DNA from: Bordetella ansorpii
Lineage (GTDB): Bacteria; Pseudomonadota; Gammaproteobacteria; Burkholderiales; Burkholderiaceae_B
NCBI RefSeq assembly: GCF_900078705.1
Contig: NZ_FKIF01000007.1
Span: 310,001 to 374,000, forward strand
DNA: 64,000 nucleotides
Direction of reading: 5' to 3'
The translations under genes were made by a program, and so were the position numbers. The notes beneath the pieces were generated by a model. That model did not search any database, was not told where the DNA came from, and saw only the letters and a list, made by a program, of their open reading frames with translations. Within the stretch, counting starts at the first letter, position 1. Each line of letters begins with the position of its first letter. This document shows positions 1-64,000 of this stretch, piece by piece.

Positions 1-1234
1 CCACGATGGCATCGTCCACCAGCAGGCCGATGGCCAGCACCATGCCGAACATGGTGAGCGTGTTGATGGAGTAGCCGAAGGCGGCCAGCACCGCGAACGT
101 GCCCAGCAGCACCACCGGCACGGCCATGGTGGGAATCAGCGTGGCCCGGAAGTTCTGCAGGAACAGGTACATCACCAGGAACACGAGGATGATGGCCTCG
201 ACCAGGGTATGCACCACGCCCTTGATGGACAGGCTGACGAACGGCGTGGTGTCGTAGGGATATACGACGTCCATGCCGGGCGGGAAGAACGGCTTGAGGC
301 GCTCGATGGTGGCGCGTACGTTGTCGACCGTGTCCAGCGCGTTGGCGCCGGGGGCCAGCTTGATGGCCAGGCCCGAGGCCGGGCTGCCGTTAAAGGCGCT
401 GTCGATGGCGTAGGTCTGCGGACCCAGCTCGATCCTGGCCACGTCGGACAGGCGCACGCGCGAGCCGTCGGTGTTGACCTTCAGCAGGATGCGGCCAAAC
501 TGCTCGGGCGTCGTCAGGCGCGACGGTCCGATCACCGTGGCGTTGAGCTGCTGGCCGCGCACGGCGGGCAGGCCGCCGACCTGGCCCGAGGACACCTGGA
601 CGTTCTGCTCCTGGATGGCCGACGTGACGTCGGGCGCCGTCAGGCTGTAGTTGACCAGCTTGTCCGGATCCAGCCAGATACGCATGGCGTACGACGACCC
701 GAACAGCTGGAAGTCGCCGACGCCCTGCGTACGGCTGATGGGATCCTGGACGTACGAGGCGACGTAGTCGGAGATGTCCGCGCGCGTCATGTTGGGATTG
801 CTGGACACGAAGCCCGCGACGATCAGGAAGTTCTTGGTCGCCTTGGTGATGCGGATGCCCTGCTGCTGCACCTCGAGCGGCAGTTGCGGCTGCGCCACCG
901 CCAGCTTGTTCTGCACCTGCACCTGTGCAATGTCGGGGCTGGTGCCCTGGCGGAACGTGAGCGTGATGCTCATGCTGCCGTCGGAGTTGCTTTCGGACGA
1001 GATGTACTGCAGCCCGTCCAGGCCGTTCATCTGCTGCTCGATGACCTGCACCACCGTGTCCTGCACGGTCTGCGCCGAGGCGCCGGGATAGGTCACCTGC
1101 ACCTGGATGGAGGGCGGCGCGATGTTCGGGTACTGCGCCACCGGCAACGACATGATGGACAGCAAGCCTGCCAGCATCAATACGATGGCGATGACCCATG
1201 CGAACACGGGCCTGTCGATGAAAAACTTGGCCAT
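1..1234 (-). CDS. acrB: RND multidrug efflux permease, HAE1 (AcrB/MexB) family, N-terminal part
   Basis: Inner-membrane proton/drug antiporter of a tripartite efflux pump. About 411 N-terminal residues are visible; the gene runs off the left window edge. The start reads [17 protein letters not shown], the standard first transmembrane helix of this family. The periplasmic porter domain follows, then transmembrane segments rich in Ile/Val/Leu. The last visible residues include the Asp pair at positions 407-408, the same numbers as the proton-relay aspartates of E. coli AcrB TM4. It lies 16 bp downstream of the adaptor gene in the same direction, the usual adaptor-pump order. An outer-membrane factor would be expected beyond the window. 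Substrate range cannot be read from sequence. Confidence 0.95.
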
Positions 1235-1250
1235 GCGCTGAGGCTCCGTG

Positions 1251-2465
1251 TTATTTCGCTTGGGGCGCGGCGGGCTGGGCGCCCGGTGCGGCGGGCGCCT
1301 GGCCCGGCTGCGCCGGCGGGGTCCACTCGGCGGCATTGACTTCGACGCCGGGGCGGGCCTGCTGCAGGCCTTCGACGATGACCCTGTCGCCCGGCTTGAC
1401 GCCGTCGGTGACCAGCCACTGGTCGCCGATCGCGCGGTCGGCCTTCAGCGTGCGCTGCTCGACCTTGTTCTGGGCATTGACCACCAGCGCGGTGGGCTCG
1501 CCGCGCGGGCTGCGCGTGACCCCGCGCTGCGGCACCAGCAGCCCCTCGGGCGCCACGCCCTCGGCCAGCCGCGCGCGCACGTACATGCCGGGCAGCAACT
1601 GGCGGTCGGGATTGGGGAAGACGGCGCGCACCACCACCGACCCGGTGGTGGGATCGACGGTGACTTCCGAGAATTGCAGCTTGCCGGTCTGCGTGTAGCG
1701 GGTGCCGTCCTCGAGCGTGAGCGTGACTTCGGCGGCCTGCTCGCCGCCGCTCTGCTTGAGCATGCCGCTGGCCAGCGCGCGCTTCAGGCGCAGCAGCTGC
1801 ACGCTGGACTGCGTGACGTCGACGTAGATGGGATCGATCTGCTGCACCGTGGCGATGGGCGAGGTCTGGTTGGCCGTGAGCAGCGCGCCTTCGGTGACGG
1901 CCGAACGGCCGATGATGCCGCTGATCGGCGACAGCACCTTGGTGTAGACGAGGTTGATGCGGGCGGTGTCCAGCGCGGCCTTGGCCGACTGCACGTCGGC
2001 GGCGGCCTGGTCGCGCGCGGCGACCGCATCGTCGTAGGTCTGGCGGCTGACGGCGCGGCTTTCGGCCAGCGGCTTGTAGCGCTGCACCAGCAGCACGGCG
2101 GTGCGCGCCTGGGCCTCGGCCCGCGCCAGGGCGGCCTTGCTGCTGTCGTATTGCGCCTGGTAGAGCGCGGGATCGATCTGGTAGAGCGGCTGCTGGGCCT
2201 TGACCTCGCCGCCTTCGGTGAACAGCCGCTTCTGCAGGATGCCGTTGACCTGCGGACGGACTTCGGCGCTGCGGAAGGCCGAGGTGCGGCCGGGCAATTC
2301 GGTGAACAGGGACACTTGCTGGGTCTTGAGGGTGACCACGCCGACCTGCGGCTTGGCCGCCGGCCCCTGCTGCTGTTCCTGCTTGCCGCACGCGGCCAGG
2401 CTGAACGCCAGTGCCGTCACCGCCAACGCGCAGGCGCCGCGCGAGACCAGATCATTCTTCTTCAT
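1251..2465 (-). CDS. acrA: RND efflux periplasmic adaptor lipoprotein (AcrA/MexA family)
   Basis: Membrane-fusion protein that links the RND pump to an outer-membrane channel. It is 404 residues long, close to AcrA. I chose the ATG giving [10 protein letters not shown], which places a GGGA Shine-Dalgarno-like stretch at suitable distance; an ATG three codons upstream is possible. The signal peptide ends in a lipobox (SLAACG), so the mature protein should be lipidated at Cys. Then come a hairpin of alpha-helices, a lipoyl-like half motif and beta-barrel segments (for example [15 protein letters not shown]), and a Pro/Ala-rich C-terminal tail. It is the first gene of the adaptor-pump operon. 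No linked TetR repressor is visible upstream, where a pseudouridine synthase gene lies instead. Confidence 0.95.
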
Positions 2466-2832
2466 ACGATGCATTCCCGGATCATGGACACACCACACCC
2501 GCCGGTGCCGGCGAGCTGGGAGAGTTGAAATCGCGATGCCCGCAGCAGCGGCATGCTGCGGCGCAATAAAACCGCCATTGTGCGCCATTCCTTGACCGGA
2601 AACAAAGAAATGCAAAGAAAACTCTGTTCCAGTCACGGGACAATCGGCGCATCCTGTCTGCAGCGGCGGCACAGGGCTCGACCGCGGCACAGCCAGCAGC
2701 GTTCCGATTCGGGCACGGAATCGCGCATCGCGACGCAATAGCCGGCCAGAATACGCCTGCATCCGGACCAGTTAACCGTCGAGAAACAGGCTGAAATAAG
2801 TGTTGCCAAGTGCGCAGGCCGACAGACCGCCC
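2466..2832. other. Intergenic region upstream of the efflux operon
   Basis: About 370 bp between the end of the pseudouridine synthase gene and the acrA-like start. I see no convincing gene. Read on the minus strand there is a possible weak promoter near 2592-2608 (TTGCAT, 17 bp, AGGAAT). No clear inverted-repeat operator or terminator was found. Confidence 0.4.
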
Positions 2833-3564
2833 TCAGAAGCGTTCATCGTCGCGCAGATAGCGCCATTGACCAGGCGGCAGATCGCCCAGTTGCACGTTGC
2901 CGATGCGCACGCGCTTCAAGCCCACCACTTTCAGGCCGACCAGTTCGCACATGCGGCGGATCTGGCGTTTCTTGCCCTCGCGCAGGATGAAGCGCAACTG
3001 GTCTTCGTTCTGCCAGCGCACCTGCGCCTGGCGCAGCGGCTTGCCGTCCAGCGACAGGCCATGGTTGAGCAGCGCCAGGCCGTTCTCGGCCAGCCGGCCC
3101 TGCACGCGCACCAGGTATTCCTTCTCGACCGAGGAGTCCTCGCCGATCAGCATCTTGGCGACGCGGCCGTCCTGGGTCAGCACCAAGAGGCCCTGCGAGT
3201 CGATGTCCAGGCGGCCGGCGGCGGCCAGGCCCATCAGGTGGGCCCGGTCGAAGCGGCGCGGCGAGCGGTCGCCCGGGTAGCGCGAGTGCGCCTGCACCAG
3301 CGCCACCGCGGGCGTATAGCCTTTCTCGGCCTGGCCCGACACGTAGCCCACCGGCTTGTTCAGCAGCACCGTGACCCGGGCCGTCTGGCGCGCCTGGGCG
3401 GCGCGCTCGAGGGTGATCACCTGGTTGGGAAAGGCGCGCGCGCCCAGCTCGGACACCACTTCGCCGTCGACACGGACCCAGCCCCGTTCAATGTAGGCAT
3501 CGGCCTCGCGACGCGAGCAGAGTCCGCGCTCGGACATCAATTTGGAGATACGCACTTTTTCCAT
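2833..3564 (-). CDS. rluF: 23S rRNA pseudouridine synthase, RsuA/RluB/E/F family, RluF-like
   Basis: Isomerises uridine to pseudouridine in 23S rRNA. It is 243 residues long. An N-terminal S4 RNA-binding domain (about 1-60, with [14 protein letters not shown]) is followed by the catalytic domain with the signature [17 protein letters not shown], in which the second Asp is the catalytic aspartate of the family. The block [16 protein letters not shown] and the C-terminal [13 protein letters not shown] also match the RluF branch, which modifies position 2604 in E. coli. RluF rather than RluB or RluE is my best reading from these motifs. The start chosen gives [14 protein letters not shown]; the longer upstream open frame has no domain content. 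It is divergent from ubiC with 106 bp between. Confidence 0.9.
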
Positions 3565-3670
3565 GGGGCGGTATTGTAGTCGCAGGGCGGCCCCCCTCCA
3601 TGCACCCGATCCGCCCCGCGCGCCGGGTGTGCGCGGCCCCGATGCCCTCCGGCTTGGCATAATGCTGCCC

Positions 3671-4270
3671 ATGAAGATTCCTTGCCCCACCAGCAGGCTC
3701 GGCTGGCAGGCCGGGCCCTCGCCCTCGCTGTCTCCCCTGATCAAGTCCTGGCTCGCGCGCCCCGGCGCGCTGACGGCGGGATTGCGCGCGCTGGGCGCGT
3801 TCCACCTGCGCGTGCTGGCCGAGCACGCCCAGGGGGTGCCGCCCGACGAGGCCCACGCCATGCAGCTGCCGCCGGGCGCGCCCGTCTGGGTGCGGGAGAT
3901 CGTGATGTCGGTCGACGGCGTGGACGCTGTGATGGCGCGCAGCCTGACGCCGCTGCGGGCCTCGCACGGGGTCTGGCAAGGCATGCGCAGGCTGCGCACG
4001 CGGCCGCTGGCCGACATGCTGTATAACGACCGCGGCATCCACCGCTCGGCCTTCGCGTGCAGCCCTGTCGCGCGTGGCATTGCCCTGTACGCCCCGGCGC
4101 GCGGCACCCTGCCCGCACGGGATCGCGGCACGGCCCTGCTGTGGGCGCGCCGCTCGGTGTTCTGGCGCATGGGCCAGCCGCTGCTGGTGACCGAGTGCTT
4201 CATGCCCGGATTCTGGGCGGCCGCGGCCGCGCGGCCGCAGGCCATCCATCATCAACGCCACCGCCCCTGA
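3671..4270 (+). CDS. ubiC: Chorismate--pyruvate lyase UbiC
   Basis: Converts chorismate to 4-hydroxybenzoate plus pyruvate, the first committed step of ubiquinone synthesis, in the cytoplasm. It is 199 residues long, usual for the proteobacterial enzyme. Family features are the N-terminal [18 protein letters not shown], the central [12 protein letters not shown], the MARSLTP segment with a conserved Arg, and the C-terminal TECFMPGFW with a conserved Glu. The ATG at 3671 (MKIPCP) is preferred; an in-frame ATG at 3662 is also possible. In many proteobacteria ubiC precedes ubiA; here it is followed 23 bp later by a radical SAM gene, so the two may share a transcript. Confidence 0.9.
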
Positions 4271-4293
4271 TACGGGGCATTCCAGCAAGCCTC

Positions 4294-6207
4294 ATGTCTT
4301 CCTTGCCCTTGCGCGTGCTCTCCGTCATCCCGCCGATGACGCAACTGAACACGCCCTACCCCTCCACCGCCTATCTCACCGGGTTCCTGCGTTCGCGGGG
4401 GGTCACGGCGTTCCAGGAAGACCTAGCGCTCGCGCTGGTGCTGCGCCTGCTGTCGGCCGACGGCCTGCGCGCCGTGGCCGAACGGATCACCGCCCTGCCC
4501 GCCGCCCGGCATACACCCGCGATCCAGGCCTTCGTGGCCCAGCAGGCCCGCTACCTGGCCACGATCGGCCCCGCGATCGCGTACCTGCAGGGCCGCGACT
4601 CCACCCTGGCGCACCGCATCGCCAGCCGCAATTACCTGCCCGAGGGGCCGCGTTTCCGCTCGCTGGACGTCTACATCGACGAGGATGGCGGCGATCCGCT
4701 GGCCTGGGCGTTCGGCGCGCTGGGCCTGAACGACCGCGCCAAGCACCTGGCCACCCTCTATCTGAACGACCTGGCCGACGTGCTGCGCGACGCCGTGGAC
4801 GAGCGTTTCGAGTTCGTCCGCTACGCCGAATCGCTGGCCGGCAGCCAGCCGACGTTCGATCCCCTGGCCGAGGCGCTCGCGGCCCCGCTGAACCTGGTCG
4901 ACGAGACCCTGCGCGAACTGACGGAACAGGCGCTGGACCGCCACGCGCCGACCATGGTGCTGCTGTCGGTGCCCTTCCCCGGCGCCGTCTATGCCGCCTT
5001 CCGCATCGCCCAGGCCATCAAGGCGCGCAATCCCGCCATCGTCACCGTGCTGGGCGGCGGCTTCGTCAACACCGAACTGCGCGAACTGAAAGACCCGCGC
5101 GTGTTCGACTATTTCGACTATGTGTCGCTGGATGCCGGCGAACGCCCCTTGCTGGCGCTGCTGGAACACGTGCAGGGCAAACGCTCGCGCCAGCGCCTGG
5201 TGCGCACCTTCCTGCGCGACGCGGAATCCGGCCTGGTCCGGTACGTGAACCTGGTCGAGCCCGACGTGCCGTTCGAGGACGTCGGCACGCCCACCTGGGA
5301 CGGCCTGCCGCTGGACCGCTACCTGTCGCTGCTGGACATGCTGAACCCGATGCACCGGCTATGGAGCGACGGCCGCTGGAACAAGCTGACGATCGCACAC
5401 GGCTGCTATTGGAAGAAATGCAGCTTCTGCGACGTCAGCCTGGACTACATCGGCCGGTACGAAGGCGCGTCGGCGAAGATCCTGGCCGACCGCATCGAGG
5501 CCATCGTGCGGGAGACGGGACAGACCGGGTTCCATTTCGTGGACGAGGCCGCGCCGCCCAAGTCGCTGAAGGCGCTGGCCAACGAACTGATCGCGCGCGA
5601 TACCGGCATTTCCTGGTGGGGCAACATCCGCTTCGAGAAGACGTTCACGCCCGAGCTGTGCCAACTGCTGGCCGACAGCGGCTGCATCGCGGTGTCCGGC
5701 GGCCTGGAAGTCGCTTCCGACCGGCTGTTGAACCTGATGAAGAAAGGCGTATCGGTGGATCAGGTGGCGCGGGTCACGCGCGCCTTCACCGATGCCGGCG
5801 TGCTGGTGCATGCCTACCTGATGTACGGCTTTCCGACGCAGACGGTGCAGGACACCGTGGACGCCCTGGAATACGTGCGCCAGCTGTTCGCCAACGATTG
5901 CATCCAGAGCGGCTTCTTCCACCGCTTCGCCTGTACGGTGCATTCGCCGGTGGGCAGGAATCCCGAGGAGTACGGGGTGACGCTGCGCCCCTTGCCCGAC
6001 GTGACCTTCGCCAAGAACGACGTGGGTTTCCACGACCCCACCGGGGTGGACCACGATGCCCTGGGCCGCGCGCTGAAGAAGGCCATCTACAACTACATGC
6101 ACGGCATCGGCCTGGACGAGGACGTACGCAGCTGGTTTCCGTTCAAGGTGCCGCGCACCACGGTGGCGCGGCATCGCATCAGCCGGGCGCTGGAGTACGA
6201 CAACTAG
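4294..6207 (+). CDS. B12-binding-type radical SAM protein with C-x4-C-x2-C cluster motif
   Basis: 637-residue protein. The N-terminal half looks like a cobalamin-binding-type Rossmann region: an early IPPMTQLNTPYPSTAYLTG block, then around residues 221-290 a beta-alpha segment ending in VLGGGFVNTEL and YVSLDAGERPLLALL. The radical SAM core begins near residue 365 with the cluster ligands at Cys371, Cys376 and Cys379. The spacing is C-x4-C-x2-C rather than the usual C-x3-C-x2-C. A later GNIRFEK and VSGGLEVASDRLL fit the TIM-barrel core. No canonical DxHxxG B12 motif is seen. The substrate is unknown; it could be a methyltransferase or a rearranging enzyme. It is 23 bp downstream of ubiC, but I would not assign it to ubiquinone synthesis on that alone. 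Confidence 0.8.
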   Translation: MSSLPLRVLSVIPPMTQLNTPYPSTAYLTGFLRSRGVTAFQEDLALALVLRLLSADGLRAVAERITALPAARHTPAIQAFVAQQARYLATIGPAIAYLQGRDSTLAHRIASRNYLPEGPRFRSLDVYIDEDGGDPLAWAFGALGLNDRAKHLATLYLNDLADVLRDAVDERFEFVRYAESLAGSQPTFDPLAEALAAPLNLVDETLRELTEQALDRHAPTMVLLSVPFPGAVYAAFRIAQAIKARNPAIVTVLGGGFVNTELRELKDPRVFDYFDYVSLDAGERPLLALLEHVQGKRSRQRLVRTFLRDAESGLVRYVNLVEPDVPFEDVGTPTWDGLPLDRYLSLLDMLNPMHRLWSDGRWNKLTIAHGCYWKKCSFCDVSLDYIGRYEGASAKILADRIEAIVRETGQTGFHFVDEAAPPKSLKALANELIARDTGISWWGNIRFEKTFTPELCQLLADSGCIAVSGGLEVASDRLLNLMKKGVSVDQVARVTRAFTDAGVLVHAYLMYGFPTQTVQDTVDALEYVRQLFANDCIQSGFFHRFACTVHSPVGRNPEEYGVTLRPLPDVTFAKNDVGFHDPTGVDHDALGRALKKAIYNYMHGIGLDEDVRSWFPFKVPRTTVARHRISRALEYDN

Positions 6208-6248
6208 GCCGGGCGGCTCGGCGGGAGAGCGGCCCCATTGAACATTGC

Positions 6249-6782
6249 CTAGCGCCAGCTCTCCGGCTGCACGGTCACCTGGCCCGCGTCGCACGACACG
6301 TACGCCTCGCCGTCCTGCACGTTGACATGCATGCTGAACGTGCGTTGCGCCAGCTCGCCCAGGGCCTGGGTCTGTTCGTACGGCAGGTAGACCACGCGCA
6401 GGTTGCGGGCGCGCTCCAGCTTGTTGCGGATGCCGTCCCACCACAGCTTGCTGGCATGGGCATAGCAATACACGATGACTTCGCGCGCCCGGCCGCAGGC
6501 TTTCAGAATGCGGCGCTCATCGGGCTGGCCGACCTCGATCCACAGCTGGATGTCGCCGGTCAGGTCCTTGAGCCACACGTCGGGTTCATCGGTGTCGCTC
6601 AGGCCCTTGGTGAAGGCCAGGTTCTCGTCGCCATGCAGGGCGAAGGCCAGCAGGCGCACCATCATGCGCTCGTCCGTCTCGGAAGGATGGCGGGCGATGG
6701 TGAGCGAGTGGCTGCCGTAATAGTGGCGGTCGCTGTCGGCGACGTGCAGGTCGGCCTTGTAGATGGTTGCGCGCAGGGCCAT
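6249..6782 (-). CDS. yaeQ: YaeQ family protein
   Basis: 177-residue cytoplasmic protein of the YaeQ family, which has a PD-(D/E)XK nuclease-like fold. Its function is not settled. The match runs end to end: start MALRATIYKADLHVAD, then SLTIARHPSETDERMMVRLLA, DEPDVWLKDLTGDIQLWIE, GQPDERRILKAC and the C-terminal IQDG-like VQDGEAYVS. The length equals that of E. coli YaeQ (about 180). The chosen ATG is the one that starts the conserved block. It converges with the radical SAM gene (41 bp gap) and diverges from the LysE-type exporter. No operon partner is visible. Confidence 0.92.
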   Translation of the reverse strand: MALRATIYKADLHVADSDRHYYGSHSLTIARHPSETDERMMVRLLAFALHGDENLAFTKGLSDTDEPDVWLKDLTGDIQLWIEVGQPDERRILKACGRAREVIVYCYAHASKLWWDGIRNKLERARNLRVVYLPYEQTQALGELAQRTFSMHVNVQDGEAYVSCDAGQVTVQPESWR

Positions 6783-7063
6783 GGAATATCGGGGGAGATG
6801 AGAGGGGCCGGACGCGATGGGCATCCGGCGGCGACACGAATGATACCTGCCTGGGCGCCGGGACGTCGTCCGGCCCTGCCCGCGCCGCGCGCCTGAATGC
6901 AAGGACGTTGCGTGGCGAGGCCCGTGTGCGGGAGCGAAGCGCGCCGGCTTGCGTTAAGCTGGCGCAACCCGTATGAACCCGCATCGGCGCCGTGCCCCAC
7001 GGCGCATGCGGACGAGCCGACGACGCCTCCGGCTCCCTCCCACAGACCCTCATCCGCCTCGCC

Positions 7064-7732
7064 ATGACTGCGCTCGCCGCCCTGCTGGCCTTCACGGCCG
7101 CCGCCACCCTTCTCACCCTCACCCCCGGCCTGGATACCGCGCTGGTGCTGCGCACCGCCATGCGCGAAGGCACGCGCCGCGCGCTGCTGGCGGGCATGGG
7201 CATCTGCGCGGGCTGCCTGGTGTGGGGCGTGCTGGTGGCGGCTGGCCTGGGCTCCTTGCTGGCCGCGTCCCAGTTGGCGTACGACCTCCTGCGCCTCTGC
7301 GGCGCGGCCTACCTTTGCTATATGGGCGCGCAGTTGCTGTGGCGCAGCTGGGCGCGCCGCAAGGCGTCAGCAGAGGCTGCGGCACAGGGCGCCACCGACG
7401 CGGCGGGCTCCTTGGCCGCGGCGCGCGGCCTGACGCCCCCGCAGTGGTTCCTGCGCGGCTGCCTGACCAACCTGCTGAACCCCAAGATCGGCGTCTTCTA
7501 CGTGACATTCCTGCCGCAGTTCGTGCCGGCGGGCGTGGATGTCTTCCCGTTCACCGTGCTGCTGGCCACCATCCACGCGGCATTGGGCGTCGCCTGGTTC
7601 GCCGTGCTGGCGGCAGCGGCCAAGCCGTTGAACCGCTGGCTGGCGCGCCCGTCGGTGGCGCGCGGGCTGGACCGTCTGACAGGCGCCGTGTTCATCGCCT
7701 TCGGCCTGAAGCTGGCGCTGGAGCGGCGCTGA
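7064..7732 (+). CDS. LysE/RhtB family amino-acid exporter
   Basis: 222-residue inner-membrane protein with about six hydrophobic segments. Family hallmarks are the first helix followed by TPGLDTALVLRTAMREG and, after the loop at about 120-135, FLRGCLTNLLNPKIGVFYVTFLPQFVP, the conserved NPK segment of LysE/RhtB transporters. These export amino acids (Lys/Arg, homoserine, Thr, Leu) or similar compounds; the substrate here cannot be predicted. I chose the ATG at 7064 because the transmembrane domain begins there. A longer frame upstream adds only a low-complexity leader. It is a single gene, divergent from yaeQ with 281 bp between, and converges on the peptide transporter operon. Confidence 0.88.
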   Translation: MTALAALLAFTAAATLLTLTPGLDTALVLRTAMREGTRRALLAGMGICAGCLVWGVLVAAGLGSLLAASQLAYDLLRLCGAAYLCYMGAQLLWRSWARRKASAEAAAQGATDAAGSLAAARGLTPPQWFLRGCLTNLLNPKIGVFYVTFLPQFVPAGVDVFPFTVLLATIHAALGVAWFAVLAAAAKPLNRWLARPSVARGLDRLTGAVFIAFGLKLALERR

Positions 7733-7776
7733 AATCAACCCGGCACGGTAGCGTGCCCCTTACAGCAGCTCGAATG

Positions 7777-7812
7777 AAAAAGCGCCAGACAGTCACATGA
7801 CCGCTGGCGCTT
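7777..7812 (-). terminator. Rho-independent terminator of the peptide transporter operon
   Basis: On the minus strand AAGCGCCAG (7804-7812) pairs with CTGGCGCTT (7780-7788) around a 15-nt loop, and a run of T follows. It sits about 45 nt downstream of the last gene of the ggt/ABC operon. Confidence 0.8.
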
Positions 7813-7857
7813 CGTGCTCTGCGGAAGGCCCCTCGGGACCCTCGGGGGCACGGCGTA

Positions 7858-9720
<1,863 letters not shown>

Positions 9721-9725
9721 GTTGC

Positions 9726-10598
9726 TTACTTCTCCTGGCGCGGGTCGAGGGCATCGCGCAGCCCGTCGCCCAGCAGGTTGAATCCGAGCACCGCCAGGAA
9801 GATCGCCGAGCCGGGGAAGATCGACATCCAGGGCGCCTGCGTCATGAAGTTCTTGGCCGTGTTGAGCATCGAGCCCCACGACGGGTTGGGCGGCTGCAGG
9901 CCCAGGCCCAGGAACGACAGGCTGGCCTCGGCGATGATGGCCGTGGCGATGGTGATGGTGGCCTGCACGATCAGCGGCGGCATCACGTTGGGAAACACGT
10001 GCCGGCCGATGATGCGCAGGTCGGACGCGCCCAGCGCCCGGGCGCTCTGCACGTAGTCTTCGTTCTTCACCGCCAGCACCTGCCCGCGCGTGATCCGGAT
10101 GAACTTGGGCGCGGCCGACACGCCGATGGCGATCATCGCGTTGACCAGGCTGGGCCCGAGAAAAGCGGCCAGCGCGATCGCCAGGATCAGGAACGGAATG
10201 GCCAGCAGCGCCTCGGTGCAGCGCGAGATGATGCTGTCCGTCCAGCCGCCGAAGTAGCCGGCGGCCAGGCCGAACGGCACGCCGACGATCAGCGCGATGA
10301 TGACCGACACCAGGCCCGCCATCAGCGAGGCGCGCGCGCCATACATCAGGCGCGAGTAGATGTCGCGGCCCAGCTCGTCGGTGCCCAGCCAGAACGACGC
10401 CGACGGCGCCTTGCGGATGGTCATGAAGCTGGTCTGGAAGGGATCGTGGTTGGCCAGCAGCGGCGCGAACAGCGCCATCGCCACGAACAGCAGCACGATG
10501 ATCGCGCCCAGCATGGCGACGCGGTTGCGCCGGAACTTGCCCCAGGCGCGGTTGCCGGCGCGCGGGGGAACGGCGGTTGCCGTTGCGGTCGTAGTCAT
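9726..10598 (-). CDS. Peptide ABC transporter permease, DppC/GsiD type
   Basis: 290-residue inner-membrane permease. After a short cytoplasmic N-terminus and one helix, the periplasmic loop contains the N-terminal oppC-type segment ([24 protein letters not shown]). The conserved EAA loop [25 protein letters not shown] then contacts the ATPase. It forms a heterodimeric pore with the DppB-type permease encoded 70 bp upstream. Confidence 0.93.
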
Positions 10599-10668
10599 GT
10601 TTGCTCCCAGGCGCTGCGCGCCGTCCCTGCGAGAGGGAATTCGTTCTTGAGGCGGCTCGGCGAACTCA

Positions 10669-11613
10669 TCATGCGTGCCTCAGGCGGGGATTGACCAGGA
10701 TGTACAGCACGTCGGCCAGCAGATTCATGATGATGAAGCCCACGGCGACGCACAGGACCACGCCCTGCACCACCGCGTAATCGCGGTTGAAGACGGCGTC
10801 GACGATCAGCTTGCCGAAGCCCGGGATGGTGAACACCTGCTCGGTCAGCACGGCGCCCGCCAGCAGTTCGCCGAACAGCAGCGTGACCAGCGTGACGATG
10901 GGCATCAGCGCGTTGCGCAGCGCGTGGCGCAGCACGACCTTGCGCGGCGACACGCCCTTGGCGCGCGCGGTGCGCACGTAGTCGGCGCTGAGCGCCTCCA
11001 GCATCGATGACCGCGTATGCCGCATCAGGTAGGCGGCGATGGCGGTGGACAGCACCAGCGACGGCATCAGCAGCGTCTTGATGGACAGCCACAGGTCTTC
11101 GGCGGGCGACACATAGCCCGAAGCCGGCAGCAGCTGCCACTGCACGGACACCACCATGATGAGGATGATGCCCAGCCAGAAGTTGGGGATGGACATGCCC
11201 GACAGCGCCGCCACGTTGGCGCCCATCTCGACCGCCGTCCCTTTTCGCACCGCCGCGACGATGCCCATGGGAATGCCGACGAGCACCGCCCAGAACATGG
11301 CCATCACCGCCAGTTGCAGCGTGACGGGCAGCTTCTGGGCGATCAGTTGCGAGACCGGCACGTCGGTGCGCAGCGACTTGCCCAGGTCGCCCTGCAGCAC
11401 CTGGCCGACCCAGGCGCCGTACTGCACGGGCAGCGGATCGTTCAGGTGGTACTTGTCGCGCAGATAGTCGAGGACGGCCGGGTCGCGCTCTTCGCCCGCC
11501 AGCGTCAGCACCGGATCGCCGGGCAGGATCTTCTGCAGCATGAAGACGAGCATCGACACCAGCACCAGGGTCGGAATGGCCACGACCACGCGGCGCAATA
11601 TGAGTCTTAGCAT
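10669..11613 (-). CDS. Peptide ABC transporter permease, DppB/GsiC type
   Basis: 314-residue inner-membrane permease. It begins MLRLILRRVVVAIPTLVLVS, the usual DppB start; I chose this ATG over a much longer frame whose extra residues come from the tandem repeat just upstream. The segment ILPGDPVLTLAGEE and the EAA loop ADYVRTARAKGVSPRKVVLRHALRN are typical. It ends NPRLRHA. It is preceded by a 184-bp intercistronic region with a 15-bp repeat array and followed by the DppC-type partner. Confidence 0.93.
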   Translation of the reverse strand: MLRLILRRVVVAIPTLVLVSMLVFMLQKILPGDPVLTLAGEERDPAVLDYLRDKYHLNDPLPVQYGAWVGQVLQGDLGKSLRTDVPVSQLIAQKLPVTLQLAVMAMFWAVLVGIPMGIVAAVRKGTAVEMGANVAALSGMSIPNFWLGIILIMVVSVQWQLLPASGYVSPAEDLWLSIKTLLMPSLVLSTAIAAYLMRHTRSSMLEALSADYVRTARAKGVSPRKVVLRHALRNALMPIVTLVTLLFGELLAGAVLTEQVFTIPGFGKLIVDAVFNRDYAVVQGVVLCVAVGFIIMNLLADVLYILVNPRLRHA

Positions 11614-11642
11614 AGATAAAACCGAGAAAAAGAAAGCGGGCC

Positions 11643-11687
11643 GGGCCGCGTTCGGCTGGGCCGCGCTCGGCCGGGCCGCGCTCGACA
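11643..11687. repeat. 15-bp tandem repeat, three units, between binding-protein and permease genes
   Basis: Three consecutive units of the form GGGCCGCGYTCGGCY at 11643-11657, 11658-11672 and 11673-11687, with the third diverging at its end. Each unit has GGCC blocks on both sides, so the transcript can fold into small GC stems. It lies in the intercistronic gap 11614-11797 of the peptide transporter operon, a place where mRNA stem-loops often set the binding-protein to permease ratio. Confidence 0.75.
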
Positions 11688-11797
11688 CGAGGCGATACCG
11701 GCTGCGCCACGCCACGCACTACCGCGCCGCCGGCCGTGGCGCCCCCAGGCGAAAACACCTGTTCCAGGGCATTGGACCGGCCGCGCGGCGCGCAGCG

Positions 11798-13309
11798 TCA
11801 TTTTGCCAGGGTCACGCCCTTCAGGCGGATCATGCCGTCGGCATAGGGCTTGAAACCTTGCAGCTTCTTCGTCATGGCGAAGGGCCAGGGCTGGTAGTAC
11901 AGGTAGAAGTTGCGCACGTCCTTGTCGAGGATGGCTTCGGCCTGGTCGTACAGGGCGCGGCGCTTGACCTGGTCGGGCACCTGGCGCGCTTCGTTCAGCA
12001 GCTTGTCCACGGCCGGATTGTCGTACTTGCCGTCGTTCAGCGAACCCTTGGCCGTGACGAAGGTGTAGAGGTTGCCGTCCGGATCGACCCGGCCCGACCA
12101 GCCGCGGATCGAAGCCTCGAAGTTGCCCGCCGTGTTGCCCGCCAGCAGCGCGGCGTAGTCGGTGGGACGCAGGCTGAGCTGGATGCCCGCCTCGGCCGCC
12201 ATGGCCTGCACCATCTCGGCGATGGCCGCGGTCGTGGTGTTGTTGCCGTAGGACAGTTCGGCCTTCACGGTGGTGAGGCCGGCTTCCTTCAGCAGCGCCT
12301 TGGCCTTCGCCACGTCGCGCTGCGGCACGGGCTTGTCGCTGTGATAGGGGCTGGCCGGCGGGAACGGCTGGTTGGCCGGCGTGTAGATGCCGCCGCCGAT
12401 CACTTCGTTGATGGCGTTGCGGTCGATCGACAGTTCCAGGGCGCGGCGCACCCGGACGTCCTTGAACGCGCTGGTCTTGGCGCGCTCGCCGTTGCCGATA
12501 TTGAAGTAGATTTCCTGGAAGCCCAGGCCATCCACCGACTCGAACTTCAGATTGGGGTCGCCCTTGACCTGGGCCACGTCAGAGGGGTTCACGCGCTCGA
12601 TCAGCTGCAGGCCGCCCGCGCGCAGGTTAGACAGGCGCACCGTGGTGTCGGGCACCGGCAGGAACACCACGCGCGAGAAATGGAAGTCCTTGGCGTCGTA
12701 GTACTTGTCGAACTTGTCCAGCACGATGCGGTCGTTCTGGATGCGCTCGACGAACTTGTACGGACCCGAGCAGATGGGCGTGCGGGCCACCGACGCCGGG
12801 TCGGCGAAGGACTTGGGCGACAGCATCATGCCGGCGCGGTCGGACAGGTTGGCCAGCAGCGTGGCGTCCGGTGTCTTCAGCGTCAGCACCAGCGTTTCGG
12901 CGTCGGGCGCGTCCACCTTCTCGACCGAGGCCAGCTCGCTCTTGCGCATGCTGTCCTGCAGGGTCAGCGCGCGGTCCAGGTTGGCCTTGGCCGCGGCGGC
13001 GTCGAACTTGGTGCCGTCATGGAAGGTGGCGTCGGTGCGCAGCTTGAACGTCAGCACCTTGTTGTCCGGGCTCCAGCTCCACGACGTGGCCAACTGCGGC
13101 ACGAACTGCAGCTTGGCGTCGAGGTCGATCAGCTTGTCGCACAGCGACGTGAACACCAGGCGGCTGACATAGGTGCGGGCCCGGTGCGGGTCCAGCACGT
13201 CCACTTCTTCCTGCAGGCCGATGCGCAGTTCCTGCGCGACGGCGGCGCCGGAGGCGGCGGCCAGCAGCAGGCCGCCCAGGATGACGCTTGCGCGTGTACG
13301 TTTACTCAT
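11798..13309 (-). CDS. Peptide-type ABC transporter substrate-binding protein (family 5, GsiB/DppA-like)
   Basis: 503-residue periplasmic binding protein with a Sec signal peptide (MSKRTRASVILGG, cleavage near AVA-QE). Family 5 features are the early ELRIGLQEEVDVLDPHRARTY, the FVPQLATSWSW region and VRRALELSIDRNAINEV. Family 5 proteins bind di- and oligopeptides, glutathione, nickel or opines. The neighbouring gamma-glutamyltransferase favours gamma-glutamyl peptides here, but this is inference. It lies 105 bp after ggt and 184 bp before the permease gene. Confidence 0.92.
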   Translation of the reverse strand: MSKRTRASVILGGLLLAAASGAAVAQELRIGLQEEVDVLDPHRARTYVSRLVFTSLCDKLIDLDAKLQFVPQLATSWSWSPDNKVLTFKLRTDATFHDGTKFDAAAAKANLDRALTLQDSMRKSELASVEKVDAPDAETLVLTLKTPDATLLANLSDRAGMMLSPKSFADPASVARTPICSGPYKFVERIQNDRIVLDKFDKYYDAKDFHFSRVVFLPVPDTTVRLSNLRAGGLQLIERVNPSDVAQVKGDPNLKFESVDGLGFQEIYFNIGNGERAKTSAFKDVRVRRALELSIDRNAINEVIGGGIYTPANQPFPPASPYHSDKPVPQRDVAKAKALLKEAGLTTVKAELSYGNNTTTAAIAEMVQAMAAEAGIQLSLRPTDYAALLAGNTAGNFEASIRGWSGRVDPDGNLYTFVTAKGSLNDGKYDNPAVDKLLNEARQVPDQVKRRALYDQAEAILDKDVRNFYLYYQPWPFAMTKKLQGFKPYADGMIRLKGVTLAK

Positions 13310-13414
13310 TGAAAACTCCCCTCGTTAATCCGCTCGTCTTGGCTACGGAGCCATCCCGGACACCCGCCCCGGCGCGAGGCGGCAAGATGCGGGAAGGTCC
13401 CGTGCATTGCATCA

Positions 13415-15043
13415 TCAGAAGCCGACCGCCTGGCCATCGCGGCGCGGATCGCTGGCGGCAACGTAGCCCTGTTCATTGTCGTTGGCCGACATGCGCCAGA
13501 TGAACTGGCCCGCGCCGAAATCCATGTACGGATCGTCCACCGACTTCAGGCCGTGGCCCAGGTCTTTCAGGCCGGCGACAGTCTGCGCGTTCATGCTCGA
13601 TTCCACGTCCAGCGTGAAGTCGCGGTTGACCTTCCAGCGCGGCGCGTCGCACGCGGCCTGCGGCTGTTGATCGTAATCCACCATGCGGATCACCGTCTGC
13701 AGGTGGCCCTGGGGCTGCATGTCGCCGCCCATCACGCCGAAGCTCATCACCGGGCGGCCGCCCTGCGTCAGGAAGCCCGGGATGATGGTGTGGAATGGGC
13801 GCTTGCCGCCCTCGACCACGTTCGCCGAGGCCGGGTCCATCGAGAAGCCCACGCCACGGTTCTGCATGCTGATGCCCGTGCCCGGCACCACGATGCCCGA
13901 GCCGAAGCCCATGTAGTTGGACTGGATGAACGAAATCATCATGCCGCGCTCGTCGGCCGCCGTCAGGTAGATGGTGCCGCCGGCATGCGGACGGCCAGCC
14001 TCGAAGGGCGAGGCCTGGTCCAGCCTGATCAGCCTGGCGCGGCTGTCCAGATAGGCGTCGTCCAGCATCTGTTCGGGCGTGACTTCCATGGCGCGCGGGT
14101 CGGCCACGTAGCGGTACAGGTCGGCGAAGGCCAGCTTCATGGCTTCGATCTGCACGTGCTGCGACTGCACCGAGTCCACCGGCATCGAGGCCAGGTCGAA
14201 GCGCTCGCAGATGCCCAGCGCGATCAGCGCGGCGATGCCCTGCCCGTTCGGCGGGATTTCGTGCAGCTCGTAGCCTCGGTACGACTTGGAGATGGGGTCG
14301 ACCCAGTCCGGGCGGTAGTTGCGCAGGTCGTCCAGCGTCATCGCGCCGCCGTGTTCCTTGGCAAAGGCGGCGATGCGCTCGGCCAGTTCGCCTTCATAGA
14401 AGTCGCGGCCACCGCTTTCGGCGATGCGGCGCAGCGCGAAGGCGGCGTCCTTGAAGCGGAAATGCTCGCCCACGGCCGGCGCGTGGCCGTGGGGCATGAA
14501 GGCCTGGGCATAGCCCGGCTGGCCCGACAGCTCGGCCGCGGCGGCGGCCCACTTGTGCGCCACCACGGGCGGCACGGCGTAGCCGCGCTCGGCGATCTCG
14601 ATGGCGGGTTCGAACAGTTGCTCGAAGGGCAGCTTGCCCAGCTTTTCATGCAGCGTGGCCCAGCCGGCCACCACGCCCGGCACCGTGGCCGAATCCCAGC
14701 CGCGCTTGGGGCGGTTGGCCAGGCCGGCGGCGTCGGTGCCGTACTTGCGCTTGAAGTATTCGACGTTCCAGGCGGCGGGCGCCACACCCGAGGAATTCAG
14801 GCCGTGCAGGCGCTGGCCGTCCCAGACGATGGCGAAGCAGTCGCCGCCCAGGCCGCACGACACGGGCTCGACCAGCGTGATCGTGGCGGCGGCCGCGATG
14901 GCCGCGTCGACCGCGTTGCCGCCCTTCAACAGCATGCGCAGGCCGGCCTGCGCCGCCAGGGGATGCGACGTGGACACCACGTTGCGGGCGAACAGCGGAA
15001 TACGGTGCGACGGATAGGGATTGGCCCAGTCGAAGGTTTTCAT
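13415..15043 (-). CDS. ggt: Gamma-glutamyltransferase, probably cytoplasmic
   Basis: 542-residue Ntn-hydrolase. It cleaves gamma-glutamyl bonds (glutathione and gamma-Glu peptides) after self-cleavage into two subunits. The catalytic Thr is best placed at residue 357 in GGTIYLTAAD, which aligns with the TTHYSVVD block of E. coli GGT. Upstream is the conserved GGNAVDAAIAAAATITLVEP; downstream is MGFGSGIVVPGTGISMQNRG. The N-terminus (MKTFDWANPYPSHRIP) has no signal peptide, unlike periplasmic GGT, so hydrolysis after uptake is likely. It is the first gene of an operon with a complete peptide ABC transporter and is divergent from a LysR gene. Confidence 0.93.
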   Translation of the reverse strand: MKTFDWANPYPSHRIPLFARNVVSTSHPLAAQAGLRMLLKGGNAVDAAIAAAATITLVEPVSCGLGGDCFAIVWDGQRLHGLNSSGVAPAAWNVEYFKRKYGTDAAGLANRPKRGWDSATVPGVVAGWATLHEKLGKLPFEQLFEPAIEIAERGYAVPPVVAHKWAAAAAELSGQPGYAQAFMPHGHAPAVGEHFRFKDAAFALRRIAESGGRDFYEGELAERIAAFAKEHGGAMTLDDLRNYRPDWVDPISKSYRGYELHEIPPNGQGIAALIALGICERFDLASMPVDSVQSQHVQIEAMKLAFADLYRYVADPRAMEVTPEQMLDDAYLDSRARLIRLDQASPFEAGRPHAGGTIYLTAADERGMMISFIQSNYMGFGSGIVVPGTGISMQNRGVGFSMDPASANVVEGGKRPFHTIIPGFLTQGGRPVMSFGVMGGDMQPQGHLQTVIRMVDYDQQPQAACDAPRWKVNRDFTLDVESSMNAQTVAGLKDLGHGLKSVDDPYMDFGAGQFIWRMSANDNEQGYVAASDPRRDGQAVGF

Positions 15044-15102
15044 GCGGCGGCTCTGCGTCTAGTCGATAGGAAACAGGCGACGTTACTCCCGTGATTTAAT
15101 TA

Positions 15103-15123
15103 GATCAATTTGAATCTTTGATC
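15103..15123. promoter_or_regulatory. Candidate LysR operator, GATCAA-N9-TTGATC
   Basis: A perfect 6-bp inverted repeat with 9-bp spacer in the AT-rich stretch between ggt and its divergent LysR gene. It contains the T-N11-A arrangement typical of LysR sites. Regulation of the ggt operon, and autoregulation, is inferred from position. Confidence 0.6.
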
Positions 15124-15181
15124 CGTCATTAAAGAATTTTTTATAAGTTCCAGAGCGGCGTCGCGACACGGGTTTTCCCTT

Positions 15182-16093
15182 ATGAGCACCATTCGATTCA
15201 TGCGCACTTTCCTGGCGGTGGCGCACCACGGCTCATTCTCCGAGGCGGCCGAGCAGGTGGCCTTGACCCAGGCCGCCGTCAGCTTCCAGATGCGCGCCCT
15301 GGAAACCGAACTGGGCCGCGAACTGTTCGACCGCAGCGGCCGGCTGGCCCTGCTGAATGCCGCGGGTCGCGAACTGCTGCCCGAGATCAAGCATCTGCTG
15401 GATTTATACGACCGCCTGCGGCAGCCGCGCAATGCGCCCGACGAACTGGCCGGCTCGGTCTCGGTGGGCGCCATCGTGTCCTGCATGGGCACGCTGTCCA
15501 AGGTGGTGTCGCGCATGAAGCGCGACCATCCGGCGCTGGACGTGCGGCTGTTCTCGGGCAAGGCCAGCGAACTGGCCGGCAAGGTCGAGGCGGGCGAACT
15601 GGACGCCGCCTTCATCGTCGAGGCCGGCCGCAAGATGGCCAGCACGCGCTGGATCACGCTGTATGAAGAGCCGCTGGCCGTGGTGGCCCCGGCGTCCGCC
15701 CAAGGCAGCGACGCGCGCACGGTGCTGGCCAGCCACCCCTTCCTGCGCTTCGACCGCACCCAGCGCACCGGCCTGCAGATCGAGCGGGTGCTGCGCCGGC
15801 TGGGAGTGGCGGTCAACGAGTTCCTGGAACTGAACGCCATCGAGACCCTGGTGGAACTGGTGCGCCAGGAGGTGGGCGTGACGCTCTTGCCGATGCTGAT
15901 CGGCGCCAATTGGCAGCAAAGCCCCGACTTGCGCGTGTTGCCGCTGCCCGACGACCTGGGGCCGATCGCGCGCGGCATCGGCATGCTGGAGCGGCGCGAG
16001 CACGCGCGTCAGGCGATCACCGGCGAAGTCTGCGCGCAAGTGGCGGCAGCGGTCCGCCGCCGCCACGGCGCGCAGGCCGCCGCGCACGACTGA
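15182..16093 (+). CDS. LysR family transcriptional regulator, probably of the ggt/peptide transporter operon
   Basis: 303 residues. The N-terminal winged helix (about 1-60: FMRTFLAVAHHGSFSEAAEQ, TQAAVSFQMRALETELG) is followed by a type 2 periplasmic-binding-like effector domain (SGSVSVGAI-like GSVSVGAIVSCMG, and EVGVTLLPMLIG). It is transcribed away from ggt with 138 bp between, which holds an inverted repeat suited to a LysR dimer. The effector is unknown; a gamma-glutamyl peptide or a product is plausible. It converges with the amino-acid transporter operon (21 bp gap). Confidence 0.92.
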   Translation: MSTIRFMRTFLAVAHHGSFSEAAEQVALTQAAVSFQMRALETELGRELFDRSGRLALLNAAGRELLPEIKHLLDLYDRLRQPRNAPDELAGSVSVGAIVSCMGTLSKVVSRMKRDHPALDVRLFSGKASELAGKVEAGELDAAFIVEAGRKMASTRWITLYEEPLAVVAPASAQGSDARTVLASHPFLRFDRTQRTGLQIERVLRRLGVAVNEFLELNAIETLVELVRQEVGVTLLPMLIGANWQQSPDLRVLPLPDDLGPIARGIGMLERREHARQAITGEVCAQVAAAVRRRHGAQAAAHD

Positions 16094-16114
16094 CGCCGCG
16101 CCGATGCGCGGTGC

Positions 16115-16840
16115 TCAATGCCGGATGTCGGCCAGGAATTTCTGCGCGCGGGCGCTGCGCGGCGTCGTGAAGAACGCGTCGGGTGCGCCGGTTTCGATGA
16201 TCTTTCCCGCATCCATGAACCACACCGTGTCGGCCACTTCGCGCGCGAACCCCATCTCGTGCGTAACGCAGACCATGGTCATGCCTTCGCTGGCCAGGGT
16301 CTTCATGACCTGCAGCACCTCGCCCACCATCTCGGGATCCAGCGCGCTGGTCGGTTCGTCGAACAGCATCACGGGAGGCTTCATGGCGAGCGCCCGCGCG
16401 ATGGCCACGCGCTGCTGCTGACCGCCTGAAAGCTGCGCGGGATAGGCCTCGGCCTTGTGGGCCAGGCCTACCTTTTCCAGCAGGACCATGGCCTGGCCAC
16501 GCGCCTCGGCCTTGCTGGCGCGACGCAGCATCACGGGCGCCAGCGTGATGTTCTCCATGACGCTCAGGTGCGGAAACAGGTTGAACTGCTGGAAGACAAA
16601 CCCGATGTGGCTGCGCTGCTCGTCGATATCGGCCCCCTTGCGGGTGATGTCCTGTCCATTGACCTCGATGCGCCCGCGCTGGATCGGCTCGAGCCGGTTG
16701 ATCGTGCGGATCAGCGTGGACTTTCCGGACCCGGACGGGCCGCACACCACCAGCACCTCCCCACGCCTGACCGTGGCGTTGATATCTGCCAGCGCGTGAT
16801 AGTCGCCATACCATTTGTTGACATCGATGAACGTAATCAT
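16115..16840 (-). CDS. Polar amino-acid ABC transporter ATPase (GlnQ/HisP type)
   Basis: 241 residues. Walker A is GPSGSGKST, the Q loop [11 protein letters not shown] is characteristic of the polar amino-acid (PAAT) family, the signature is LSGGQQQR, Walker B is [12 protein letters not shown], and the switch is THEMGF. It overlaps the upstream permease by 4 bp and is the last gene of a six-gene operon (aldolase-like, aminotransferase, binding protein, two permeases, ATPase). Confidence 0.95.
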
Positions 16841-17547
16841 GCGGGAGCAGCCTGTACGGGTTTGGCGCAGCGGCGGCGCGCCACGCGGATGTCGACCAGG
16901 CGCGCCAGGCCGGTCAGAATGAAATTGAGCGAGAAGTACGTCAGGGCCAGCAAGGCGAACACCTCGAACGGCCGCACCAGCAGCACGCTGTTCAATTGGT
17001 TCGCCGCATAGGTCAGCTCCTGAACGCTGATCACGTAGGCGAGCGACGTTTCCTTCACGGTCGAGACGAACTGGCTCATCATGCTGGGCAGCATGTTGTA
17101 GAGCGCCTGCGGCAGGATGATGCGGCGCATGGTCTGGCCATACGACAGGCCCAACGCCCGGCCCGCCTCCATCTGCCCGGTGGGCAAGGCCTGGATGCCC
17201 GCACGGATGATCTCGGCCAGATAGGCGCTTTCATAGCACACCAGGGCAACCACCATCGTCGTAAACCCCGCCACCGGACGCCCGATCAGCAAAGGCACGA
17301 AAAAGTACGCCCAGAAAATGAACATCAGCAGCGGCAGTCCCCGCACCATGTACACCAGGGCCGTGGCGGGATAGCGGAAGACGCGCCTCGAACTCAGGCG
17401 CCCAAGCGCCAGCAGCAGCCCGCAAGGCAATGCCAGCAGCAGGCTGAAGGCGGCCAGCGACAGCGTGGCCACCAGGCCGCCCATGGGGCCGTTCGGATAC
17501 TGCCCGACCAGCAGCAGCAGCCAGTTATCGGCAAGAATGTCCCACAT
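16837..17547 (-). CDS. Polar amino-acid ABC transporter permease (GltK/GlnP type), second of pair
   Basis: 236-residue inner-membrane permease of the His/Glu/Gln family. The EAA-type loop [20 protein letters not shown] is followed by [32 protein letters not shown] is the conserved membrane segment that follows the first helices. It starts 1 bp before the end of the gap to the other permease and overlaps the ATPase gene by 4 bp, so translation is probably coupled. Confidence 0.93.
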
Positions 17548-17548
17548 G

Positions 17549-18250
17549 TCAGCGCACTCCGGTCAATCGGCTGCGGCGCGCCAGGGCATCGCCGCCCCAC
17601 ATGATCAGCAGCGACAGCGCCAGGTAGATCAGCGTGACCACCGCGTAAGCCTCGAACACCTTGAACGTCACGTTCTCGATCTCGCGCGCAGCCTTGGTCA
17701 GCTCGGTCACGCCGATCGCCATGGCCAGGCTCGTATTCTTGAACAGCAGCAATGTCTGGTTGACCAAGGGAGGAATGGCGATCCGGAAGGCCTGGGGCAT
17801 CATGACCCGGCGCATCGCCTGCAGATAGGACAGGCCCAGGGCGCGAGCCGCCTCCAGTTGGCCCGCGGGAATCGAACGCAAGGCGCTGCGCAGATCCTCC
17901 GCCACGTAGGCGGCCATGACCAGCGCGATGGCGATCATGGCCATCAGGAACTCACCGCCGATGGCATTGATCCGGTCGCCCCAGGAAACGGGCAATATGG
18001 CCGGTACGCCGAAATACCAGAAAAGGATGTGAACCAGCATCGGCACATTGCGGTGAAAGGCAATGTAGGCCGAAATCAAGGTATTGAGGAGACGGACGCC
18101 GGCCAGCCGCATGACGGCCAGCAGCGTCCCCACGAAGAACGCCAGCCCCCAGGCCAGGCCGGTCAGCGCCAGGGTCGTCAACAGACCCTGGATCAGCCAA
18201 TCGGCATACTGGCCCTGGAGGATGGCGCCGAAGTCAAAAACGTATTGCAT
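17549..18250 (-). CDS. Polar amino-acid ABC transporter permease (GltJ type), first of pair
   Basis: 233-residue inner-membrane permease. It has FHRNVPMLVHILFWYFGVP after the first helices and an EAA loop LEAARALGLSYLQAMRRVMM followed by PQAFRIAIPPLVNQ, the pattern of the GltJ-like partner in glutamate/aspartate transporters. It is separated from the next permease gene by a single base. The presence of a GltJ/GltK-type pair hints at an acidic amino-acid substrate, consistent with the aldolase and aminotransferase in the same operon. Confidence 0.93.
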   Translation of the reverse strand: MQYVFDFGAILQGQYADWLIQGLLTTLALTGLAWGLAFFVGTLLAVMRLAGVRLLNTLISAYIAFHRNVPMLVHILFWYFGVPAILPVSWGDRINAIGGEFLMAMIAIALVMAAYVAEDLRSALRSIPAGQLEAARALGLSYLQAMRRVMMPQAFRIAIPPLVNQTLLLFKNTSLAMAIGVTELTKAAREIENVTFKVFEAYAVVTLIYLALSLLIMWGGDALARRSRLTGVR

Positions 18251-18273
18251 CGACGTCTCGTCTCAGGACAGGC

Positions 18274-19101
18274 TCAGCCCTTGATGGCTTCGATCTTGAA
18301 GTCACGCTTCATTTTGTAGGGCGATTGGTCGCCAAGCCATTTGCCGAAGATCTTGTCGATCTCGCCGCTGGCCTGCAGGCCGTCGAGCACCTTGTTGACC
18401 TGGTCCAGCAAGGCCGTCTCGCCCTTGCGGACACCCACGCCCCAGGGCTCGACGAACAGGGCGGGCTCGAGGATCTTGACGGGCACCGGACTACTGGCCG
18501 CTTGCGTGCGGAATTTGGCCAGCATGAGCTCGGAGGCCACGAAGCCGTCGACCTTGCGCTGTTGCAGCGCCATGAAGGCACCCGGAGGGTCCTTGAACGA
18601 GATGGCGGTCACGTTCGGAATGTGCTCGCGCGCGCCCTGTTCGGAAGAGGACCCGGCGGTGGCGCTGACACGCTTGCCGGCCAGGTCGGCGGGCGACTTC
18701 AAGCCGGTGTCGGCCTCACGCGCAAGCACCTTCTGAGGGCTGACGAAATGCTGATGCGAGAAGTCGATCTGCTGAGCCCGGGCGGGCGACCAGCCCAGGT
18801 TCGCGGCGACCACGTCGACACGGCCGGCCACCAGTTCGGGGATGCGGGCCTCGACGGCGATCAGCTTGAGTTCCATCGGTACCCCCAGGCTGTCGGCGAT
18901 CTTCTGGCACAGATCGACCTCATAGCCCACGACAGCGCGGGTCTTGGCGTCCTGGAAGCTGAACGGCTCGGCCGTGCCCAGCGTGCCGCAAATGAACTTG
19001 CCGCGCGACTTGATGTCCTGCAACTGGTCGGCGTGCGCCGTGCCGGGCATGGCGCACGCCATGGCGATCAATATGGCGGGAGCGGTGAACAACGTTTTCA
19101 T
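18274..19101 (-). CDS. Amino-acid ABC transporter substrate-binding protein (family 3)
   Basis: 275-residue periplasmic protein with signal peptide (MKTLFTAPAILIAMACAMPGTAHA, cleaved after AHA). Family 3 signature segments are RGKFICGTLGTAEPFSF, VVGYEVDLCQKIADSLG, VDVVAANLGWSPARAQQIDFS and the hinge-region AGKRVSATAGSSSEQ. The closest family relatives bind acidic or neutral amino acids. The ligand cannot be read from sequence. It lies between the aminotransferase and permease genes of the operon. Confidence 0.92.
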   Translation of the reverse strand: MKTLFTAPAILIAMACAMPGTAHADQLQDIKSRGKFICGTLGTAEPFSFQDAKTRAVVGYEVDLCQKIADSLGVPMELKLIAVEARIPELVAGRVDVVAANLGWSPARAQQIDFSHQHFVSPQKVLAREADTGLKSPADLAGKRVSATAGSSSEQGAREHIPNVTAISFKDPPGAFMALQQRKVDGFVASELMLAKFRTQAASSPVPVKILEPALFVEPWGVGVRKGETALLDQVNKVLDGLQASGEIDKIFGKWLGDQSPYKMKRDFKIEAIKG

Positions 19102-19143
19102 GGTTTCCCCTTGTAAAGAAATACGGATGATGGTGCCGGCGAC

Positions 19144-20358
19144 TCAGCGCAATGCTGCGCAAGCCTTGGCAAGGCGATCGCACCCCGCGTCGATCTGCTG
19201 CATCGAGGTGGCGAAACTCAGGCGGACATAGGGCGACAGGCCATAAGCCGCGCCGTCGAGCACGGCCACGCCGGCCGCCTCGAGCCAGTACATGACCACG
19301 TCCAGGTCGGTCGACAACGTCGTGCCCGCCGGCGTCACGCGGCCCAGCAGCCCCGCGACGCAGGCATAGACGTAGAACGCGCCGTCCGGCACGCCGCAGC
19401 GGATCCCGTCCACGCCATTGAGGCGGCCGACGATCCGGTCACGGCGCTCGCGGTACACGTCGCGAGACCGCGCCACGCTTTGCTGGTCGCCGGTCAATGC
19501 CACGACGGCGGCGGCCTGGCTGACCGCGCTCACGCAACTGGTGTTCTGAGAGATGAGCGTGCTCATGGCGCGAATCAGCGCGCGGGGGCCGCCGGCGTAC
19601 CCGACACGCCACCCCGTCATGGCGTAGGCCTTCGAGACGCCGTTGACCGTGAGAACGCGACCGGCCAATTCCGGCGCGACCCGCGCCAGGCTGGCCATCG
19701 CGGTGCCGCCATAGCATAGGTGCTCGTAGATTTCGTCGGTCAGCACCGCCACCTGAGGATGGCGAGCCAGCACCTCGGCCAGCGCCTGCAGTTCCGCCGC
19801 GCGGTACACGGCGCCCGTGGGATTCGACGGCGTGTTCAGGATGAGCCACTTGGTGCGCGGCGTGATCGCCGCTTCCAGTGACGACGGCGTCAGCTTGAAA
19901 CCCTGGTCCTGCCCGCAGACCACCACCACGGGCGTGCCTTCGTTGGCCAGCACCATGTCGGGGTAGGACACCCAGAACGGCGCGGGCACGATGACTTCGT
20001 CGCCGGCCTGGACGGTGGCCGCCAGCGCGGTGAAGATCAACTGCTTGGCGCCGACGCCGACGATCAGTTGGTCCAGGCCGTAGGCCAGGCCATTTTCCCT
20101 CTCGAACTTGGCCTGCACCGCCTTGAGCAGGGACTGCGTGCCTGCCGCGGCCGTGTAGCGGGTCTGCCCCTGGCGAATGGCCGCGATGGCTCCTTCCACG
20201 ATATGCGCCGGCGTGTCGAAGTCCGGCTCGCCCACGGTAAAGTCGACGATGTCCTTGCCTTGGGCGCGCAGCTGGTCGACGCGTTGCTTGGCCGCCATGC
20301 TGGGCGAGGGCTTGATGGACAAGGCCCGCGCGGCCAGGAACGCCTGATCGATGCTCAT
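19144..20358 (-). CDS. Class I/II PLP-dependent aminotransferase (AspC-type)
   Basis: 404-residue aminotransferase of fold type I. The PLP Lys lies in NGVSKAYAMTGWRVGYAGG. NTPSNPTGAVY and VLTDEIYEHLCYGG supply the conserved Asn, Asp and Tyr. The start MSIDQAFLAARALSIKPSPS is typical for bacterial AspC-like enzymes; a longer frame upstream lies inside the RraA-like gene and is not coding. It overlaps the upstream gene by 4 bp. Sharing an operon with an HMG-aldolase-type protein and an amino-acid importer suggests that it removes the amino group from an imported amino acid to give a 2-oxo acid. Aspartate aminotransferase activity is the default alternative. Confidence 0.9.
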   Translation of the reverse strand: MSIDQAFLAARALSIKPSPSMAAKQRVDQLRAQGKDIVDFTVGEPDFDTPAHIVEGAIAAIRQGQTRYTAAAGTQSLLKAVQAKFERENGLAYGLDQLIVGVGAKQLIFTALAATVQAGDEVIVPAPFWVSYPDMVLANEGTPVVVVCGQDQGFKLTPSSLEAAITPRTKWLILNTPSNPTGAVYRAAELQALAEVLARHPQVAVLTDEIYEHLCYGGTAMASLARVAPELAGRVLTVNGVSKAYAMTGWRVGYAGGPRALIRAMSTLISQNTSCVSAVSQAAAVVALTGDQQSVARSRDVYRERRDRIVGRLNGVDGIRCGVPDGAFYVYACVAGLLGRVTPAGTTLSTDLDVVMYWLEAAGVAVLDGAAYGLSPYVRLSFATSMQQIDAGCDRLAKACAALR

Positions 20359-21029
20359 GCCATCCCCTTGGCCGCGAAAGCCGCCTGCATCCAGCTCTGT
20401 GTCCGCTGGCCCGTGGCGATTTCCGCCATGATTCTTACCTCTTTGGCCGCATGGGCGCGGGCCGCCTCGATCAGCGCACGGGCATGGCCAGGCGCGAAAG
20501 ACACCAGCCCGTCCTCGTCGCCCACGACCCAGTCGCCGGGCTCGATGACCTGGCCGCCGATCGTGACGGGCACGTTGACTTCGCCCGGCCCATCCTTGAA
20601 GGGCCCGCGATGCGTCACGCCCCGCGCATAGCAAGGAAAGTCGTCCTGGGCAAAAGCGCCGACGTCGCGGATCGCGCCATCGACCACCACGCCTGCGCAA
20701 CCGTGCCGCTGCAGGTAGCGCTTCATGATTTCGCCCAGCACGGCGTTGTTCAGCGCGCCGCCCGCGTCGATCACCAGCACGTGGCCGGGCTGAACCTGCA
20801 TCATGGCCTGGTAGATGAACAGGTTGTCGCCGGGACGCGTGCGCACCGTCAAGGCAGTGCCCACCAGCTTGCCCGTTCGGTGATACGGCTGCAGACCCAC
20901 GATGCCGACCTGGCGGCCCAGGTTGTCGCTCAGGTGCGCGGTCGCGATGCCGGACAGCGCCTCACGGACGGAAGCATCGCCGGCGCCGGCGGCCGGCAGG
21001 ATACGCGTGCCGGGAAGAGGTGTGTTCAT
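20355..21029 (-). CDS. RraA family protein, probable 4-hydroxy-4-methyl-2-oxoglutarate-type aldolase
   Basis: 224 residues of the RraA/HMG-aldolase family, in which members either regulate RNase E or are class II pyruvate aldolases. The signature GGALNNAVLGEIMKR and VVVDGAIRDV include the Arg-Asp pair that binds substrate and metal in the aldolases. It is longer than regulatory RraA (about 160 residues), which favours the aldolase branch. Aldolases of this group split 4-hydroxy-4-methyl- or 4-carboxy-4-hydroxy-2-oxo acids, releasing pyruvate. First gene of the amino-acid transporter operon, divergent from LysR. The substrate is inferred. Confidence 0.85.
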   Translation of the reverse strand: MNTPLPGTRILPAAGAGDASVREALSGIATAHLSDNLGRQVGIVGLQPYHRTGKLVGTALTVRTRPGDNLFIYQAMMQVQPGHVLVIDAGGALNNAVLGEIMKRYLQRHGCAGVVVDGAIRDVGAFAQDDFPCYARGVTHRGPFKDGPGEVNVPVTIGGQVIEPGDWVVGDEDGLVSFAPGHARALIEAARAHAAKEVRIMAEIATGQRTQSWMQAAFAAKGMA

Positions 21030-21079
21030 GTATGAAATCGGGTGCGAAGTGTGACTGGGCCCTCATCATCGGCGCAGCG

Positions 21080-21099
21080 AATCACAAAAAAAAGTGATT
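21080..21099. promoter_or_regulatory. Inverted repeat AATCAC-A8-GTGATT between LysR and aldolase genes
   Basis: A 6-bp perfect inverted repeat around an eight-A spacer, in the 120-bp region shared by the two divergent genes. It is a candidate LysR site or part of an A-tract promoter element. The A-rich run also makes chance symmetry more likely. Confidence 0.45.
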
Positions 21100-21149
21100 T
21101 ATCCTCACACCGCTATATTCCAAAAAATAATTAAAGGGATTACCCGAAT

Positions 21150-22040
21150 ATGTTCACGTTCAAGCAGATCGAGGCGTTGTACTGGACCGTGCGGCTGGGC
21201 ACCCTGCATGCGGCGGCGCGCAAACTGCACACGTCGCAGTCCGCCATCACCAAGCGGATCCAGGACATGGAAGGCGAGTTCGACCTGGCCCTGTTCGACC
21301 GGACGGGGCACAAGGCCGTGCTGACCTCGCGAGGCCACGAGATATTCGGCATGGCGCGGGACCTGCTTGCGCAACGCGACAAGATGCTGACGCGCTTGCA
21401 GGGCCTGCACGTACATACCGGCACGCTGCGCCTGGGGATCACGGAGATCACCGCGATGACGTGGCTGCCGGCCTTCATCCGCGAGCTGCGCAACCAGTAT
21501 CCGCGTGTGGCGCTCGAACCGAGCATCGACATGGGAGCCGACCTGCTGCAGAAGCTGGTCGCCGGCCGCATCGACCTGGCGATCGTCCATGAGGAACTCA
21601 TCACGGCGGAGCTGGACTCGGTGCGGCTGCGACCGCTGGAATTCGTCTGGACAGGCGCTGCGGACCAGATCGACGACACGCGCATCCACACACCGGCGGA
21701 CATTGCCGCGATGCCGCTGCTGCGGCAGTCGCGCGAGTCCGGCCTCAATCGCATCTACGACCTGTGGCTGGACCCGCATGTCTCGACCAACAACATTTTC
21801 ACGATCAACAGCCTGATCGCGATGGCGGGCCTGACGTCGGCGGGGTTCGGCATTTCCTGCCTGCCACGCGACTTTTTCAGCGAGTGGATCCGGCACCGCC
21901 GGCTGAGCATTCTGCGCACCAGCATCGCCCCGCCGCAGTCGGTCTACCGCGCCGCTTATCGCCGCGATGCGGATGCGTCCTTCTATCACGACCTGGCGAT
22001 GCTGGCGCAGCAATGCTGCGATTTTTCGGATCCGGTGTGA
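21150..22040 (+). CDS. LysR family regulator, probably of the aldolase/aminotransferase/ABC operon
   Basis: 296 residues. The helix-turn-helix region MFTFKQIEALYWTVRLGTLHAAARKLHTSQSAIT is followed by an effector domain (TLRLGITEITAMTWLPAF, AGLTSAGFGISCLP). It starts 120 bp from the divergent aldolase gene, the usual arrangement for a LysR activator of the neighbouring operon. The effector is unknown. It converges with the phospholipase C gene (66 bp gap). Confidence 0.92.
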   Translation: MFTFKQIEALYWTVRLGTLHAAARKLHTSQSAITKRIQDMEGEFDLALFDRTGHKAVLTSRGHEIFGMARDLLAQRDKMLTRLQGLHVHTGTLRLGITEITAMTWLPAFIRELRNQYPRVALEPSIDMGADLLQKLVAGRIDLAIVHEELITAELDSVRLRPLEFVWTGAADQIDDTRIHTPADIAAMPLLRQSRESGLNRIYDLWLDPHVSTNNIFTINSLIAMAGLTSAGFGISCLPRDFFSEWIRHRRLSILRTSIAPPQSVYRAAYRRDADASFYHDLAMLAQQCCDFSDPV

Positions 22041-22106
22041 CGGCGCTTGCGTTCGCGCGCCACCCCGGGCGGCGCGCTTCAGAACGGGACCCGGCGCGAG
22101 CGGGGC

Positions 22107-24290
22107 CTACCGCCCCATCGCCGGATCACTGACGGACGGCTTGCCCGTCTCGATGCGCCCGGCGTAGCGGCGCTCGTAGTCGGGGTCTTCGCGCACGGTC
22201 GCCGTGAAGTCGTACCAGCTGCCGCTGTTCTGCAGCGGCCAGTGCTGCTCGGCCCTGCCCTGCGCATCCACCGCCACCGTCCAGCTCTGGCCCGCGGTGT
22301 AGTACGCATTGGGCTTGATGTCGAACGTGCAGGCCGTGTCGCCCGTGTTCATGAAGGTGACGTACACGTCGCCGTTGGCCACGTCATAGCAGACGCGGAT
22401 CTCGGGCACGGCCGCGCTGGCGGCGCGCAGCGTGTTCACATTGCCCTTGAAGTGGCGATGGAAACCGTTGGGGCCCAGCACCCACAGGTCGTAGGCGCCG
22501 CTGTCGTCCACCACGCTCCAGCTGTCGTCCAGCTGCTTGTCCGGCTCCACCGTGTAGCGGCGCGGCACGCGGTCCAGGTGCAGGCGGTCGTAGACATGGA
22601 ACACCGCGCCCTGCGTGCCGGTGTTGGAGAAGATCAGCCACATCTTCATGCCCGACACATCGGCGCGGCCGCTGGTGTGCAGCTCGTAGGGCAGCGCGCG
22701 CGAGAAGCGCATGCCGGCGGCCTGGCGCGGCGCCGACTGGTCGGCCTCCGCCGGCACCGCCACCTGCGCCAGCGCGCCCTGCGCCGCGCGCACCGTGTCC
22801 GCCTGCGTCTTGGTCAGCAAGGTCAGGTCGGGCAGCGCCTCGTCGTTCGGATTGGCGAAGTTGAAGGCCGAGGTCATGTCGCCCAGGACGGCGCGGCGCC
22901 AGGGGCTGATGTTCTCTTCCTTCACGCCGAATCGGGCTTCCAGGAAACGCAGCACCGACGTGTGGTCGAACGCCTGTGAATTGACCCAGCCGCCGCGGCT
23001 CCAGGGCGACACGACGTACATGGGCACGCGCGGGCCGGGGCCGTAGACCTGGTTGTCGGCCGGATCCTGCGCCGAGGCCACGGTGTGGTGGTCGGCCAGG
23101 GTGTCCACGGTGGACGCGCCGGCCATCGTGCCGTCGTCGTTGTACGACGGCGCGGCGGGCGGCGGCACGTGGTCGAAGAAGCCGTCGTTCTCGTCGAAGT
23201 TGACGAACAGCACGGTCTTGCTCCAGACGTCGGGGTTGGCCGTCAGCGCGTTCAGCACCTCCTGGATGTACCAGGCGCCCTGGATGGGGCTGGACGGGCC
23301 GGGGTGCTCGGAATAAGTGGCCGGCGCCACGATCCACGAGACCTGCGGCAGCGTGCCGCCCGCCACGTCATCGCGCAGCGCCTGCAGCATCCCGCCGTCG
23401 GGCATCGTGTTGGCCACGCCCTTGTACAGGGGATTCGCGGCATCCACCGCCGGCGTCCAGGCGGGGTACGGCGCGCCGTCCGAGCCGTTGCCAGCCGCCT
23501 CGTTGGCGCGGCGGAATGTCTGGAAACCCGCCAGCGAGTTGTCGGTGAAATTGTCCGGCAGGTTCTGGTAGACCTTCCAGGTCACGCCGGCCTCTTGCAG
23601 GCGCTCGGGATAGGTCGTCCAGTTCCAGCCGGCGGTCGAGGCCTCCAGCCCGTCCCACTGGTTGCGGGTCGAGGGGCCATTGCCCTGCCCCGTGGGGTCG
23701 TTGGTGCCGGTCCACAGGAACAGGCGGTTGGTGTTGGTGCCGCCGTGGGTCGAACAGTGGTAGGCGTCGCACAGGGTGAAAGCGTCAGCCAGCGCGAACT
23801 GGAAACCCAGCTCGGCCTCGCGGTAGTAGCCCATGGACTGGTTGTTCTTGTAGCGCGGCCACTGCTGCATGCGGCCGCTGCCCCAGGCCTGGTGGGCGTC
23901 CACGTAGTCGTGCGGCGTGCCGCTGACGCGCTGCGCGTTGCCCGTGCTGCTGTCCAGGTGGTACGGCATCACGATGCGCGTGCCGTTGGACTGCTCCCAG
24001 ACGCTGCGGCCATCTGGCAGCGGAATGGTGAAGCGGTCGCCGAAGCCGCGCACGCCGTTCAACGTGCCGAAGTAGTTGTCGAACGAGCGGTTCTCCTGCA
24101 TCAGGACCACGACGTGCTCGACGTCGTTGATCGTGCCGGTGCGGTTGTTGGCGGGAATCGCCAGCGCGCGGCGGATGCTGGGCGGGAACAGCGACAGCGC
24201 GGTCATGCCGCCGGCGGCCAGCGCGGTATTGCGCAGGAAGCGGCGCTTGCCGGCGCTGGCCGGGCCGAAGGAATCGTCGTGTTGGGACAT
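22107..24290 (-). CDS. plcN: Phospholipase C, phosphocholine-specific family, Tat-exported
   Basis: 727 residues. The N-terminus has a twin-arginine-type signal (KRRFLRNTALAAGG, residues 15-28) followed by FPPSIRRALAIP, as in Pseudomonas and Burkholderia PLC proteins. The catalytic domain opens with VLMQENRSFDNYFGTLNGVRG and includes DENDGFFDHVPPP and YVVSPWSRGGWVNSQAFDHTS, metal and nucleophile regions of this acid-phosphatase/sulfatase-like superfamily. Two C-terminal PLC repeats (DUF756-like) follow from about residue 500. The family hydrolyses phosphatidylcholine and sphingomyelin outside the cell. In relatives these enzymes leave through Tat and then a T2SS, and a T2SS lies 2.6 kb away. 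plcN versus plcH cannot be fixed by motif. Confidence 0.92.
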   Translation of the reverse strand: MSQHDDSFGPASAGKRRFLRNTALAAGGMTALSLFPPSIRRALAIPANNRTGTINDVEHVVVLMQENRSFDNYFGTLNGVRGFGDRFTIPLPDGRSVWEQSNGTRIVMPYHLDSSTGNAQRVSGTPHDYVDAHQAWGSGRMQQWPRYKNNQSMGYYREAELGFQFALADAFTLCDAYHCSTHGGTNTNRLFLWTGTNDPTGQGNGPSTRNQWDGLEASTAGWNWTTYPERLQEAGVTWKVYQNLPDNFTDNSLAGFQTFRRANEAAGNGSDGAPYPAWTPAVDAANPLYKGVANTMPDGGMLQALRDDVAGGTLPQVSWIVAPATYSEHPGPSSPIQGAWYIQEVLNALTANPDVWSKTVLFVNFDENDGFFDHVPPPAAPSYNDDGTMAGASTVDTLADHHTVASAQDPADNQVYGPGPRVPMYVVSPWSRGGWVNSQAFDHTSVLRFLEARFGVKEENISPWRRAVLGDMTSAFNFANPNDEALPDLTLLTKTQADTVRAAQGALAQVAVPAEADQSAPRQAAGMRFSRALPYELHTSGRADVSGMKMWLIFSNTGTQGAVFHVYDRLHLDRVPRRYTVEPDKQLDDSWSVVDDSGAYDLWVLGPNGFHRHFKGNVNTLRAASAAVPEIRVCYDVANGDVYVTFMNTGDTACTFDIKPNAYYTAGQSWTVAVDAQGRAEQHWPLQNSGSWYDFTATVREDPDYERRYAGRIETGKPSVSDPAMGR

Positions 24291-24314
24291 GTCGAAGGGT
24301 TCCTCAGTGATCGG

Positions 24315-24506
24315 TCAGGGCGCGCAGCGCAGTTGCGGCTGCTGGGCGGGGGGCGTGCCGGGTTCGGTGGGAGTCCCGCCGCCACCGCCGCCGTTGTCCG
24401 AGTCGGAATCGTGGTCGCCGCCGCAGGCGGACAAGGCCAGGGTCGCAGCCAGCAGCAGGCCGGCGCCCAGGCGCCGCCAGCGTCGCGCATCGCGTTCGAT
24501 AGGCAT
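24315..24506 (-). CDS. Small Asp/Gly-rich lipoprotein, unknown function
   Basis: 63 residues, starting MPIERDARRW. A hydrophobic signal segment ends in the lipobox LALSACG, so a lipid anchor is expected. The mature part is very short (about 37 residues), rich in Asp, Gly and Pro (GGDHDSDSD, then a Gly run), and has one Cys near the C-terminus. It is encoded in the 254-bp gap between the phosphodiesterase-like lipoprotein and phospholipase C genes, in the same direction, with small gaps on both sides, so it is probably cotranscribed. I recognise no family. The codon periodicity is weak because it is so short. Confidence 0.6.
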   Translation of the reverse strand: MPIERDARRWRRLGAGLLLAATLALSACGGDHDSDSDNGGGGGGTPTEPGTPPAQQPQLRCAP

Positions 24507-24544
24507 GGTTACTCTCTCGTATTGCGGGTGGAAATCCGTCGGGA

Positions 24545-26563
24545 TCACTGCAGCACCTCGGCCACGGAATGGCCGGACAAGGCCAGCGAACGCACCTCGG
24601 TCTCGGTCAGGGCGCGATTCCAGAACGCCAGGTCGTCGAAGTCCATGGTGTAGGCGCGCTTCTCGTAGCTGCCGAGCTTGTTGTAGGAACCGACGGCGTC
24701 TTCGTTCAGGCCGAAATGCGCGCCCAGCGAACCCTCGATGCGCGCCAGGTTCACGCTGCCGGTGGACACGCTGCGCGTGCTGAAGCCCTTGTCCAGGTCA
24801 TAGACGTAGGCCGTCATCGTGCTGGCGGTCTTGTCGATGGACAGCGCGATATAGACCGGCTGGTTGGGCGTGAAGCCGAAGCCGTTGAGGTCCGCGCGGT
24901 TGCTGCCGTCGCCCAGGTTGAAACGCAGTTCGGCGCGCGCCGGATCGTAGCTGGGACGGCTGGTATTCCACTGTGCGACCGTGATGCCGGCGTTCTTGCC
25001 GGTGTTGTAGTCCTTGTTGGCCAGGATGGGCTTGTCGTCGGCCATGCCGTCGGCGCGGTACCAGAAGCCGATGGTGAAGGCGCTGGGCGTGGCGAGCATG
25101 CCGGCCGGGAAGTCCAGCTTGAAGGCGCTCAGGTTGGTGGTGCCGCGCTGGTCGCGGAACATGCGGCCGAAGGGGCCATCGGTGAACTCGGGCACCTGCG
25201 CGCCGTCGTACGGCGTGATGCCGGTGGTGCCCTGCGAGACGTCCTGCAGTTGGTTCTCGAAGGTGTACAGCATGGTCAGGCCGTTGCGCAGCGAGGACTC
25301 CAGCAGCACCGGCGGGGTGTACAGCACCTTGGCCTGCGCCGTGCTGCCCGCGTCGCCGGCCTGCACGGTGTAATTCAAGGTGTGCAGCCCGCCTTCCTCG
25401 AACGTGAAACCGGTGTCCTGGTACTGGGTGGCATCCCCCGGCAGGCGGGCGATTTCCGCGCCGTCGCGCAGCACGGTCACCTGGTCCGGCGCCTGGCCGA
25501 CCAGCGACCAGTTCAGCGTCACGCTGGTGTTGTCGGCGGCAGTGACGGCGGCCAGGCGGCGCACGGCCACGGCGCTGGTCAGCACGGCGCCCGCCATGCC
25601 GGTCCGGGCGCTGGCCTGCATGTGCGCCAACGCGGTCGGCGCCACATCGGCGGCGCTGGGCAGCGCGTACCAGGCCTCGTCCCAGGCGGCCGACAGGTCC
25701 ACGGCGGCGCGGTCGGCGCCCAGCAGATCGGCCCGGTTGGCCGCCAGGAAGACCGTCTTGTTGGCGGTCAGCGGCAGGCCATCGCTGGCGCCGGCGGGCG
25801 ACAGGCCGTGGCTGGCGGTCACCAGCACCAGCCAGTCTTCCTCGGGATGCGCCTGGCGGCGCGTGGCCACGGCGGCCAGCAACTGGCCCAGGCGGGCGTC
25901 GGCCTGGCGCAGCACGGCGGGGTAATCGCCGCCGAAGCCGCCCGACTGGGCGGCGCGCTGCACGGCGCCGAATTGCGCCACCACGGCGTCGTAGCCCTCG
26001 CCGATGCGCGCCTGCGCGTCGCCGGCCACGCAGGCGTCGTCGCCCGCGCAATCGGCCAGAGCCGACAGGTAGCCGGCATCGCGGTCGGCGGTCTCGATCT
26101 GGGCGACCACACTGGTGTGGAAGGCCGCGGCAGTGCGCGCCGCGGGCTGCGCGGTTTTCAGGCGCTTGAACAGCGTGTCGGCGTGCAGGGCCTGGCCAGC
26201 GGCGTTGGAACGCACCTGATGCGTGTCGGCCCATACGCCGGTCAGCACGGTGGCCCAGCCGGGCGCGTCCAGCGTGGCTTGCTGGGTGGGAGTGCTGGTG
26301 ACGCCGCCCGTCCAGCCGCGCGTCAGCGTCAGCTGGGCCAGATTGGGCAGCGTGCCGCCGGCCGCGCCGGCCTGCACCGCGTCGTAGGTGGCGCCGTCCA
26401 GGCCGATCAGCAGCATCTTCTGCACGGCCGGCTGGCCCGCGGGCGGCGTCACGGGAGGCTGCGCCGCCGGCTCGTCGCCGTCATCACCGCCACCGCCACA
26501 GGCCGCCAGCACCGTGCTGACGAAGAGGGGGGCAACCCATCGGCACCATTTCGTGTTCTTCAT
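24545..26563 (-). CDS. Alkaline-phosphatase-superfamily lipoprotein with FnIII-like and LamG-like domains
   Basis: 672 residues. Signal peptide with lipobox VLAACGGGG (Cys22). Residues 48-260 resemble the type I phosphodiesterase/nucleotide pyrophosphatase fold (MLLIGLDGATYDAV, PGWATVLTGVWADTHQV). However, two usual active-site positions look altered: the nucleophile region reads TLDAPGW and the late metal motif usually seen as DHG reads SHG (251-253). An FnIII-like segment (about 340-430) and a concanavalin/LamG-like domain (about 470-660, FTIGFWYRADG) follow. It is first in a three-gene minus-strand set with a small lipoprotein and phospholipase C. Whether it is enzymatically active is uncertain. 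Confidence 0.75.
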   Translation of the reverse strand: MKNTKWCRWVAPLFVSTVLAACGGGGDDGDEPAAQPPVTPPAGQPAVQKMLLIGLDGATYDAVQAGAAGGTLPNLAQLTLTRGWTGGVTSTPTQQATLDAPGWATVLTGVWADTHQVRSNAAGQALHADTLFKRLKTAQPAARTAAAFHTSVVAQIETADRDAGYLSALADCAGDDACVAGDAQARIGEGYDAVVAQFGAVQRAAQSGGFGGDYPAVLRQADARLGQLLAAVATRRQAHPEEDWLVLVTASHGLSPAGASDGLPLTANKTVFLAANRADLLGADRAAVDLSAAWDEAWYALPSAADVAPTALAHMQASARTGMAGAVLTSAVAVRRLAAVTAADNTSVTLNWSLVGQAPDQVTVLRDGAEIARLPGDATQYQDTGFTFEEGGLHTLNYTVQAGDAGSTAQAKVLYTPPVLLESSLRNGLTMLYTFENQLQDVSQGTTGITPYDGAQVPEFTDGPFGRMFRDQRGTTNLSAFKLDFPAGMLATPSAFTIGFWYRADGMADDKPILANKDYNTGKNAGITVAQWNTSRPSYDPARAELRFNLGDGSNRADLNGFGFTPNQPVYIALSIDKTASTMTAYVYDLDKGFSTRSVSTGSVNLARIEGSLGAHFGLNEDAVGSYNKLGSYEKRAYTMDFDDLAFWNRALTETEVRSLALSGHSVAEVLQ

Positions 26564-26924
26564 TCTTCGAGCTTCTCGTTGTTGTGGCCGCAAAACGGCG
26601 GCCCGGTCAGCTCGACATGCTGGAGGCGGGAAGTGAATGGGGGATGAAGCAAAGCGGAAATCGGCTGATCCCAGGATCAGGAAATCTTTGCAGTCCCCGG
26701 CACCATCATTGCGATGAGCCTGCGAATCTTTGCAACCGAATGCTGCCGGCGCGTCAATCGGCCTGCGTACTGGCCCGAATACGACAGCGCGCCGCGTCCG
26801 ATGCCGGGCGTGCGGAAACCCACCCGCGCGGCGGCGGAGCCTGTAAACTGCTGCGTCGCTGTCCATAAACTGTCATGCGCCACGGGTATGGTCCGCCATT
26901 CCCGACCGCCGCCGTCCCGTATTC
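26564..26924. other. Divergent intergenic region between the lipoprotein/PLC set and gspC
   Basis: 361 bp without a convincing gene. A 10-bp direct repeat AATCTTTGCA occurs at 26683-26692 and 26725-26734, 42 bp apart (about four helical turns), and could be a regulator site. No clear consensus promoter was found; TAAACT-like -10 candidates lie near 26845-26870. Confidence 0.4.
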
Positions 26925-27368
26925 ATGCGCTTCACCGCCCGCTCCTTCCGCCCCACCCTGCCCGGTGCCGCCCGCCTGGCCGCGATCCTCGCGGCAGCCG
27001 CGGCGGTCGGCGTCTGGGGCGCGATCCTGCTGGCGCCCAGCCCCGACCGGCTGCCGCCCGCTGTCGCGTCGGCCCCGGTGCGGCAATCCAACGTCGACCC
27101 CGTCGCGCTGTGGTTCGGCCGCGATGGCGTGCTGCAGACGCAGATCGCGGTGCTGGGCCTGATTGCCCAGGGCGCCAATGGCGCCGCGGTCATCAGCGTC
27201 AACGGCGGCCCGCCCTCGGCCCTGGCCGTCGGCCAGACCGCGGCGCCCGGCATCGTGCTGGCCGCGGTCGATTCGCAGGGCGTGGTGCTCGACGCCAATG
27301 GCACGCGCACCCGCGTGGCGGCGCCGCCCTACGACGCGGCGCCCGGCGGCATCACCGTCGTCCGCTGA
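26925..27368 (+). CDS. gspC: T2SS protein GspC, short form without PDZ domain
   Basis: 147-residue inner-membrane protein. One N-terminal transmembrane segment (about 16-37) is followed by a periplasmic HR-type domain (NVDPVALWFG, LLGLIAQG-like VLGLIAQGANGAAVISVNG). HR domains contact the N0 domain of secretin GspD. Classical GspC has about 270 residues with a C-terminal PDZ or coiled-coil domain, which is absent here. First gene of the gspC-G-H-I-J-K-L-M-N run; a 123-bp gap separates it from gspG. Confidence 0.85.
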   Translation: MRFTARSFRPTLPGAARLAAILAAAAAVGVWGAILLAPSPDRLPPAVASAPVRQSNVDPVALWFGRDGVLQTQIAVLGLIAQGANGAAVISVNGGPPSALAVGQTAAPGIVLAAVDSQGVVLDANGTRTRVAAPPYDAAPGGITVVR

Positions 27369-27491
27369 GGGCCCGGCCTCGTACCGACAATCAATTCTTG
27401 CAATTCAATTACATTTCAAGCAGGCTACGCTGTTTTGTCATATTCGGACGCGAAAATGCCGGGCTTGACTGATTTTTCCAAGGATTCCCAC

Positions 27492-27920
27492 GTGCACAGG
27501 TACCCCCTGAAGGCTCGCCGCCAGCAAGGCTTCACGCTGATCGAGATCATGGTGGTCGTCGTGATCATGGGCATTCTTGCCGCCCTGATCGTGCCGCGCG
27601 TGCTGGATCGCCCCGACCAGGCCCGCCAGGTCGCCGCCAAGCAGGACATCTCCGGCCTGATGCAGGCGCTGAAGCTCTACCGCCTGGACAACGGCCGCTA
27701 CCCCACCACCCAGCAAGGCCTGCGCGCCCTGGTCGAGCGCCCCGAAGGCGCCAAGGCCTGGCGTCCCTACCTCGAGCGGCTGCCCAACGACCCGTGGGGC
27801 GCGCCCTATCAGTACCTCAACCCGGGCGTCAAGGGCGAGATCGACGTGTTCTCGTTCGGCGCCGACGGCAAACCGGGCGGAGAACAAGGCGATGCTGACA
27901 TCGGCTCGTGGGAGCTCTGA
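27492..27920 (+). CDS. gspG: T2SS major pseudopilin GspG, GTG start
   Basis: 142-residue major pseudopilin, the main subunit of the T2SS piston. I chose the GTG at 27492 because AAGGA (27480-27484) lies 7 bp upstream and it yields a compact prepilin leader ending RRQQG before FTLIEIMVVV, with Glu at +5. The mature protein has the conserved ALKLYRLDNGRYPTTQQGLRAL and the calcium-loop region with DPWGAPYQYLNPG. An in-frame ATG at 27435 is less well placed. It overlaps gspH by 29 bp. The leader needs a prepilin peptidase, not encoded in this window. Confidence 0.95.
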   Translation: MHRYPLKARRQQGFTLIEIMVVVVIMGILAALIVPRVLDRPDQARQVAAKQDISGLMQALKLYRLDNGRYPTTQQGLRALVERPEGAKAWRPYLERLPNDPWGAPYQYLNPGVKGEIDVFSFGADGKPGGEQGDADIGSWEL

Positions 27921-28383
27921 ACGGGGCTTCACGCTCGTTGAAGTCCTGGTAGTCCTGGTCATCATCGGCATCGGCGCATCCCTGGTCAGCCTGGCCGCCT
28001 TCTCCGGCCCCGACCGCAGCCTGCGCAGCGATGCCGAACGGCTGATGGATGCCTTCTCCGCCGCGCAAAGCGAGGCCCGCAGCGACGGGCGCGTCATTCG
28101 CTGGCGCGCCGACGGCGCCGGCTGGTTCTTCGAGCGCCGCGGCCGCTCCGATCAGCTCTCCGCGCAGGACGACGGCCCGTCCCGGCCCGATCGCTTCAAG
28201 CAGGACGACCTGCTGGGCGAGCGCGGCTGGACCAAGCCGCCCGTCACCGTGCGCACCGATCCCGCCATGCCGCTGGTGTTCGGCACCGAATGGATCGCAC
28301 CGCCCATGACACTGCAGTTGCAGGCCAATGGCGACACCCTCACCATCACGCGCGATGCCGCCGGCCGCTATGACATCCAATAG
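27892..28383 (+). CDS. gspH: T2SS minor pseudopilin GspH
   Basis: 163 residues. Prepilin leader MLTSARGSSERG precedes FTLVEVLVVLVII with Glu at +5. The mature part contains SDAERLMDAFSAAQSEARSDG, the helix-to-strand transition typical of GspH, and a long polar loop. It overlaps gspG at its start and gspI at its end. GspH joins GspI-J-K-G near the pseudopilus tip. Confidence 0.9.
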   Translation: MLTSARGSSERGFTLVEVLVVLVIIGIGASLVSLAAFSGPDRSLRSDAERLMDAFSAAQSEARSDGRVIRWRADGAGWFFERRGRSDQLSAQDDGPSRPDRFKQDDLLGERGWTKPPVTVRTDPAMPLVFGTEWIAPPMTLQLQANGDTLTITRDAAGRYDIQ

Positions 28384-28753
28384 CGCACGCCGCGAACGCG
28401 GCTTCACCCTGATCGAAGTGCTGGTGGCGCTGGCCATCATCGCCGTGGCGATGGGCGCCGCCATGCGCGCCACCAGCGTGATGATCAGCAACAACCGCGC
28501 CCTGCAGGACAAGACCCTGGCGTTGATGGCCGCCGAGAACGCGCTGGCGCAGATGCGCCTGGAGCAGACGCTGCCGCCGCCGGGCACGCGCAAGGTGGCC
28601 TGCCCGCAAGGCGGCCAGGCCATGCAGTGCGAACTGGTCACCACCAGTTCGCTGAACCGCGGCTTCCGCCAGGTCACGGTGCGCGTGCATCCGGCCGGCG
28701 ACGACGATGCCGTCATCACCCAACTGAGCGGCCTGGTGTCGAACCTGCGATGA
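28370..28753 (+). CDS. gspI: T2SS minor pseudopilin GspI
   Basis: 127 residues from the ATG at 28370, which gives leader MTSNSARRERG before FTLIEVLVALAII. The conserved AENALAQMRLEQ and CELVTTSSLNRGFRQVTVRV fit GspI, which nucleates the tip complex with GspJ and GspK. It overlaps gspH by 14 bp and gspJ by 4 bp. Confidence 0.92.
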   Translation: MTSNSARRERGFTLIEVLVALAIIAVAMGAAMRATSVMISNNRALQDKTLALMAAENALAQMRLEQTLPPPGTRKVACPQGGQAMQCELVTTSSLNRGFRQVTVRVHPAGDDDAVITQLSGLVSNLR

Positions 28754-29364
28754 GCGCGCGCCCTTTCGAAGCGGCTCGCGGCCGCCGGCAACGCGGCTTC
28801 ACGCTGATCGAAGTGCTGGTCGCCATCGCCCTGATGGCCCTGGTCAGCCTGATGGCCTGGCGCGGCCTGGCGCAGGTGTCCGACGCCCGCGAGTGGATCG
28901 ACGCCGAGGCGCAGGACAACGACATGGTCGTGCGCGTGCTGGGCCAGATCGAACGCGACGTCGATCAGGCCTACGTGGGCCCGCGCTCCGCCGCGCCGGA
29001 TGGCGCGCTGCCCGACGGCGTGAACGTGCTGCGCGGCAACGGCGCCGCGCCCCTGCTGGACATCGTGCGCGCGGCGCCCGACCAGCCAGGCATGTGGCAG
29101 CGCGTGGTGTGGCAGTTGCGGCCCGACGGACTGTGGCGCTACGTGGGCGCCGCGGGCACCCGCTACCCCCTGCCTGCGCCCGACACCGGCGCGCTGGTGA
29201 TGCCGCAGGTCACCGCGCTGCGGCTGCGCGCCTGGGTGCCGGGCAGCGGCTGGGCCAACCTGCCTGCCGCCCTGCCCGCGCAGGCCACCGGCCTGGACAT
29301 CGCGCTCGAACGCCGCCATCGCGAAGTCCTGCAGCAGTTCAACCGCATCCTGGTGCTGCAATGA
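28750..29364 (+). CDS. gspJ: T2SS minor pseudopilin GspJ
   Basis: 204 residues from the ATG that overlaps the gspI stop codon. Prepilin leader ends RRQRG before FTLIEVLVAIALM. The ERDVDQAYVGPRSA region and the C-terminal ALERRHREVLQQFNRILVLQ-like end are typical of GspJ, part of the pseudopilus tip. Confidence 0.92.
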   Translation: MSARPFEAARGRRQRGFTLIEVLVAIALMALVSLMAWRGLAQVSDAREWIDAEAQDNDMVVRVLGQIERDVDQAYVGPRSAAPDGALPDGVNVLRGNGAAPLLDIVRAAPDQPGMWQRVVWQLRPDGLWRYVGAAGTRYPLPAPDTGALVMPQVTALRLRAWVPGSGWANLPAALPAQATGLDIALERRHREVLQQFNRILVLQ

Positions 29365-30356
29365 CGTCACGCCGTCCTTCCCGCCAGCGCGGCGCCGCGG
29401 TCATCGGCGCGCTGATCATCGTGGCCATCGTGGCCGCGCTCAGCACCAGCCTGTTCCTGCGGCAGACGGCCACCCTGCGCCAGGTCGAGAACGAAGAAGC
29501 GCGCGTGCAGGCGCGCTGGCTGCTGATGGGCGGCATCGACTGGGCGCGCCTGATGCTGCGCGACCACGCGCGCCGCGAAGCCACCACCCAGGGCGACCAG
29601 ATCTGGGCCACGCCGGTGCAGGACACCCGCATCGAGCAGCCCGGCGACGACCGCGTGGCCATCTTCTCGGGTTTTCTCGAAGACGAGCAAGGCAAGTACA
29701 ACCTGTACAACGTGGCCATCGGCGGCAAGGTCTCCGAGGCGCAGCTCGAAATGCTGACGCGCCTGCTGTCCAACCTGAACCTGCCGGCCTCGCTGGCGCC
29801 GCAGATGGCCAACCTGATCGCGCAGGCCCAGCCGCCCGCGCCGGTCAGTTCCTCCGACGGGCAGACCTCCTCCCCCGGCACCACCACCTCGTCGGCCAGC
29901 GAGGCCGCCGAGGAAGCCCTGCAGGCCAAGGCCCGGACCGATGCGCCGCTGCCGCGCGGCATCGACGACATCGCCAACCTGCTGGGCGTCGATCAGGTCT
30001 CGCGCCAGGCCCTGCGGCGTACCATGACGGTGCTGCCCGCCCGCACCACCGTCAACGTCAACACCGCGCCGCCCGAAGTCATCGCCGCGCTGGTGCCCGG
30101 CCTGTCGCTGGGCCAGGCGCGCAGCCTGGCCGGCGACCGCGACCGCGGCCGCTGGTTCCTGAACAGCGGCGACTTCGGCAACCGCGTCACCGGCACCGGA
30201 TCCGAAGTGCAAGTGCCGACGGTGGCCACCACCAGCACCTGGTTCATGGCCACGGGCACCGTGGTCTACGAGCGCGCCCGCGTTACCATGCGCGCGCTCA
30301 TGCAAAGCTCCACCGGAGGGGCGCCTCGCACCCTCTGGACACAGGAAGTCATGTGA
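29361..30356 (+). CDS. gspK: T2SS minor pseudopilin GspK
   Basis: 331 residues. Leader MTSRRPSRQRG precedes AAVIGALIIVAIV; as in other GspK proteins the +5 residue is not Glu, which fits a subunit capping the tip. The large head has ARWLLMGGIDWARLML and the helix-hairpin-type NVNTAPPEVIAALVPGLSLGQA. A Ser/Thr/Pro-rich loop (about 156-180) interrupts it. It overlaps gspJ and gspL by 4 bp each. Confidence 0.93.
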   Translation: MTSRRPSRQRGAAVIGALIIVAIVAALSTSLFLRQTATLRQVENEEARVQARWLLMGGIDWARLMLRDHARREATTQGDQIWATPVQDTRIEQPGDDRVAIFSGFLEDEQGKYNLYNVAIGGKVSEAQLEMLTRLLSNLNLPASLAPQMANLIAQAQPPAPVSSSDGQTSSPGTTTSSASEAAEEALQAKARTDAPLPRGIDDIANLLGVDQVSRQALRRTMTVLPARTTVNVNTAPPEVIAALVPGLSLGQARSLAGDRDRGRWFLNSGDFGNRVTGTGSEVQVPTVATTSTWFMATGTVVYERARVTMRALMQSSTGGAPRTLWTQEVM

Positions 30357-31357
30357 AGAATATCCTGCGCATCGCCCTCCCTCCGCTGGCCGACCTGACG
30401 GCCAGCTCGCTGCTGGACTACGCCTGGTTCGACCGGCGCGGCCAGCGCGCCCGCCATGGCACCCTGGCGCCCGCCGGCCTGGCAGGCGCCTTTCCGAACA
30501 TTCCGGTGCAGGCCGTGCTGCATCCGCACGATGCCATCCTGGCCAGCGTGCAGGTGCCCGCCGTGGCCGCCGCGCGCTTCGATGCCGCCGTCAACGGCGC
30601 GCTCGAAGCCCTGGTGCTCAGCGACCTGTCCACCCTTGCCGTGGGCCACGGACCGCGCGCCGCCGATGGCGCCGTGGCGGTGGCCTGGGCCGACAGCGCC
30701 GCGCTGCAGCGCGCCTGGATGATGCTGTCGCAAGCCGGCCTGCAGGTGCGCGCGCTGGTGCCGGTGCAGGTGCTGGCTGGCGATGCGGCCGACGCCGACG
30801 CCCCGCTGGGTTCGCACGAAGACCCGCGCTGGAACCACGACGCGCCGTCATGGTCGCTGGCGCTGCCGCACCTGGCGCCGCAGCGCCCCTCGCGCTGGAA
30901 GCCGGCGCTGCGCTGGGCCGCCGTCGCCGCGGTGCTCTGGATCGCCGGGCTGAATTTCTACGCCGCGCAGTTGCGCGGGGAAGCCACCCGCCTGCGCGAG
31001 ACCATGGTCTCGCAGGTGCGCGACACCTTCCCCGGCACGCCCGTCGTGCTAGATGCGGTGCGCCAGGCCGAGCAAGGCTACAACGCGCTGCTGGCCGGCA
31101 ACGGCGCCGGCAGCGCCGGCGACTTCATGACGCTGGCGCGCGGCGCGGCCCAGGTGCTGCCGTTCGCCGCCGACAACGTCGAAAAACTGACCTACAAGGA
31201 CCAGACGCTGTTGCTGGAACTGGCGCCGGCCAAGGACGGCAACGACGACCGCGTGGGCGATGTGCCGGCCATCATGGCAAAGGCCACGGCCCTGGGCCTG
31301 CGCATCGAGCGCGAAGAGAACACGCCGAATTGGCGCATCCTGCAGGCGCAACCATGA
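30353..31357 (+). CDS. gspL: T2SS assembly protein GspL, GTG start
   Basis: 334 residues with an N-terminal cytoplasmic actin-like domain (about 1-180), one transmembrane helix (about 185-204) and a periplasmic ferredoxin-like domain. GspL links ATPase GspE to GspM and the pseudopilins. It begins with GTG in the overlap with the gspK stop (MKNILRIALPPLADLTASSLLDY). It is somewhat shorter than classical GspL (about 380-400). Confidence 0.88.
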   Translation: MKNILRIALPPLADLTASSLLDYAWFDRRGQRARHGTLAPAGLAGAFPNIPVQAVLHPHDAILASVQVPAVAAARFDAAVNGALEALVLSDLSTLAVGHGPRAADGAVAVAWADSAALQRAWMMLSQAGLQVRALVPVQVLAGDAADADAPLGSHEDPRWNHDAPSWSLALPHLAPQRPSRWKPALRWAAVAAVLWIAGLNFYAAQLRGEATRLRETMVSQVRDTFPGTPVVLDAVRQAEQGYNALLAGNGAGSAGDFMTLARGAAQVLPFAADNVEKLTYKDQTLLLELAPAKDGNDDRVGDVPAIMAKATALGLRIEREENTPNWRILQAQP

Positions 31358-31977
31358 CCACCAGAACCTCCACCTTCCTGCCGATGTGGCACAAGCTGCG
31401 CGACCGCTATGCGCAGGCCCGGCGCCAGGGCCAGGCCTGGCTGGCCCGCCTGGCGCCGCGCGAGCGCCGCCTGCTGGGCATCGCCGCGGCGGTCGTGGGC
31501 CTGGCGCTGGCCTGGCTGGTCTTCATCGAACCGGCCATGAAATCGGTGCGGGACCTGGGCGTCGAATTGCCCAAGCTGCGCGCCCAGGCGGCCACCGTGG
31601 CCGACCTGACCGCCCGCGCGCGCGGCCTGCGCCGTGGCGGCGAACATACCGCCGGCACCCTGCCCACCGATGCCGAACTGCGCGCCAGCCTGCACCAGGC
31701 AGGGCTGTCCGAGAACCAATGGTCGGCCGCGCCGGCCCAGCCCGCAGCGGGCGCGGCCGCAGACGCCAAGCCCGGCCTCACGCTCACGTTCACCGAAGCC
31801 TCTTCCGTCGCCGCGCTGCGCTGGCTCGACGGCGCCCCGCGCGACTGGCGGCTGGTGGTCACCGACGTGACGCTCACCCGTCCGCGCGACGCCGACGACC
31901 GGCGCCTGCCCGGCCGCCTGAGCGGCACCGCCACCCTGGTCCCCTACGACGCGGCGCCGAAGGCTCGGGCACGATGA
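31354..31977 (+). CDS. gspM: T2SS assembly protein GspM
   Basis: 207 residues: a cytoplasmic N-terminus ending LAPRERRLLGIAA, a single transmembrane helix (about 40-58) and a periplasmic domain with the repeated LTARARGL/LRASLHQAGL type helices. It pairs with GspL in the inner-membrane platform. Start and stop overlap the neighbouring genes by 4 bp. Confidence 0.9.
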   Translation: MTTRTSTFLPMWHKLRDRYAQARRQGQAWLARLAPRERRLLGIAAAVVGLALAWLVFIEPAMKSVRDLGVELPKLRAQAATVADLTARARGLRRGGEHTAGTLPTDAELRASLHQAGLSENQWSAAPAQPAAGAAADAKPGLTLTFTEASSVAALRWLDGAPRDWRLVVTDVTLTRPRDADDRRLPGRLSGTATLVPYDAAPKARAR

Positions 31978-32720
31978 TCGAATTGCTGCGCAAGTTCCGC
32001 ATCGGCACCCTCGTGCTGGCGGCGGTGGTCGCCCTGGCGGCGGCGCTCACGGTATTGCCGGCGCGCTGGCTGCTGTGGCTGATGCCCGCCGACGCGCCCA
32101 TCACGGTCGTCGAGGCCAGCGGCACCCTGTGGTCGGGCACCGCCTGGATCGCGCTGGGCAGCCCGCAATCGCGCCGCATGCTGACCGAGCCGGTGCAATG
32201 GCGCTGGAACGGCGCCTCGGCCGAGGTGCGCCACCCCTATCTGCGCGGCCCCGTCAAACTGTCCTTCGGACTGGGCGGGGTGTCGGTCTCGGCGCAGCAG
32301 GCCACGCTGCCCGCCGCCGTGCTGGCCGGCATGGGCACGCCCTGGAACACCATGTCGCCCGGCGGCCAGATCGACGTGCAATGGCGCGCGTTCACCGCGG
32401 GCGCCCTGGCGCAAGGCACGCTGGCCGATATCTACTGGCGCAACGCCAGCGCCGCCATGGCGCCCATCGCCCCCATCGGCGACTACCACGTGCGCCTGGA
32501 GGGCAGCGGCCGCAACGTCAAGATCACGCTGTCCACCGACAAGGGCGTGCTGCAACTGACCGGCCAGGGGGAATGGACCGGCCGCCGGCTGAATTTCCAG
32601 GGCCGCGCCAAGGCCTCGGACAAGGCCAGCGACACGGAACAGGCCGCGCTGACCGGGCTGCTGACGGCGATCGGGCCCGAGCGCGACGACGGACATGCGT
32701 TCGGGACGGGGCGTCTGTAA
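31974..32720 (+). CDS. gspN: T2SS protein GspN
   Basis: 248 residues with one N-terminal transmembrane helix (about 10-30) and a periplasmic beta-rich domain (VVEASGTLWSGTA, MSPGGQIDVQWRAFTAGALAQG, GDYHVRLEGSG) that is characteristic of GspN. GspN is present in only part of T2SS systems and its role is not clear. Last gene of the plus-strand T2SS run; a bidirectional terminator follows. Confidence 0.92.
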   Translation: MIELLRKFRIGTLVLAAVVALAAALTVLPARWLLWLMPADAPITVVEASGTLWSGTAWIALGSPQSRRMLTEPVQWRWNGASAEVRHPYLRGPVKLSFGLGGVSVSAQQATLPAAVLAGMGTPWNTMSPGGQIDVQWRAFTAGALAQGTLADIYWRNASAAMAPIAPIGDYHVRLEGSGRNVKITLSTDKGVLQLTGQGEWTGRRLNFQGRAKASDKASDTEQAALTGLLTAIGPERDDGHAFGTGRL

Positions 32721-32850
32721 GGCCGAGCTTGCCTGCCGGGCGCGATGCCCGCGGCGGTTCACGCGCGACGCGGATGGCGGCAAGGCCGGCGGCCCTGCCT
32801 GGATGCCGTGCGGTGGCGTGCCGGCCTGCGCGCATGGCCCCATCAAGAAA

Positions 32851-32878
32851 ATGGCGCGGACATTCCGCGCCATTTTTC
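32851..32878. terminator. Bidirectional terminator between gspN and gspE
   Basis: ATGGCGCGGA (32851-32860) pairs with TCCGCGCCAT (32864-32873) around a CAT loop, with T-run to the right and A-run to the left, so it can end both convergent transcripts. Confidence 0.88.
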
Positions 32879-32900
32879 ATCTCTTGGCCAGGTTCAGCGC

Positions 32901-34331
32901 CTAATCGTCGCGCGTCACCCGCACGATTTCCTCGGGCGACGTCACGCCCGCCTCGATCCAGCGCTGGCCGTCTTCACGCATGTTGTGCATGCCCGACGCC
33001 GCGGCGGCCTGGCGCAGGGCCTGCTCGTCGCGGCCTTCATGGATCAGCGTGCGCGCGGTGTCATCCACCACGAACAGCTCGTGGATGCCCGAACGGCCGC
33101 TGTAGCCCGTATGGTTGCAATGCGGGCAGCCCACGGCGCGGTACACCGTGGAGCCATCGGCCAGCACCTCCGGCTTGCGGCACTCGGGGCACAGCTTGCG
33201 CACCAGCCGCTGCGCCAGCACGCCCAGCAGCGACGAGGCCAGCAGGAAGGGCTCGACGCCCATGTCCGTCAGGCGCGTCACCGCCGACACCGAGTCGTTG
33301 GTGTGCAGCGTGGCCAGCACTAGGTGGCCCGTCAGCGAGGCCTGCACCGCGATCTGCGCGGTTTCCAGGTCGCGGATTTCGCCGATCATGATCACGTCCG
33401 GATCCTGGCGCAGGATCGCGCGCAGGGCCATGGCGAAGCTCATGTCGATCTTGGCGTTGACCTGCGTCTGGCCGATGCCGGGCAGGTCGTATTCGATCGG
33501 ATCTTCCACCGTCAGGATGTTGCTGGTGGAGGCGTCCAGGCGCGACAGCGCCGCGTACAGCGTGGTGGTCTTGCCGCTGCCGGTCGGACCGGTGACCAGC
33601 ACGATGCCGTGCGGCTGGCGGATCAGCTTGTCCAGCCGGCCCAGCACGATGGGGCTCATGCCCAGCTTCTCCAGTTGCAGGCGGCCGGCTTCCTTGTCCA
33701 GCAGCCGCAGCACCGCGCGCTCGCCGTGGCCCGTGGGCAGCGTCGAGACCCGCACGTCGATCGGGCGGCCGCCCACGCGCAGCGCGATACGGCCGTCCTG
33801 CGGCAGGCGTTTCTCGGCGATGTCCAGGTGCGCCATGATCTTGATGCGCGAGATCAGCGCCGAATGCAGCGCCTTGCGCGGCGACACGACGTCGCGCAGC
33901 GTGCCGTCCACGCGGTAGCGCACCACCGAGTGGGTTTCGAAGGGCTCGATGTGGATGTCGCTGGCGTTGTCGCGCGCGGCCTGGGCGAACAGCGCATTGA
34001 TCATCCGGATCACCGGCGCGTCGTCCTGCGCTTCCAGCAGGTCGGCCACCTCGGGCATGTCCTGCAGCAGGCGGTCCAGGTCGATCTCGTTCTCGGCCAC
34101 GCCCATCACGGACGCGGCGTCCTCGGTATCGCTGTAGGCGGCCGTCAGCATGGTCTCAAGCGCGCTGTCCTCCACGCTGACCACCGGCACCTCGCCATGG
34201 CAGCGCAGGATCTCGCGCACCGCCCAGGCCGGCGTGCGCGGGCTGACCGTCAGTTGCACGGCGCCCGGCCGCATCGACAGCATGGCCCGGTGCGCACGCG
34301 CCCAGGCATAAGGCAAGGGATGAGGATTCAT
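32901..34331 (-). CDS. gspE: T2SS ATPase GspE
   Basis: 476-residue secretion ATPase that drives pseudopilus assembly at the cytoplasmic membrane. Walker A GPTGSGKT is at about 248-255, the Asp/His boxes include [12 protein letters not shown] and ATLHTNDS, and Walker B is VIMIGEIRD (about 313-321). The C-terminal metal site has two CxxC pairs (about 381/384 and 402/405, CPEC and CPHC). The N-terminal N1E-type domain is short compared with XcpR. It lies directly downstream of gspD (9 bp gap) and runs opposite to gspN. Confidence 0.96.
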
Positions 34332-34340
34332 CTCCCGCCC

Positions 34341-36983
34341 TTACATGTTCGTCACGAGTTCGGGCTTGAAGCCAAGCTGGCGCAGCAGGTCCAGCGAGGT
34401 GTCCACCGTGGTGGCATCGCGCGCCACGGCCGCGCGCACCACCACGCCCAGGCCGCCAGGGCCCACGCGGGAATAGGCATTCAGGCCGCTGATCTGCACG
34501 CGCTTGACGATCTGGTCGGCCTCTTCCTGGGTGTTCACCGAGGCGATCTGCAGCGTGGTGGTCGTGGTGTCCGCCTGGCCATAGATGGCCGTCGGGTCGC
34601 GCGCCACGCTGACGCCCAGCGGCAGGCTGGCGCGGATGGGCTTGTTCGCCTCGTCCTGGCCGCCCGGCAGCTGCGGCATCTGGCGCACGGCCGTCGACTG
34701 CGAGGACATCGGACCCGGACGGCGCATGGTGTCGGCCACGTGCTCGGGACGCATGTCGTACGGGCGCTCGCCCACCACCGGCACGTTGGCCGGCGGCAGT
34801 TGCGCGCCCTGCATGTCGGGCAGCAGCCAGTGCTGGCCCGGCTGCGCGTTGCTCTGTGCCCGGCGCATGTAGTCGTAGCGGTCCAGCGTCACGTTGGCGC
34901 TGCTGCGCGAATCGCGCAGCACGTAGGGGCGCAGGAACACCATCAGGTTGGTCTTGGTGCGCTGGCGCGAGTCGTACCGGAACAGCGCGCCCAGCAACGG
35001 GATGTTGCTCAGGCCGGGCACGTTGTTCGAGGAAATCGTCATGCTGTCCTCCAGCAGGCCGCCCAGCACGATGATCTGGCCGTCGTCGATCAGCACGCTG
35101 GTGTCGATCGCGCGCTTGTTGGTGACGATGCCGGTGGTGGCGTTGGAGCGCGCGTCGTCGATGCTGCTGACTTCCTGGTAGATGTCCAGCTTGACCGCGC
35201 CGCCTTCGGAAATCTGCGGACGGATGTTCAGCTTCAGGCCGATGTCCTCGCGCTCGACCGTCTGGAAGGGATTGCTGGTGCTGTCGCTGCCCGAGGTGAC
35301 GTACGACCCGGTGACGAACGGCACGGTCTGGCCAACCAGGATGCTGGCCTGCTCGTTGTCCAACGTCAGCAGGTTCGGCGTGGACAGGATGTTGGCCTGC
35401 CCGGAATCCTGCAGCGCGCGGGCCAGCACGCCCAGGTTGATGACCTGGTTGCCCAGCACGTCGACCGTGCCCTTGACCAGCCCCAGGCTCAGGCCGCTGC
35501 CCAGCGAGTCCAGCGTGGTGGGGCCCGTGGCGGTGATGCCGCTGCCGCCCAGGTTGGTGCCGCCGATGAAGCTGGTGCGGCCGCTGGACAGGCCGTTGCC
35601 GCCGGTCATCCACTGGATGCCGAACTCGGAACTCGAATTGGCGTTGACCTCGACGATCATGCTCTCGACCAGCACCTGCGCGCGGCGCTGGTCGAGCTGG
35701 TCGATCACTTCGCGCAGGCTGCGGTACAGCGGCTCGGGCGCGGAGATGATCAGGGTGTTGGTGGAGGGATCGGCCTGGATCACCGCGCCGCCAGCCGCGT
35801 AGGACACGGGCTGGGACGCGTCGTTGGGGTCCTCGCGGGAAATCTGCTGCGTGTTGCTGCCCAGGCCGCCGGAATTGCTGCTGCCCAGGCCGCTGCTGGC
35901 GTTGTTGCCGCCGAAGCCGCGCGAGCTGCTGCGCGTCGAACCGGAAGACGTGCTGCGGCCGCTCAGGCCGGTGCCCGCGCCGGCCACCGCACCGGCCGCC
36001 CCCGGGCCCGACGTGCCGATGCTCTGGGTCTGGCTCTGGCCGTTGAGCAGGCCGCCCAGCACGTGCGCGATGCGCGTGGCCTGCGCATTGCGCAGGTACA
36101 CCACGTGCAGGTTGCCGGCGTTTTTCTGGCGGGCATCCAGCTTGGCGATCAGGTCGCGCGCCAGGCGCGTGCGCGCCGGGTTGCCCGAACGGATCACGAC
36201 GCTGTTGCTGCGCGGATCGGCCACGATGGCGATGCGCGAGGCATCCGCGCCCGCGCCGCCCTGGCCAGGGGCGCCCTGCCCGTCCATCAGTTGCGAGGCC
36301 AGGGCCGCGATATCGGACGCGATGCCATATTCGATGGGCACCACGTCGGTGTCCATCGACGAGGCCACGTCGATGCGCGCGATCACCTGGGCGATGCGCT
36401 CCAGATTGTCGGCGTAATCGGTGATGACCAGGGTGTTGTTGCCCGGATAGGCGTTGATCGGGTTGTTCGGCGGTACCATCGGGCGCAGCACCGGCACCAG
36501 ATTGGCGGCGTTCTCGTACTTCAGCGAGAACACCCGCGTGACCATCTGGCTGCCGCGGGCGAAATCGTCCATCGACATCGAGCCGCTGGCGCCCCGGCCC
36601 GTGCCGGAACCACGCGGCCCGTCGGTCACCACCGGGCTGCCCTGCAGCTTGCCGTCGGCCTCGGGCACCACGCGGGTCACGCCGTCCACGTCGACGATGG
36701 CAAAACCCTGCAGCCGCAGCGCGCCGGTCAGCATGGACAGCGCCTGGTCGCGGCTGACGGGCCGCTCCGACACCAGGGTAATCTTGCCCTTGACGCGCGG
36801 GTCGACCAGGAAGTTGCGCTGGGTGAATACGGACAGGGCACGCAGGACGGCCGGAATGTCGGTGTCGACGAAATTCAGGCTGACCCGGTTGTCGCTCTGT
36901 TGCGCTTGCGCGCTCTGTACCGGCAAGGCGCAACTACTGGCGGCAATGACGGCGGCCAAGCCGAACGACAGGATTTGACGCAT
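34341..36983 (-). CDS. gspD: T2SS secretin GspD with C-terminal SPOR-like domain
   Basis: 880 residues; most GspD are 650-700. Signal peptide ends VQSAQAQQ. N0 (about 30-105, VSLNFVDTDIPAVLRAL), then N1-N3 repeats (ENAANLVPVLRPMVPPN, VVYLRNAQATRIAHVL), a Gly/Ser-rich linker inside N3 (about 323-378), and the secretin domain (about 430-695) with VGQTVPFVTGSY and the closing VPGLSNIPLLGALFR. Beyond the usual end, a proline-rich linker leads to residues about 808-877 (TTLQIASVNTQEEADQIV, GLNAYSRVG, LLRQLGFKPELV), which fit the SPOR peptidoglycan-binding fold. No pilotin S-domain is obvious. It is followed by gspE and is divergent from gspF. Confidence 0.95.
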   Translation of the reverse strand: MRQILSFGLAAVIAASSCALPVQSAQAQQSDNRVSLNFVDTDIPAVLRALSVFTQRNFLVDPRVKGKITLVSERPVSRDQALSMLTGALRLQGFAIVDVDGVTRVVPEADGKLQGSPVVTDGPRGSGTGRGASGSMSMDDFARGSQMVTRVFSLKYENAANLVPVLRPMVPPNNPINAYPGNNTLVITDYADNLERIAQVIARIDVASSMDTDVVPIEYGIASDIAALASQLMDGQGAPGQGGAGADASRIAIVADPRSNSVVIRSGNPARTRLARDLIAKLDARQKNAGNLHVVYLRNAQATRIAHVLGGLLNGQSQTQSIGTSGPGAAGAVAGAGTGLSGRSTSSGSTRSSSRGFGGNNASSGLGSSNSGGLGSNTQQISREDPNDASQPVSYAAGGAVIQADPSTNTLIISAPEPLYRSLREVIDQLDQRRAQVLVESMIVEVNANSSSEFGIQWMTGGNGLSSGRTSFIGGTNLGGSGITATGPTTLDSLGSGLSLGLVKGTVDVLGNQVINLGVLARALQDSGQANILSTPNLLTLDNEQASILVGQTVPFVTGSYVTSGSDSTSNPFQTVEREDIGLKLNIRPQISEGGAVKLDIYQEVSSIDDARSNATTGIVTNKRAIDTSVLIDDGQIIVLGGLLEDSMTISSNNVPGLSNIPLLGALFRYDSRQRTKTNLMVFLRPYVLRDSRSSANVTLDRYDYMRRAQSNAQPGQHWLLPDMQGAQLPPANVPVVGERPYDMRPEHVADTMRRPGPMSSQSTAVRQMPQLPGGQDEANKPIRASLPLGVSVARDPTAIYGQADTTTTTLQIASVNTQEEADQIVKRVQISGLNAYSRVGPGGLGVVVRAAVARDATTVDTSLDLLRQLGFKPELVTNM

Positions 36984-37107
36984 GAAAATCTACACCACTG
37001 GGCTGGAAAACTTGCCGAGTATACGAGGTGGCAACGAAACACTACAGTCATAATTCGCCTGCATGGTGTGAGCCCAACGCCTCGCACTGAAACCTGATCT
37101 TATCGAC

Positions 37108-38316
37108 ATGCCCTCTTATCGTTACGAAGCCACCGACGCCCTGGGCAAGATCGTGCACGGCACGATCGAAGCCGAAACCGAGCGCGGGGCCCGCAACCAG
37201 TTGCGCAGCCGTGGCCTGCTGCCGCTGTCCACCGCCCCCACGGCGGCCGCCAGCGGCTCCCTGTCCGGCCTGTTCCGCCCGCGCCTGTCGGACGCCGACC
37301 TGGCCTGGATGACGCGCCAGCTGTCCAGCCTGCTGGCCGCCAGCCTGCCGCTGGACGCCGCGCTCAGCGCCACGCTGGACCAGTCCGAGAACAAGCACAT
37401 GGCCGCGCTGCTGGCCGAAGTGCGCGCCGACGTGCGCGCCGGCCATCGCCTGTCGGTCGCACTGGCCTCGCGTCCCCGGGATTTCCCGGAGATCTACCGC
37501 GCGCTGGTCGGCGCCGGCGAAGAATCCGGCGACCTGGCACAGGTCATGGACAAGCTGGCCACCTACATCGAAGAACGCAACGCCCTGCGCAGCAAGGTGC
37601 TCACGGCCTTCATCTATCCCGCCGTGGTGGCCTGCGTCTCGGTCATCATCGTGATCTTCCTGCTGGGCTACGTGGTGCCGCAGGTGGTCACGGCGTTCAG
37701 CCACGCCAAGCAGCAACTGCCGTTGCTCACCCGCATCATGCTGGGCGCCAGCGACTACGTGCGGCAGTGGGGCTGGCTGACGGCCCTTGCCATCGGCTTG
37801 CTGGTGGCGCTGTGGCGCTACACCCTGCGGGCGCCCGCGGCGCGCATGGCCTGGCATAGCCGCATGCTGCGGCTGCCGCTGGTCGGACGCTTCGTGCTGG
37901 GCGTGGATGCGGCGCGCTTCGCCTCCACGCTGGCCATCCTGACCGGCAGCGGCGTGGCCCTGCTGACCTCGCTGGACGCCGCGCGCCGCACGCTGGGCAA
38001 CGACCGCCTGCGCGCCGCCGTGGACGACGCCAGCGCCCGGGTGCGTGAAGGGGCCTCGCTGTCGGCCTCGTTGGGGGCGCAGAAGTGCTTTCCCTCGCTG
38101 CTGGTGCACCTGATCGCCAGCGGCGAGAAGACGGGCCGGCTGCCCGAATTGCTGGAGCGCGGCGCGAACAATCTGTCGCGCGACCTGGAGCGCCGCGCCA
38201 TGGCCATGACCGCGCTGCTCGAACCGATGCTGATCGTGGTGATGGGCGGCATCGTGCTGATGATCGTGCTGGCGGTGATGATGCCGATCCTGGAGATGAA
38301 CCAACTGGTGCGCTGA
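37108..38316 (+). CDS. gspF: T2SS inner-membrane platform protein GspF
   Basis: 402 residues. It starts MPSYRYEATDALGKIVHGTIEAE, the standard GspF opening. Two homologous T2SSF domains follow (WMTRQLSSLLAASLPLDAAL and RFASTLAILTGSGVALLTSL), with three transmembrane segments and the C-terminal PMLIVVMGGIVLMIVLAVMMP. It forms the base of the pseudopilus assembly machine with GspE, GspL and GspM. It stands alone on the plus strand, divergent from gspD (124 bp), and is separated from the main gsp run by gspE and gspD. Confidence 0.96.
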   Translation: MPSYRYEATDALGKIVHGTIEAETERGARNQLRSRGLLPLSTAPTAAASGSLSGLFRPRLSDADLAWMTRQLSSLLAASLPLDAALSATLDQSENKHMAALLAEVRADVRAGHRLSVALASRPRDFPEIYRALVGAGEESGDLAQVMDKLATYIEERNALRSKVLTAFIYPAVVACVSVIIVIFLLGYVVPQVVTAFSHAKQQLPLLTRIMLGASDYVRQWGWLTALAIGLLVALWRYTLRAPAARMAWHSRMLRLPLVGRFVLGVDAARFASTLAILTGSGVALLTSLDAARRTLGNDRLRAAVDDASARVREGASLSASLGAQKCFPSLLVHLIASGEKTGRLPELLERGANNLSRDLERRAMAMTALLEPMLIVVMGGIVLMIVLAVMMPILEMNQLVR

Positions 38317-38354
38317 TCGGCGCGCGGGTTGGATCCGCCCGGCGCGGACCATGC

Positions 38355-38380
38355 AAAAGCCCCTGGCCAGGGGCTTTTTG
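38355..38380. terminator. Bidirectional terminator between gspF and glnB
   Basis: A perfect 24-bp palindrome: AAAAGCCCCTGG (38355-38366) and its complement CCAGGGGCTTTT (38367-38378), with A-run on one side and T-run on the other. Confidence 0.9.
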
Positions 38381-38498
38381 CTGGCTGACGGCCTGCGGGC
38401 GTCAGCGGGGGCTACGGGCGGCGCTCAGCGCGCGCCACCGGACCAGGCAGGGAGGCTGGCGCGTCGGCCTGGCGAAATGGACCTGACGCCGCTTCTTC

Positions 38499-38936
<438 letters not shown>

Positions 38937-40577
38937 TCAGGACGACAGCGGTTCGCGGAAGCCGTTGGTGACAGGATAGCGCCAATCCCGGCCAAACGCG
39001 CGTGGCGTGATGCGCGGCCCCGGGGGAGCCTGGCGGCGCTTGTATTCGTTGATGCGGATCAGCCGCACCACCTGCTCGACCGCGGCAGGCGGATAGCCCG
39101 CCGCGACGATGTCGTCAGGAGATTCGTTGTCTTCCAGGTAGCGCGCCATGATGCCGTCCAGCACGTCATAGGGCGGCAGGCTGTCCTGGTCGGTCTGGTC
39201 CGGGCGCAGTTCGGCCGACGGCGGACGGGTGATGATGCGTTCCGGAATGATTTCCTGCCGCGTGTTGCGCCATTGCGCCAAGCGGTACACCAGCGTCTTG
39301 GGCACGTCCTTGATGACGGCGAAGCCGCCCGCCATGTCGCCGTACAGGGTGCAGTAGCCGGTGCTCATCTCGGACTTGTTGCCGGTGGTCAGCACCAGGC
39401 GGCCGGTCTTGTTGGACAGGGCCATCAGCAAGGTGCCGCGCACCCGGGCCTGGATGTTCTCTTCGGTGGCATCCACCGGCAGTCCTTCGAACTGGGCGGC
39501 CAGCATCTGCTCGAACGCGCCGATCGCGGGCGCGATGGCGATGTCGTCGTACTTCACGCCCAGGCGCTGCGCCATGTCGGCCGCGTCGATCTGCGAGATG
39601 TCGGCCGTGTAGCGCGACGGCATCATCACCGCGCGCACGTTGTCGGCGCCCAGGGCATCGACCGCCACGGCCAGCACCACGGCGGAGTCGATACCGCCCG
39701 ACAGGCCGATGATGGCGCCGGGGAAGCCGTTCTTGCCCAGGTAGTCGCGCACGCCCAGCACCAGGGCGTTCCAGACCTGCTCTTCCAGGCAATACGGCGC
39801 CACGTCGGCCTGGCGCGTGACCGGGCGCACGCCGCCCTTGTCGTCGACCTCGAGCACGTTCACGCCCTCGGTGAAATCGGGCAGGCGCGCGGCGCGCTGG
39901 CCGTGGGCGTCGATGGCGAACGAGGCGCCGTCGAAGACCAGTTCATCCTGGCCGCCGACCATGTTGGCGTAGATCACGGCGCAGCCGGTATCGCTCACGC
40001 AACGCTCGGCCACGGACTGGCGCAGGACCTGCTTGCCGGTGTTGTACGGCGAGGCGTTGGGAACCAGCAGCACGCGGGCGCCGGCCGCCGCGGCGGCGCG
40101 GGGCGCATGCTCGAACCAGATGTCTTCGCAGATGGCGACGCCGAAGGGCACGCCCTTGACGTCGAACACCAGCGGCGCGCCATCGGCGGCGAAATAGCGC
40201 TGCTCGTCGAAGACGGCATAGTTGGGCAGTTCGCGCTTGCGGTAGACGCCGATCTCGGACCCGCCGCACAGCACCGTCGCGGCGTTGTACAGGCGGCCAT
40301 CGCGCCGCTGCACGTGGCCCACCACGACGTGCAGGCCGTCCAGCGCGGACAGGTCGCGGGCCAGCCCGCGCAGGACCTCTTCCTGCTTCTGCACGAAAGA
40401 GGGGCGCAGCAACAGGTCTTCGGGCGGGTATCCGGTCAGTACGAGTTCGGGCGTGACCAGCACGTCCGCCCCCTGCTCGCGCGCCACGCGGGCGGCCTTC
40501 AGCACTTTGGCGGCATTGCCGGCCAAGTCGCCGACGACGGCGTTGATTTGCGCAATTGCTACCCGGGCGACGCTCAT
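38937..40577 (-). CDS. nadE: Glutamine-dependent NAD(+) synthetase
   Basis: 546 residues. An N-terminal nitrilase-type glutaminase domain (catalytic Glu44, Lys114, Cys150 in VAICEDIWFEH) makes ammonia, and the C-terminal synthetase domain has the ATP-binding loop GLSGGIDSAV (SGGIDS about 293-298). It converts deamido-NAD, ATP and glutamine to NAD. The C-terminal KRRQAPPGPRITPRAFGRDW block is typical. It is upstream of glnB on the same strand and divergent from argH. Confidence 0.96.
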   Translation of the reverse strand: MSVARVAIAQINAVVGDLAGNAAKVLKAARVAREQGADVLVTPELVLTGYPPEDLLLRPSFVQKQEEVLRGLARDLSALDGLHVVVGHVQRRDGRLYNAATVLCGGSEIGVYRKRELPNYAVFDEQRYFAADGAPLVFDVKGVPFGVAICEDIWFEHAPRAAAAAGARVLLVPNASPYNTGKQVLRQSVAERCVSDTGCAVIYANMVGGQDELVFDGASFAIDAHGQRAARLPDFTEGVNVLEVDDKGGVRPVTRQADVAPYCLEEQVWNALVLGVRDYLGKNGFPGAIIGLSGGIDSAVVLAVAVDALGADNVRAVMMPSRYTADISQIDAADMAQRLGVKYDDIAIAPAIGAFEQMLAAQFEGLPVDATEENIQARVRGTLLMALSNKTGRLVLTTGNKSEMSTGYCTLYGDMAGGFAVIKDVPKTLVYRLAQWRNTRQEIIPERIITRPPSAELRPDQTDQDSLPPYDVLDGIMARYLEDNESPDDIVAAGYPPAAVEQVVRLIRINEYKRRQAPPGPRITPRAFGRDWRYPVTNGFREPLSS

Positions 40578-40762
40578 TGGAGGGGTTCCAGAATCCGTGA
40601 AGAGAAACGGAAAAAATTATCGCACGGCGCAAGCAGGTGCATGCCCCGCCAGAATCGGCAGGTGCCGGCCCTGCCCTGCCTGAGGTACCGTTACGAGCCT
40701 GGCACGGACAGTTTTCCGATCCGCGCACCGCACCGCGCTCAGCGGCGCATCCTCTCGCAGCC

Positions 40763-40768
40763 TATAAT
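40763..40768 (+). promoter_or_regulatory. Perfect -10 element TATAAT 10 bp upstream of the argH start codon
   Basis: The hexamer TATAAT ends 9 bp before the argH ATG. Transcription would start 1-5 nt before the start codon, and no Shine-Dalgarno is visible in between. No good -35 hexamer is seen at 17 +/- 1 bp. Confidence 0.65.
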
Positions 40769-40777
40769 TCCGCCACC

Positions 40778-42193
40778 ATGGCAAATACCCCCTCTTCCTC
40801 GCAAGACCAGTTCGCCAACAAGGCGCAAGCCTGGTCCGCCCGGTTCTCCGAACCCGTCTCCGATCTCGTCAAGCGCTACACCGCCTCGGTCGACTTCGAC
40901 CAGCGCCTGGCCCGCCACGACATCCAAGGCTCCCTGGCCCACGCCGAAATGCTGGCCGCGCAGGGCATCATTCCCTCGCAGGACCTGGCCGACATCCAGC
41001 GTGGCATGCAGCAGATCCTGTCCGAGATCGACGCCGGCACCTTCCAATGGCTGCTCGACCTGGAAGACGTCCACCTGAACATCGAAAAGCGCCTGGTCGA
41101 GCTGGTCGGCGATGCCGGCAAGCGCCTGCACACCGGCCGTTCGCGCAATGACCAGGTCGCCACCGACATCCGCCTGTGGCTGCGCGATGAAATCGACAAC
41201 CTGATCGGCCTGCTGCGCCAGCTGCGCCGCGCGCTGGCCACCGTCGCGCTGGAAAACGCCGGCACCATCATGCCGGGCTTCACGCACCTGCAGGTGGCCC
41301 AGCCCGTCACCTTCGGCCACCACCTGCTGGCCTACGCCGAGATGTTCGGCCGCGACGCCGAGCGCCTGGCCGACTGCCGCAAGCGCGTCAACCGCCTGCC
41401 GCTGGGCGCCGCCGCCCTGGCCGGCACGTCCTACCCCATCGACCGCGAACGCGTCGCCGCCACGCTGGGCTTCGACGGCGTCTGCCGCAACTCGCTGGAC
41501 GCCGTGTCCGACCGCGACTTCGCCATCGAATTCTGCGCCGCCGCCGCCCTGGTCATGACGCACGTGTCGCGCCTGTCCGAGGAACTGGTGCTGTGGATGA
41601 GCCCGCGAGTGGGCTTCATCGACCTGGCCGACCGCTTCTGCACCGGCAGCTCGATCATGCCGCAGAAGAAGAACCCCGACGTGCCCGAACTGGCCCGCGG
41701 CAAGACCGGCCGCGTCAACGGCCACCTGGTCGCCCTGCTCACCCTGATGAAAGGCCAGCCCCTGGCCTACAACAAGGACAACCAGGAAGACAAGGAAGGC
41801 CTGTTCGACACCGTCGACACGCTGCGCGACACGCTGACCCTGTTCGCCGACATGGCCGGCGGCATCCGCGTCAAGGCCGACAACATGCGCGCCGCCGCGC
41901 TGCAGGGCTTCGCCACCGCCACCGACCTGGCCGACTACCTGGTCAAGCGCGGCCTGCCCTTCCGCGATGCCCACGAAGTCGTGGCCCATGCCGTGCGCGA
42001 CTGCGAGCAGCGCGGCATCGACCTGGCCGACCTGTCCCTGCAGGAGCTGCAGGGCTATCACGCCGCCATCGAGGCCGACATCCACCAGGTGCTGACGCTG
42101 GAAGGCTCCGTGGCCGCCCGCAAGCACATCGGCGGCACGGCCCCCGAGCGCGTGCGCGAGGAAGCGCAACGCGTGCTGGCCGAGACGGCCTGA
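40778..42193 (+). CDS. argH: Argininosuccinate lyase
   Basis: 471-residue fumarase/aspartase-superfamily enzyme; final step of arginine synthesis, argininosuccinate to arginine plus fumarate. It includes [16 protein letters not shown], the catalytic-loop signature [16 protein letters not shown] and the conserved TPAGFTH-like [13 protein letters not shown]. Start [12 protein letters not shown] is chosen because downstream starts would delete conserved residues. The start lacks a Shine-Dalgarno and sits just behind a TATAAT box, so the mRNA may be leaderless. It is divergent from nadE. Confidence 0.96.
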
Positions 42194-42287
42194 TCGCCCC
42201 CGCCACCGCACAGGCCTGCCTCGGCGGGTCTGTTCCGGCGCCGATGAGAAAGGGCCGCTCCTTGCAGGACCGGCCTTACGGCCGTCC

Positions 42288-42866
42288 TTACAGCCCGTTC
42301 CACTCCGACACGAACTGCCTGTAATCCGGACGCTGCAACGGCGGCAGTTCCATGGACAGCTTGCCCACGGCCAGAAAGCCCAGGAAACGGTGATCCAGCG
42401 CGTCCAGGCCCAGCTTGTCCTGCACCTCTTCCACATAGGTGCCCAGGCCGGTGCTCCAGAATGCCGCGTAGCCCGACATGTGAATGGCATTGAGCAGGTT
42501 CATCACCGACGCGCCGGTGGCCAGCAACTGCTCGTGCTCTGGGATCTTGGTGTTGTCGTGGTCGATCTTCTGCGCCACGGCGATCACCAGCGGCACCTGG
42601 GCCAGCCACTCGCGTGTGGCTTTCTCTTTTTCCGGCGTCATGCGCGTGTCGCCGCTGCGCTTGACCGCATCCAGCGCCATGTCCGCCAGACGCCCGATGG
42701 CCTCGCCGCGGATCAGCACATAGCGCCACGGACGCATCGCGCCATGGTCCGGCGCGGACATGCCGGCCTGCAGGATCTGCGCGAGTTCGGCATCGCTGGG
42801 CGCGGGGCCGGTCAGCATCTTGGTGGAACGGCGGGTAAGCAGGGCGTCGATCGGGGTGGCGGTCAT
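42288..42866 (-). CDS. Nitroreductase family protein, YdjA-like
   Basis: 192-residue flavoprotein of the nitroreductase fold. FMN phosphate-binding RRSTKMLTGPAPSD, APDHGAMRPWRYVLIRG and ASVMNLLNAIHMSGYAAFWSTG are present. The length fits the small YdjA-type branch (about 183 residues). The physiological substrate is unknown. It converges with argH (94 bp gap with possible GC hairpin) and is 155 bp from the next gene. Confidence 0.9.
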   Translation of the reverse strand: MTATPIDALLTRRSTKMLTGPAPSDAELAQILQAGMSAPDHGAMRPWRYVLIRGEAIGRLADMALDAVKRSGDTRMTPEKEKATREWLAQVPLVIAVAQKIDHDNTKIPEHEQLLATGASVMNLLNAIHMSGYAAFWSTGLGTYVEEVQDKLGLDALDHRFLGFLAVGKLSMELPPLQRPDYRQFVSEWNGL

Positions 42867-43021
42867 TGAATGAGGCGGAAGCTAGTCGAGAAGAATTCTC
42901 ATCATACGCCAGGCGGACGGCGCGGCGCGCCATGTCCAGGCCCGAAGTGCGGATTTGGCGCGGACGCCATCCCCCCTGCCGAAGCCAGGCGGCGCCGGCG
43001 GCACGGCCGGCCCCCTGGGCA

Positions 43022-43456
43022 TCACCCCAGATGGGTATGCCGCTCGGGCCGCTCGCCGGCCTCCATCTCGGCCAGCCCATGAAGGATGCCGCAGTCCTCG
43101 GTATCCTCATGCGCCGACCGGCACCGCTGCCGCAACTCGGTCAACTGCCCTCGCAACTGGGTAAGCTCGGCGATGCGCGCGTCCACATGGGCAATATGTT
43201 CATCGAACAGGTCGTTGATCGGCGCGCATCCCGACTCATCGTTGTCCGCCAGGGCCAGGATGGCGCGGATTTCTTCCTGCGTCATGTCCAGCGCGCGGCA
43301 GTTGCGGATCAGCTTCAGCCGTTCCAGATGAGGCTGCCCGTAAGTCCGGTAGTTGTTCAAGCCCCGGTCCGGCGCGGGCAGCAGACCCTCTTTCTCGTAA
43401 TAGCGCACCGTTTCCACGGTGGTGCCGGCCGCCTTGGCCAATTCACCGATCTTCAT
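43022..43456 (-). CDS. cadR: MerR-family Cd(II)/Pb(II)-type regulator (CadR/PbrR)
   Basis: 144 residues. N-terminal MerR helix-turn-helix MKIGELAKAAGTTVETVRYYEKEGLLP, long dimer helix, and metal-binding cysteines Cys77, Cys112 and Cys122 (NDESGCAPINDLFDEH and EDTEDCGILHGL), which match the CadR/PbrR branch. A His-containing tail (ERHTHLG) ends it. In this family the activator sits on the promoter of its target, and the divergent cadA promoter at 43496-43526 has the expected 19-bp spacer. Cd versus Pb versus Zn response is not decidable by eye. Confidence 0.9.
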   Translation of the reverse strand: MKIGELAKAAGTTVETVRYYEKEGLLPAPDRGLNNYRTYGQPHLERLKLIRNCRALDMTQEEIRAILALADNDESGCAPINDLFDEHIAHVDARIAELTQLRGQLTELRQRCRSAHEDTEDCGILHGLAEMEAGERPERHTHLG

Positions 43457-43495
43457 GGCGGGTCTCCTGGAGACGTCGAAGCCGTTGTTCACCTG

Positions 43496-43526
43496 TTGAC
43501 CCTATAGTAACTCCAGGGTGTGGAAT
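43496..43526 (+). promoter_or_regulatory. MerR-type promoter and operator of cadA
   Basis: TTGACC (-35, 43496-43501), 19-bp spacer, TGGAAT (-10, 43521-43526). The spacer contains the dyad ACCCTATAG...CTCCAGGGT at 43499-43519, the usual CadR/PbrR operator type. The overlong spacer is what a MerR activator untwists. Confidence 0.88.
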
Positions 43527-43574
43527 GCGGTCAATCGCTGACACTCCGGGCCTGCCGCCCGACCGGAAAACACC

Positions 43575-46130
43575 ATGTCCCGCCACACTCCGACCTCTGA
43601 AGACACGCTTTCGTCTTCCGCCTCGCCAGGCACCGGCCATGACGCGTGCCGCGGCGGGCAGGCGCAGGCAGGTCCGCGGATCATCAAACGCCTCAACACC
43701 GAACACGCCGCCTCAAGAAATCGCCGTCACGATGAGGCAGACAAACGGATCGCACACGGCCAGGACGCCGAGCACAGCCGGCAACGGCCAGGGCAACCGG
43801 AAGGCCATGCCCACGCGGCCAAGGCCGAAGACCATTCCTGCTGCGGCCGCGCCCACGCCTGCGGTGACGACGCCGCCTCGCCCGCCTCCCGCCCGGCATC
43901 CCCCACCCTGCAGGCCGGCCCCGGCCAGCGCGTCGCGCGCCTGCGCATCGGCCAGATGGACTGCCCCACCGAGGAAACGCTGATCCGCCGCAAGCTCGGC
44001 AACCTGCCTGAAGTCCACGCGCTGGACTTCAACCTGATGCAGCGCATCCTCACCGTCGTGCACGCCGAGGGCGCGCTGGACAAGGTGACCGCGGCCATCC
44101 GCTCGCTGGACATGACGCCCGAGCCCCTGCGGGACGACGCTGCCGCCACCACGGCGCCGCCAGCGCCCGGCCGGGGCTGGCGCATGCTGGCCGCCGCGGG
44201 CGTGCTGGCGGCCGCCGCCGAGGCCGCGCACTTCGCCGCCCTGCCGCTTGCCGTCACGGCCGTGCTGGCGGTGCTGTCCATCCTGGCCTGCGGCATCTCC
44301 ACGTACCGCAAGGGCTGGATCGCCGTGCGCAACCGCAATCTCAACATCAATGCCCTGATGAGCATCGCCGTCACCGGCGCCGTGCTGATCGGCCAATGGC
44401 CCGAAGCCGCCATGGTGATGTTCCTGTTCAACGTGGCGGAACTGATCGAGGCGCGCGCGCTGGACCGCGCCCGCAATGCCGTGCGCGGCCTGATGGACCT
44501 GGCGCCCCAGACCGCCACGGCCCGCCAGCCCGACGGCGGCTGGGCCGAGATCCCGGCCGCGCGGTTGCAGTCCGGCGACGTCGTGCGCGTGCGCCCCGGC
44601 GAGCGCATCGCCGCCGACGGCGAGGTCTCCGAAGGCCGCTCGGCCGTGGACCAATCGCCCATCACCGGTGAAAGCCTGCCCGTGGACAAGGGGCCGGGCG
44701 ACCCGGTCTACGCCGGCACGGTCAATGCCTCCGGCAGTTTCGAATACCGCGTCACGGCCGCGGCCGGCAACACCACGCTGGACCGCATCATCCACGCCGT
44801 CGAACAGGCCCAGGGCGCGCGCGCGCCGACCCAGCGTTTCATCGACCGTTTCTCGCGCATCTACACGCCCGCCGTGGTCGGCCTGGCGGTGCTGGTGGCC
44901 GTCGTGCCGCCATTGCTGCTGGACCACGCCTGGCTGGCTTCCATCTACCAGGCGCTGGCGCTGCTGATCATCGCCTGCCCCTGCGCGCTGGTCATCTCCA
45001 CGCCGGTCAGCGTGGTCAGCGGGCTGACGGCCGCCGCGCGGCGCGGCATCCTGATCAAGGGCGGCGTCTATCTGGAAGAAGGCCGCAAGCTGGCCTGGCT
45101 GGCCCTGGACAAGACCGGCACGCTGACCCGCGGCGCGCCCGAACAGACCGATCTCGTGACGCTGCGGACCGCCAGCGCCGCCGGCACGCCCGCCCTGCGG
45201 GCCGCCGTCAGCCTGGCCTCGCGTTCCGATCACCCCGTGTCCCGGGCGCTGGCCCAGGCGGCGGATGCGCCCCATCCGCTGCAGGTGGAGGACTTCACCG
45301 CCCTGCCCGGGCGCGGCGTCAGCGGCCGCATCGGCGCCGAGACCTTCCATCTGGGCAATCGCCGCCTGCTGCGCGAACTGGGCGCGGACCATGCCGACGT
45401 GCAGGCGCGCATCGACGCCCTGGAAAGCCAGGGCAAGACCACCGTGGCCCTGGCCTGCGGCGGACAGGTGCTGCTGCTGGCCGCGGTGGCCGACACGCTG
45501 CGCCCCGGCAGCGCCGACGCCATCGCCGATCTGCACCGGTTGGGCGTGCGCACCCTGATGCTCAGCGGCGACAATGCCCGCAGCGCGCGCGCCGTGGCCG
45601 ACGAGGCGGGCATCGACGAGGCGCGCGGCGAACTGCTGCCCGAGGACAAGCTGGCCGCCATCGAGGGCAAGCTGAACCCGGCTGGCGCGGTCGGTATGGT
45701 GGGCGACGGCATCAACGACGCCCCGGCGCTGGCGCGCGCCGACATCGGCTTCGCCATGGGCGCGGCTGGTACGGGCACCGCCATCGAGACCGCCGACGTC
45801 GCCCTGATGGACGACGACCTGCGCAAGATCGGCACCTTCGTGCGCCTGTCGCGCGCCACGCATCGGGTGCTGATGCAGAACATCGCGCTGGCGCTGGGCA
45901 TCAAGGCCCTGTTCCTGCTGCTGGCCCTGACCGGCCAGGCCACGCTCTGGATGGCGGTGTTCGCCGACGTGGGCGCGGCGCTGCTGGTGGTGGCGAACGG
46001 ACTGCGCCTGTTGCGGGCAGGCGGCCCGCGCGCGGCGCCCCGCCCAAAAGACCCGCAACGCCGGCCGCGGGCCGCCGCTACCCGGCACGGCACGGATGCA
46101 GGCTCCGAAAACTCGTTCCCCGCCAAATAA
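43575..46130 (+). CDS. cadA: Heavy-metal P1B-type ATPase (Cd/Zn/Pb exporter, CadA/ZntA-like)
   Basis: 851-residue inner-membrane efflux pump. The N-terminus has a His/Cys-rich stretch (about 52-97, with HDEADKRIAHGQ and HSCCGRAHACGDD), then a ferredoxin-like HMA domain in which the usual MxCxxC is reduced to MDCPTEE (128-134). Motifs: TGES (364-367), transmembrane metal site CPC (468-470), DKTGTLT (512-518) and GDGINDAPAL in the P-domain. The CPC site is the P1B type for soft divalent metals. It is divergent from cadR, whose promoter precedes it. The first ATG after the predicted start site was used. Confidence 0.95.
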   Translation: MSRHTPTSEDTLSSSASPGTGHDACRGGQAQAGPRIIKRLNTEHAASRNRRHDEADKRIAHGQDAEHSRQRPGQPEGHAHAAKAEDHSCCGRAHACGDDAASPASRPASPTLQAGPGQRVARLRIGQMDCPTEETLIRRKLGNLPEVHALDFNLMQRILTVVHAEGALDKVTAAIRSLDMTPEPLRDDAAATTAPPAPGRGWRMLAAAGVLAAAAEAAHFAALPLAVTAVLAVLSILACGISTYRKGWIAVRNRNLNINALMSIAVTGAVLIGQWPEAAMVMFLFNVAELIEARALDRARNAVRGLMDLAPQTATARQPDGGWAEIPAARLQSGDVVRVRPGERIAADGEVSEGRSAVDQSPITGESLPVDKGPGDPVYAGTVNASGSFEYRVTAAAGNTTLDRIIHAVEQAQGARAPTQRFIDRFSRIYTPAVVGLAVLVAVVPPLLLDHAWLASIYQALALLIIACPCALVISTPVSVVSGLTAAARRGILIKGGVYLEEGRKLAWLALDKTGTLTRGAPEQTDLVTLRTASAAGTPALRAAVSLASRSDHPVSRALAQAADAPHPLQVEDFTALPGRGVSGRIGAETFHLGNRRLLRELGADHADVQARIDALESQGKTTVALACGGQVLLLAAVADTLRPGSADAIADLHRLGVRTLMLSGDNARSARAVADEAGIDEARGELLPEDKLAAIEGKLNPAGAVGMVGDGINDAPALARADIGFAMGAAGTGTAIETADVALMDDDLRKIGTFVRLSRATHRVLMQNIALALGIKALFLLLALTGQATLWMAVFADVGAALLVVANGLRLLRAGGPRAAPRPKDPQRRPRAAATRHGTDAGSENSFPAK

Positions 46131-46236
46131 CCAAAAGTCATCATTTCATCCACACTTATTCTTTGTAGAAAAATGAAGCCCTGGTTACAGTGAGCACCCT
46201 ATCCCCGTCCTGTGAACGTCCACGCGGAGCTCCAAG

Positions 46237-47022
46237 ATGAAATTCTCTTTCCGTACCTTGCTCGTTGCCGGTGTGATGCAGTTGGCCGCCCTGGGCGCCG
46301 CGCATGCCCAGTCCGAACTGGACGCCATCAAGAAAGCCGGCGCCATCAAGATCGGCACCGAGGGCACCTATGCCCCCTTCACCTTCCATGACGCCTCGGG
46401 CCTGACCGGCTTCGACGTCGAGATCGGCCGCGCCATCGCCAAGCAACTGGGCGTGAAGGCCGAATTCGTCGAAGGCAAGTGGGACGGCCTGATCGCCGGC
46501 CTGGACGCCAGGCGCTACGACGTGGTCATCAACCAGGTCGGCATCACCGAGGCCCGCCAGGCCAAGTACGACTTCTCCGATCCCTACATCTCGTCGCCGG
46601 CCGCGCTGGTCGTGCGCAACGACAACAAGGACATCAAGACTTTCGCCGACCTCAAGGGCAAGCGCTCGGCCAATACGCTGACCAGCAACTTCGGCAAGCT
46701 GGCACAGAGCTACGGCGCCGAGATCGTGCCGGTGCAGGGCTTCAACGAATCCGTCGACCTGCTGCTGTCGCGCCGCGTGGACGCCACCGTCAACGACAAG
46801 CTGTCCTTCCTCGACTTCAAGAAGCAGAAGCCCAACGCGCCGCTGGTCGCGGTGGCCTTCGCCGACGGCCGCGACCTGAACTCGTCGGGCGTGCTGCTGC
46901 GCAAGAACAATCCCGAACTGCGCGACGCCATCAACAAGGCGCTGTCCGCCATCAAGGCCGATGGCACCTACAAGAAGATCTCCGAGAAGTACTTCGGCGC
47001 CGACCTGTCGGCCGCCCAGTGA
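46237..47022 (+). CDS. tcyJ: Cystine-type ABC transporter substrate-binding protein (FliY/TcyJ-like)
   Basis: 261-residue family 3 binding protein with a signal peptide cut after AHA-QSELDAI. Conserved TYAPFTFHDASGLTGFDVEIG, NQVGITEARQAKYDFSDPYI and the GKWDGLIAGLDARRYDVV block are typical of the cystine (FliY) branch, though related branches bind other polar amino acids. A GGAG Shine-Dalgarno is 9 bp upstream of the ATG. First gene of a three-gene operon. Confidence 0.85.
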   Translation: MKFSFRTLLVAGVMQLAALGAAHAQSELDAIKKAGAIKIGTEGTYAPFTFHDASGLTGFDVEIGRAIAKQLGVKAEFVEGKWDGLIAGLDARRYDVVINQVGITEARQAKYDFSDPYISSPAALVVRNDNKDIKTFADLKGKRSANTLTSNFGKLAQSYGAEIVPVQGFNESVDLLLSRRVDATVNDKLSFLDFKKQKPNAPLVAVAFADGRDLNSSGVLLRKNNPELRDAINKALSAIKADGTYKKISEKYFGADLSAAQ

Positions 47023-47044
47023 CACGTAACCAGGCCACTCATCG

Positions 47045-47749
47045 ATGATCTCCGAGTACGCCTCGCTGCTGCCCCCATGGCTGCGGCTGATGGCCGAGTC
47101 GTTCTGGCCGCTGCTGCACGCGGGCCTGACGTTCACCGTGCCATTGACCCTGCTGTCCTTTGCCGCGGGACTGGCGCTGGCCTTCGTGGTGGCGCTGATA
47201 CGGCTGTTCGGGCCGGCGCCGCTGGTGGCGCTGGTGCGCTTCTACGTCTGGTTGATCCGCGGCACGCCGCTGCTGGTGCAGTTGTTCGTGATCTTCTACG
47301 GCCTGCCCAGCGCGGGCATCGTGCTGGATCCGCTGCTGGCCGCCACGATCGGCTTCACGCTGAACGTGGGCGCCTACAACTCGGAGGTCATCCGCGCGGC
47401 CATCGAGTCCATCTCGAAAGGCCAATGGGAGGCCGCCTATTCGTTGAGCATGACGCGCGGCCAGGCCATGCGCCGCACCATCCTGCCGCAGGCGGCCCGC
47501 GTGGCGGTGCCGCCGCTGTCGAACTCGTTCATCTCGCTGGTGAAGGACACTTCGCTGGCCGCGGTGATCACCGTGCCCGAGATCTTCCAGGCGGCCCAGC
47601 GCATCGCGGCGGTCACCTATGAACCGCTGATCCTGTACGTGGAAGCGGCCATCATCTACCTGGCTTTCTGCTCGGTGCTGTCGGCCCTGCAGACCCGCCT
47701 GGAACGGCGCTACGGCCAGCACGCGGCCTTTTCGGGGAACCTGCGATGA
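47045..47749 (+). CDS. tcyL: Cystine-type ABC transporter permease (YecS/TcyL-like)
   Basis: 234-residue permease. VWLIRGTPLLVQLFVIFYGLP and the EAA loop QWEAAYSLSMTRGQAMRRTILPQ are typical of the PAAT family and the YecS branch. It lies 22 bp after the binding-protein gene and overlaps the ATPase gene by 4 bp. Confidence 0.9.
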   Translation: MISEYASLLPPWLRLMAESFWPLLHAGLTFTVPLTLLSFAAGLALAFVVALIRLFGPAPLVALVRFYVWLIRGTPLLVQLFVIFYGLPSAGIVLDPLLAATIGFTLNVGAYNSEVIRAAIESISKGQWEAAYSLSMTRGQAMRRTILPQAARVAVPPLSNSFISLVKDTSLAAVITVPEIFQAAQRIAAVTYEPLILYVEAAIIYLAFCSVLSALQTRLERRYGQHAAFSGNLR

Positions 47750-48534
47750 TCCGGCTGGAAGGCATCACCAAGACGTTCGACGGCAACCGCGTGCTGCACG
47801 GCGTGGACGTCGCCATCGCCGAAGGCAGCGTCACCGCGCTGATCGGCCCGTCGGGCAGCGGCAAGAGCACGCTGCTGCGTTGCGTGAACCTGCTGGAAGT
47901 ACCCGAGGCCGGCACACTGACGCTGGGCGAGGAAACCCTGCGCTTCAGCGCGGAGCGTCCGTCCGGCATCGCCGTGCAGCGCATCCGCCGCCAGACCGGC
48001 ATGGTGTTCCAGAACTTCCAGTTGTTTCCGCACCAGACGGCGGTGGCCAACGTGATGGAAGGCCTGGTCACCGTGCAGAAGTGGGACAAGTCCCGCGCCC
48101 GTGAGCGCGCCCTGGAACTGCTGGACAAGGTGGGCCTGGCCGCCAAGGCCGATGCCTGGCCCGCCACGCTGTCCGGCGGCCAGCAGCAGCGCGTGGCGAT
48201 CGCCCGCGCGCTGGCGCCCTCGCCCGGCGTGCTGCTGTGCGACGAGCCGACCTCCGCGCTGGATCCTTCCCTGGCCGGCGAGGTGGTGGACGTGCTGCGA
48301 CGCCTGGCCGCCGAAGGCATGACCATGCTGATGGCCACCCACGACCTGCGCCTGGCCGCGGCCATCGCCAACCAGGTGATCTACCTGGAAGCCGGCCAGG
48401 TGGTCGAATCGGGCGCGCCACGCCAGTTGTTCACCCAGCCCGCCGATCCGCGCACCGCGGCGTTCGTGTCCACGTTGACCCAGAGCAGCCTGCCCGAGGA
48501 ATGGTCGCAGCCGGCGCAGGGCCGTTCGGTGTGA
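47746..48534 (+). CDS. tcyN: Cystine-type ABC transporter ATPase (YecC/TcyN-like)
   Basis: 262 residues. Walker [11 protein letters not shown] loop VFQNFQLFPHQT, signature LSGGQQQR, Walker [13 protein letters not shown], switch His in ATHDLRLA. The stop codon is the first three bases of a 14-bp tandem repeat array. Confidence 0.93.
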   Translation: MIRLEGITKTFDGNRVLHGVDVAIAEGSVTALIGPSGSGKSTLLRCVNLLEVPEAGTLTLGEETLRFSAERPSGIAVQRIRRQTGMVFQNFQLFPHQTAVANVMEGLVTVQKWDKSRARERALELLDKVGLAAKADAWPATLSGGQQQRVAIARALAPSPGVLLCDEPTSALDPSLAGEVVDVLRRLAAEGMTMLMATHDLRLAAAIANQVIYLEAGQVVESGAPRQLFTQPADPRTAAFVSTLTQSSLPEEWSQPAQGRSV

Positions 48535-48628
48535 AAGGTTCTGCCTGAAAAGCTCGGCCTGAAAGGTTCGCCCTGAAAGGTTCGACGGACAGGCTCGGCC
48601 TGAAAGGCTCGGCCTGAAAGGCTCGGCC
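48532..48628. repeat. 14-bp tandem repeat array, seven units, at the end of tcyN
   Basis: Units of consensus TGAAAGGCTCGGCC at 48532, 48546, 48560, 48574, 48588 (13 bp), 48601 and 48615; the last two are identical. The first TGA is the tcyN stop codon. Each unit can form a GCC-TGAAA-GGC stem-loop, so the RNA may fold as a row of small hairpins at the 3' end of the operon. Confidence 0.9.
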
Positions 48629-48656
48629 GAAAGGCCGCGCCCGGCGCGCGGACGAA

Positions 48657-48989
48657 TCAGCCGCCCGCCTGCTCGTCCGTTTTCCCGCGGTCGATGTGCC
48701 CCAGATTCCGGCCCGGATCAAGGTGGTCGCGCACACGCTGCTTGAGCACCTTGGCATCGGGGAAACCGCCGTCCGTCACCCGGTCCCAGATCAGGTGGCC
48801 GTCGTAGTGGATGCGGAACACGCCGCCCGTGCCCGGCACCAGGGCCACCTCGCCCAGGTCGGTCGAGAACGTGGACAGCAGTTCCTGCGCCATCCACGCC
48901 GCGCGCAGCAGCCACTGGCATTGGGTGCAGAATTGTATGGATATACGCGGGCCGGCGGCGGCCGGCGTGGAAGAAACGGCAGTATTCAT
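48657..48989 (-). CDS. SelW/SelT/SelH-like (Rdx family) protein
   Basis: 110-residue thioredoxin-fold small protein. The redox motif CTQC (in ISIQFCTQCQWLLRAAW) matches the CxxU/CxxC site of the Rdx family, followed by the GEVALVPGTGGVFRIHYDG and DGGFPDAKVLKQRVRDHL segments. The bacterial role is unknown; redox or metal chemistry is likely. Start at MNTAVSSTPAAAGP chosen because upstream sequence in frame is not conserved-looking. It converges with the 14-bp repeat array and is divergent from a LysR gene. Confidence 0.88.
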   Translation of the reverse strand: MNTAVSSTPAAAGPRISIQFCTQCQWLLRAAWMAQELLSTFSTDLGEVALVPGTGGVFRIHYDGHLIWDRVTDGGFPDAKVLKQRVRDHLDPGRNLGHIDRGKTDEQAGG

Positions 48990-49150
48990 AAGGTTCCGGC
49001 CGCATGGCGGCAAATGGATCCAGGCGGACGAGCCCGGGCACAGAGGCATTCGATCGGACTGCCCGGGTCGGCCAGATGCCATGGCCCATCCCCGCACGCC
49101 CCGGCATGCGGCGCGATCCCGGCCGATTTTGCCATGCTACGCTGCCCGCC

Positions 49151-50083
49151 ATGCGCTTCGACCTGACCGACCTGCGGCTGTGCCTGGACGTCCAGGAGAC
49201 CGGCACCATCACCGCTGCCGCCGCGCGCTCGCACATGACGCTGGCGGCGGCCAGCGAACGCATCCGAGGCATGGAAGACGCGCTGGGCGTGCCCTTGATG
49301 ACGCGCAACCGGCGCGGCGTCACTCTCACGCCCGCCGGCCGCACGCTGGCGCATCATGCGCGCACGGTCCTGCTGCAGATGGACCGCCTGCGCGGCGACC
49401 TGCAACAGTACGGCCACGGCCTGAAGGGACTCGTGCGCCTGCAATGCAATACCTCGGCGCTCAGCGAATACCTGCCCGAGGCGCTGGCCGCCTTCCTGGC
49501 GCGCCATCCGGCCATTTCGATCGACCTGGAGGAACGCGTCAGCCGCGACATCGCCGACGCCCTGCGCGCCGGCCTGTGCGACCTGGGCGTGATCGCCGAC
49601 ACCGCCGACCTGTCCGGCCTGCAGATCCACCCTTACCGCCCGGACCCCCTGACCCTGATCGTGCCGCGCGGCCACGAACTGGCGGCGCGGACGCGCGTCA
49701 ACCTGGCCGAGGTGGCGCACCTGGATTTCGTCGGGCTGGAAGAAAGCAGCGCGCTTCAATCGCACGTTGCCGGCCATGCGCGGCGGGCCGGCAAGCCGCT
49801 GGCGTACCGCATCCGCCTGCGCAGCCTCGAAGCGGTGTGCCGCATGGTGGGCCAGGGTATCGGCATCGGCGTGGTGCCCCAGGCGGCGGCGCTGCGCTAC
49901 GGCCGCGCCGCCGGCATCCGCCGCGTGGCGCTGGCCGACACGTGGGCCCATCGCTCGCTGGTGCTGGGGGTGCGCGATGACGACGATCTGCCCGGCTACA
50001 TCCGCGAACTGATGCTGCACATCCTGGCCGGCCCTAGTCCGAAGCCCGCTCGCCACCGTTGCGCCGATCGTAGAAGTCGATGA
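49151..50083 (+). CDS. LysR family regulator
   Basis: 310 residues. Helix-turn-helix MRFDLTDLRLCLDVQETGTITAAAARSH, with AAASERIRGMEDALGVPLMTRN, then an effector domain (RLQCNTSALSEYLPEAL, VCRMVGQGIGIGVVPQAA). It starts 161 bp from the divergent SelW-like gene. Its target is not known. Its last 50 bp overlap the end of the oppositely coded EAL gene. No inverted repeat stood out upstream. Confidence 0.9.
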   Translation: MRFDLTDLRLCLDVQETGTITAAAARSHMTLAAASERIRGMEDALGVPLMTRNRRGVTLTPAGRTLAHHARTVLLQMDRLRGDLQQYGHGLKGLVRLQCNTSALSEYLPEALAAFLARHPAISIDLEERVSRDIADALRAGLCDLGVIADTADLSGLQIHPYRPDPLTLIVPRGHELAARTRVNLAEVAHLDFVGLEESSALQSHVAGHARRAGKPLAYRIRLRSLEAVCRMVGQGIGIGVVPQAAALRYGRAAGIRRVALADTWAHRSLVLGVRDDDDLPGYIRELMLHILAGPSPKPARHRCADRRSR

Positions 50084-51596
50084 ACTCCTTGGGCGCCAGG
50101 GCCTTGGCGTACAGCCAGCCCTGCGCGTAGTCGACCCCCGCCTCGCGCAGATAGGCCTCTTGCTCGACCGTCTCGACGCCCTCGGCGACGATGCGCAGCC
50201 GCAGGCCCTGCGCCATTTCGATGATGTGCGGCGTGACCACGCTGGTGGCGGCTTCCTTGCCGATGGCGTCCACGAACGTCTTGTCGATCTTCAGCGTGTC
50301 CAGCGGCAGTTGCTCCAGCATCGACAGGCTGGAATAGCCCGTGCCGAAATCGTCGATGGCGACCACGTGCCCCGCCGCGCGCGCCGACTCGATCGTCTTG
50401 CGCGCCGCCTTGGCATGCATGAAACCGCGCTCGGTGGCTTCCAGCCAGATCTGTTCGGGGTCGATGCCGTAGCGGTGCAGCGTGCGGGCCAGCACCGGCA
50501 GGAAGCGTCCGCTCTCGATGTCGCTGGACGAGATGTTGATCGAGATGTGCATGCCCGGTTCTTGCGCCAGCGTCCTGGCCAGGTCCTGCGCCACACGTTC
50601 GATCACCAGGTCGGTGATGCGCGCGATCAGGCCCACCTGCTCGGCCATCGGAATGAAGACGTTCGGCGGCACCATGCTGCCATCGGGCTTCTGCCAGCGC
50701 ACCAGCGCCTCGCCGCCCACGCACAAACCGCTGGAAAGCTCGATGATGGGCTGGTAGTGCGCCACGAATTCGCGCTTCTTGATGGCGATGGCCAGTTCGC
50801 CGCGCGTCGACAGGCGCTGCCGCGACATCCACAGCACCAGCGCCAGCAGCGCCCCGGAAGCCAGCAAGCCGACGGGCACCAATGTCCACAACTCGTTGTC
50901 CAGGCGCCGCTGGATGGCCGAACGCTCGGAGATCGCGAACACGGTCAGGCCGCGGCTGGTCTCGCTGGCGTACAGGTGATGGGCGTCCATGCCGCTGCCC
51001 GGATGCGCCAGCAATCGGCTGACCAGGTCGGGATCCGCCTCGCCGGAAAGGGCGATCAGCTTGCCGTTCTCGGTGGCGATGCCCAGCGTCATGTGCGTGT
51101 CGCGCAGCACGTCGACCAATTGCTGCGGCCGGATCAGCACATTGTGGCTGCCCTTGCTGAGCGCCAGCATCGGCCCCGCCTGGGACACCAGGGCATCGTG
51201 GCCCACGTGCAGGCCGAATCCGCCGGGCAGCGTGGCATCGACCGTGCCGAACGGGATGCGCTGCATCACCACGCCCCAACTGGTGCAGGCCAGCAGGTCG
51301 TTCTGGAAAAAGCCGACTTCGGCGATGTAGGCGGACGCGACGGCGAGCTGCCGCATGCGGCCGATGTGCTCGGGCGAGCACTCCGACCAGTGCTCTTTCT
51401 CGATTGCTTCGAGCAGGTCGCGCCCTTGGCCCAGATTGGCGTCGGCCCGCCGCGCGGTCCAGGACGCGTACTCGGACAGGTGGCGCAATTCGGCTTCGGT
51501 GGCGCGCATCCGGGAGAATTGCACCGCGGCGACCAATGGAAGGATCGCCGCGCAGACGGCCAGGCACCCCGCGACGATGAATACCTTTCGGCGCAT
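50034..51596 (-). CDS. c-di-GMP phosphodiesterase with periplasmic CSS-like sensor and EAL domain
   Basis: 520 residues: N-terminal helix, periplasmic CSS-motif-like domain (with Cys in SECSPEH and ACTSWG), second transmembrane segment (about 230-250), cytoplasmic EAL domain. EAL key residues are present: GGEALVRW, INISSSD, WLEATERG, DDFGTGYSS, KIDKTFVD and EGVETVEQ, YAQGWLYAKAL, so c-di-GMP hydrolysis to pGpG is expected. The motif here reads Cys-Thr-Ser where the family usually has Cys-Ser-Ser. The start is MRRKVFIVAG. It overlaps the convergent LysR gene end by 50 bp. Confidence 0.92.
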   Translation of the reverse strand: MRRKVFIVAGCLAVCAAILPLVAAVQFSRMRATEAELRHLSEYASWTARRADANLGQGRDLLEAIEKEHWSECSPEHIGRMRQLAVASAYIAEVGFFQNDLLACTSWGVVMQRIPFGTVDATLPGGFGLHVGHDALVSQAGPMLALSKGSHNVLIRPQQLVDVLRDTHMTLGIATENGKLIALSGEADPDLVSRLLAHPGSGMDAHHLYASETSRGLTVFAISERSAIQRRLDNELWTLVPVGLLASGALLALVLWMSRQRLSTRGELAIAIKKREFVAHYQPIIELSSGLCVGGEALVRWQKPDGSMVPPNVFIPMAEQVGLIARITDLVIERVAQDLARTLAQEPGMHISINISSSDIESGRFLPVLARTLHRYGIDPEQIWLEATERGFMHAKAARKTIESARAAGHVVAIDDFGTGYSSLSMLEQLPLDTLKIDKTFVDAIGKEAATSVVTPHIIEMAQGLRLRIVAEGVETVEQEAYLREAGVDYAQGWLYAKALAPKEFIDFYDRRNGGERASD

Positions 51597-51785
51597 GCGG
51601 GAAGGGCTCCGGATACAGGCATGCAGCGCATGGGCCGGCAACCTAGCGCCGATGCGGGTTACCGGGATGAGCGCAAATCGTAACGGGTGATGACGGCGCG
51701 GGCAATGGGCAGAAACACTGGGCATGCAACGCTTGCCCGCGTCATGCCCAGGTCACAAACATGGCCTAGGCACCCGATCCGCCGG

Positions 51786-52772
51786 TCAATCCACGCTGGC
51801 GCCCGACTGCTTCACCACTTCCGCCCAGCGCGGAATCTCGGCGGCCATCAGGTCACGCAACTTGTCGGGCGTGCCGCCCACCAGTTCCATGCCCATGGTC
51901 TTGCCCAGCTTCTCCTGCACGTCGGGCTCTTTCAGGATCGCCGCGATCTCGCGCGACAGGCGGTCGACGATGGGCTTGGGCGTGCCCTTGGGCGCATACA
52001 CGGCCTGCCACGACGCCACGTCGAAGCCCGGCACGCCCGCCTCCGCCAGCGTCGGCGTCCCGGGCGAGAGCTTGATGCGGTTCTTCGTGGTCACCGCCAG
52101 CAGCTTCAGCTTGCCGGTCTGCAGCAGCGGCAGCGCGGCCGTCATCTGGTCGAACATGAACGTGACGGCGCCGGACGACACGTCCACCATGGCGGGCGGC
52201 GTGCCCTTGTACGGCACGTGCGTCAGCGGCACGCCGATCATGCCGGCGAACAGTTCGCCCGTCAGGTGCGTGGACGTTCCCGCGCCCGAAGACGCGAAGG
52301 TGCGCTTGGCCGGATCGCGCTTGAGCAGGGCGATCAGGTCGGCCACCGAATTCACGCCCAGATTGGGATCGACCAGCAGCACGTTGGGCAGCGTGGCCAC
52401 CAGCGAGACGGGCTCGAAGTCCTTCACGGGGTCGTACTTCAGGTTCTTGTACAGGCTGGCGTTGATGGCGTGCGTGCTGATGGTGCCGCCGAACAGGGTA
52501 TAGCCGTCGGGCGTGGCCTTGGCCACATAGGCCGCGCCGATGCCGCCGGCCGCGCCGGGCTTGTTCTCGACCACGACGTTCTGGTGCAGGCGCTCGCCCA
52601 GCTTCTGGGCGATGACGCGGCCGACCACGTCGGTCGAGCCGCCCACGGTGAAAGGCACGACGTAGCTGATGGGTTTCTGGGTGGGCCAGTCGGCGGCCTG
52701 GGCGGACAGCGCGGGCGCGCACAGGGCGGCCGCCAGTACGCCGGCCATCAGGATGCGGCGGGTGGGTTGCAT
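51786..52772 (-). CDS. Tripartite tricarboxylate (TctC/Bug-type) periplasmic binding protein
   Basis: 328 residues with a signal peptide (MQPTRRILMAGVLAAALCAP, cut near AQA-AD). Typical TctC/Bug features are YVVPFTVGGSTDVVGRVIAQKL, VENKPGAAGGIGAAYVAKATPDGYTL, YKGTPPAMVDVSSGAV and TPTLAEAGVPGF. Alcaligenaceae carry many such orphan binding proteins, often beside catabolic genes, and no TctAB membrane subunits are adjacent here. The sugar-acid-type operon suggests an aldonic or related organic acid ligand, which is inference. Confidence 0.92.
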   Translation of the reverse strand: MQPTRRILMAGVLAAALCAPALSAQAADWPTQKPISYVVPFTVGGSTDVVGRVIAQKLGERLHQNVVVENKPGAAGGIGAAYVAKATPDGYTLFGGTISTHAINASLYKNLKYDPVKDFEPVSLVATLPNVLLVDPNLGVNSVADLIALLKRDPAKRTFASSGAGTSTHLTGELFAGMIGVPLTHVPYKGTPPAMVDVSSGAVTFMFDQMTAALPLLQTGKLKLLAVTTKNRIKLSPGTPTLAEAGVPGFDVASWQAVYAPKGTPKPIVDRLSREIAAILKEPDVQEKLGKTMGMELVGGTPDKLRDLMAAEIPRWAEVVKQSGASVD

Positions 52773-52894
52773 GGTTTGTCTCCGGTTTTATATAGGTAGG
52801 CGTGGCCGGCCGATCCGGCGCGTCGCCGTCCGGTACTGCCGCGAAGCTCTCCGTGTGGCGGGCCGGCCGCCCGCCACACGGATCCATCACGTCC

Positions 52895-53614
52895 TCAGCG
52901 CCCCTGCTGCGCGCGCCATGCCGCGAATCGGTCGCGGGTGCCCGGATCGGTGGGCGGATACAGGCCCAGCACCGAGGCGCCCTGCTGCACTTCATGGGTA
53001 ACGAAGTCCTCGAAAGCGGTCATCTCCACGGCCTCCACCGCGATCTCATCCGCGATCGCGGCGGGAATCACGACCACGCCCTCGCCGTCGCCCACCACCA
53101 CGTCGCCCGGAAACACCGCCACGTCGCCGCAGGCGATGGGCAGGTTCATGTCCATGGCCTGGTGCAGCGTCAGGTTGGTCGGAGCCGAGGGGCGGTTGTG
53201 ATAAGCGGGAATCCGCAGGGTGGCGATTTCGGGCGAATCACGAAAGCCGCCGTCGGTCACCACGCCGGCCACGCCGCGTTTCATCAGGCGCGTGACCAGG
53301 ATGCCGCCGGCCGACGCGGCCCGCGCGTCCTTGCGGCTGTCGATGACCAGCACGGCGCCCTCCGGGCAGGTCTCGACGGCCACCCGCTGCGGATGCGCGC
53401 GGTCCTCGAACACCTTGATGGTGTTCAGGTCTTCGCGCGCCGGGATGTAGCGCAGCGTGAAGGCCGGCCCCACCATGTTGGGCAGCGAACGGTTCAGCGG
53501 ATGCACGTCCTGGATGAACTGGTTGCGCAGGCCGCGCTTGAACAGCGCGGTGCAGAGCGTGGCGGTGCTGACGCCCAGCAGCCGGGCGCGGGTTTCGGGG
53601 TTGAGCTGGGACAC
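52895..53614 (-). CDS. RraA family protein, aldolase-like, in a dehydratase operon
   Basis: 239 residues of the RraA/HMG-aldolase family, divergent from the member at 20355-21029. The signature GVVTDGGFRDSPEIATLRIPAY has the family Arg-Asp pair and RKDARAASAGGILVTRLMKRG matches the GDL/GG region. Members next to IlvD/Edd dehydratases are probably retro-aldolases splitting 2-oxo-3-deoxy sugar acids to pyruvate, rather than RNase E regulators. The gene lies 53 bp downstream of the dehydratase gene. Confidence 0.82.
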   Translation of the reverse strand: MSQLNPETRARLLGVSTATLCTALFKRGLRNQFIQDVHPLNRSLPNMVGPAFTLRYIPAREDLNTIKVFEDRAHPQRVAVETCPEGAVLVIDSRKDARAASAGGILVTRLMKRGVAGVVTDGGFRDSPEIATLRIPAYHNRPSAPTNLTLHQAMDMNLPIACGDVAVFPGDVVVGDGEGVVVIPAAIADEIAVEAVEMTAFEDFVTHEVQQGASVLGLYPPTDPGTRDRFAAWRAQQGR

Positions 53615-53667
53615 GGTGTCTCCGGGGATGCGAAGCGGCGCGGCCCCGTGGGCCCGCGCCGCGGGGA

Positions 53668-55401
53668 TCAGAAAATCGAGGGTTCGGGCACGGGCGCGCC
53701 GAAGCCGGTTTCAAGGAAATCGAAGTCGCAGCCGTCGTTGGCCTGCAGGATGTGCTGGCTGTACATCCATCCGTAGCCGCGTTCGTAGCGGCGCGGCGGC
53801 GGCGTCCAGGCCGCGCGGCGGGCCGCCAGTTCCTCGTCGCTGACGTTCAGGTGGATGCGGCGCGCCGGCACGTCGACGGTGATGAGGTCGCCCGTGCGCA
53901 CCAGCGCCAGCGGGCCGCCCACGTACGATTCGGGCGCGGCGTGCAGGATGCAGGCGCCGTAGCTGGTGCCGCTCATGCGGGCATCGGACAGCCGCAGCAT
54001 GTCGCGCACGCCCTGCCTGACCAGCTTGGTCGGGATGGGCAGCATGCCCCATTCGGGCATGCCCGGCCCGCCCTGCGGCCCGGCGTTGCGCAGGATCATG
54101 ATGTGGTCGGCGGTGACGTCCAGGTTCTCGTCGTCCACCGCGGCCTTCATGCTGGGATAGTCGTCGAACACCAGGGCCGGCCCCGTGTGTTGCAGATACC
54201 GCGGCGCGCAGGCGCTGGGCTTGATCACGCAGCCATCCGGCGCCAGGTTGCCGCGCAGCACCGCCAGCGCGCCCTCGTCATAGATGGCGTTGTCCAGCGG
54301 GCGGATCACGTCGTCGTTGTAGACCTCCGCGCCCTGGATGTTCTCGCCCAGCGTGCGACCGGTGACCGTCATGGCCGACAGGTCAAGGTGCTTGCCGGCC
54401 AGGCGTGTCATCAGGCCGGGCAGCCCGCCCGCATAGAAGAAATCTTCCATCAGGTACGTGCTGCCGCTGGGACGGATGTTGGCGATCACCGGCACCTTGC
54501 GGCTGGCGGCGTCGAAGTCGTCCAGGCCGACCGCGCAGCCGGCGCGGCGCGACATGGCCACCAGGTGCACGATGGCGTTGGTCGAACAGCCCATGGCCAT
54601 GGCGACGTTGATGGCATTGTGGAACGAGGCCGGCGTCAGGATGCGCTGCGGCGTCAGGTCTTCCCACACCATCTGCACGGCGCGCCGGCCGCATTCGGCC
54701 GACATGCGCATGTGATTGACGTCGGCGGCCGGAATGGACGAGGCGCCCGGCAGCGTCATGCCGATGGCTTCGGCGATGGCGGTCATGGTGCTGGCCGTGC
54801 CCATCGTCATGCAGGTGCCGTAGCTGCGCGCGATGCCGCCCTCGACCTCCGTCCACTGCTCGGTGGTGAGGTTGCCGGCGCGGCGCTCGTCCCACAGCTT
54901 CCAGGCATCCGATCCCGAACCCAGGATCTTGCCCTTCCAGTTGCCGCGCAGCATGGGGCCGGCGGGCACGTACACGCACGGCAGGTTGGCGCTGATGGCG
55001 CCCATGATCAGGCCCGGCGTGGTCTTGTCGCAGCCGCCCATCAGCACCGCGCCGTCCACCGGGTGGCTGCGCAGCAGTTCCTCGGTCTCCATGGCCAGGA
55101 AGTTCCGGTACAACATGGTGGTGGGCTTGACCATGGACTCGGACACGGAAATGGCCGGCAGTTCCACCGGGAATCCCCCTGCCTGGAACACGCCGCGCTT
55201 GACGTCTTCCACGCGCTGCTTGAAATGGCTGTGGCAGGGGTTGAGGTCGGACCAGGTGTTGATGATCGCGATGACCGGCCGTCCGGCCCAGTCCTGCGGC
55301 CCATACCCCATCTGCATCATGCGCGAGCGGTGGCCGAAGGATCGAAGGTCGTCATGGGCCATCCAGCGGGCGCTGCGCAGGTCTTCGTAGGAACGGGTCA
55401 T
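53668..55401 (-). CDS. IlvD/Edd family dehydratase, L-arabinonate dehydratase-like
   Basis: 577 residues. It contains the three cysteines of the iron-sulfur cluster at 56 (LNPCHSH), 124 (GGCDKTTPG) and 197 (YGTCMTMGT), the same positions as in characterised sugar-acid dehydratases. The length is the same as those (about 577-583), shorter than branched-chain IlvD. It dehydrates an aldonic acid to a 2-oxo-3-deoxy acid. L-arabinonate, D-xylonate or a related acid are candidates. The GntR gene is divergent, and a perfect 14-bp palindrome lies between. Confidence 0.9.
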   Translation of the reverse strand: MTRSYEDLRSARWMAHDDLRSFGHRSRMMQMGYGPQDWAGRPVIAIINTWSDLNPCHSHFKQRVEDVKRGVFQAGGFPVELPAISVSESMVKPTTMLYRNFLAMETEELLRSHPVDGAVLMGGCDKTTPGLIMGAISANLPCVYVPAGPMLRGNWKGKILGSGSDAWKLWDERRAGNLTTEQWTEVEGGIARSYGTCMTMGTASTMTAIAEAIGMTLPGASSIPAADVNHMRMSAECGRRAVQMVWEDLTPQRILTPASFHNAINVAMAMGCSTNAIVHLVAMSRRAGCAVGLDDFDAASRKVPVIANIRPSGSTYLMEDFFYAGGLPGLMTRLAGKHLDLSAMTVTGRTLGENIQGAEVYNDDVIRPLDNAIYDEGALAVLRGNLAPDGCVIKPSACAPRYLQHTGPALVFDDYPSMKAAVDDENLDVTADHIMILRNAGPQGGPGMPEWGMLPIPTKLVRQGVRDMLRLSDARMSGTSYGACILHAAPESYVGGPLALVRTGDLITVDVPARRIHLNVSDEELAARRAAWTPPPRRYERGYGWMYSQHILQANDGCDFDFLETGFGAPVPEPSIF

Positions 55402-55446
55402 GGCGGAAGCGGGGGGGGGTTGGTCATCGATGCGGAAGATTGAAAC

Positions 55447-55460
55447 ACTAATATATTAGT
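55447..55460. promoter_or_regulatory. Perfect palindrome ACTAATATATTAGT, candidate GntR operator
   Basis: A 14-bp perfect palindrome 46 bp upstream of the dehydratase start and 58 bp before the divergent GntR start. GntR/FCD operators are often AT-rich palindromes of about this length. Regulation is inferred. Confidence 0.65.
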
Positions 55461-55517
55461 ACGTCAATCCGAATCCGCCTCGGTACAATCCGGGCATTCA
55501 TCGCCCTGCCCTTGCCC

Positions 55518-56222
55518 ATGACCTTGCTGGACTCCCTGCCCGCCGACCTGCGCCTCGATCGCTCGCGCCATGCCGCCCCGCAGGTGTTCGAAAAGCTGCG
55601 CGACCTGATCATGTCGCTGGAGCTGGCGCCCGGCACGGTGCTGTCGCGCGGCGAGTTGGCCGATGCGTTCGGCCTGAGCCAGACTCCCATCCGCGACGCC
55701 CTGAGCCAACTGCGCGACGAAGGCCTGGTCGACATCTTTCCGCAGCACACCACCGCCGTCAGCCGCATCGACATCGCGGCGGCGCGCCAGGCGCATTTCC
55801 TGCGCCGTTCGCTGGAACTGGAGATCGTGCATCAGTTGGCCAGTCAGGCCGATGCCGCCCTGATCGACCGCCTGCAGGCCCATATCGACGTGCAGCGCGC
55901 CAACCTGGGCCCCGAGCGCTACCAGCGCTTCATCGCGGCCGACCAGGCCTTTCACCGCGAAATGCACGACGCGGCCGGCGTGGGCCATCTATGGGAACTG
56001 GAGCAGCGCCACAGCGGCCACGTCGACCGGCTGCGCCGCCTCCACCTGCCGGAAGCCGGCAAGGCCGACCGCATCCTGCGCGACCACCAGCGCATCGTGA
56101 ATGCCATCGCGGCGCAGGACGTGGCGGGCGCGCAGCAGGCGCTGCGCGAACATCTGTCGGGAACCCTGAGCCAGGTCGACGAGATCTGCCGGCGTTATCC
56201 GGATTACGTCGTGCCGGCCTGA
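55518..56222 (+). CDS. GntR-family (FCD-type) regulator
   Basis: 234 residues from the ATG at 55518 (MTLLDSLPADLRLDRS); a TTG six bases upstream is less likely. The winged helix (about 18-80) includes LRDLIMSLELAPGTVLSRGELADAFGLSQTPIRDALSQL. The all-helical FCD effector domain follows, with metal-ligand-type residues in HREMHDAAG and a His-rich HSGHVDRLRRLHLPE. Divergent from the dehydratase gene. Its effector is probably a sugar acid or intermediate of the neighbouring pathway. Confidence 0.93.
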   Translation: MTLLDSLPADLRLDRSRHAAPQVFEKLRDLIMSLELAPGTVLSRGELADAFGLSQTPIRDALSQLRDEGLVDIFPQHTTAVSRIDIAAARQAHFLRRSLELEIVHQLASQADAALIDRLQAHIDVQRANLGPERYQRFIAADQAFHREMHDAAGVGHLWELEQRHSGHVDRLRRLHLPEAGKADRILRDHQRIVNAIAAQDVAGAQQALREHLSGTLSQVDEICRRYPDYVVPA

Positions 56223-56236
56223 GACCACCAGGACAA

Positions 56237-57790
56237 CTAGGGCGCGCTGCGCACGCGGTTCTTGCCCGCGCGCTTGGCCTCGTACATGGCCTGGTCGGCC
56301 TGTGCGATGGCGGCGTCCAAGGTCGAACCGTGGTCCGGCCAACGCGCGACGCCGATCGACACGGTGACGCCGCCCAGTGCGGCCTCGACCGCGTGGCGCA
56401 GGCGCTCGGCGAACGCCAGTCCATCCTCGCGATCCACGCCGGGCACGAACACCGCCAGCTCTTCGCCGCCCATGCGCGCGGCGATATCGTCCTCGCGCAC
56501 CTGCGCCCGCACCACGCCGGCCAGGCCGCGCAGCACCTCGTCGCCGGCCGCGTGGCCCCGCGTGTCGTTGATCTTCTTGAAGTTGTCGACGTCCATCAGC
56601 ACCACGGACATCGATGCGTTCTGGTTGCATGCGTCGATCAGCGCCTCGTCCGCGCCGCGCCGGTTGAGCAGGCCGGTCAGGGGGTCCGACGCGCGTTCGC
56701 GCTTCAAGCGGCCGATCCGGCCCGCCACCGCGCTGGCGGCGCGCAGCATGGCGCCCCGCAGTTCCTCGACCTCGAAATACCAGCCATTGACGCCGCGTAT
56801 CCGGTCGGCGGCCTGATTGGAACCCAGCTCGCCCGCCGCATCCGCCAATGTGCGCAATGGCACCGACACGAACTGCGCCAGCCACCAGATGCCGGCCAGG
56901 CACAGGGCGATGATGGGCACCGAGAACAGGAACATGCGCCCGAACTGTTCCTGGACCACGTCCAGGGCCACCGCCGTCGGCCTTTGCGCGATCACCGTCC
57001 ATCCCGTGGAGCCCATGCGCGCGTATCCCGCCAGTTCGTCGATGCCGTCATCGTCGCGCACCCGCGCCGAGCCGGTCCTGGCCGCCCGCGCCAGCAGCAC
57101 GGCCGGATGCTTGCCGACCTGCTCGCCCACCTTGGCGTTATCGGGGTGATAGAGAATGCGGCCGCTCTTGTCGACGACGTACAGCAGCGAGCCATCCGTG
57201 AAATCATGCTCGGCCAGCACCGTGTGCAGCGCATTCCGTTCGTGCAGATAGATCGTGCCGAACAACGCTCCGGCATATCGGCCATCGGCGTCGAACACGG
57301 GGTGCGAGACCGTCACGATCCAGCGTCCGGTGACCGCCCGGTAGGGCTCGGAAGTCGTCGGCGCGCGCGCGCTGAGCACGCGCCGGGTCTCATCGCTTTG
57401 CAGCACGGTGCCGACCAGGCGCAGCGTGGCCGGGATGGTGGCCAGCACCAGGCCGCGCTGATCGATGACGATCAGCGAGTTGAAGGTGTTGGTCACGCGG
57501 GACAACCGGTCGACCACCAGCTTGGCCGACTGCCCGTTGAGATCGCTCTTGCCGCTCAGCTCATCCGCCCCGGCCCCCAGCAACTGGCGCGCGCCGCCCA
57601 GGAAAACGTCCGTGGCCTGCGCCACCTTGGTCGCGTAGACGCGGTTCAATTCCAGCGTATTGGCCAGCAAGGCGCTTTGCTGGACCCGGTACGCCGCGAC
57701 GAACGTGTTGGCCAGCGCCAGCGCGAAGATGATCAACGACGTCCAGAGGATGAGATGGCGAAGGTCGGGACGGATGAGGATTCGGGTCAT
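56237..57790 (-). CDS. Membrane diguanylate cyclase with dCACHE-like sensor and GGDEF domain
   Basis: 517 residues. Transmembrane segment near residue 15-40, periplasmic double-CACHE-like sensor (about 45-290, with VSHPVFDADGRYAGALFGTIYL), second transmembrane helix (about 300-325), HAMP-like linker and GGDEF domain. The active motif reads GGEEL, and the inhibitory I-site RxxD (REDD) is five residues upstream. Both suggest active, feedback-controlled c-di-GMP synthesis. Start MTRILIRPDL chosen over a longer frame. It is divergent from a second cyclase gene and ends 14 bp from the GntR gene. Confidence 0.92.
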   Translation of the reverse strand: MTRILIRPDLRHLILWTSLIIFALALANTFVAAYRVQQSALLANTLELNRVYATKVAQATDVFLGGARQLLGAGADELSGKSDLNGQSAKLVVDRLSRVTNTFNSLIVIDQRGLVLATIPATLRLVGTVLQSDETRRVLSARAPTTSEPYRAVTGRWIVTVSHPVFDADGRYAGALFGTIYLHERNALHTVLAEHDFTDGSLLYVVDKSGRILYHPDNAKVGEQVGKHPAVLLARAARTGSARVRDDDGIDELAGYARMGSTGWTVIAQRPTAVALDVVQEQFGRMFLFSVPIIALCLAGIWWLAQFVSVPLRTLADAAGELGSNQAADRIRGVNGWYFEVEELRGAMLRAASAVAGRIGRLKRERASDPLTGLLNRRGADEALIDACNQNASMSVVLMDVDNFKKINDTRGHAAGDEVLRGLAGVVRAQVREDDIAARMGGEELAVFVPGVDREDGLAFAERLRHAVEAALGGVTVSIGVARWPDHGSTLDAAIAQADQAMYEAKRAGKNRVRSAP

Positions 57791-58098
57791 TGTCTTGAAG
57801 GCACGCGCAACCAGCCCCGTGCGCCACGGACGGCTGGGCGGCGGGTGGCGAATTGTATGCCGCGGGGAATCGGCCACCTACCTGAAAACGCTGTCATGCC
57901 GACGGATGTATATCTTTCACGACACCGCGAAAGTCATGCTGTTGCGTGTTTTCAGTTGAAACGGGGGTTGTCGATCAAGTATCGGCTCCGGCACCTTGGA
58001 CTAGAATGATCCGGATAACGGCGAGCAGCCGCGTCTTCCGTTTCCTTCTCCGCGGCCTGCTCCATCACACGTCACCGTCGATAGTGGAGGTATGTGTC
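57791..58098. other. Divergent region between two diguanylate cyclases with nested inverted repeats
   Basis: 308 bp without a gene. Outer inverted repeat TGAAAAC (57883-57889) and GTTTTCA (57948-57954) encloses an inner near-perfect hairpin CTTTCACG-ACAC-CGCGAAAG (57914-57933). It could be an operator or RNA element. A Shine-Dalgarno GGAGG at 58086-58090 serves the next gene. No clear sigma-70 promoter was found. Confidence 0.55.
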
Positions 58099-59067
58099 AT
58101 GCAGGCTGCGCCCACACCGGCCGATGAAAGAGCGCGCATCGCGGCGCTGCGATCCCTGAATATCCTGGACACGCTGCCCGAAGAACGGTTCGACCGCTAC
58201 ACCCGCATGGCCCGCCGCCTGTTCGGCGTGCCGGTTTCGCTGGTCAGCCTGATCGACACCGACCGCCAGTGGTTCAAGTCGCGCATGGGCCTGGAGCTGC
58301 CGCAAACGCCGCGCGACGTCTCCTTCTGTGCCCACGCCATCCTGAGCGACGACATGTTCCTGGTGCCCGACGCCCGGCAGGACGAGCGCTTCCACGACAA
58401 CCCGCTGGTATCCGGCGATCCGCGCATCCGCTTCTACGCCGGCTGCCCGCTGTCCGCCCCGGATGGCAGCAAGCTGGGCACCCTTTGCCTGCTGGACTTC
58501 GAGCCGCGTGTCATGGATGAAGAGAATCAGGGCTTGCTGCGCGACCTGGCCAGTATGGTGGAGGAAGAGCTTTCCAGCCTGAAGCTGGCGGGCACCGACC
58601 CGCTGACCGGGCTGTCGAACCGCGCGGGCTTCGAGACCCTGGCCATGCACGCGCTGAGCTTCTGCCAGCGCATGGAGAAATCGGCCACGCTGCTGTTCTT
58701 CGACCTGAACGAGTTCAAGCCGATCAATGACCAGTTCGGGCACGCCGAAGGCGACCGGGCGCTGGTGACCTTCGCCGCGGTATTGCGCACGTCCTTGCGC
58801 AACATGGACGTGATCGCGCGGCTGGGCGGGGATGAATTCGTGGTGCTGCTGGTGGATGCCGGCGCAGAAGACGTGGAGCGGATCGCTTCACGGCTGCGCG
58901 AAGCGATGGATGAGAAGAACCGGTCGCTGAACCGCGGGTACGCCATCAAGTACAGCGTGGGCCGCACGACATACGACCCGCAAAGGCATGCCTCGGTGCA
59001 GGCGCTGCTGGCGGACGCGGATGCGGCGATGTACGAGCAGAAGCGGCTGGGGAAGGCGGGCCGATGA
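58099..59067 (+). CDS. Cytoplasmic GAF-GGDEF diguanylate cyclase
   Basis: 322 residues. An N-terminal GAF domain (about 15-155, FGVPVSLVSLIDTDRQWFKS and FYAGCPLSAPDGSKLGTLCL) senses an unknown ligand, followed by a GGDEF domain with LGGDEFVV and an RNMD I-site five residues before it. The start is preceded by GGAGG with 8-bp spacing. It has no membrane segment. It is divergent from the CACHE-GGDEF gene; the two plus the EAL protein 5 kb upstream form a small c-di-GMP cluster. Confidence 0.93.
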   Translation: MQAAPTPADERARIAALRSLNILDTLPEERFDRYTRMARRLFGVPVSLVSLIDTDRQWFKSRMGLELPQTPRDVSFCAHAILSDDMFLVPDARQDERFHDNPLVSGDPRIRFYAGCPLSAPDGSKLGTLCLLDFEPRVMDEENQGLLRDLASMVEEELSSLKLAGTDPLTGLSNRAGFETLAMHALSFCQRMEKSATLLFFDLNEFKPINDQFGHAEGDRALVTFAAVLRTSLRNMDVIARLGGDEFVVLLVDAGAEDVERIASRLREAMDEKNRSLNRGYAIKYSVGRTTYDPQRHASVQALLADADAAMYEQKRLGKAGR

Positions 59068-59084
59068 AAACCGGCCGCGCCGGT
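59066..59084 (-). terminator. Terminator for the small minus-strand gene
   Basis: On the minus strand ACCGGC (59079-59084) pairs with GCCGGT (59070-59075) around a 3-nt loop and is followed by TTTT. It partly overlaps the cyclase stop codon. Confidence 0.6.
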
Positions 59085-59126
59085 GCCCCCCGCCACTCAT
59101 CCGATATGCGGCGCGCGTGACGATCG

Positions 59127-59441
59127 CTAGACCGCCCCCGCGTCGTCCTCTCCGATCCCCCGCAACACCTCCTTCTTCGCTCCCGACTGGTTTCTGGGCG
59201 CCAGGTCTTCCTCCTTGACCAGCGGCTCCTGCCCCTCGTCCAGCAGTTGTTCGGCGCGGTTACGGATCTGCTGTTCGTGATCGGCAAAGGCTTTCAGGCG
59301 CGCGGCCTCGCCCTCTCCACAACCGTAAGCCCGTGCCAGCGCCTGTCCCGTCACGGCGGCCTCGACCCACTCGCTGGTTTCTCCCGCCAGGCTGAAGACG
59401 ATCAGATCCTGCCTGCTGTCGTAATGCACGTGCTTGTCCAT
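59127..59441 (-). CDS. Small DUF1488-like protein, unknown function
   Basis: 104 residues, starting MDKHVHYDSRQDLIVFSLAG; an AGGAG Shine-Dalgarno lies about 8 bp upstream of the start. The middle (VTGQALARAYGC and FADHEQQIRNRAEQLL) resembles short DUF1488-type proteins, but I would not insist. The C-terminus is Glu/Lys-rich. No catalytic residues are recognisable. It converges with the GAF-GGDEF gene. Confidence 0.6.
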   Translation of the reverse strand: MDKHVHYDSRQDLIVFSLAGETSEWVEAAVTGQALARAYGCGEGEAARLKAFADHEQQIRNRAEQLLDEGQEPLVKEEDLAPRNQSGAKKEVLRGIGEDDAGAV

Positions 59442-59760
59442 GCGGGTTCTCCTGTGTTCCGGTACTGAGCGGCCAGGCGCGGATATCCTGCCCACGCCGC
59501 GGCAAAAATCGACGCCCCCGCTTGCAGCGGCGTCGACGGCGCTGCGCAGCATGCGGCATTCCCGCTGAGGCCCGCACCTCGCGGCGCCGTCGAACAAACA
59601 GGAATCAATCTTGTTCATATTGATGACTGACCGTTAGTCAGTTAATATCCCGTCATCCACTGCCCTGCACACGCCCTGGCGCGCTTCGCTGCCGATGCTG
59701 GCCGGCCTTGCTCGCCGCAACACCCTTGGCCAGCGTGGCCGCCGCCAGGAAGGACCCACC
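59442..59760. other. Divergent region with a TetR-type operator candidate
   Basis: 319 bp without a gene. The inverted repeat ACTGAC-CGTTA-GTCAGT at 59626-59642 closely matches the operator pattern of TetR-family repressors. It is about 120 bp upstream of the two-gene unit that ends with a TetR gene, so autoregulation is likely. Confidence 0.65.
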
Positions 59761-60267
59761 ATGACCCTGCACGAACTCGAAAACCTGCCCCTGGCCATCA
59801 GCATCGCCCACCATGCGCGCACGGCGGCCGAGCGGGCCGGCGCCTGGATGCCCGCCACCCAATGGCCCGGCAGCGGTGAGCGGCTGGCCGTGCTGCACGT
59901 GCTGGCGGGCGGCGACCAGAGCATCGGCGAGCCGGAGGATGCCCTGCGCGACATCAAGGCCTGGCTGCAGGCCTATGCCGTCCAGGCTGGCAGGCAGATC
60001 CTCTGCGTGGCCATCGTCGCGCCCCCCGCCCAGGTGGACCGGATAAAAGGCGCCGATGCCGAACACATGCTCGGCGTGCCCGCCGAGGTGTTCGCGGACG
60101 TGGCCCGCGCGCTGGATTTCATGGGATGGTTCGTCGCCCCGGCGGAAGAGGCCGCCTGGGACGCCGCCGTCATCCAGGCCCGGGTCCAGCAGGCGTTACG
60201 CGATAATCCGGGGGTGTCCCAGCCCCTGCCGCCGCGCGCTGCCCGCCGGCCCTCTCTCATCCGATGA
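59761..60267 (+). CDS. Hypothetical protein cotranscribed with a TetR regulator
   Basis: 168 residues from the ATG after AAGGA (spacing about 8). It starts MTLHELENLPLAISIAHHAR and has no signal peptide or membrane segment. Central LCVAIVAPPAQVDRIKGADAEHMLG looks like a mixed alpha/beta fold; the C-terminus is Pro/Arg-rich. I recognise no family. Its stop overlaps the TetR start by 4 bp, so the two are translationally coupled and the protein may act with the regulator or be its target. Confidence 0.75.
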   Translation: MTLHELENLPLAISIAHHARTAAERAGAWMPATQWPGSGERLAVLHVLAGGDQSIGEPEDALRDIKAWLQAYAVQAGRQILCVAIVAPPAQVDRIKGADAEHMLGVPAEVFADVARALDFMGWFVAPAEEAAWDAAVIQARVQQALRDNPGVSQPLPPRAARRPSLIR

Positions 60268-60878
60268 CCTCTTCACCCGACGCCAAGCGCCCGCGCACCA
60301 AGCCCGCGGAGACCCGCCGGGGCGAACTCATGGACGCCGCACTGGCGCTTTTCCTGGACAGGGGATTCGACGGCACCAGCGTCGACGAGATCGTCAACCG
60401 GGCCGACGTCGCCAAGGGCACCTTCTACCTGTACTTCAAGACGAAGGACGACGTGCTGCAGGCGCTGCGCGAGCGCTTCGTCGAACAGTTCCTGACGCGC
60501 CTGGAGGATGCCGTGGCGGGCCGCGCGGCCGACGATTGGGCGGGGCGGCTGGACGCCTGGATCGAAGCCGGCATCGATCTCTACCTGAAGGAATTCGCGC
60601 TGCACGATCTGGTGTTCCACGAGTTTCGGCCGTCGCATCGGCATGCGCGCAACGACAATGTCGTCATCGCGCACCTGGCGCGGCTGATCGAAGCCGGCGC
60701 GCAGGCCGGCGCGTGGCGCTCGCGCAATCCCCGCCAGACCGCCGCCATGGTGTTCAGCGCCGTGCACGGCGCCGTCGACCAGGAGATCGTTTCGGCAACC
60801 AGGATGGGCAAGGAAGCGTTGACCGGCGAGGTGCTGGCCTTCTGCAGAAGCGCGGTCGGGCTGCCCCTACGCGTGTAG
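60264..60878 (+). CDS. TetR family regulator
   Basis: 204 residues. Helix-turn-helix (about 20-65): RRGELMDAALALFLDRGFDGTSVDEIVNRADVAKGTFYLYFKTKDDVL. The C-terminal ligand domain is all-helical with VVIAHLARLIEAGAQAG. It is preceded by its own cotranscribed partner gene and a TetR-type inverted repeat at 59626-59642. The ligand is unknown. Confidence 0.92.
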   Translation: MTSSPDAKRPRTKPAETRRGELMDAALALFLDRGFDGTSVDEIVNRADVAKGTFYLYFKTKDDVLQALRERFVEQFLTRLEDAVAGRAADDWAGRLDAWIEAGIDLYLKEFALHDLVFHEFRPSHRHARNDNVVIAHLARLIEAGAQAGAWRSRNPRQTAAMVFSAVHGAVDQEIVSATRMGKEALTGEVLAFCRSAVGLPLRV

Positions 60879-61058
60879 ACGCCCCGGGAATCGCGCAAGC
60901 GCCCCGCCCGTGGAGGGCTGCTGTTACCATCCCGGCACATCCCACCATTCGCCTGTACGCCGTACGGGCTGCTTTCCCGGGTTGCCCGGCCCGCCGCGGC
61001 GCGCGTCGCTCGCCGGCACGATGGCCGCGACCCGCCGATATCGAGAGATTCCCCAACG

Positions 61059-61847
61059 ATGCGTATCGCCACCTGGAACGTCAACTCCCTGAACGTCCGC
61101 CTGCCCCAGGTGCTGGACTGGCTGGCCGCCAACCCCGTCGAAGCCCTGTGCCTGCAGGAACTGAAGCTGACGGACGACAAGTTCCCCACGGCGGCCTTCA
61201 CCGAGATCGGCTATCACGCGGCCTTCACCGGCCAGAAGACCTACAACGGCGTGGCCATCCTGTCGCGCGACCCCGCGCGCGACGTGGTGCGCAACATTCC
61301 CGGCTATGAAGACCTGCAGCAGCGCGTGATCGCCGTGACGCTGCCCAGCCCCGCCGGCGACGTGCGCGTGATCTGCGCGTACTGTCCCAACGGCCAGTCG
61401 CTGGAATCGGAAAAGTACCTCTACAAGCTGGAGTGGTTCTCGGAACTGAAACGCTGGCTGCAGGAGGAAATGGCCGTGCATCCGCGCCTGGCCATCCTGG
61501 GCGACTACAACGTGGCGCCGGCCGACGAGGACGTGTACAACCCCGAGAAATGGGAAGGCCAGGTGCTGGTGTCCGAACCCGAGCGGTCAGCCTTCAAGGC
61601 CCTGCTGGAGCTGGGCCTGACCGACTCCTTCCGCCAGTTCGAGCAGCCCGAGAAATCGTTCAGCTGGTGGGACTACCGGCAGTTCGCGTTCCGCCGCAAT
61701 GCCGGGCTGCGCATCGACCACATCCTGCTGACCGACTCGCTGATGAAGGCCTGCACGGCCTGCGTCATCGACAAGGAGCCGCGCCGCAACGAGCAGCCGT
61801 CGGACCACACTCCGGTGGTGGCCACGCTCGATCTCTCGGGCGCCTGA
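61059..61847 (+). CDS. xthA: Exodeoxyribonuclease III
   Basis: 262-residue AP endonuclease/3'-5' exonuclease of base-excision repair. Conserved segments: MRIATWNVNSLNVRL, LCLQELKLTDDKFP (catalytic Glu), GDYNVAPADEDVYNP, SFSWWDYRQFAFRRNAGLRIDHIL and the final PSDHTPVVA, carrying the catalytic Asp/His pair. It is followed directly by the tRNA promoter region. Confidence 0.96.
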   Translation: MRIATWNVNSLNVRLPQVLDWLAANPVEALCLQELKLTDDKFPTAAFTEIGYHAAFTGQKTYNGVAILSRDPARDVVRNIPGYEDLQQRVIAVTLPSPAGDVRVICAYCPNGQSLESEKYLYKLEWFSELKRWLQEEMAVHPRLAILGDYNVAPADEDVYNPEKWEGQVLVSEPERSAFKALLELGLTDSFRQFEQPEKSFSWWDYRQFAFRRNAGLRIDHILLTDSLMKACTACVIDKEPRRNEQPSDHTPVVATLDLSGA

Positions 61848-61858
61848 GCCTGCGGGAT

Positions 61859-61887
61859 TTACATCGGCTCGGAAAATCAGGTATATT
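61859..61887 (+). promoter_or_regulatory. Promoter of the tRNA-Ala gene
   Basis: TTACAT (61859-61864), 17-bp spacer, TATATT (61882-61887), about 10 bp before the tRNA 5' end. The -35 lies just behind the xthA stop codon. Confidence 0.7.
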
Positions 61888-61897
61888 TTCCGTCTTT

Positions 61898-61973
<76 letters not shown>

Positions 61974-61985
61974 AGATTCCAGACG

Positions 61986-62024
61986 AAAAAGCCTTGGCAA
62001 CACGACGTGTTCCAAGGCTTTTTT
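61986..62024 (+). terminator. Terminator downstream of tRNA-Ala
   Basis: GCCTTGG (61991-61997) pairs with CCAAGGC (62012-62018); an inner AACACG/CGTGTT extends the stem. A-run to the left and a T-run to the right. Confidence 0.9.
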
Positions 62025-62126
62025 GTTTCTACATGATTGGCTTTCGCCTCTGGTGGCGTCAGCCCGACACGGCGGCTGGGCCGGGCAATGCCCCCTGCTG
62101 CATCACGCCTCGCGCGCGCCACGCCG

Positions 62127-62549
62127 TCAATGCGGCAACACCACTGCCAATGCCAGGCCGACCACGCTGATCAGGACGAAGGTGAACGTCATCAATTCAG
62201 CCAGGCGGCCTGCTGCGTCGATTCGCTCGATGTCGCCTTTCCGATAAGGCCAAAGCAGAAGAGACCACCCTGCCGGAACCTTGCCCCTGGTCTGCGGACT
62301 CCTGGCCCGGAACCGCACCAACCGGCGCACCGCCACGAGGCCCCACAGGACAAGCATGCAGTAGAAAGTGATGCCCAGGCCGCCAACCAATATCCACGAG
62401 ACGAAGGTCTCCGACTGGCCGTATGCCTGGACGTAGAGCCAGGTGAGCAGGAGCAACACGCCAAACGCCGCGAAGACCCACAGGAACGCCCGCAGCGTTC
62501 GCCCCTCGCGGGGCAACAGCATCGCCAACTTGGTAAACCCTGGCAGCAT
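62127..62549 (-). CDS. Small membrane protein, unknown function
   Basis: 140 residues from the ATG at 62549 ([17 protein letters not shown]), preceded by GGGAG. Three hydrophobic segments are visible ([38 protein letters not shown] and the C-terminal [17 protein letters not shown]), with a polar loop between the second and third ([31 protein letters not shown]). No family recognised. An upstream in-frame ATG cannot be excluded. Confidence 0.7.
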
Positions 62550-62663
62550 CGTCGTGACTCCCTTGCTGTCTCTGTCGCTGGCCACGATTCTACCCGCCCG
62601 CAAGCGGCCCATGCTGTGAGGAGGTTCCCGAACGGGATCGAGGCGCGAGGGGTTCAAGCCCCC

Positions 62664-63419
62664 TCACGCGAAGTACCGCACCAGCACGAACACGCCCGAC
62701 ACCAGCACCACCCCGTTGACCAGCCGCACGAACTGTTCGCGCGACAGGCGCAGCGTGATGCGCCGTCCCGCCCACACGCCGATCAGCATGCTGGGCGCCA
62801 GCAGCGCGGCCAGGATCAGCAGATTGGCGTCGGCATAGACGCCCGCGATCAGGAACAGCACGACCCGTATCAACGTCGACAGGCCGATCAGCGAGCTCTG
62901 CGTCACCCGCATGCGCTGCTTGTCGTCCAGCCTGCCCTGCAGATAGATGGCGTACAGGAAGCCGCCGCTGCCGAACAGCGCGCCGAAGACGCCACCCGCC
63001 AATCCGAAAGGCACGGCCAGTCGCGGCGAGCAGCGGGATTCGGGCTGGTAGCCGCCGGCCAGCGAATACAGCGCATAAGCGATCACGAATACGCCCAGCA
63101 ACAGCAGCAGCACGTCGGGCCGCGTGTGGAGCAAGATGCCCGTGCCGATGCAACCGCCCGCCAGCATCAGCGGCGCCAGGCGCGTCAGTTCCGCCCTATC
63201 GGCCTGACGGCCATCGCGGATCAGGTGGGTGGCCGCCGCGCAGAAATCCAGGAGGGCCAGCAGCGGCACGATCTGCGCCACCGGCATGAACTGCGCCAGC
63301 AAGGGGCTGGCCACCAGCGCGGTGCCGAAGCCCGCGATGCCGAAGACCAGATAGGCGATGGCCACCCCCAGCCAGATGATCAGCAGGTCGGTAGTGGCGA
63401 GATGAGCAAGCAGCGGCAT
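62664..63419 (-). CDS. TauE/SafE family membrane transporter
   Basis: 251 residues with about seven hydrophobic segments. The family signature is the pair of GxxG-type turns (YLVFGIAGFGTALVASPLL and GVFGALFGSGGFLYAIYLQG). The family exports sulfoacetate, sulfite or other organic acids. The start MPLLAHLATTD has AGGAC six bases upstream and is preferred over a start nine codons earlier. It is divergent from a LysR gene, which probably regulates it. Confidence 0.88.
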   Translation of the reverse strand: MPLLAHLATTDLLIIWLGVAIAYLVFGIAGFGTALVASPLLAQFMPVAQIVPLLALLDFCAAATHLIRDGRQADRAELTRLAPLMLAGGCIGTGILLHTRPDVLLLLLGVFVIAYALYSLAGGYQPESRCSPRLAVPFGLAGGVFGALFGSGGFLYAIYLQGRLDDKQRMRVTQSSLIGLSTLIRVVLFLIAGVYADANLLILAALLAPSMLIGVWAGRRITLRLSREQFVRLVNGVVLVSGVFVLVRYFA

Positions 63420-63609
63420 GGATGTCCTGATGATGGAAACGCACACGGCCGGCGCCGGGGCGTGTTGCTGGCCGCCGCGACGTCATTCGATGACCCCTTC
63501 GCGAGGCCGCTGTCCGGCACGACGTGCCGCCGTGCCGATGAATATAGGCCTGGCCCCCGCTGCTGAAAAATATAGAATTCTCACCAACCTATCTCAAAAA
63601 GGCATAGCC
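63420..63609. other. Divergent region between TauE/SafE gene and LysR gene
   Basis: 190 bp. An AT-rich stretch with the palindrome AGAATTCT (63574-63581) lies about 30 bp before the LysR start and could be part of a LysR binding site. Nothing else stood out. Confidence 0.4.
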
Positions 63610-64000
63610 ATGGTGTCGATGCGGCAGTTGCGCTACTTCGTGGAGATCGTCGAGGCGGGCAACTACAGCCTGGCGGCCGAGCGGCTGTACATCGCGCAGT
63701 CGGCGCTCAGCCGCCAGATCAAGGAACTGGAAACCACCGTACAGGCGCAACTGCTGACGCGCGGCGCGCGCCGTGTGGAACTGACCCCGGCGGGCCGTAC
63801 GTTCTACGACGGCGCCAAGCGCCTGCTGTTCAACCTGAACGAAACGCTGGTGCGGACCCAGCACGCCGACCGCGGCGAACAGGCCCTGGTGCGGCTGCTG
63901 CACTCCAGCTCGGTGCCGCTGGATCCCGTGCTGATGGGCCGGATCCAGGCGTTCCTGGATGCGAATGAGGGCGTATCGCTGGAGATTTCGCAACTGACGT
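63610..64000 (+). CDS. LysR family regulator, N-terminal part
   Basis: About 130 residues visible; the gene leaves the window on the right. Start MVSMRQLRYFVEIVEAG; AAAGG lies 8-10 bp upstream of the first ATG, and an ATG three codons later is possible. Helix-turn-helix SLAAERLYIAQSALSRQIKELE. Divergent from the TauE/SafE gene. Confidence 0.92.
   Translation, partial: MVSMRQLRYFVEIVEAGNYSLAAERLYIAQSALSRQIKELETTVQAQLLTRGARRVELTPAGRTFYDGAKRLLFNLNETLVRTQHADRGEQALVRLLHSSSVPLDPVLMGRIQAFLDANEGVSLEISQLT

Follow-up and report, generated by a model that had tools for sequence, protein, structure and literature searches.

A C-terminal SPOR domain on the type II secretin of Bordetella and its relatives: a probable in-built peptidoglycan tether

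The nearest described counterpart is the type II secretion system (T2SS) secretin of Legionella, LspD, for which a predicted SPOR domain and a localising role have been put forward (PMC6617341, in the text available) and which the accessible part of a second source describes as the only T2SS component known with such a domain, at its N-terminus (PMC9239104). According to passages of the latter, T2SS secretins are otherwise attached to the wall and inserted with the help of GspA/GspB (ExeAB) and OutB (PMC9239104), and excerpts on the Pseudomonas aeruginosa secretin PilQ report that its AMIN domains bind the wall and are needed for midcell and polar placement of the pilus machinery (PMC5285504). 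How a 15-subunit T2SS pore crosses and is fixed to peptidoglycan, and where in the cell this occurs, is an open question.

Here we describe a GspD from Bordetella ansorpii that ends in a SPOR domain, encoded in the window (the whole stretch of 64,000 nucleotides that was analysed). Like LspD, as far as the available text on that protein goes, it is a T2SS secretin for which a SPOR domain is predicted and whose system appears to lack GspA/GspB (PMC6617341, PMC9239104); in LspD, however, which we compare by its partial published description, the domain precedes N0, whereas in the window GspD it lies at the C-terminus, where it would start from the outer-membrane side. Only a signal peptide and seven residues stand before N0 in the window protein, and the sole SPOR stretch placed by Pfam is residues 808–877. 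PilQ is similar in bearing a wall-binding module on a secretin (PMC5285504, from the same excerpts), but that module is an AMIN domain, is N-terminal and belongs to a type IV pilus rather than a T2SS. GspA/GspB and OutB are separate proteins, in contrast to the in-cis module of the GspD tail. The AMIN fold differs from the SPOR fold, no AMIN match was found by Pfam in the window GspD at E ≤ 1, and the PilQ model TIGR02515 reached 231 bits, under its cut-off of 284. No C-terminal SPOR domain on GspD was reported in the titles, abstract openings and passages covered by our literature search (a scope outside which fell most subscription papers and all preprints). What is new is a SPOR domain joined to GspD at the end opposite to that of LspD and passed down through a large part of one bacterial family.

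The secretin and its C-terminal domain

The window T2SS is laid out as gspC-G-H-I-J-K-L-M-N on the forward strand, gspE and gspD on the reverse strand and gspF on the forward strand, with the following features (window coordinates):

26925..27368, + strand: gspC, from its gene-order position and a weak PF11356 match (21.0 bits, cut-off 27)
27489..32720, + strand: gspG, H, I, J, K, L, M and N (NCBIfam and Pfam)
32901..34331, - strand: gspE ATPase (TIGR02533, 707.8 bits), next downstream of gspD in the same direction
34341..36983, - strand: gspD, T2SS secretin of 880 aa (TIGR02517, with the open reading frame and its translation)
36900..36983, - strand: signal peptide, residues 1–28 (signal-peptidase-I-like site AQA-QQ, read from the sequence)
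36669..36878, - strand: N0 domain, residues 36–105 (PF21305, 83.6 bits)
34914..35417, - strand: secretin domain, residues 523–690 (PF00263, 171.8 bits)
34848..34907, - strand: S-domain-like helix, residues 693–712 (helix 4–23 of the tail model, pLDDT about 50–69)
34563..34847, - strand: linker, residues 713–807 (14 Pro in 95 residues; pLDDT blocks 40–79)
34353..34562, - strand: SPOR domain, residues 808–877 (PF05036)
34548..34550, - strand: Gln812, at the position of the glycan-contacting Gln (RlpA Q270, FtsN Q251), from alignments and the structural-match offset
34434..34436, - strand: Arg850, aligned with the RlpA R311 position and invariant (33/33 tails)
37108..38316, + strand: gspF (PF00482, 210.8 bits)

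The gsp genes surrounding gspD scored above their cut-offs for E, F, G, I, K, L, M and N (G, I, K and L with NCBIfam models, M and N with PF04612 and PF01203) and below them for C, H and J (gspH, its frame counted from FTLVE onward, 75.4 of 80 and gspJ 40.8 of 64.85 with NCBIfam). GspD itself matched the equivalog model TIGR02517 at 634.9 bits (cut-off 351) and carries both the N0 (PF21305) and the secretin (PF00263) domains that mark a T2SS secretin, with Secretin_N stretches also placed by Pfam; its closest named relatives are from B. genomosp. 13, at 93% in the best segment, and from B. ansorpii, at 91%. Between residue 690 and the SPOR domain lie 117 residues, comprising a helix which, from GspD anatomy, we take to be the pilotin-binding S-domain (its R, Y, M, R and Q are invariant in alignment A2) and a linker that is probably disordered, its model being of low confidence; three residues follow the SPOR domain. 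An earlier note, made from the sequence alone, had put the protein about 200 residues over the usual length, a fair estimate given that the eight longest solved GspD chains among the best matches span 524–657 aa.

The same note had proposed that the extension ends in a SPOR domain with a strand-helix-strand-strand-helix-strand layout, and this is borne out by profile, fold and a key Gln. PF05036 matched the full protein at 21.9 bits (E = 2.3e-4, cut-off 21), the isolated 85-residue tail at 24.3 bits (E = 3.9e-5) and the window GspD in a whole-genome search at 23.7 bits; taken alone, the profile match of this one protein is thus only just over the cut-off. However, a chance match is ruled out, because 30 of 33 GspD tails, the window's included, matched PF05036 at E ≤ 0.1 (best 4.4e-7) and the predicted fold fits solved SPOR domains. 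The two computational checks that the note had suggested, a Pfam search and a structure prediction, gave a SPOR match at residues 808–877 and an RNP-like beta-alpha-beta-beta-alpha-beta SPOR fold, in which the proposed layout is present (strands 13–21, 40–45, 52–59 and 80–82 and helices 24–36 and 62–74 of the 85-residue model); the note's residue limits agree with those of Pfam, while its nucleotide limits (34341–34560) shift to 34353–34562.

Among solved structures, the tail model found its best match in the SPOR domain of P. aeruginosa RlpA, both without and with glycan (6i05/6i09), and its best neighbours were glycan- or wall-binding SPOR domains, although no Foldseek match reached E ≤ 0.001 (best 9.4e-3, the RlpA SPOR domain). 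Searches of the sequences of solved structures returned no strong SPOR chain with the tail profile (CwlC at E = 0.11 and DedD at E = 0.45, neither of them ahead of an antibody chain and two designed proteins) and no SPOR chain among 22 with a single tail. On the strength of the predicted model, the fold comparison alone was decisive for SPOR identity within this line of evidence.

Distribution, inheritance and loss of the fusion

The fusion is usual among the Bordetella GspDs found and occurs in part of the family. In the genus sample, GspD was found at E ≤ 1e-60 in 6 of 15 genomes and all 11 GspDs, three of them from the window's own genome, reached the SPOR end; the window's own genome has two further T2SS loci (L153, G000:C6:194000-213000, and L154, G000:C8:218000-237000), and all three GspDs found there carry SPOR. 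Named-genome loci had a SPOR end in 23 of 79 cases (Bordetella 10/12, Achromobacter 13/30, others 0/37, two of the 37 lacking the end motif and being scored by their ends alone). Across the family sample, GspD was present at E ≤ 1e-60 in at least 104 of 200 genomes, and the tail profile A1 recovered at least 43 GspD-type tails in at least 37 of the 200, both being lower bounds that reflect the part of each genome's candidates scored in both searches. These tails stood well apart from other SPOR proteins (at least 57.8 bits, against at most 38.1 for SPOR proteins in frames of 119–347 aa), and 42 of the 43 lay in frames of at least 835 aa, the remaining one in a cut 120-aa frame. Single members of A1 have matches to extra domains (Transglut_core at E = 3.8e-4 in one, and six weaker others).

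Beyond the family the fusion appears to be rare. In the order sample, GspD was found at E ≤ 1e-100 in 104 of 300 genomes, and outside the family no match extended beyond query residue 811; the point at which a match stops does not itself prove a missing tail, because in ten tail-bearing family genomes the whole-protein match also ended near residue 735–741. When outside-family tails were cut out, which the end motif allowed for 24 of 26 (two lacked it and were left uncut), all scored at most 1.3 bits with the tail profile. SPOR domains as such were found by PF05036 in every one of the 300 order genomes, including, among the matches listed, frames of 705–899 aa in G460, G375, G370 and G444, those of G375 and G370 on different contigs from their GspD matches. 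In the class (369 genomes) and phylum (398 genomes) samples, a search at E ≤ 1e-6 gave no further secretin carriers apart from three genomes, all from a single genus that belongs to a different family of the class; one more weak tail match (30.4 bits) fell in a 210-aa frame. The locus read from one of the three (L173, G765:C85:3000-16000) encodes an 842-aa GspD at 4003–6528, probably acquired by transfer, that scores 761.7 bits against P0001 and ends in a SPOR tail of 56.7 bits; the other two genomes gave a similar match.

To assess ancestry, a tree was built from 85 non-redundant GspD cores, 29 of them from proteins with SPOR and 56 from proteins without, the tail being excluded throughout; a quick method was used, with SH-aLRT support only. 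The tree omits an incomplete copy of the window locus, sequences above 95.5% identity to another, the five frames that lack the end motif and loci obtained afterwards, including the transferred one. The SPOR label required 5 changes, compared with 24.4 when labels were shuffled (0 of 500 shuffles as low). The simplest reading is a single gain at the base of a group uniting the Alcaligenaceae-type cores and a nested Pseudomonas-type group, followed by four losses, of which two fall within Achromobacter, one in a Pusillimonas/Alcaligenes group and one in the nested Pseudomonas-type group. The change count does not separate gain from loss; a single origin is favoured because the 43 tails are far more alike than any other SPOR domain found. 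On sequence grounds, then, the GspD-SPOR fusion is inherited from shared ancestry.

Against the three other SPOR proteins of its own genome, named here from their sequences (L001–L003), the GspD-tail profile scored 14.5 bits (DedD-like), 6.8 (FtsN-like) and 4.7 (RlpA-like), and against E. coli 9.3 for FtsN and 5.6 for RlpA. The DedD-like protein (L001) shares the motif LQIAS with the GspD tail but is a separate, shorter protein, and 14.5 bits is too low a score to claim it as the origin of the domain.

Clean loss of the domain is seen in Achromobacter, in which 17 SPOR-less GspDs, sited at two places on the tree, stop right before the SPOR domain. In all 17 loci the gspD stop and gspE start overlap as ATGA, an arrangement shared with most SPOR-bearing Achromobacter, and closer examination of 11 of them shows gspE directly following gspD with no SPOR remnant; as read from these junctions, the loss is a clean deletion (L029, L031–L034, L036–L038, L041, L043, L044, L046, L047, L050, L051, L086 and L091). 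A further 15 SPOR-less cores nested in the SPOR-bearing group come from Pseudomonas, one Pantoea record and one Gemmatimonadota metagenome-assembled genome record (L060–L062, L064, L069, L070, L074, L076–L079, L081, L087, L088 and L093), and their nested placement points to transfer and subsequent loss; misnaming or contamination may affect the Pantoea and Gemmatimonadota records. Where present, the domain is, judging by dN/dS, kept by purifying selection about like other parts of GspD (15 close pairs: SPOR 0–0.25, core 0.07–0.15, linker 0.07–0.34), a constraint that is real but no tighter than elsewhere, since the SPOR value exceeds that of the core in 9 of the 15. Having been lost more than once while the rest of GspD was kept, the domain is dispensable for a T2SS. 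A natural in-cis tether together with cleanly SPOR-less Achromobacter relatives would offer a direct test of wall binding in secretin placement and assembly.

Ligand face and role of the tail

RlpA contacts denuded glycan through a polar site made up of R311 and the side chains of Q270, R302 and R309, and basic-patch residues differ among SPOR domains (PMC6895207, in the passages available). The strand-1 Gln is present in the GspD tails, its position (Gln812) holding Gln in 31 of 33 and Glu in 2, and Ser815 aligns with FtsN S254 (Ser in 15/33). Of the basic patch, Arg occupies the R311 position throughout, the equivalent of R302 is uncertain, and at the R309 position 27 of 33 tails have Val and one has Arg. 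The tail also differs from the RlpA domain, which sits on an outer-membrane lytic transglycosylase, at the strand-1 Phe (F274), where it has Val816 (Val in 21/33, Phe in 0/33), and it lacks the G-P-F that is common after strand 3 of SPOR domains. The ligand face therefore appears to be retained in part, which makes glycan binding likely, not certain; with Val at the R309 position, G-P-F gone and Val816 in place of Phe, the affinity may be low or the ligand changed.

We judge it probable, at somewhat better than even confidence, that the last 73 residues of this GspD form a SPOR domain whose role is that of an in-built peptidoglycan tether. The basis for this in the present analysis is the SPOR profile, the fold, the key Gln, purifying selection and the shared ancestry of the fusion; from there we infer its periplasmic topology, glycan binding, avidity and localisation. 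Solved GspD structures place the end of the secretin in the periplasm, immediately beneath the outer membrane; from such a site the 95-residue linker would be long enough for the SPOR domain to reach the wall, and its beta-sheet could hold peptide-stripped glycan strands; fifteen subunits would place about fifteen SPOR domains on each pore, giving strong avidity. The tail would thereby do in cis the job that GspA/GspB or AMIN domains do elsewhere, PilQ being a precedent for machinery placed by a secretin's own wall-binding module (PMC5285504). No GspB scored above the T2SSB cut-off in the genome, with a model whose sensitivity is unproven because it matched 0 of 14 control genomes, and no PG_binding_1 match fell in any genome frame longer than 410 aa, the size class of GspA; an in-cis tether would fill this gap. 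One sub-threshold GspB candidate (C8:235625, T2SSB 23.3 bits, cut-off 28.4) was rejected, as it lies in what looks like gspC of the C8 locus, and the window gspC also matches T2SSB weakly (18.3 bits).

If the domain keeps the usual SPOR specificity, septal placement of GspD, as the earlier note had envisaged, would follow and is plausible. Monomers or pores would be captured at division sites and new poles, because amidases make denuded glycan there, and the wall at those sites would also be open enough for the secretin to pass. We offer more tentatively the full version of this proposal, which seems possible without being the likelier outcome: that in Bordetella, part of Achromobacter and relatives, without GspAB or a classical pilotin, the T2SS pore is brought to the division site by its fifteen SPOR tails and machines are installed only at amidase-opened wall. 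Secretion capacity would then be coupled to cell division. A tail that anchors the pore to any exposed denuded glycan, with no special placement and a T2SS that is not septal, would draw on the same sequence evidence; with some residues missing from the basic patch, which recognises the muramic carboxylate, specificity could be looser, and repeated loss suits a helpful but dispensable anchor. We nonetheless regard such an unplaced anchor as rather unlikely, since SPOR domains are described, in the available passages, as strictly specific for denuded glycan, and known SPOR proteins as tied to division or morphogenesis (PMC6895207). A partner other than glycan (a neighbouring subunit, an outer-membrane or T2SS protein, or an unknown pilotin) would fit the missing R309 and G-P-F and the conserved tail positions A27, R33 and G38, which lie off the sheet in helix 1 or the loop behind it; RNP-like folds are able to bind other things. 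Set against a protein contact are the sheet positions that are kept, Gln812 and Arg850, and the glycan- or wall-binding nature of the nearest structural neighbours, so that we consider it improbable.

That the SPOR domain stands in for a pilotin, also raised in the earlier note, is unsupported and is in our view very improbable indeed. The note's remark that no pilotin was visible holds for the whole genome with the PulS/OutS and T2SSS_2 models (an E. coli control was positive for both), in accord with such a role, but these models do not cover all pilotin types. The GspDs of the C6 and C8 loci have typical lipoprotein signals (LVAGC and LAGC), and a GspD with a signal of this type would be self-piloting, as HxcQ is; yet both bear the SPOR tail. 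In Achromobacter, moreover, GspDs with and without SPOR share one type of signal peptide. The presence of SPOR therefore does not go with a need for a pilotin. By a rough lipobox rule, which misses some true lipoboxes (for example, that of L015) and counts the doubtful one of the window, all four combinations occur among the 85 cores (SPOR and lipobox 7, SPOR only 22, lipobox only 19, neither 37). The doubtful case is a lax lipobox, AASSC, that also fits the window signal peptide beside the AQA-QQ site; its Cys is found only in the closest relatives (L006/L016, L007/L030), the others having no Cys or a Cys elsewhere.

Genes beside the T2SS loci

Two reverse-strand genes near the window gspC are possible T2SS substrates by their position: a phospholipase-C-type phosphoesterase (22107–24290; PF04185 and PF05506) and, at 24545–26866, a phosphodiesterase whose lectin-like domain scores slightly under the cut-off. 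DING/PstS-like genes adjoin both further T2SS loci of the genome, and FecI/FecR/STN-like genes adjoin the one on C6 (all named by eye).
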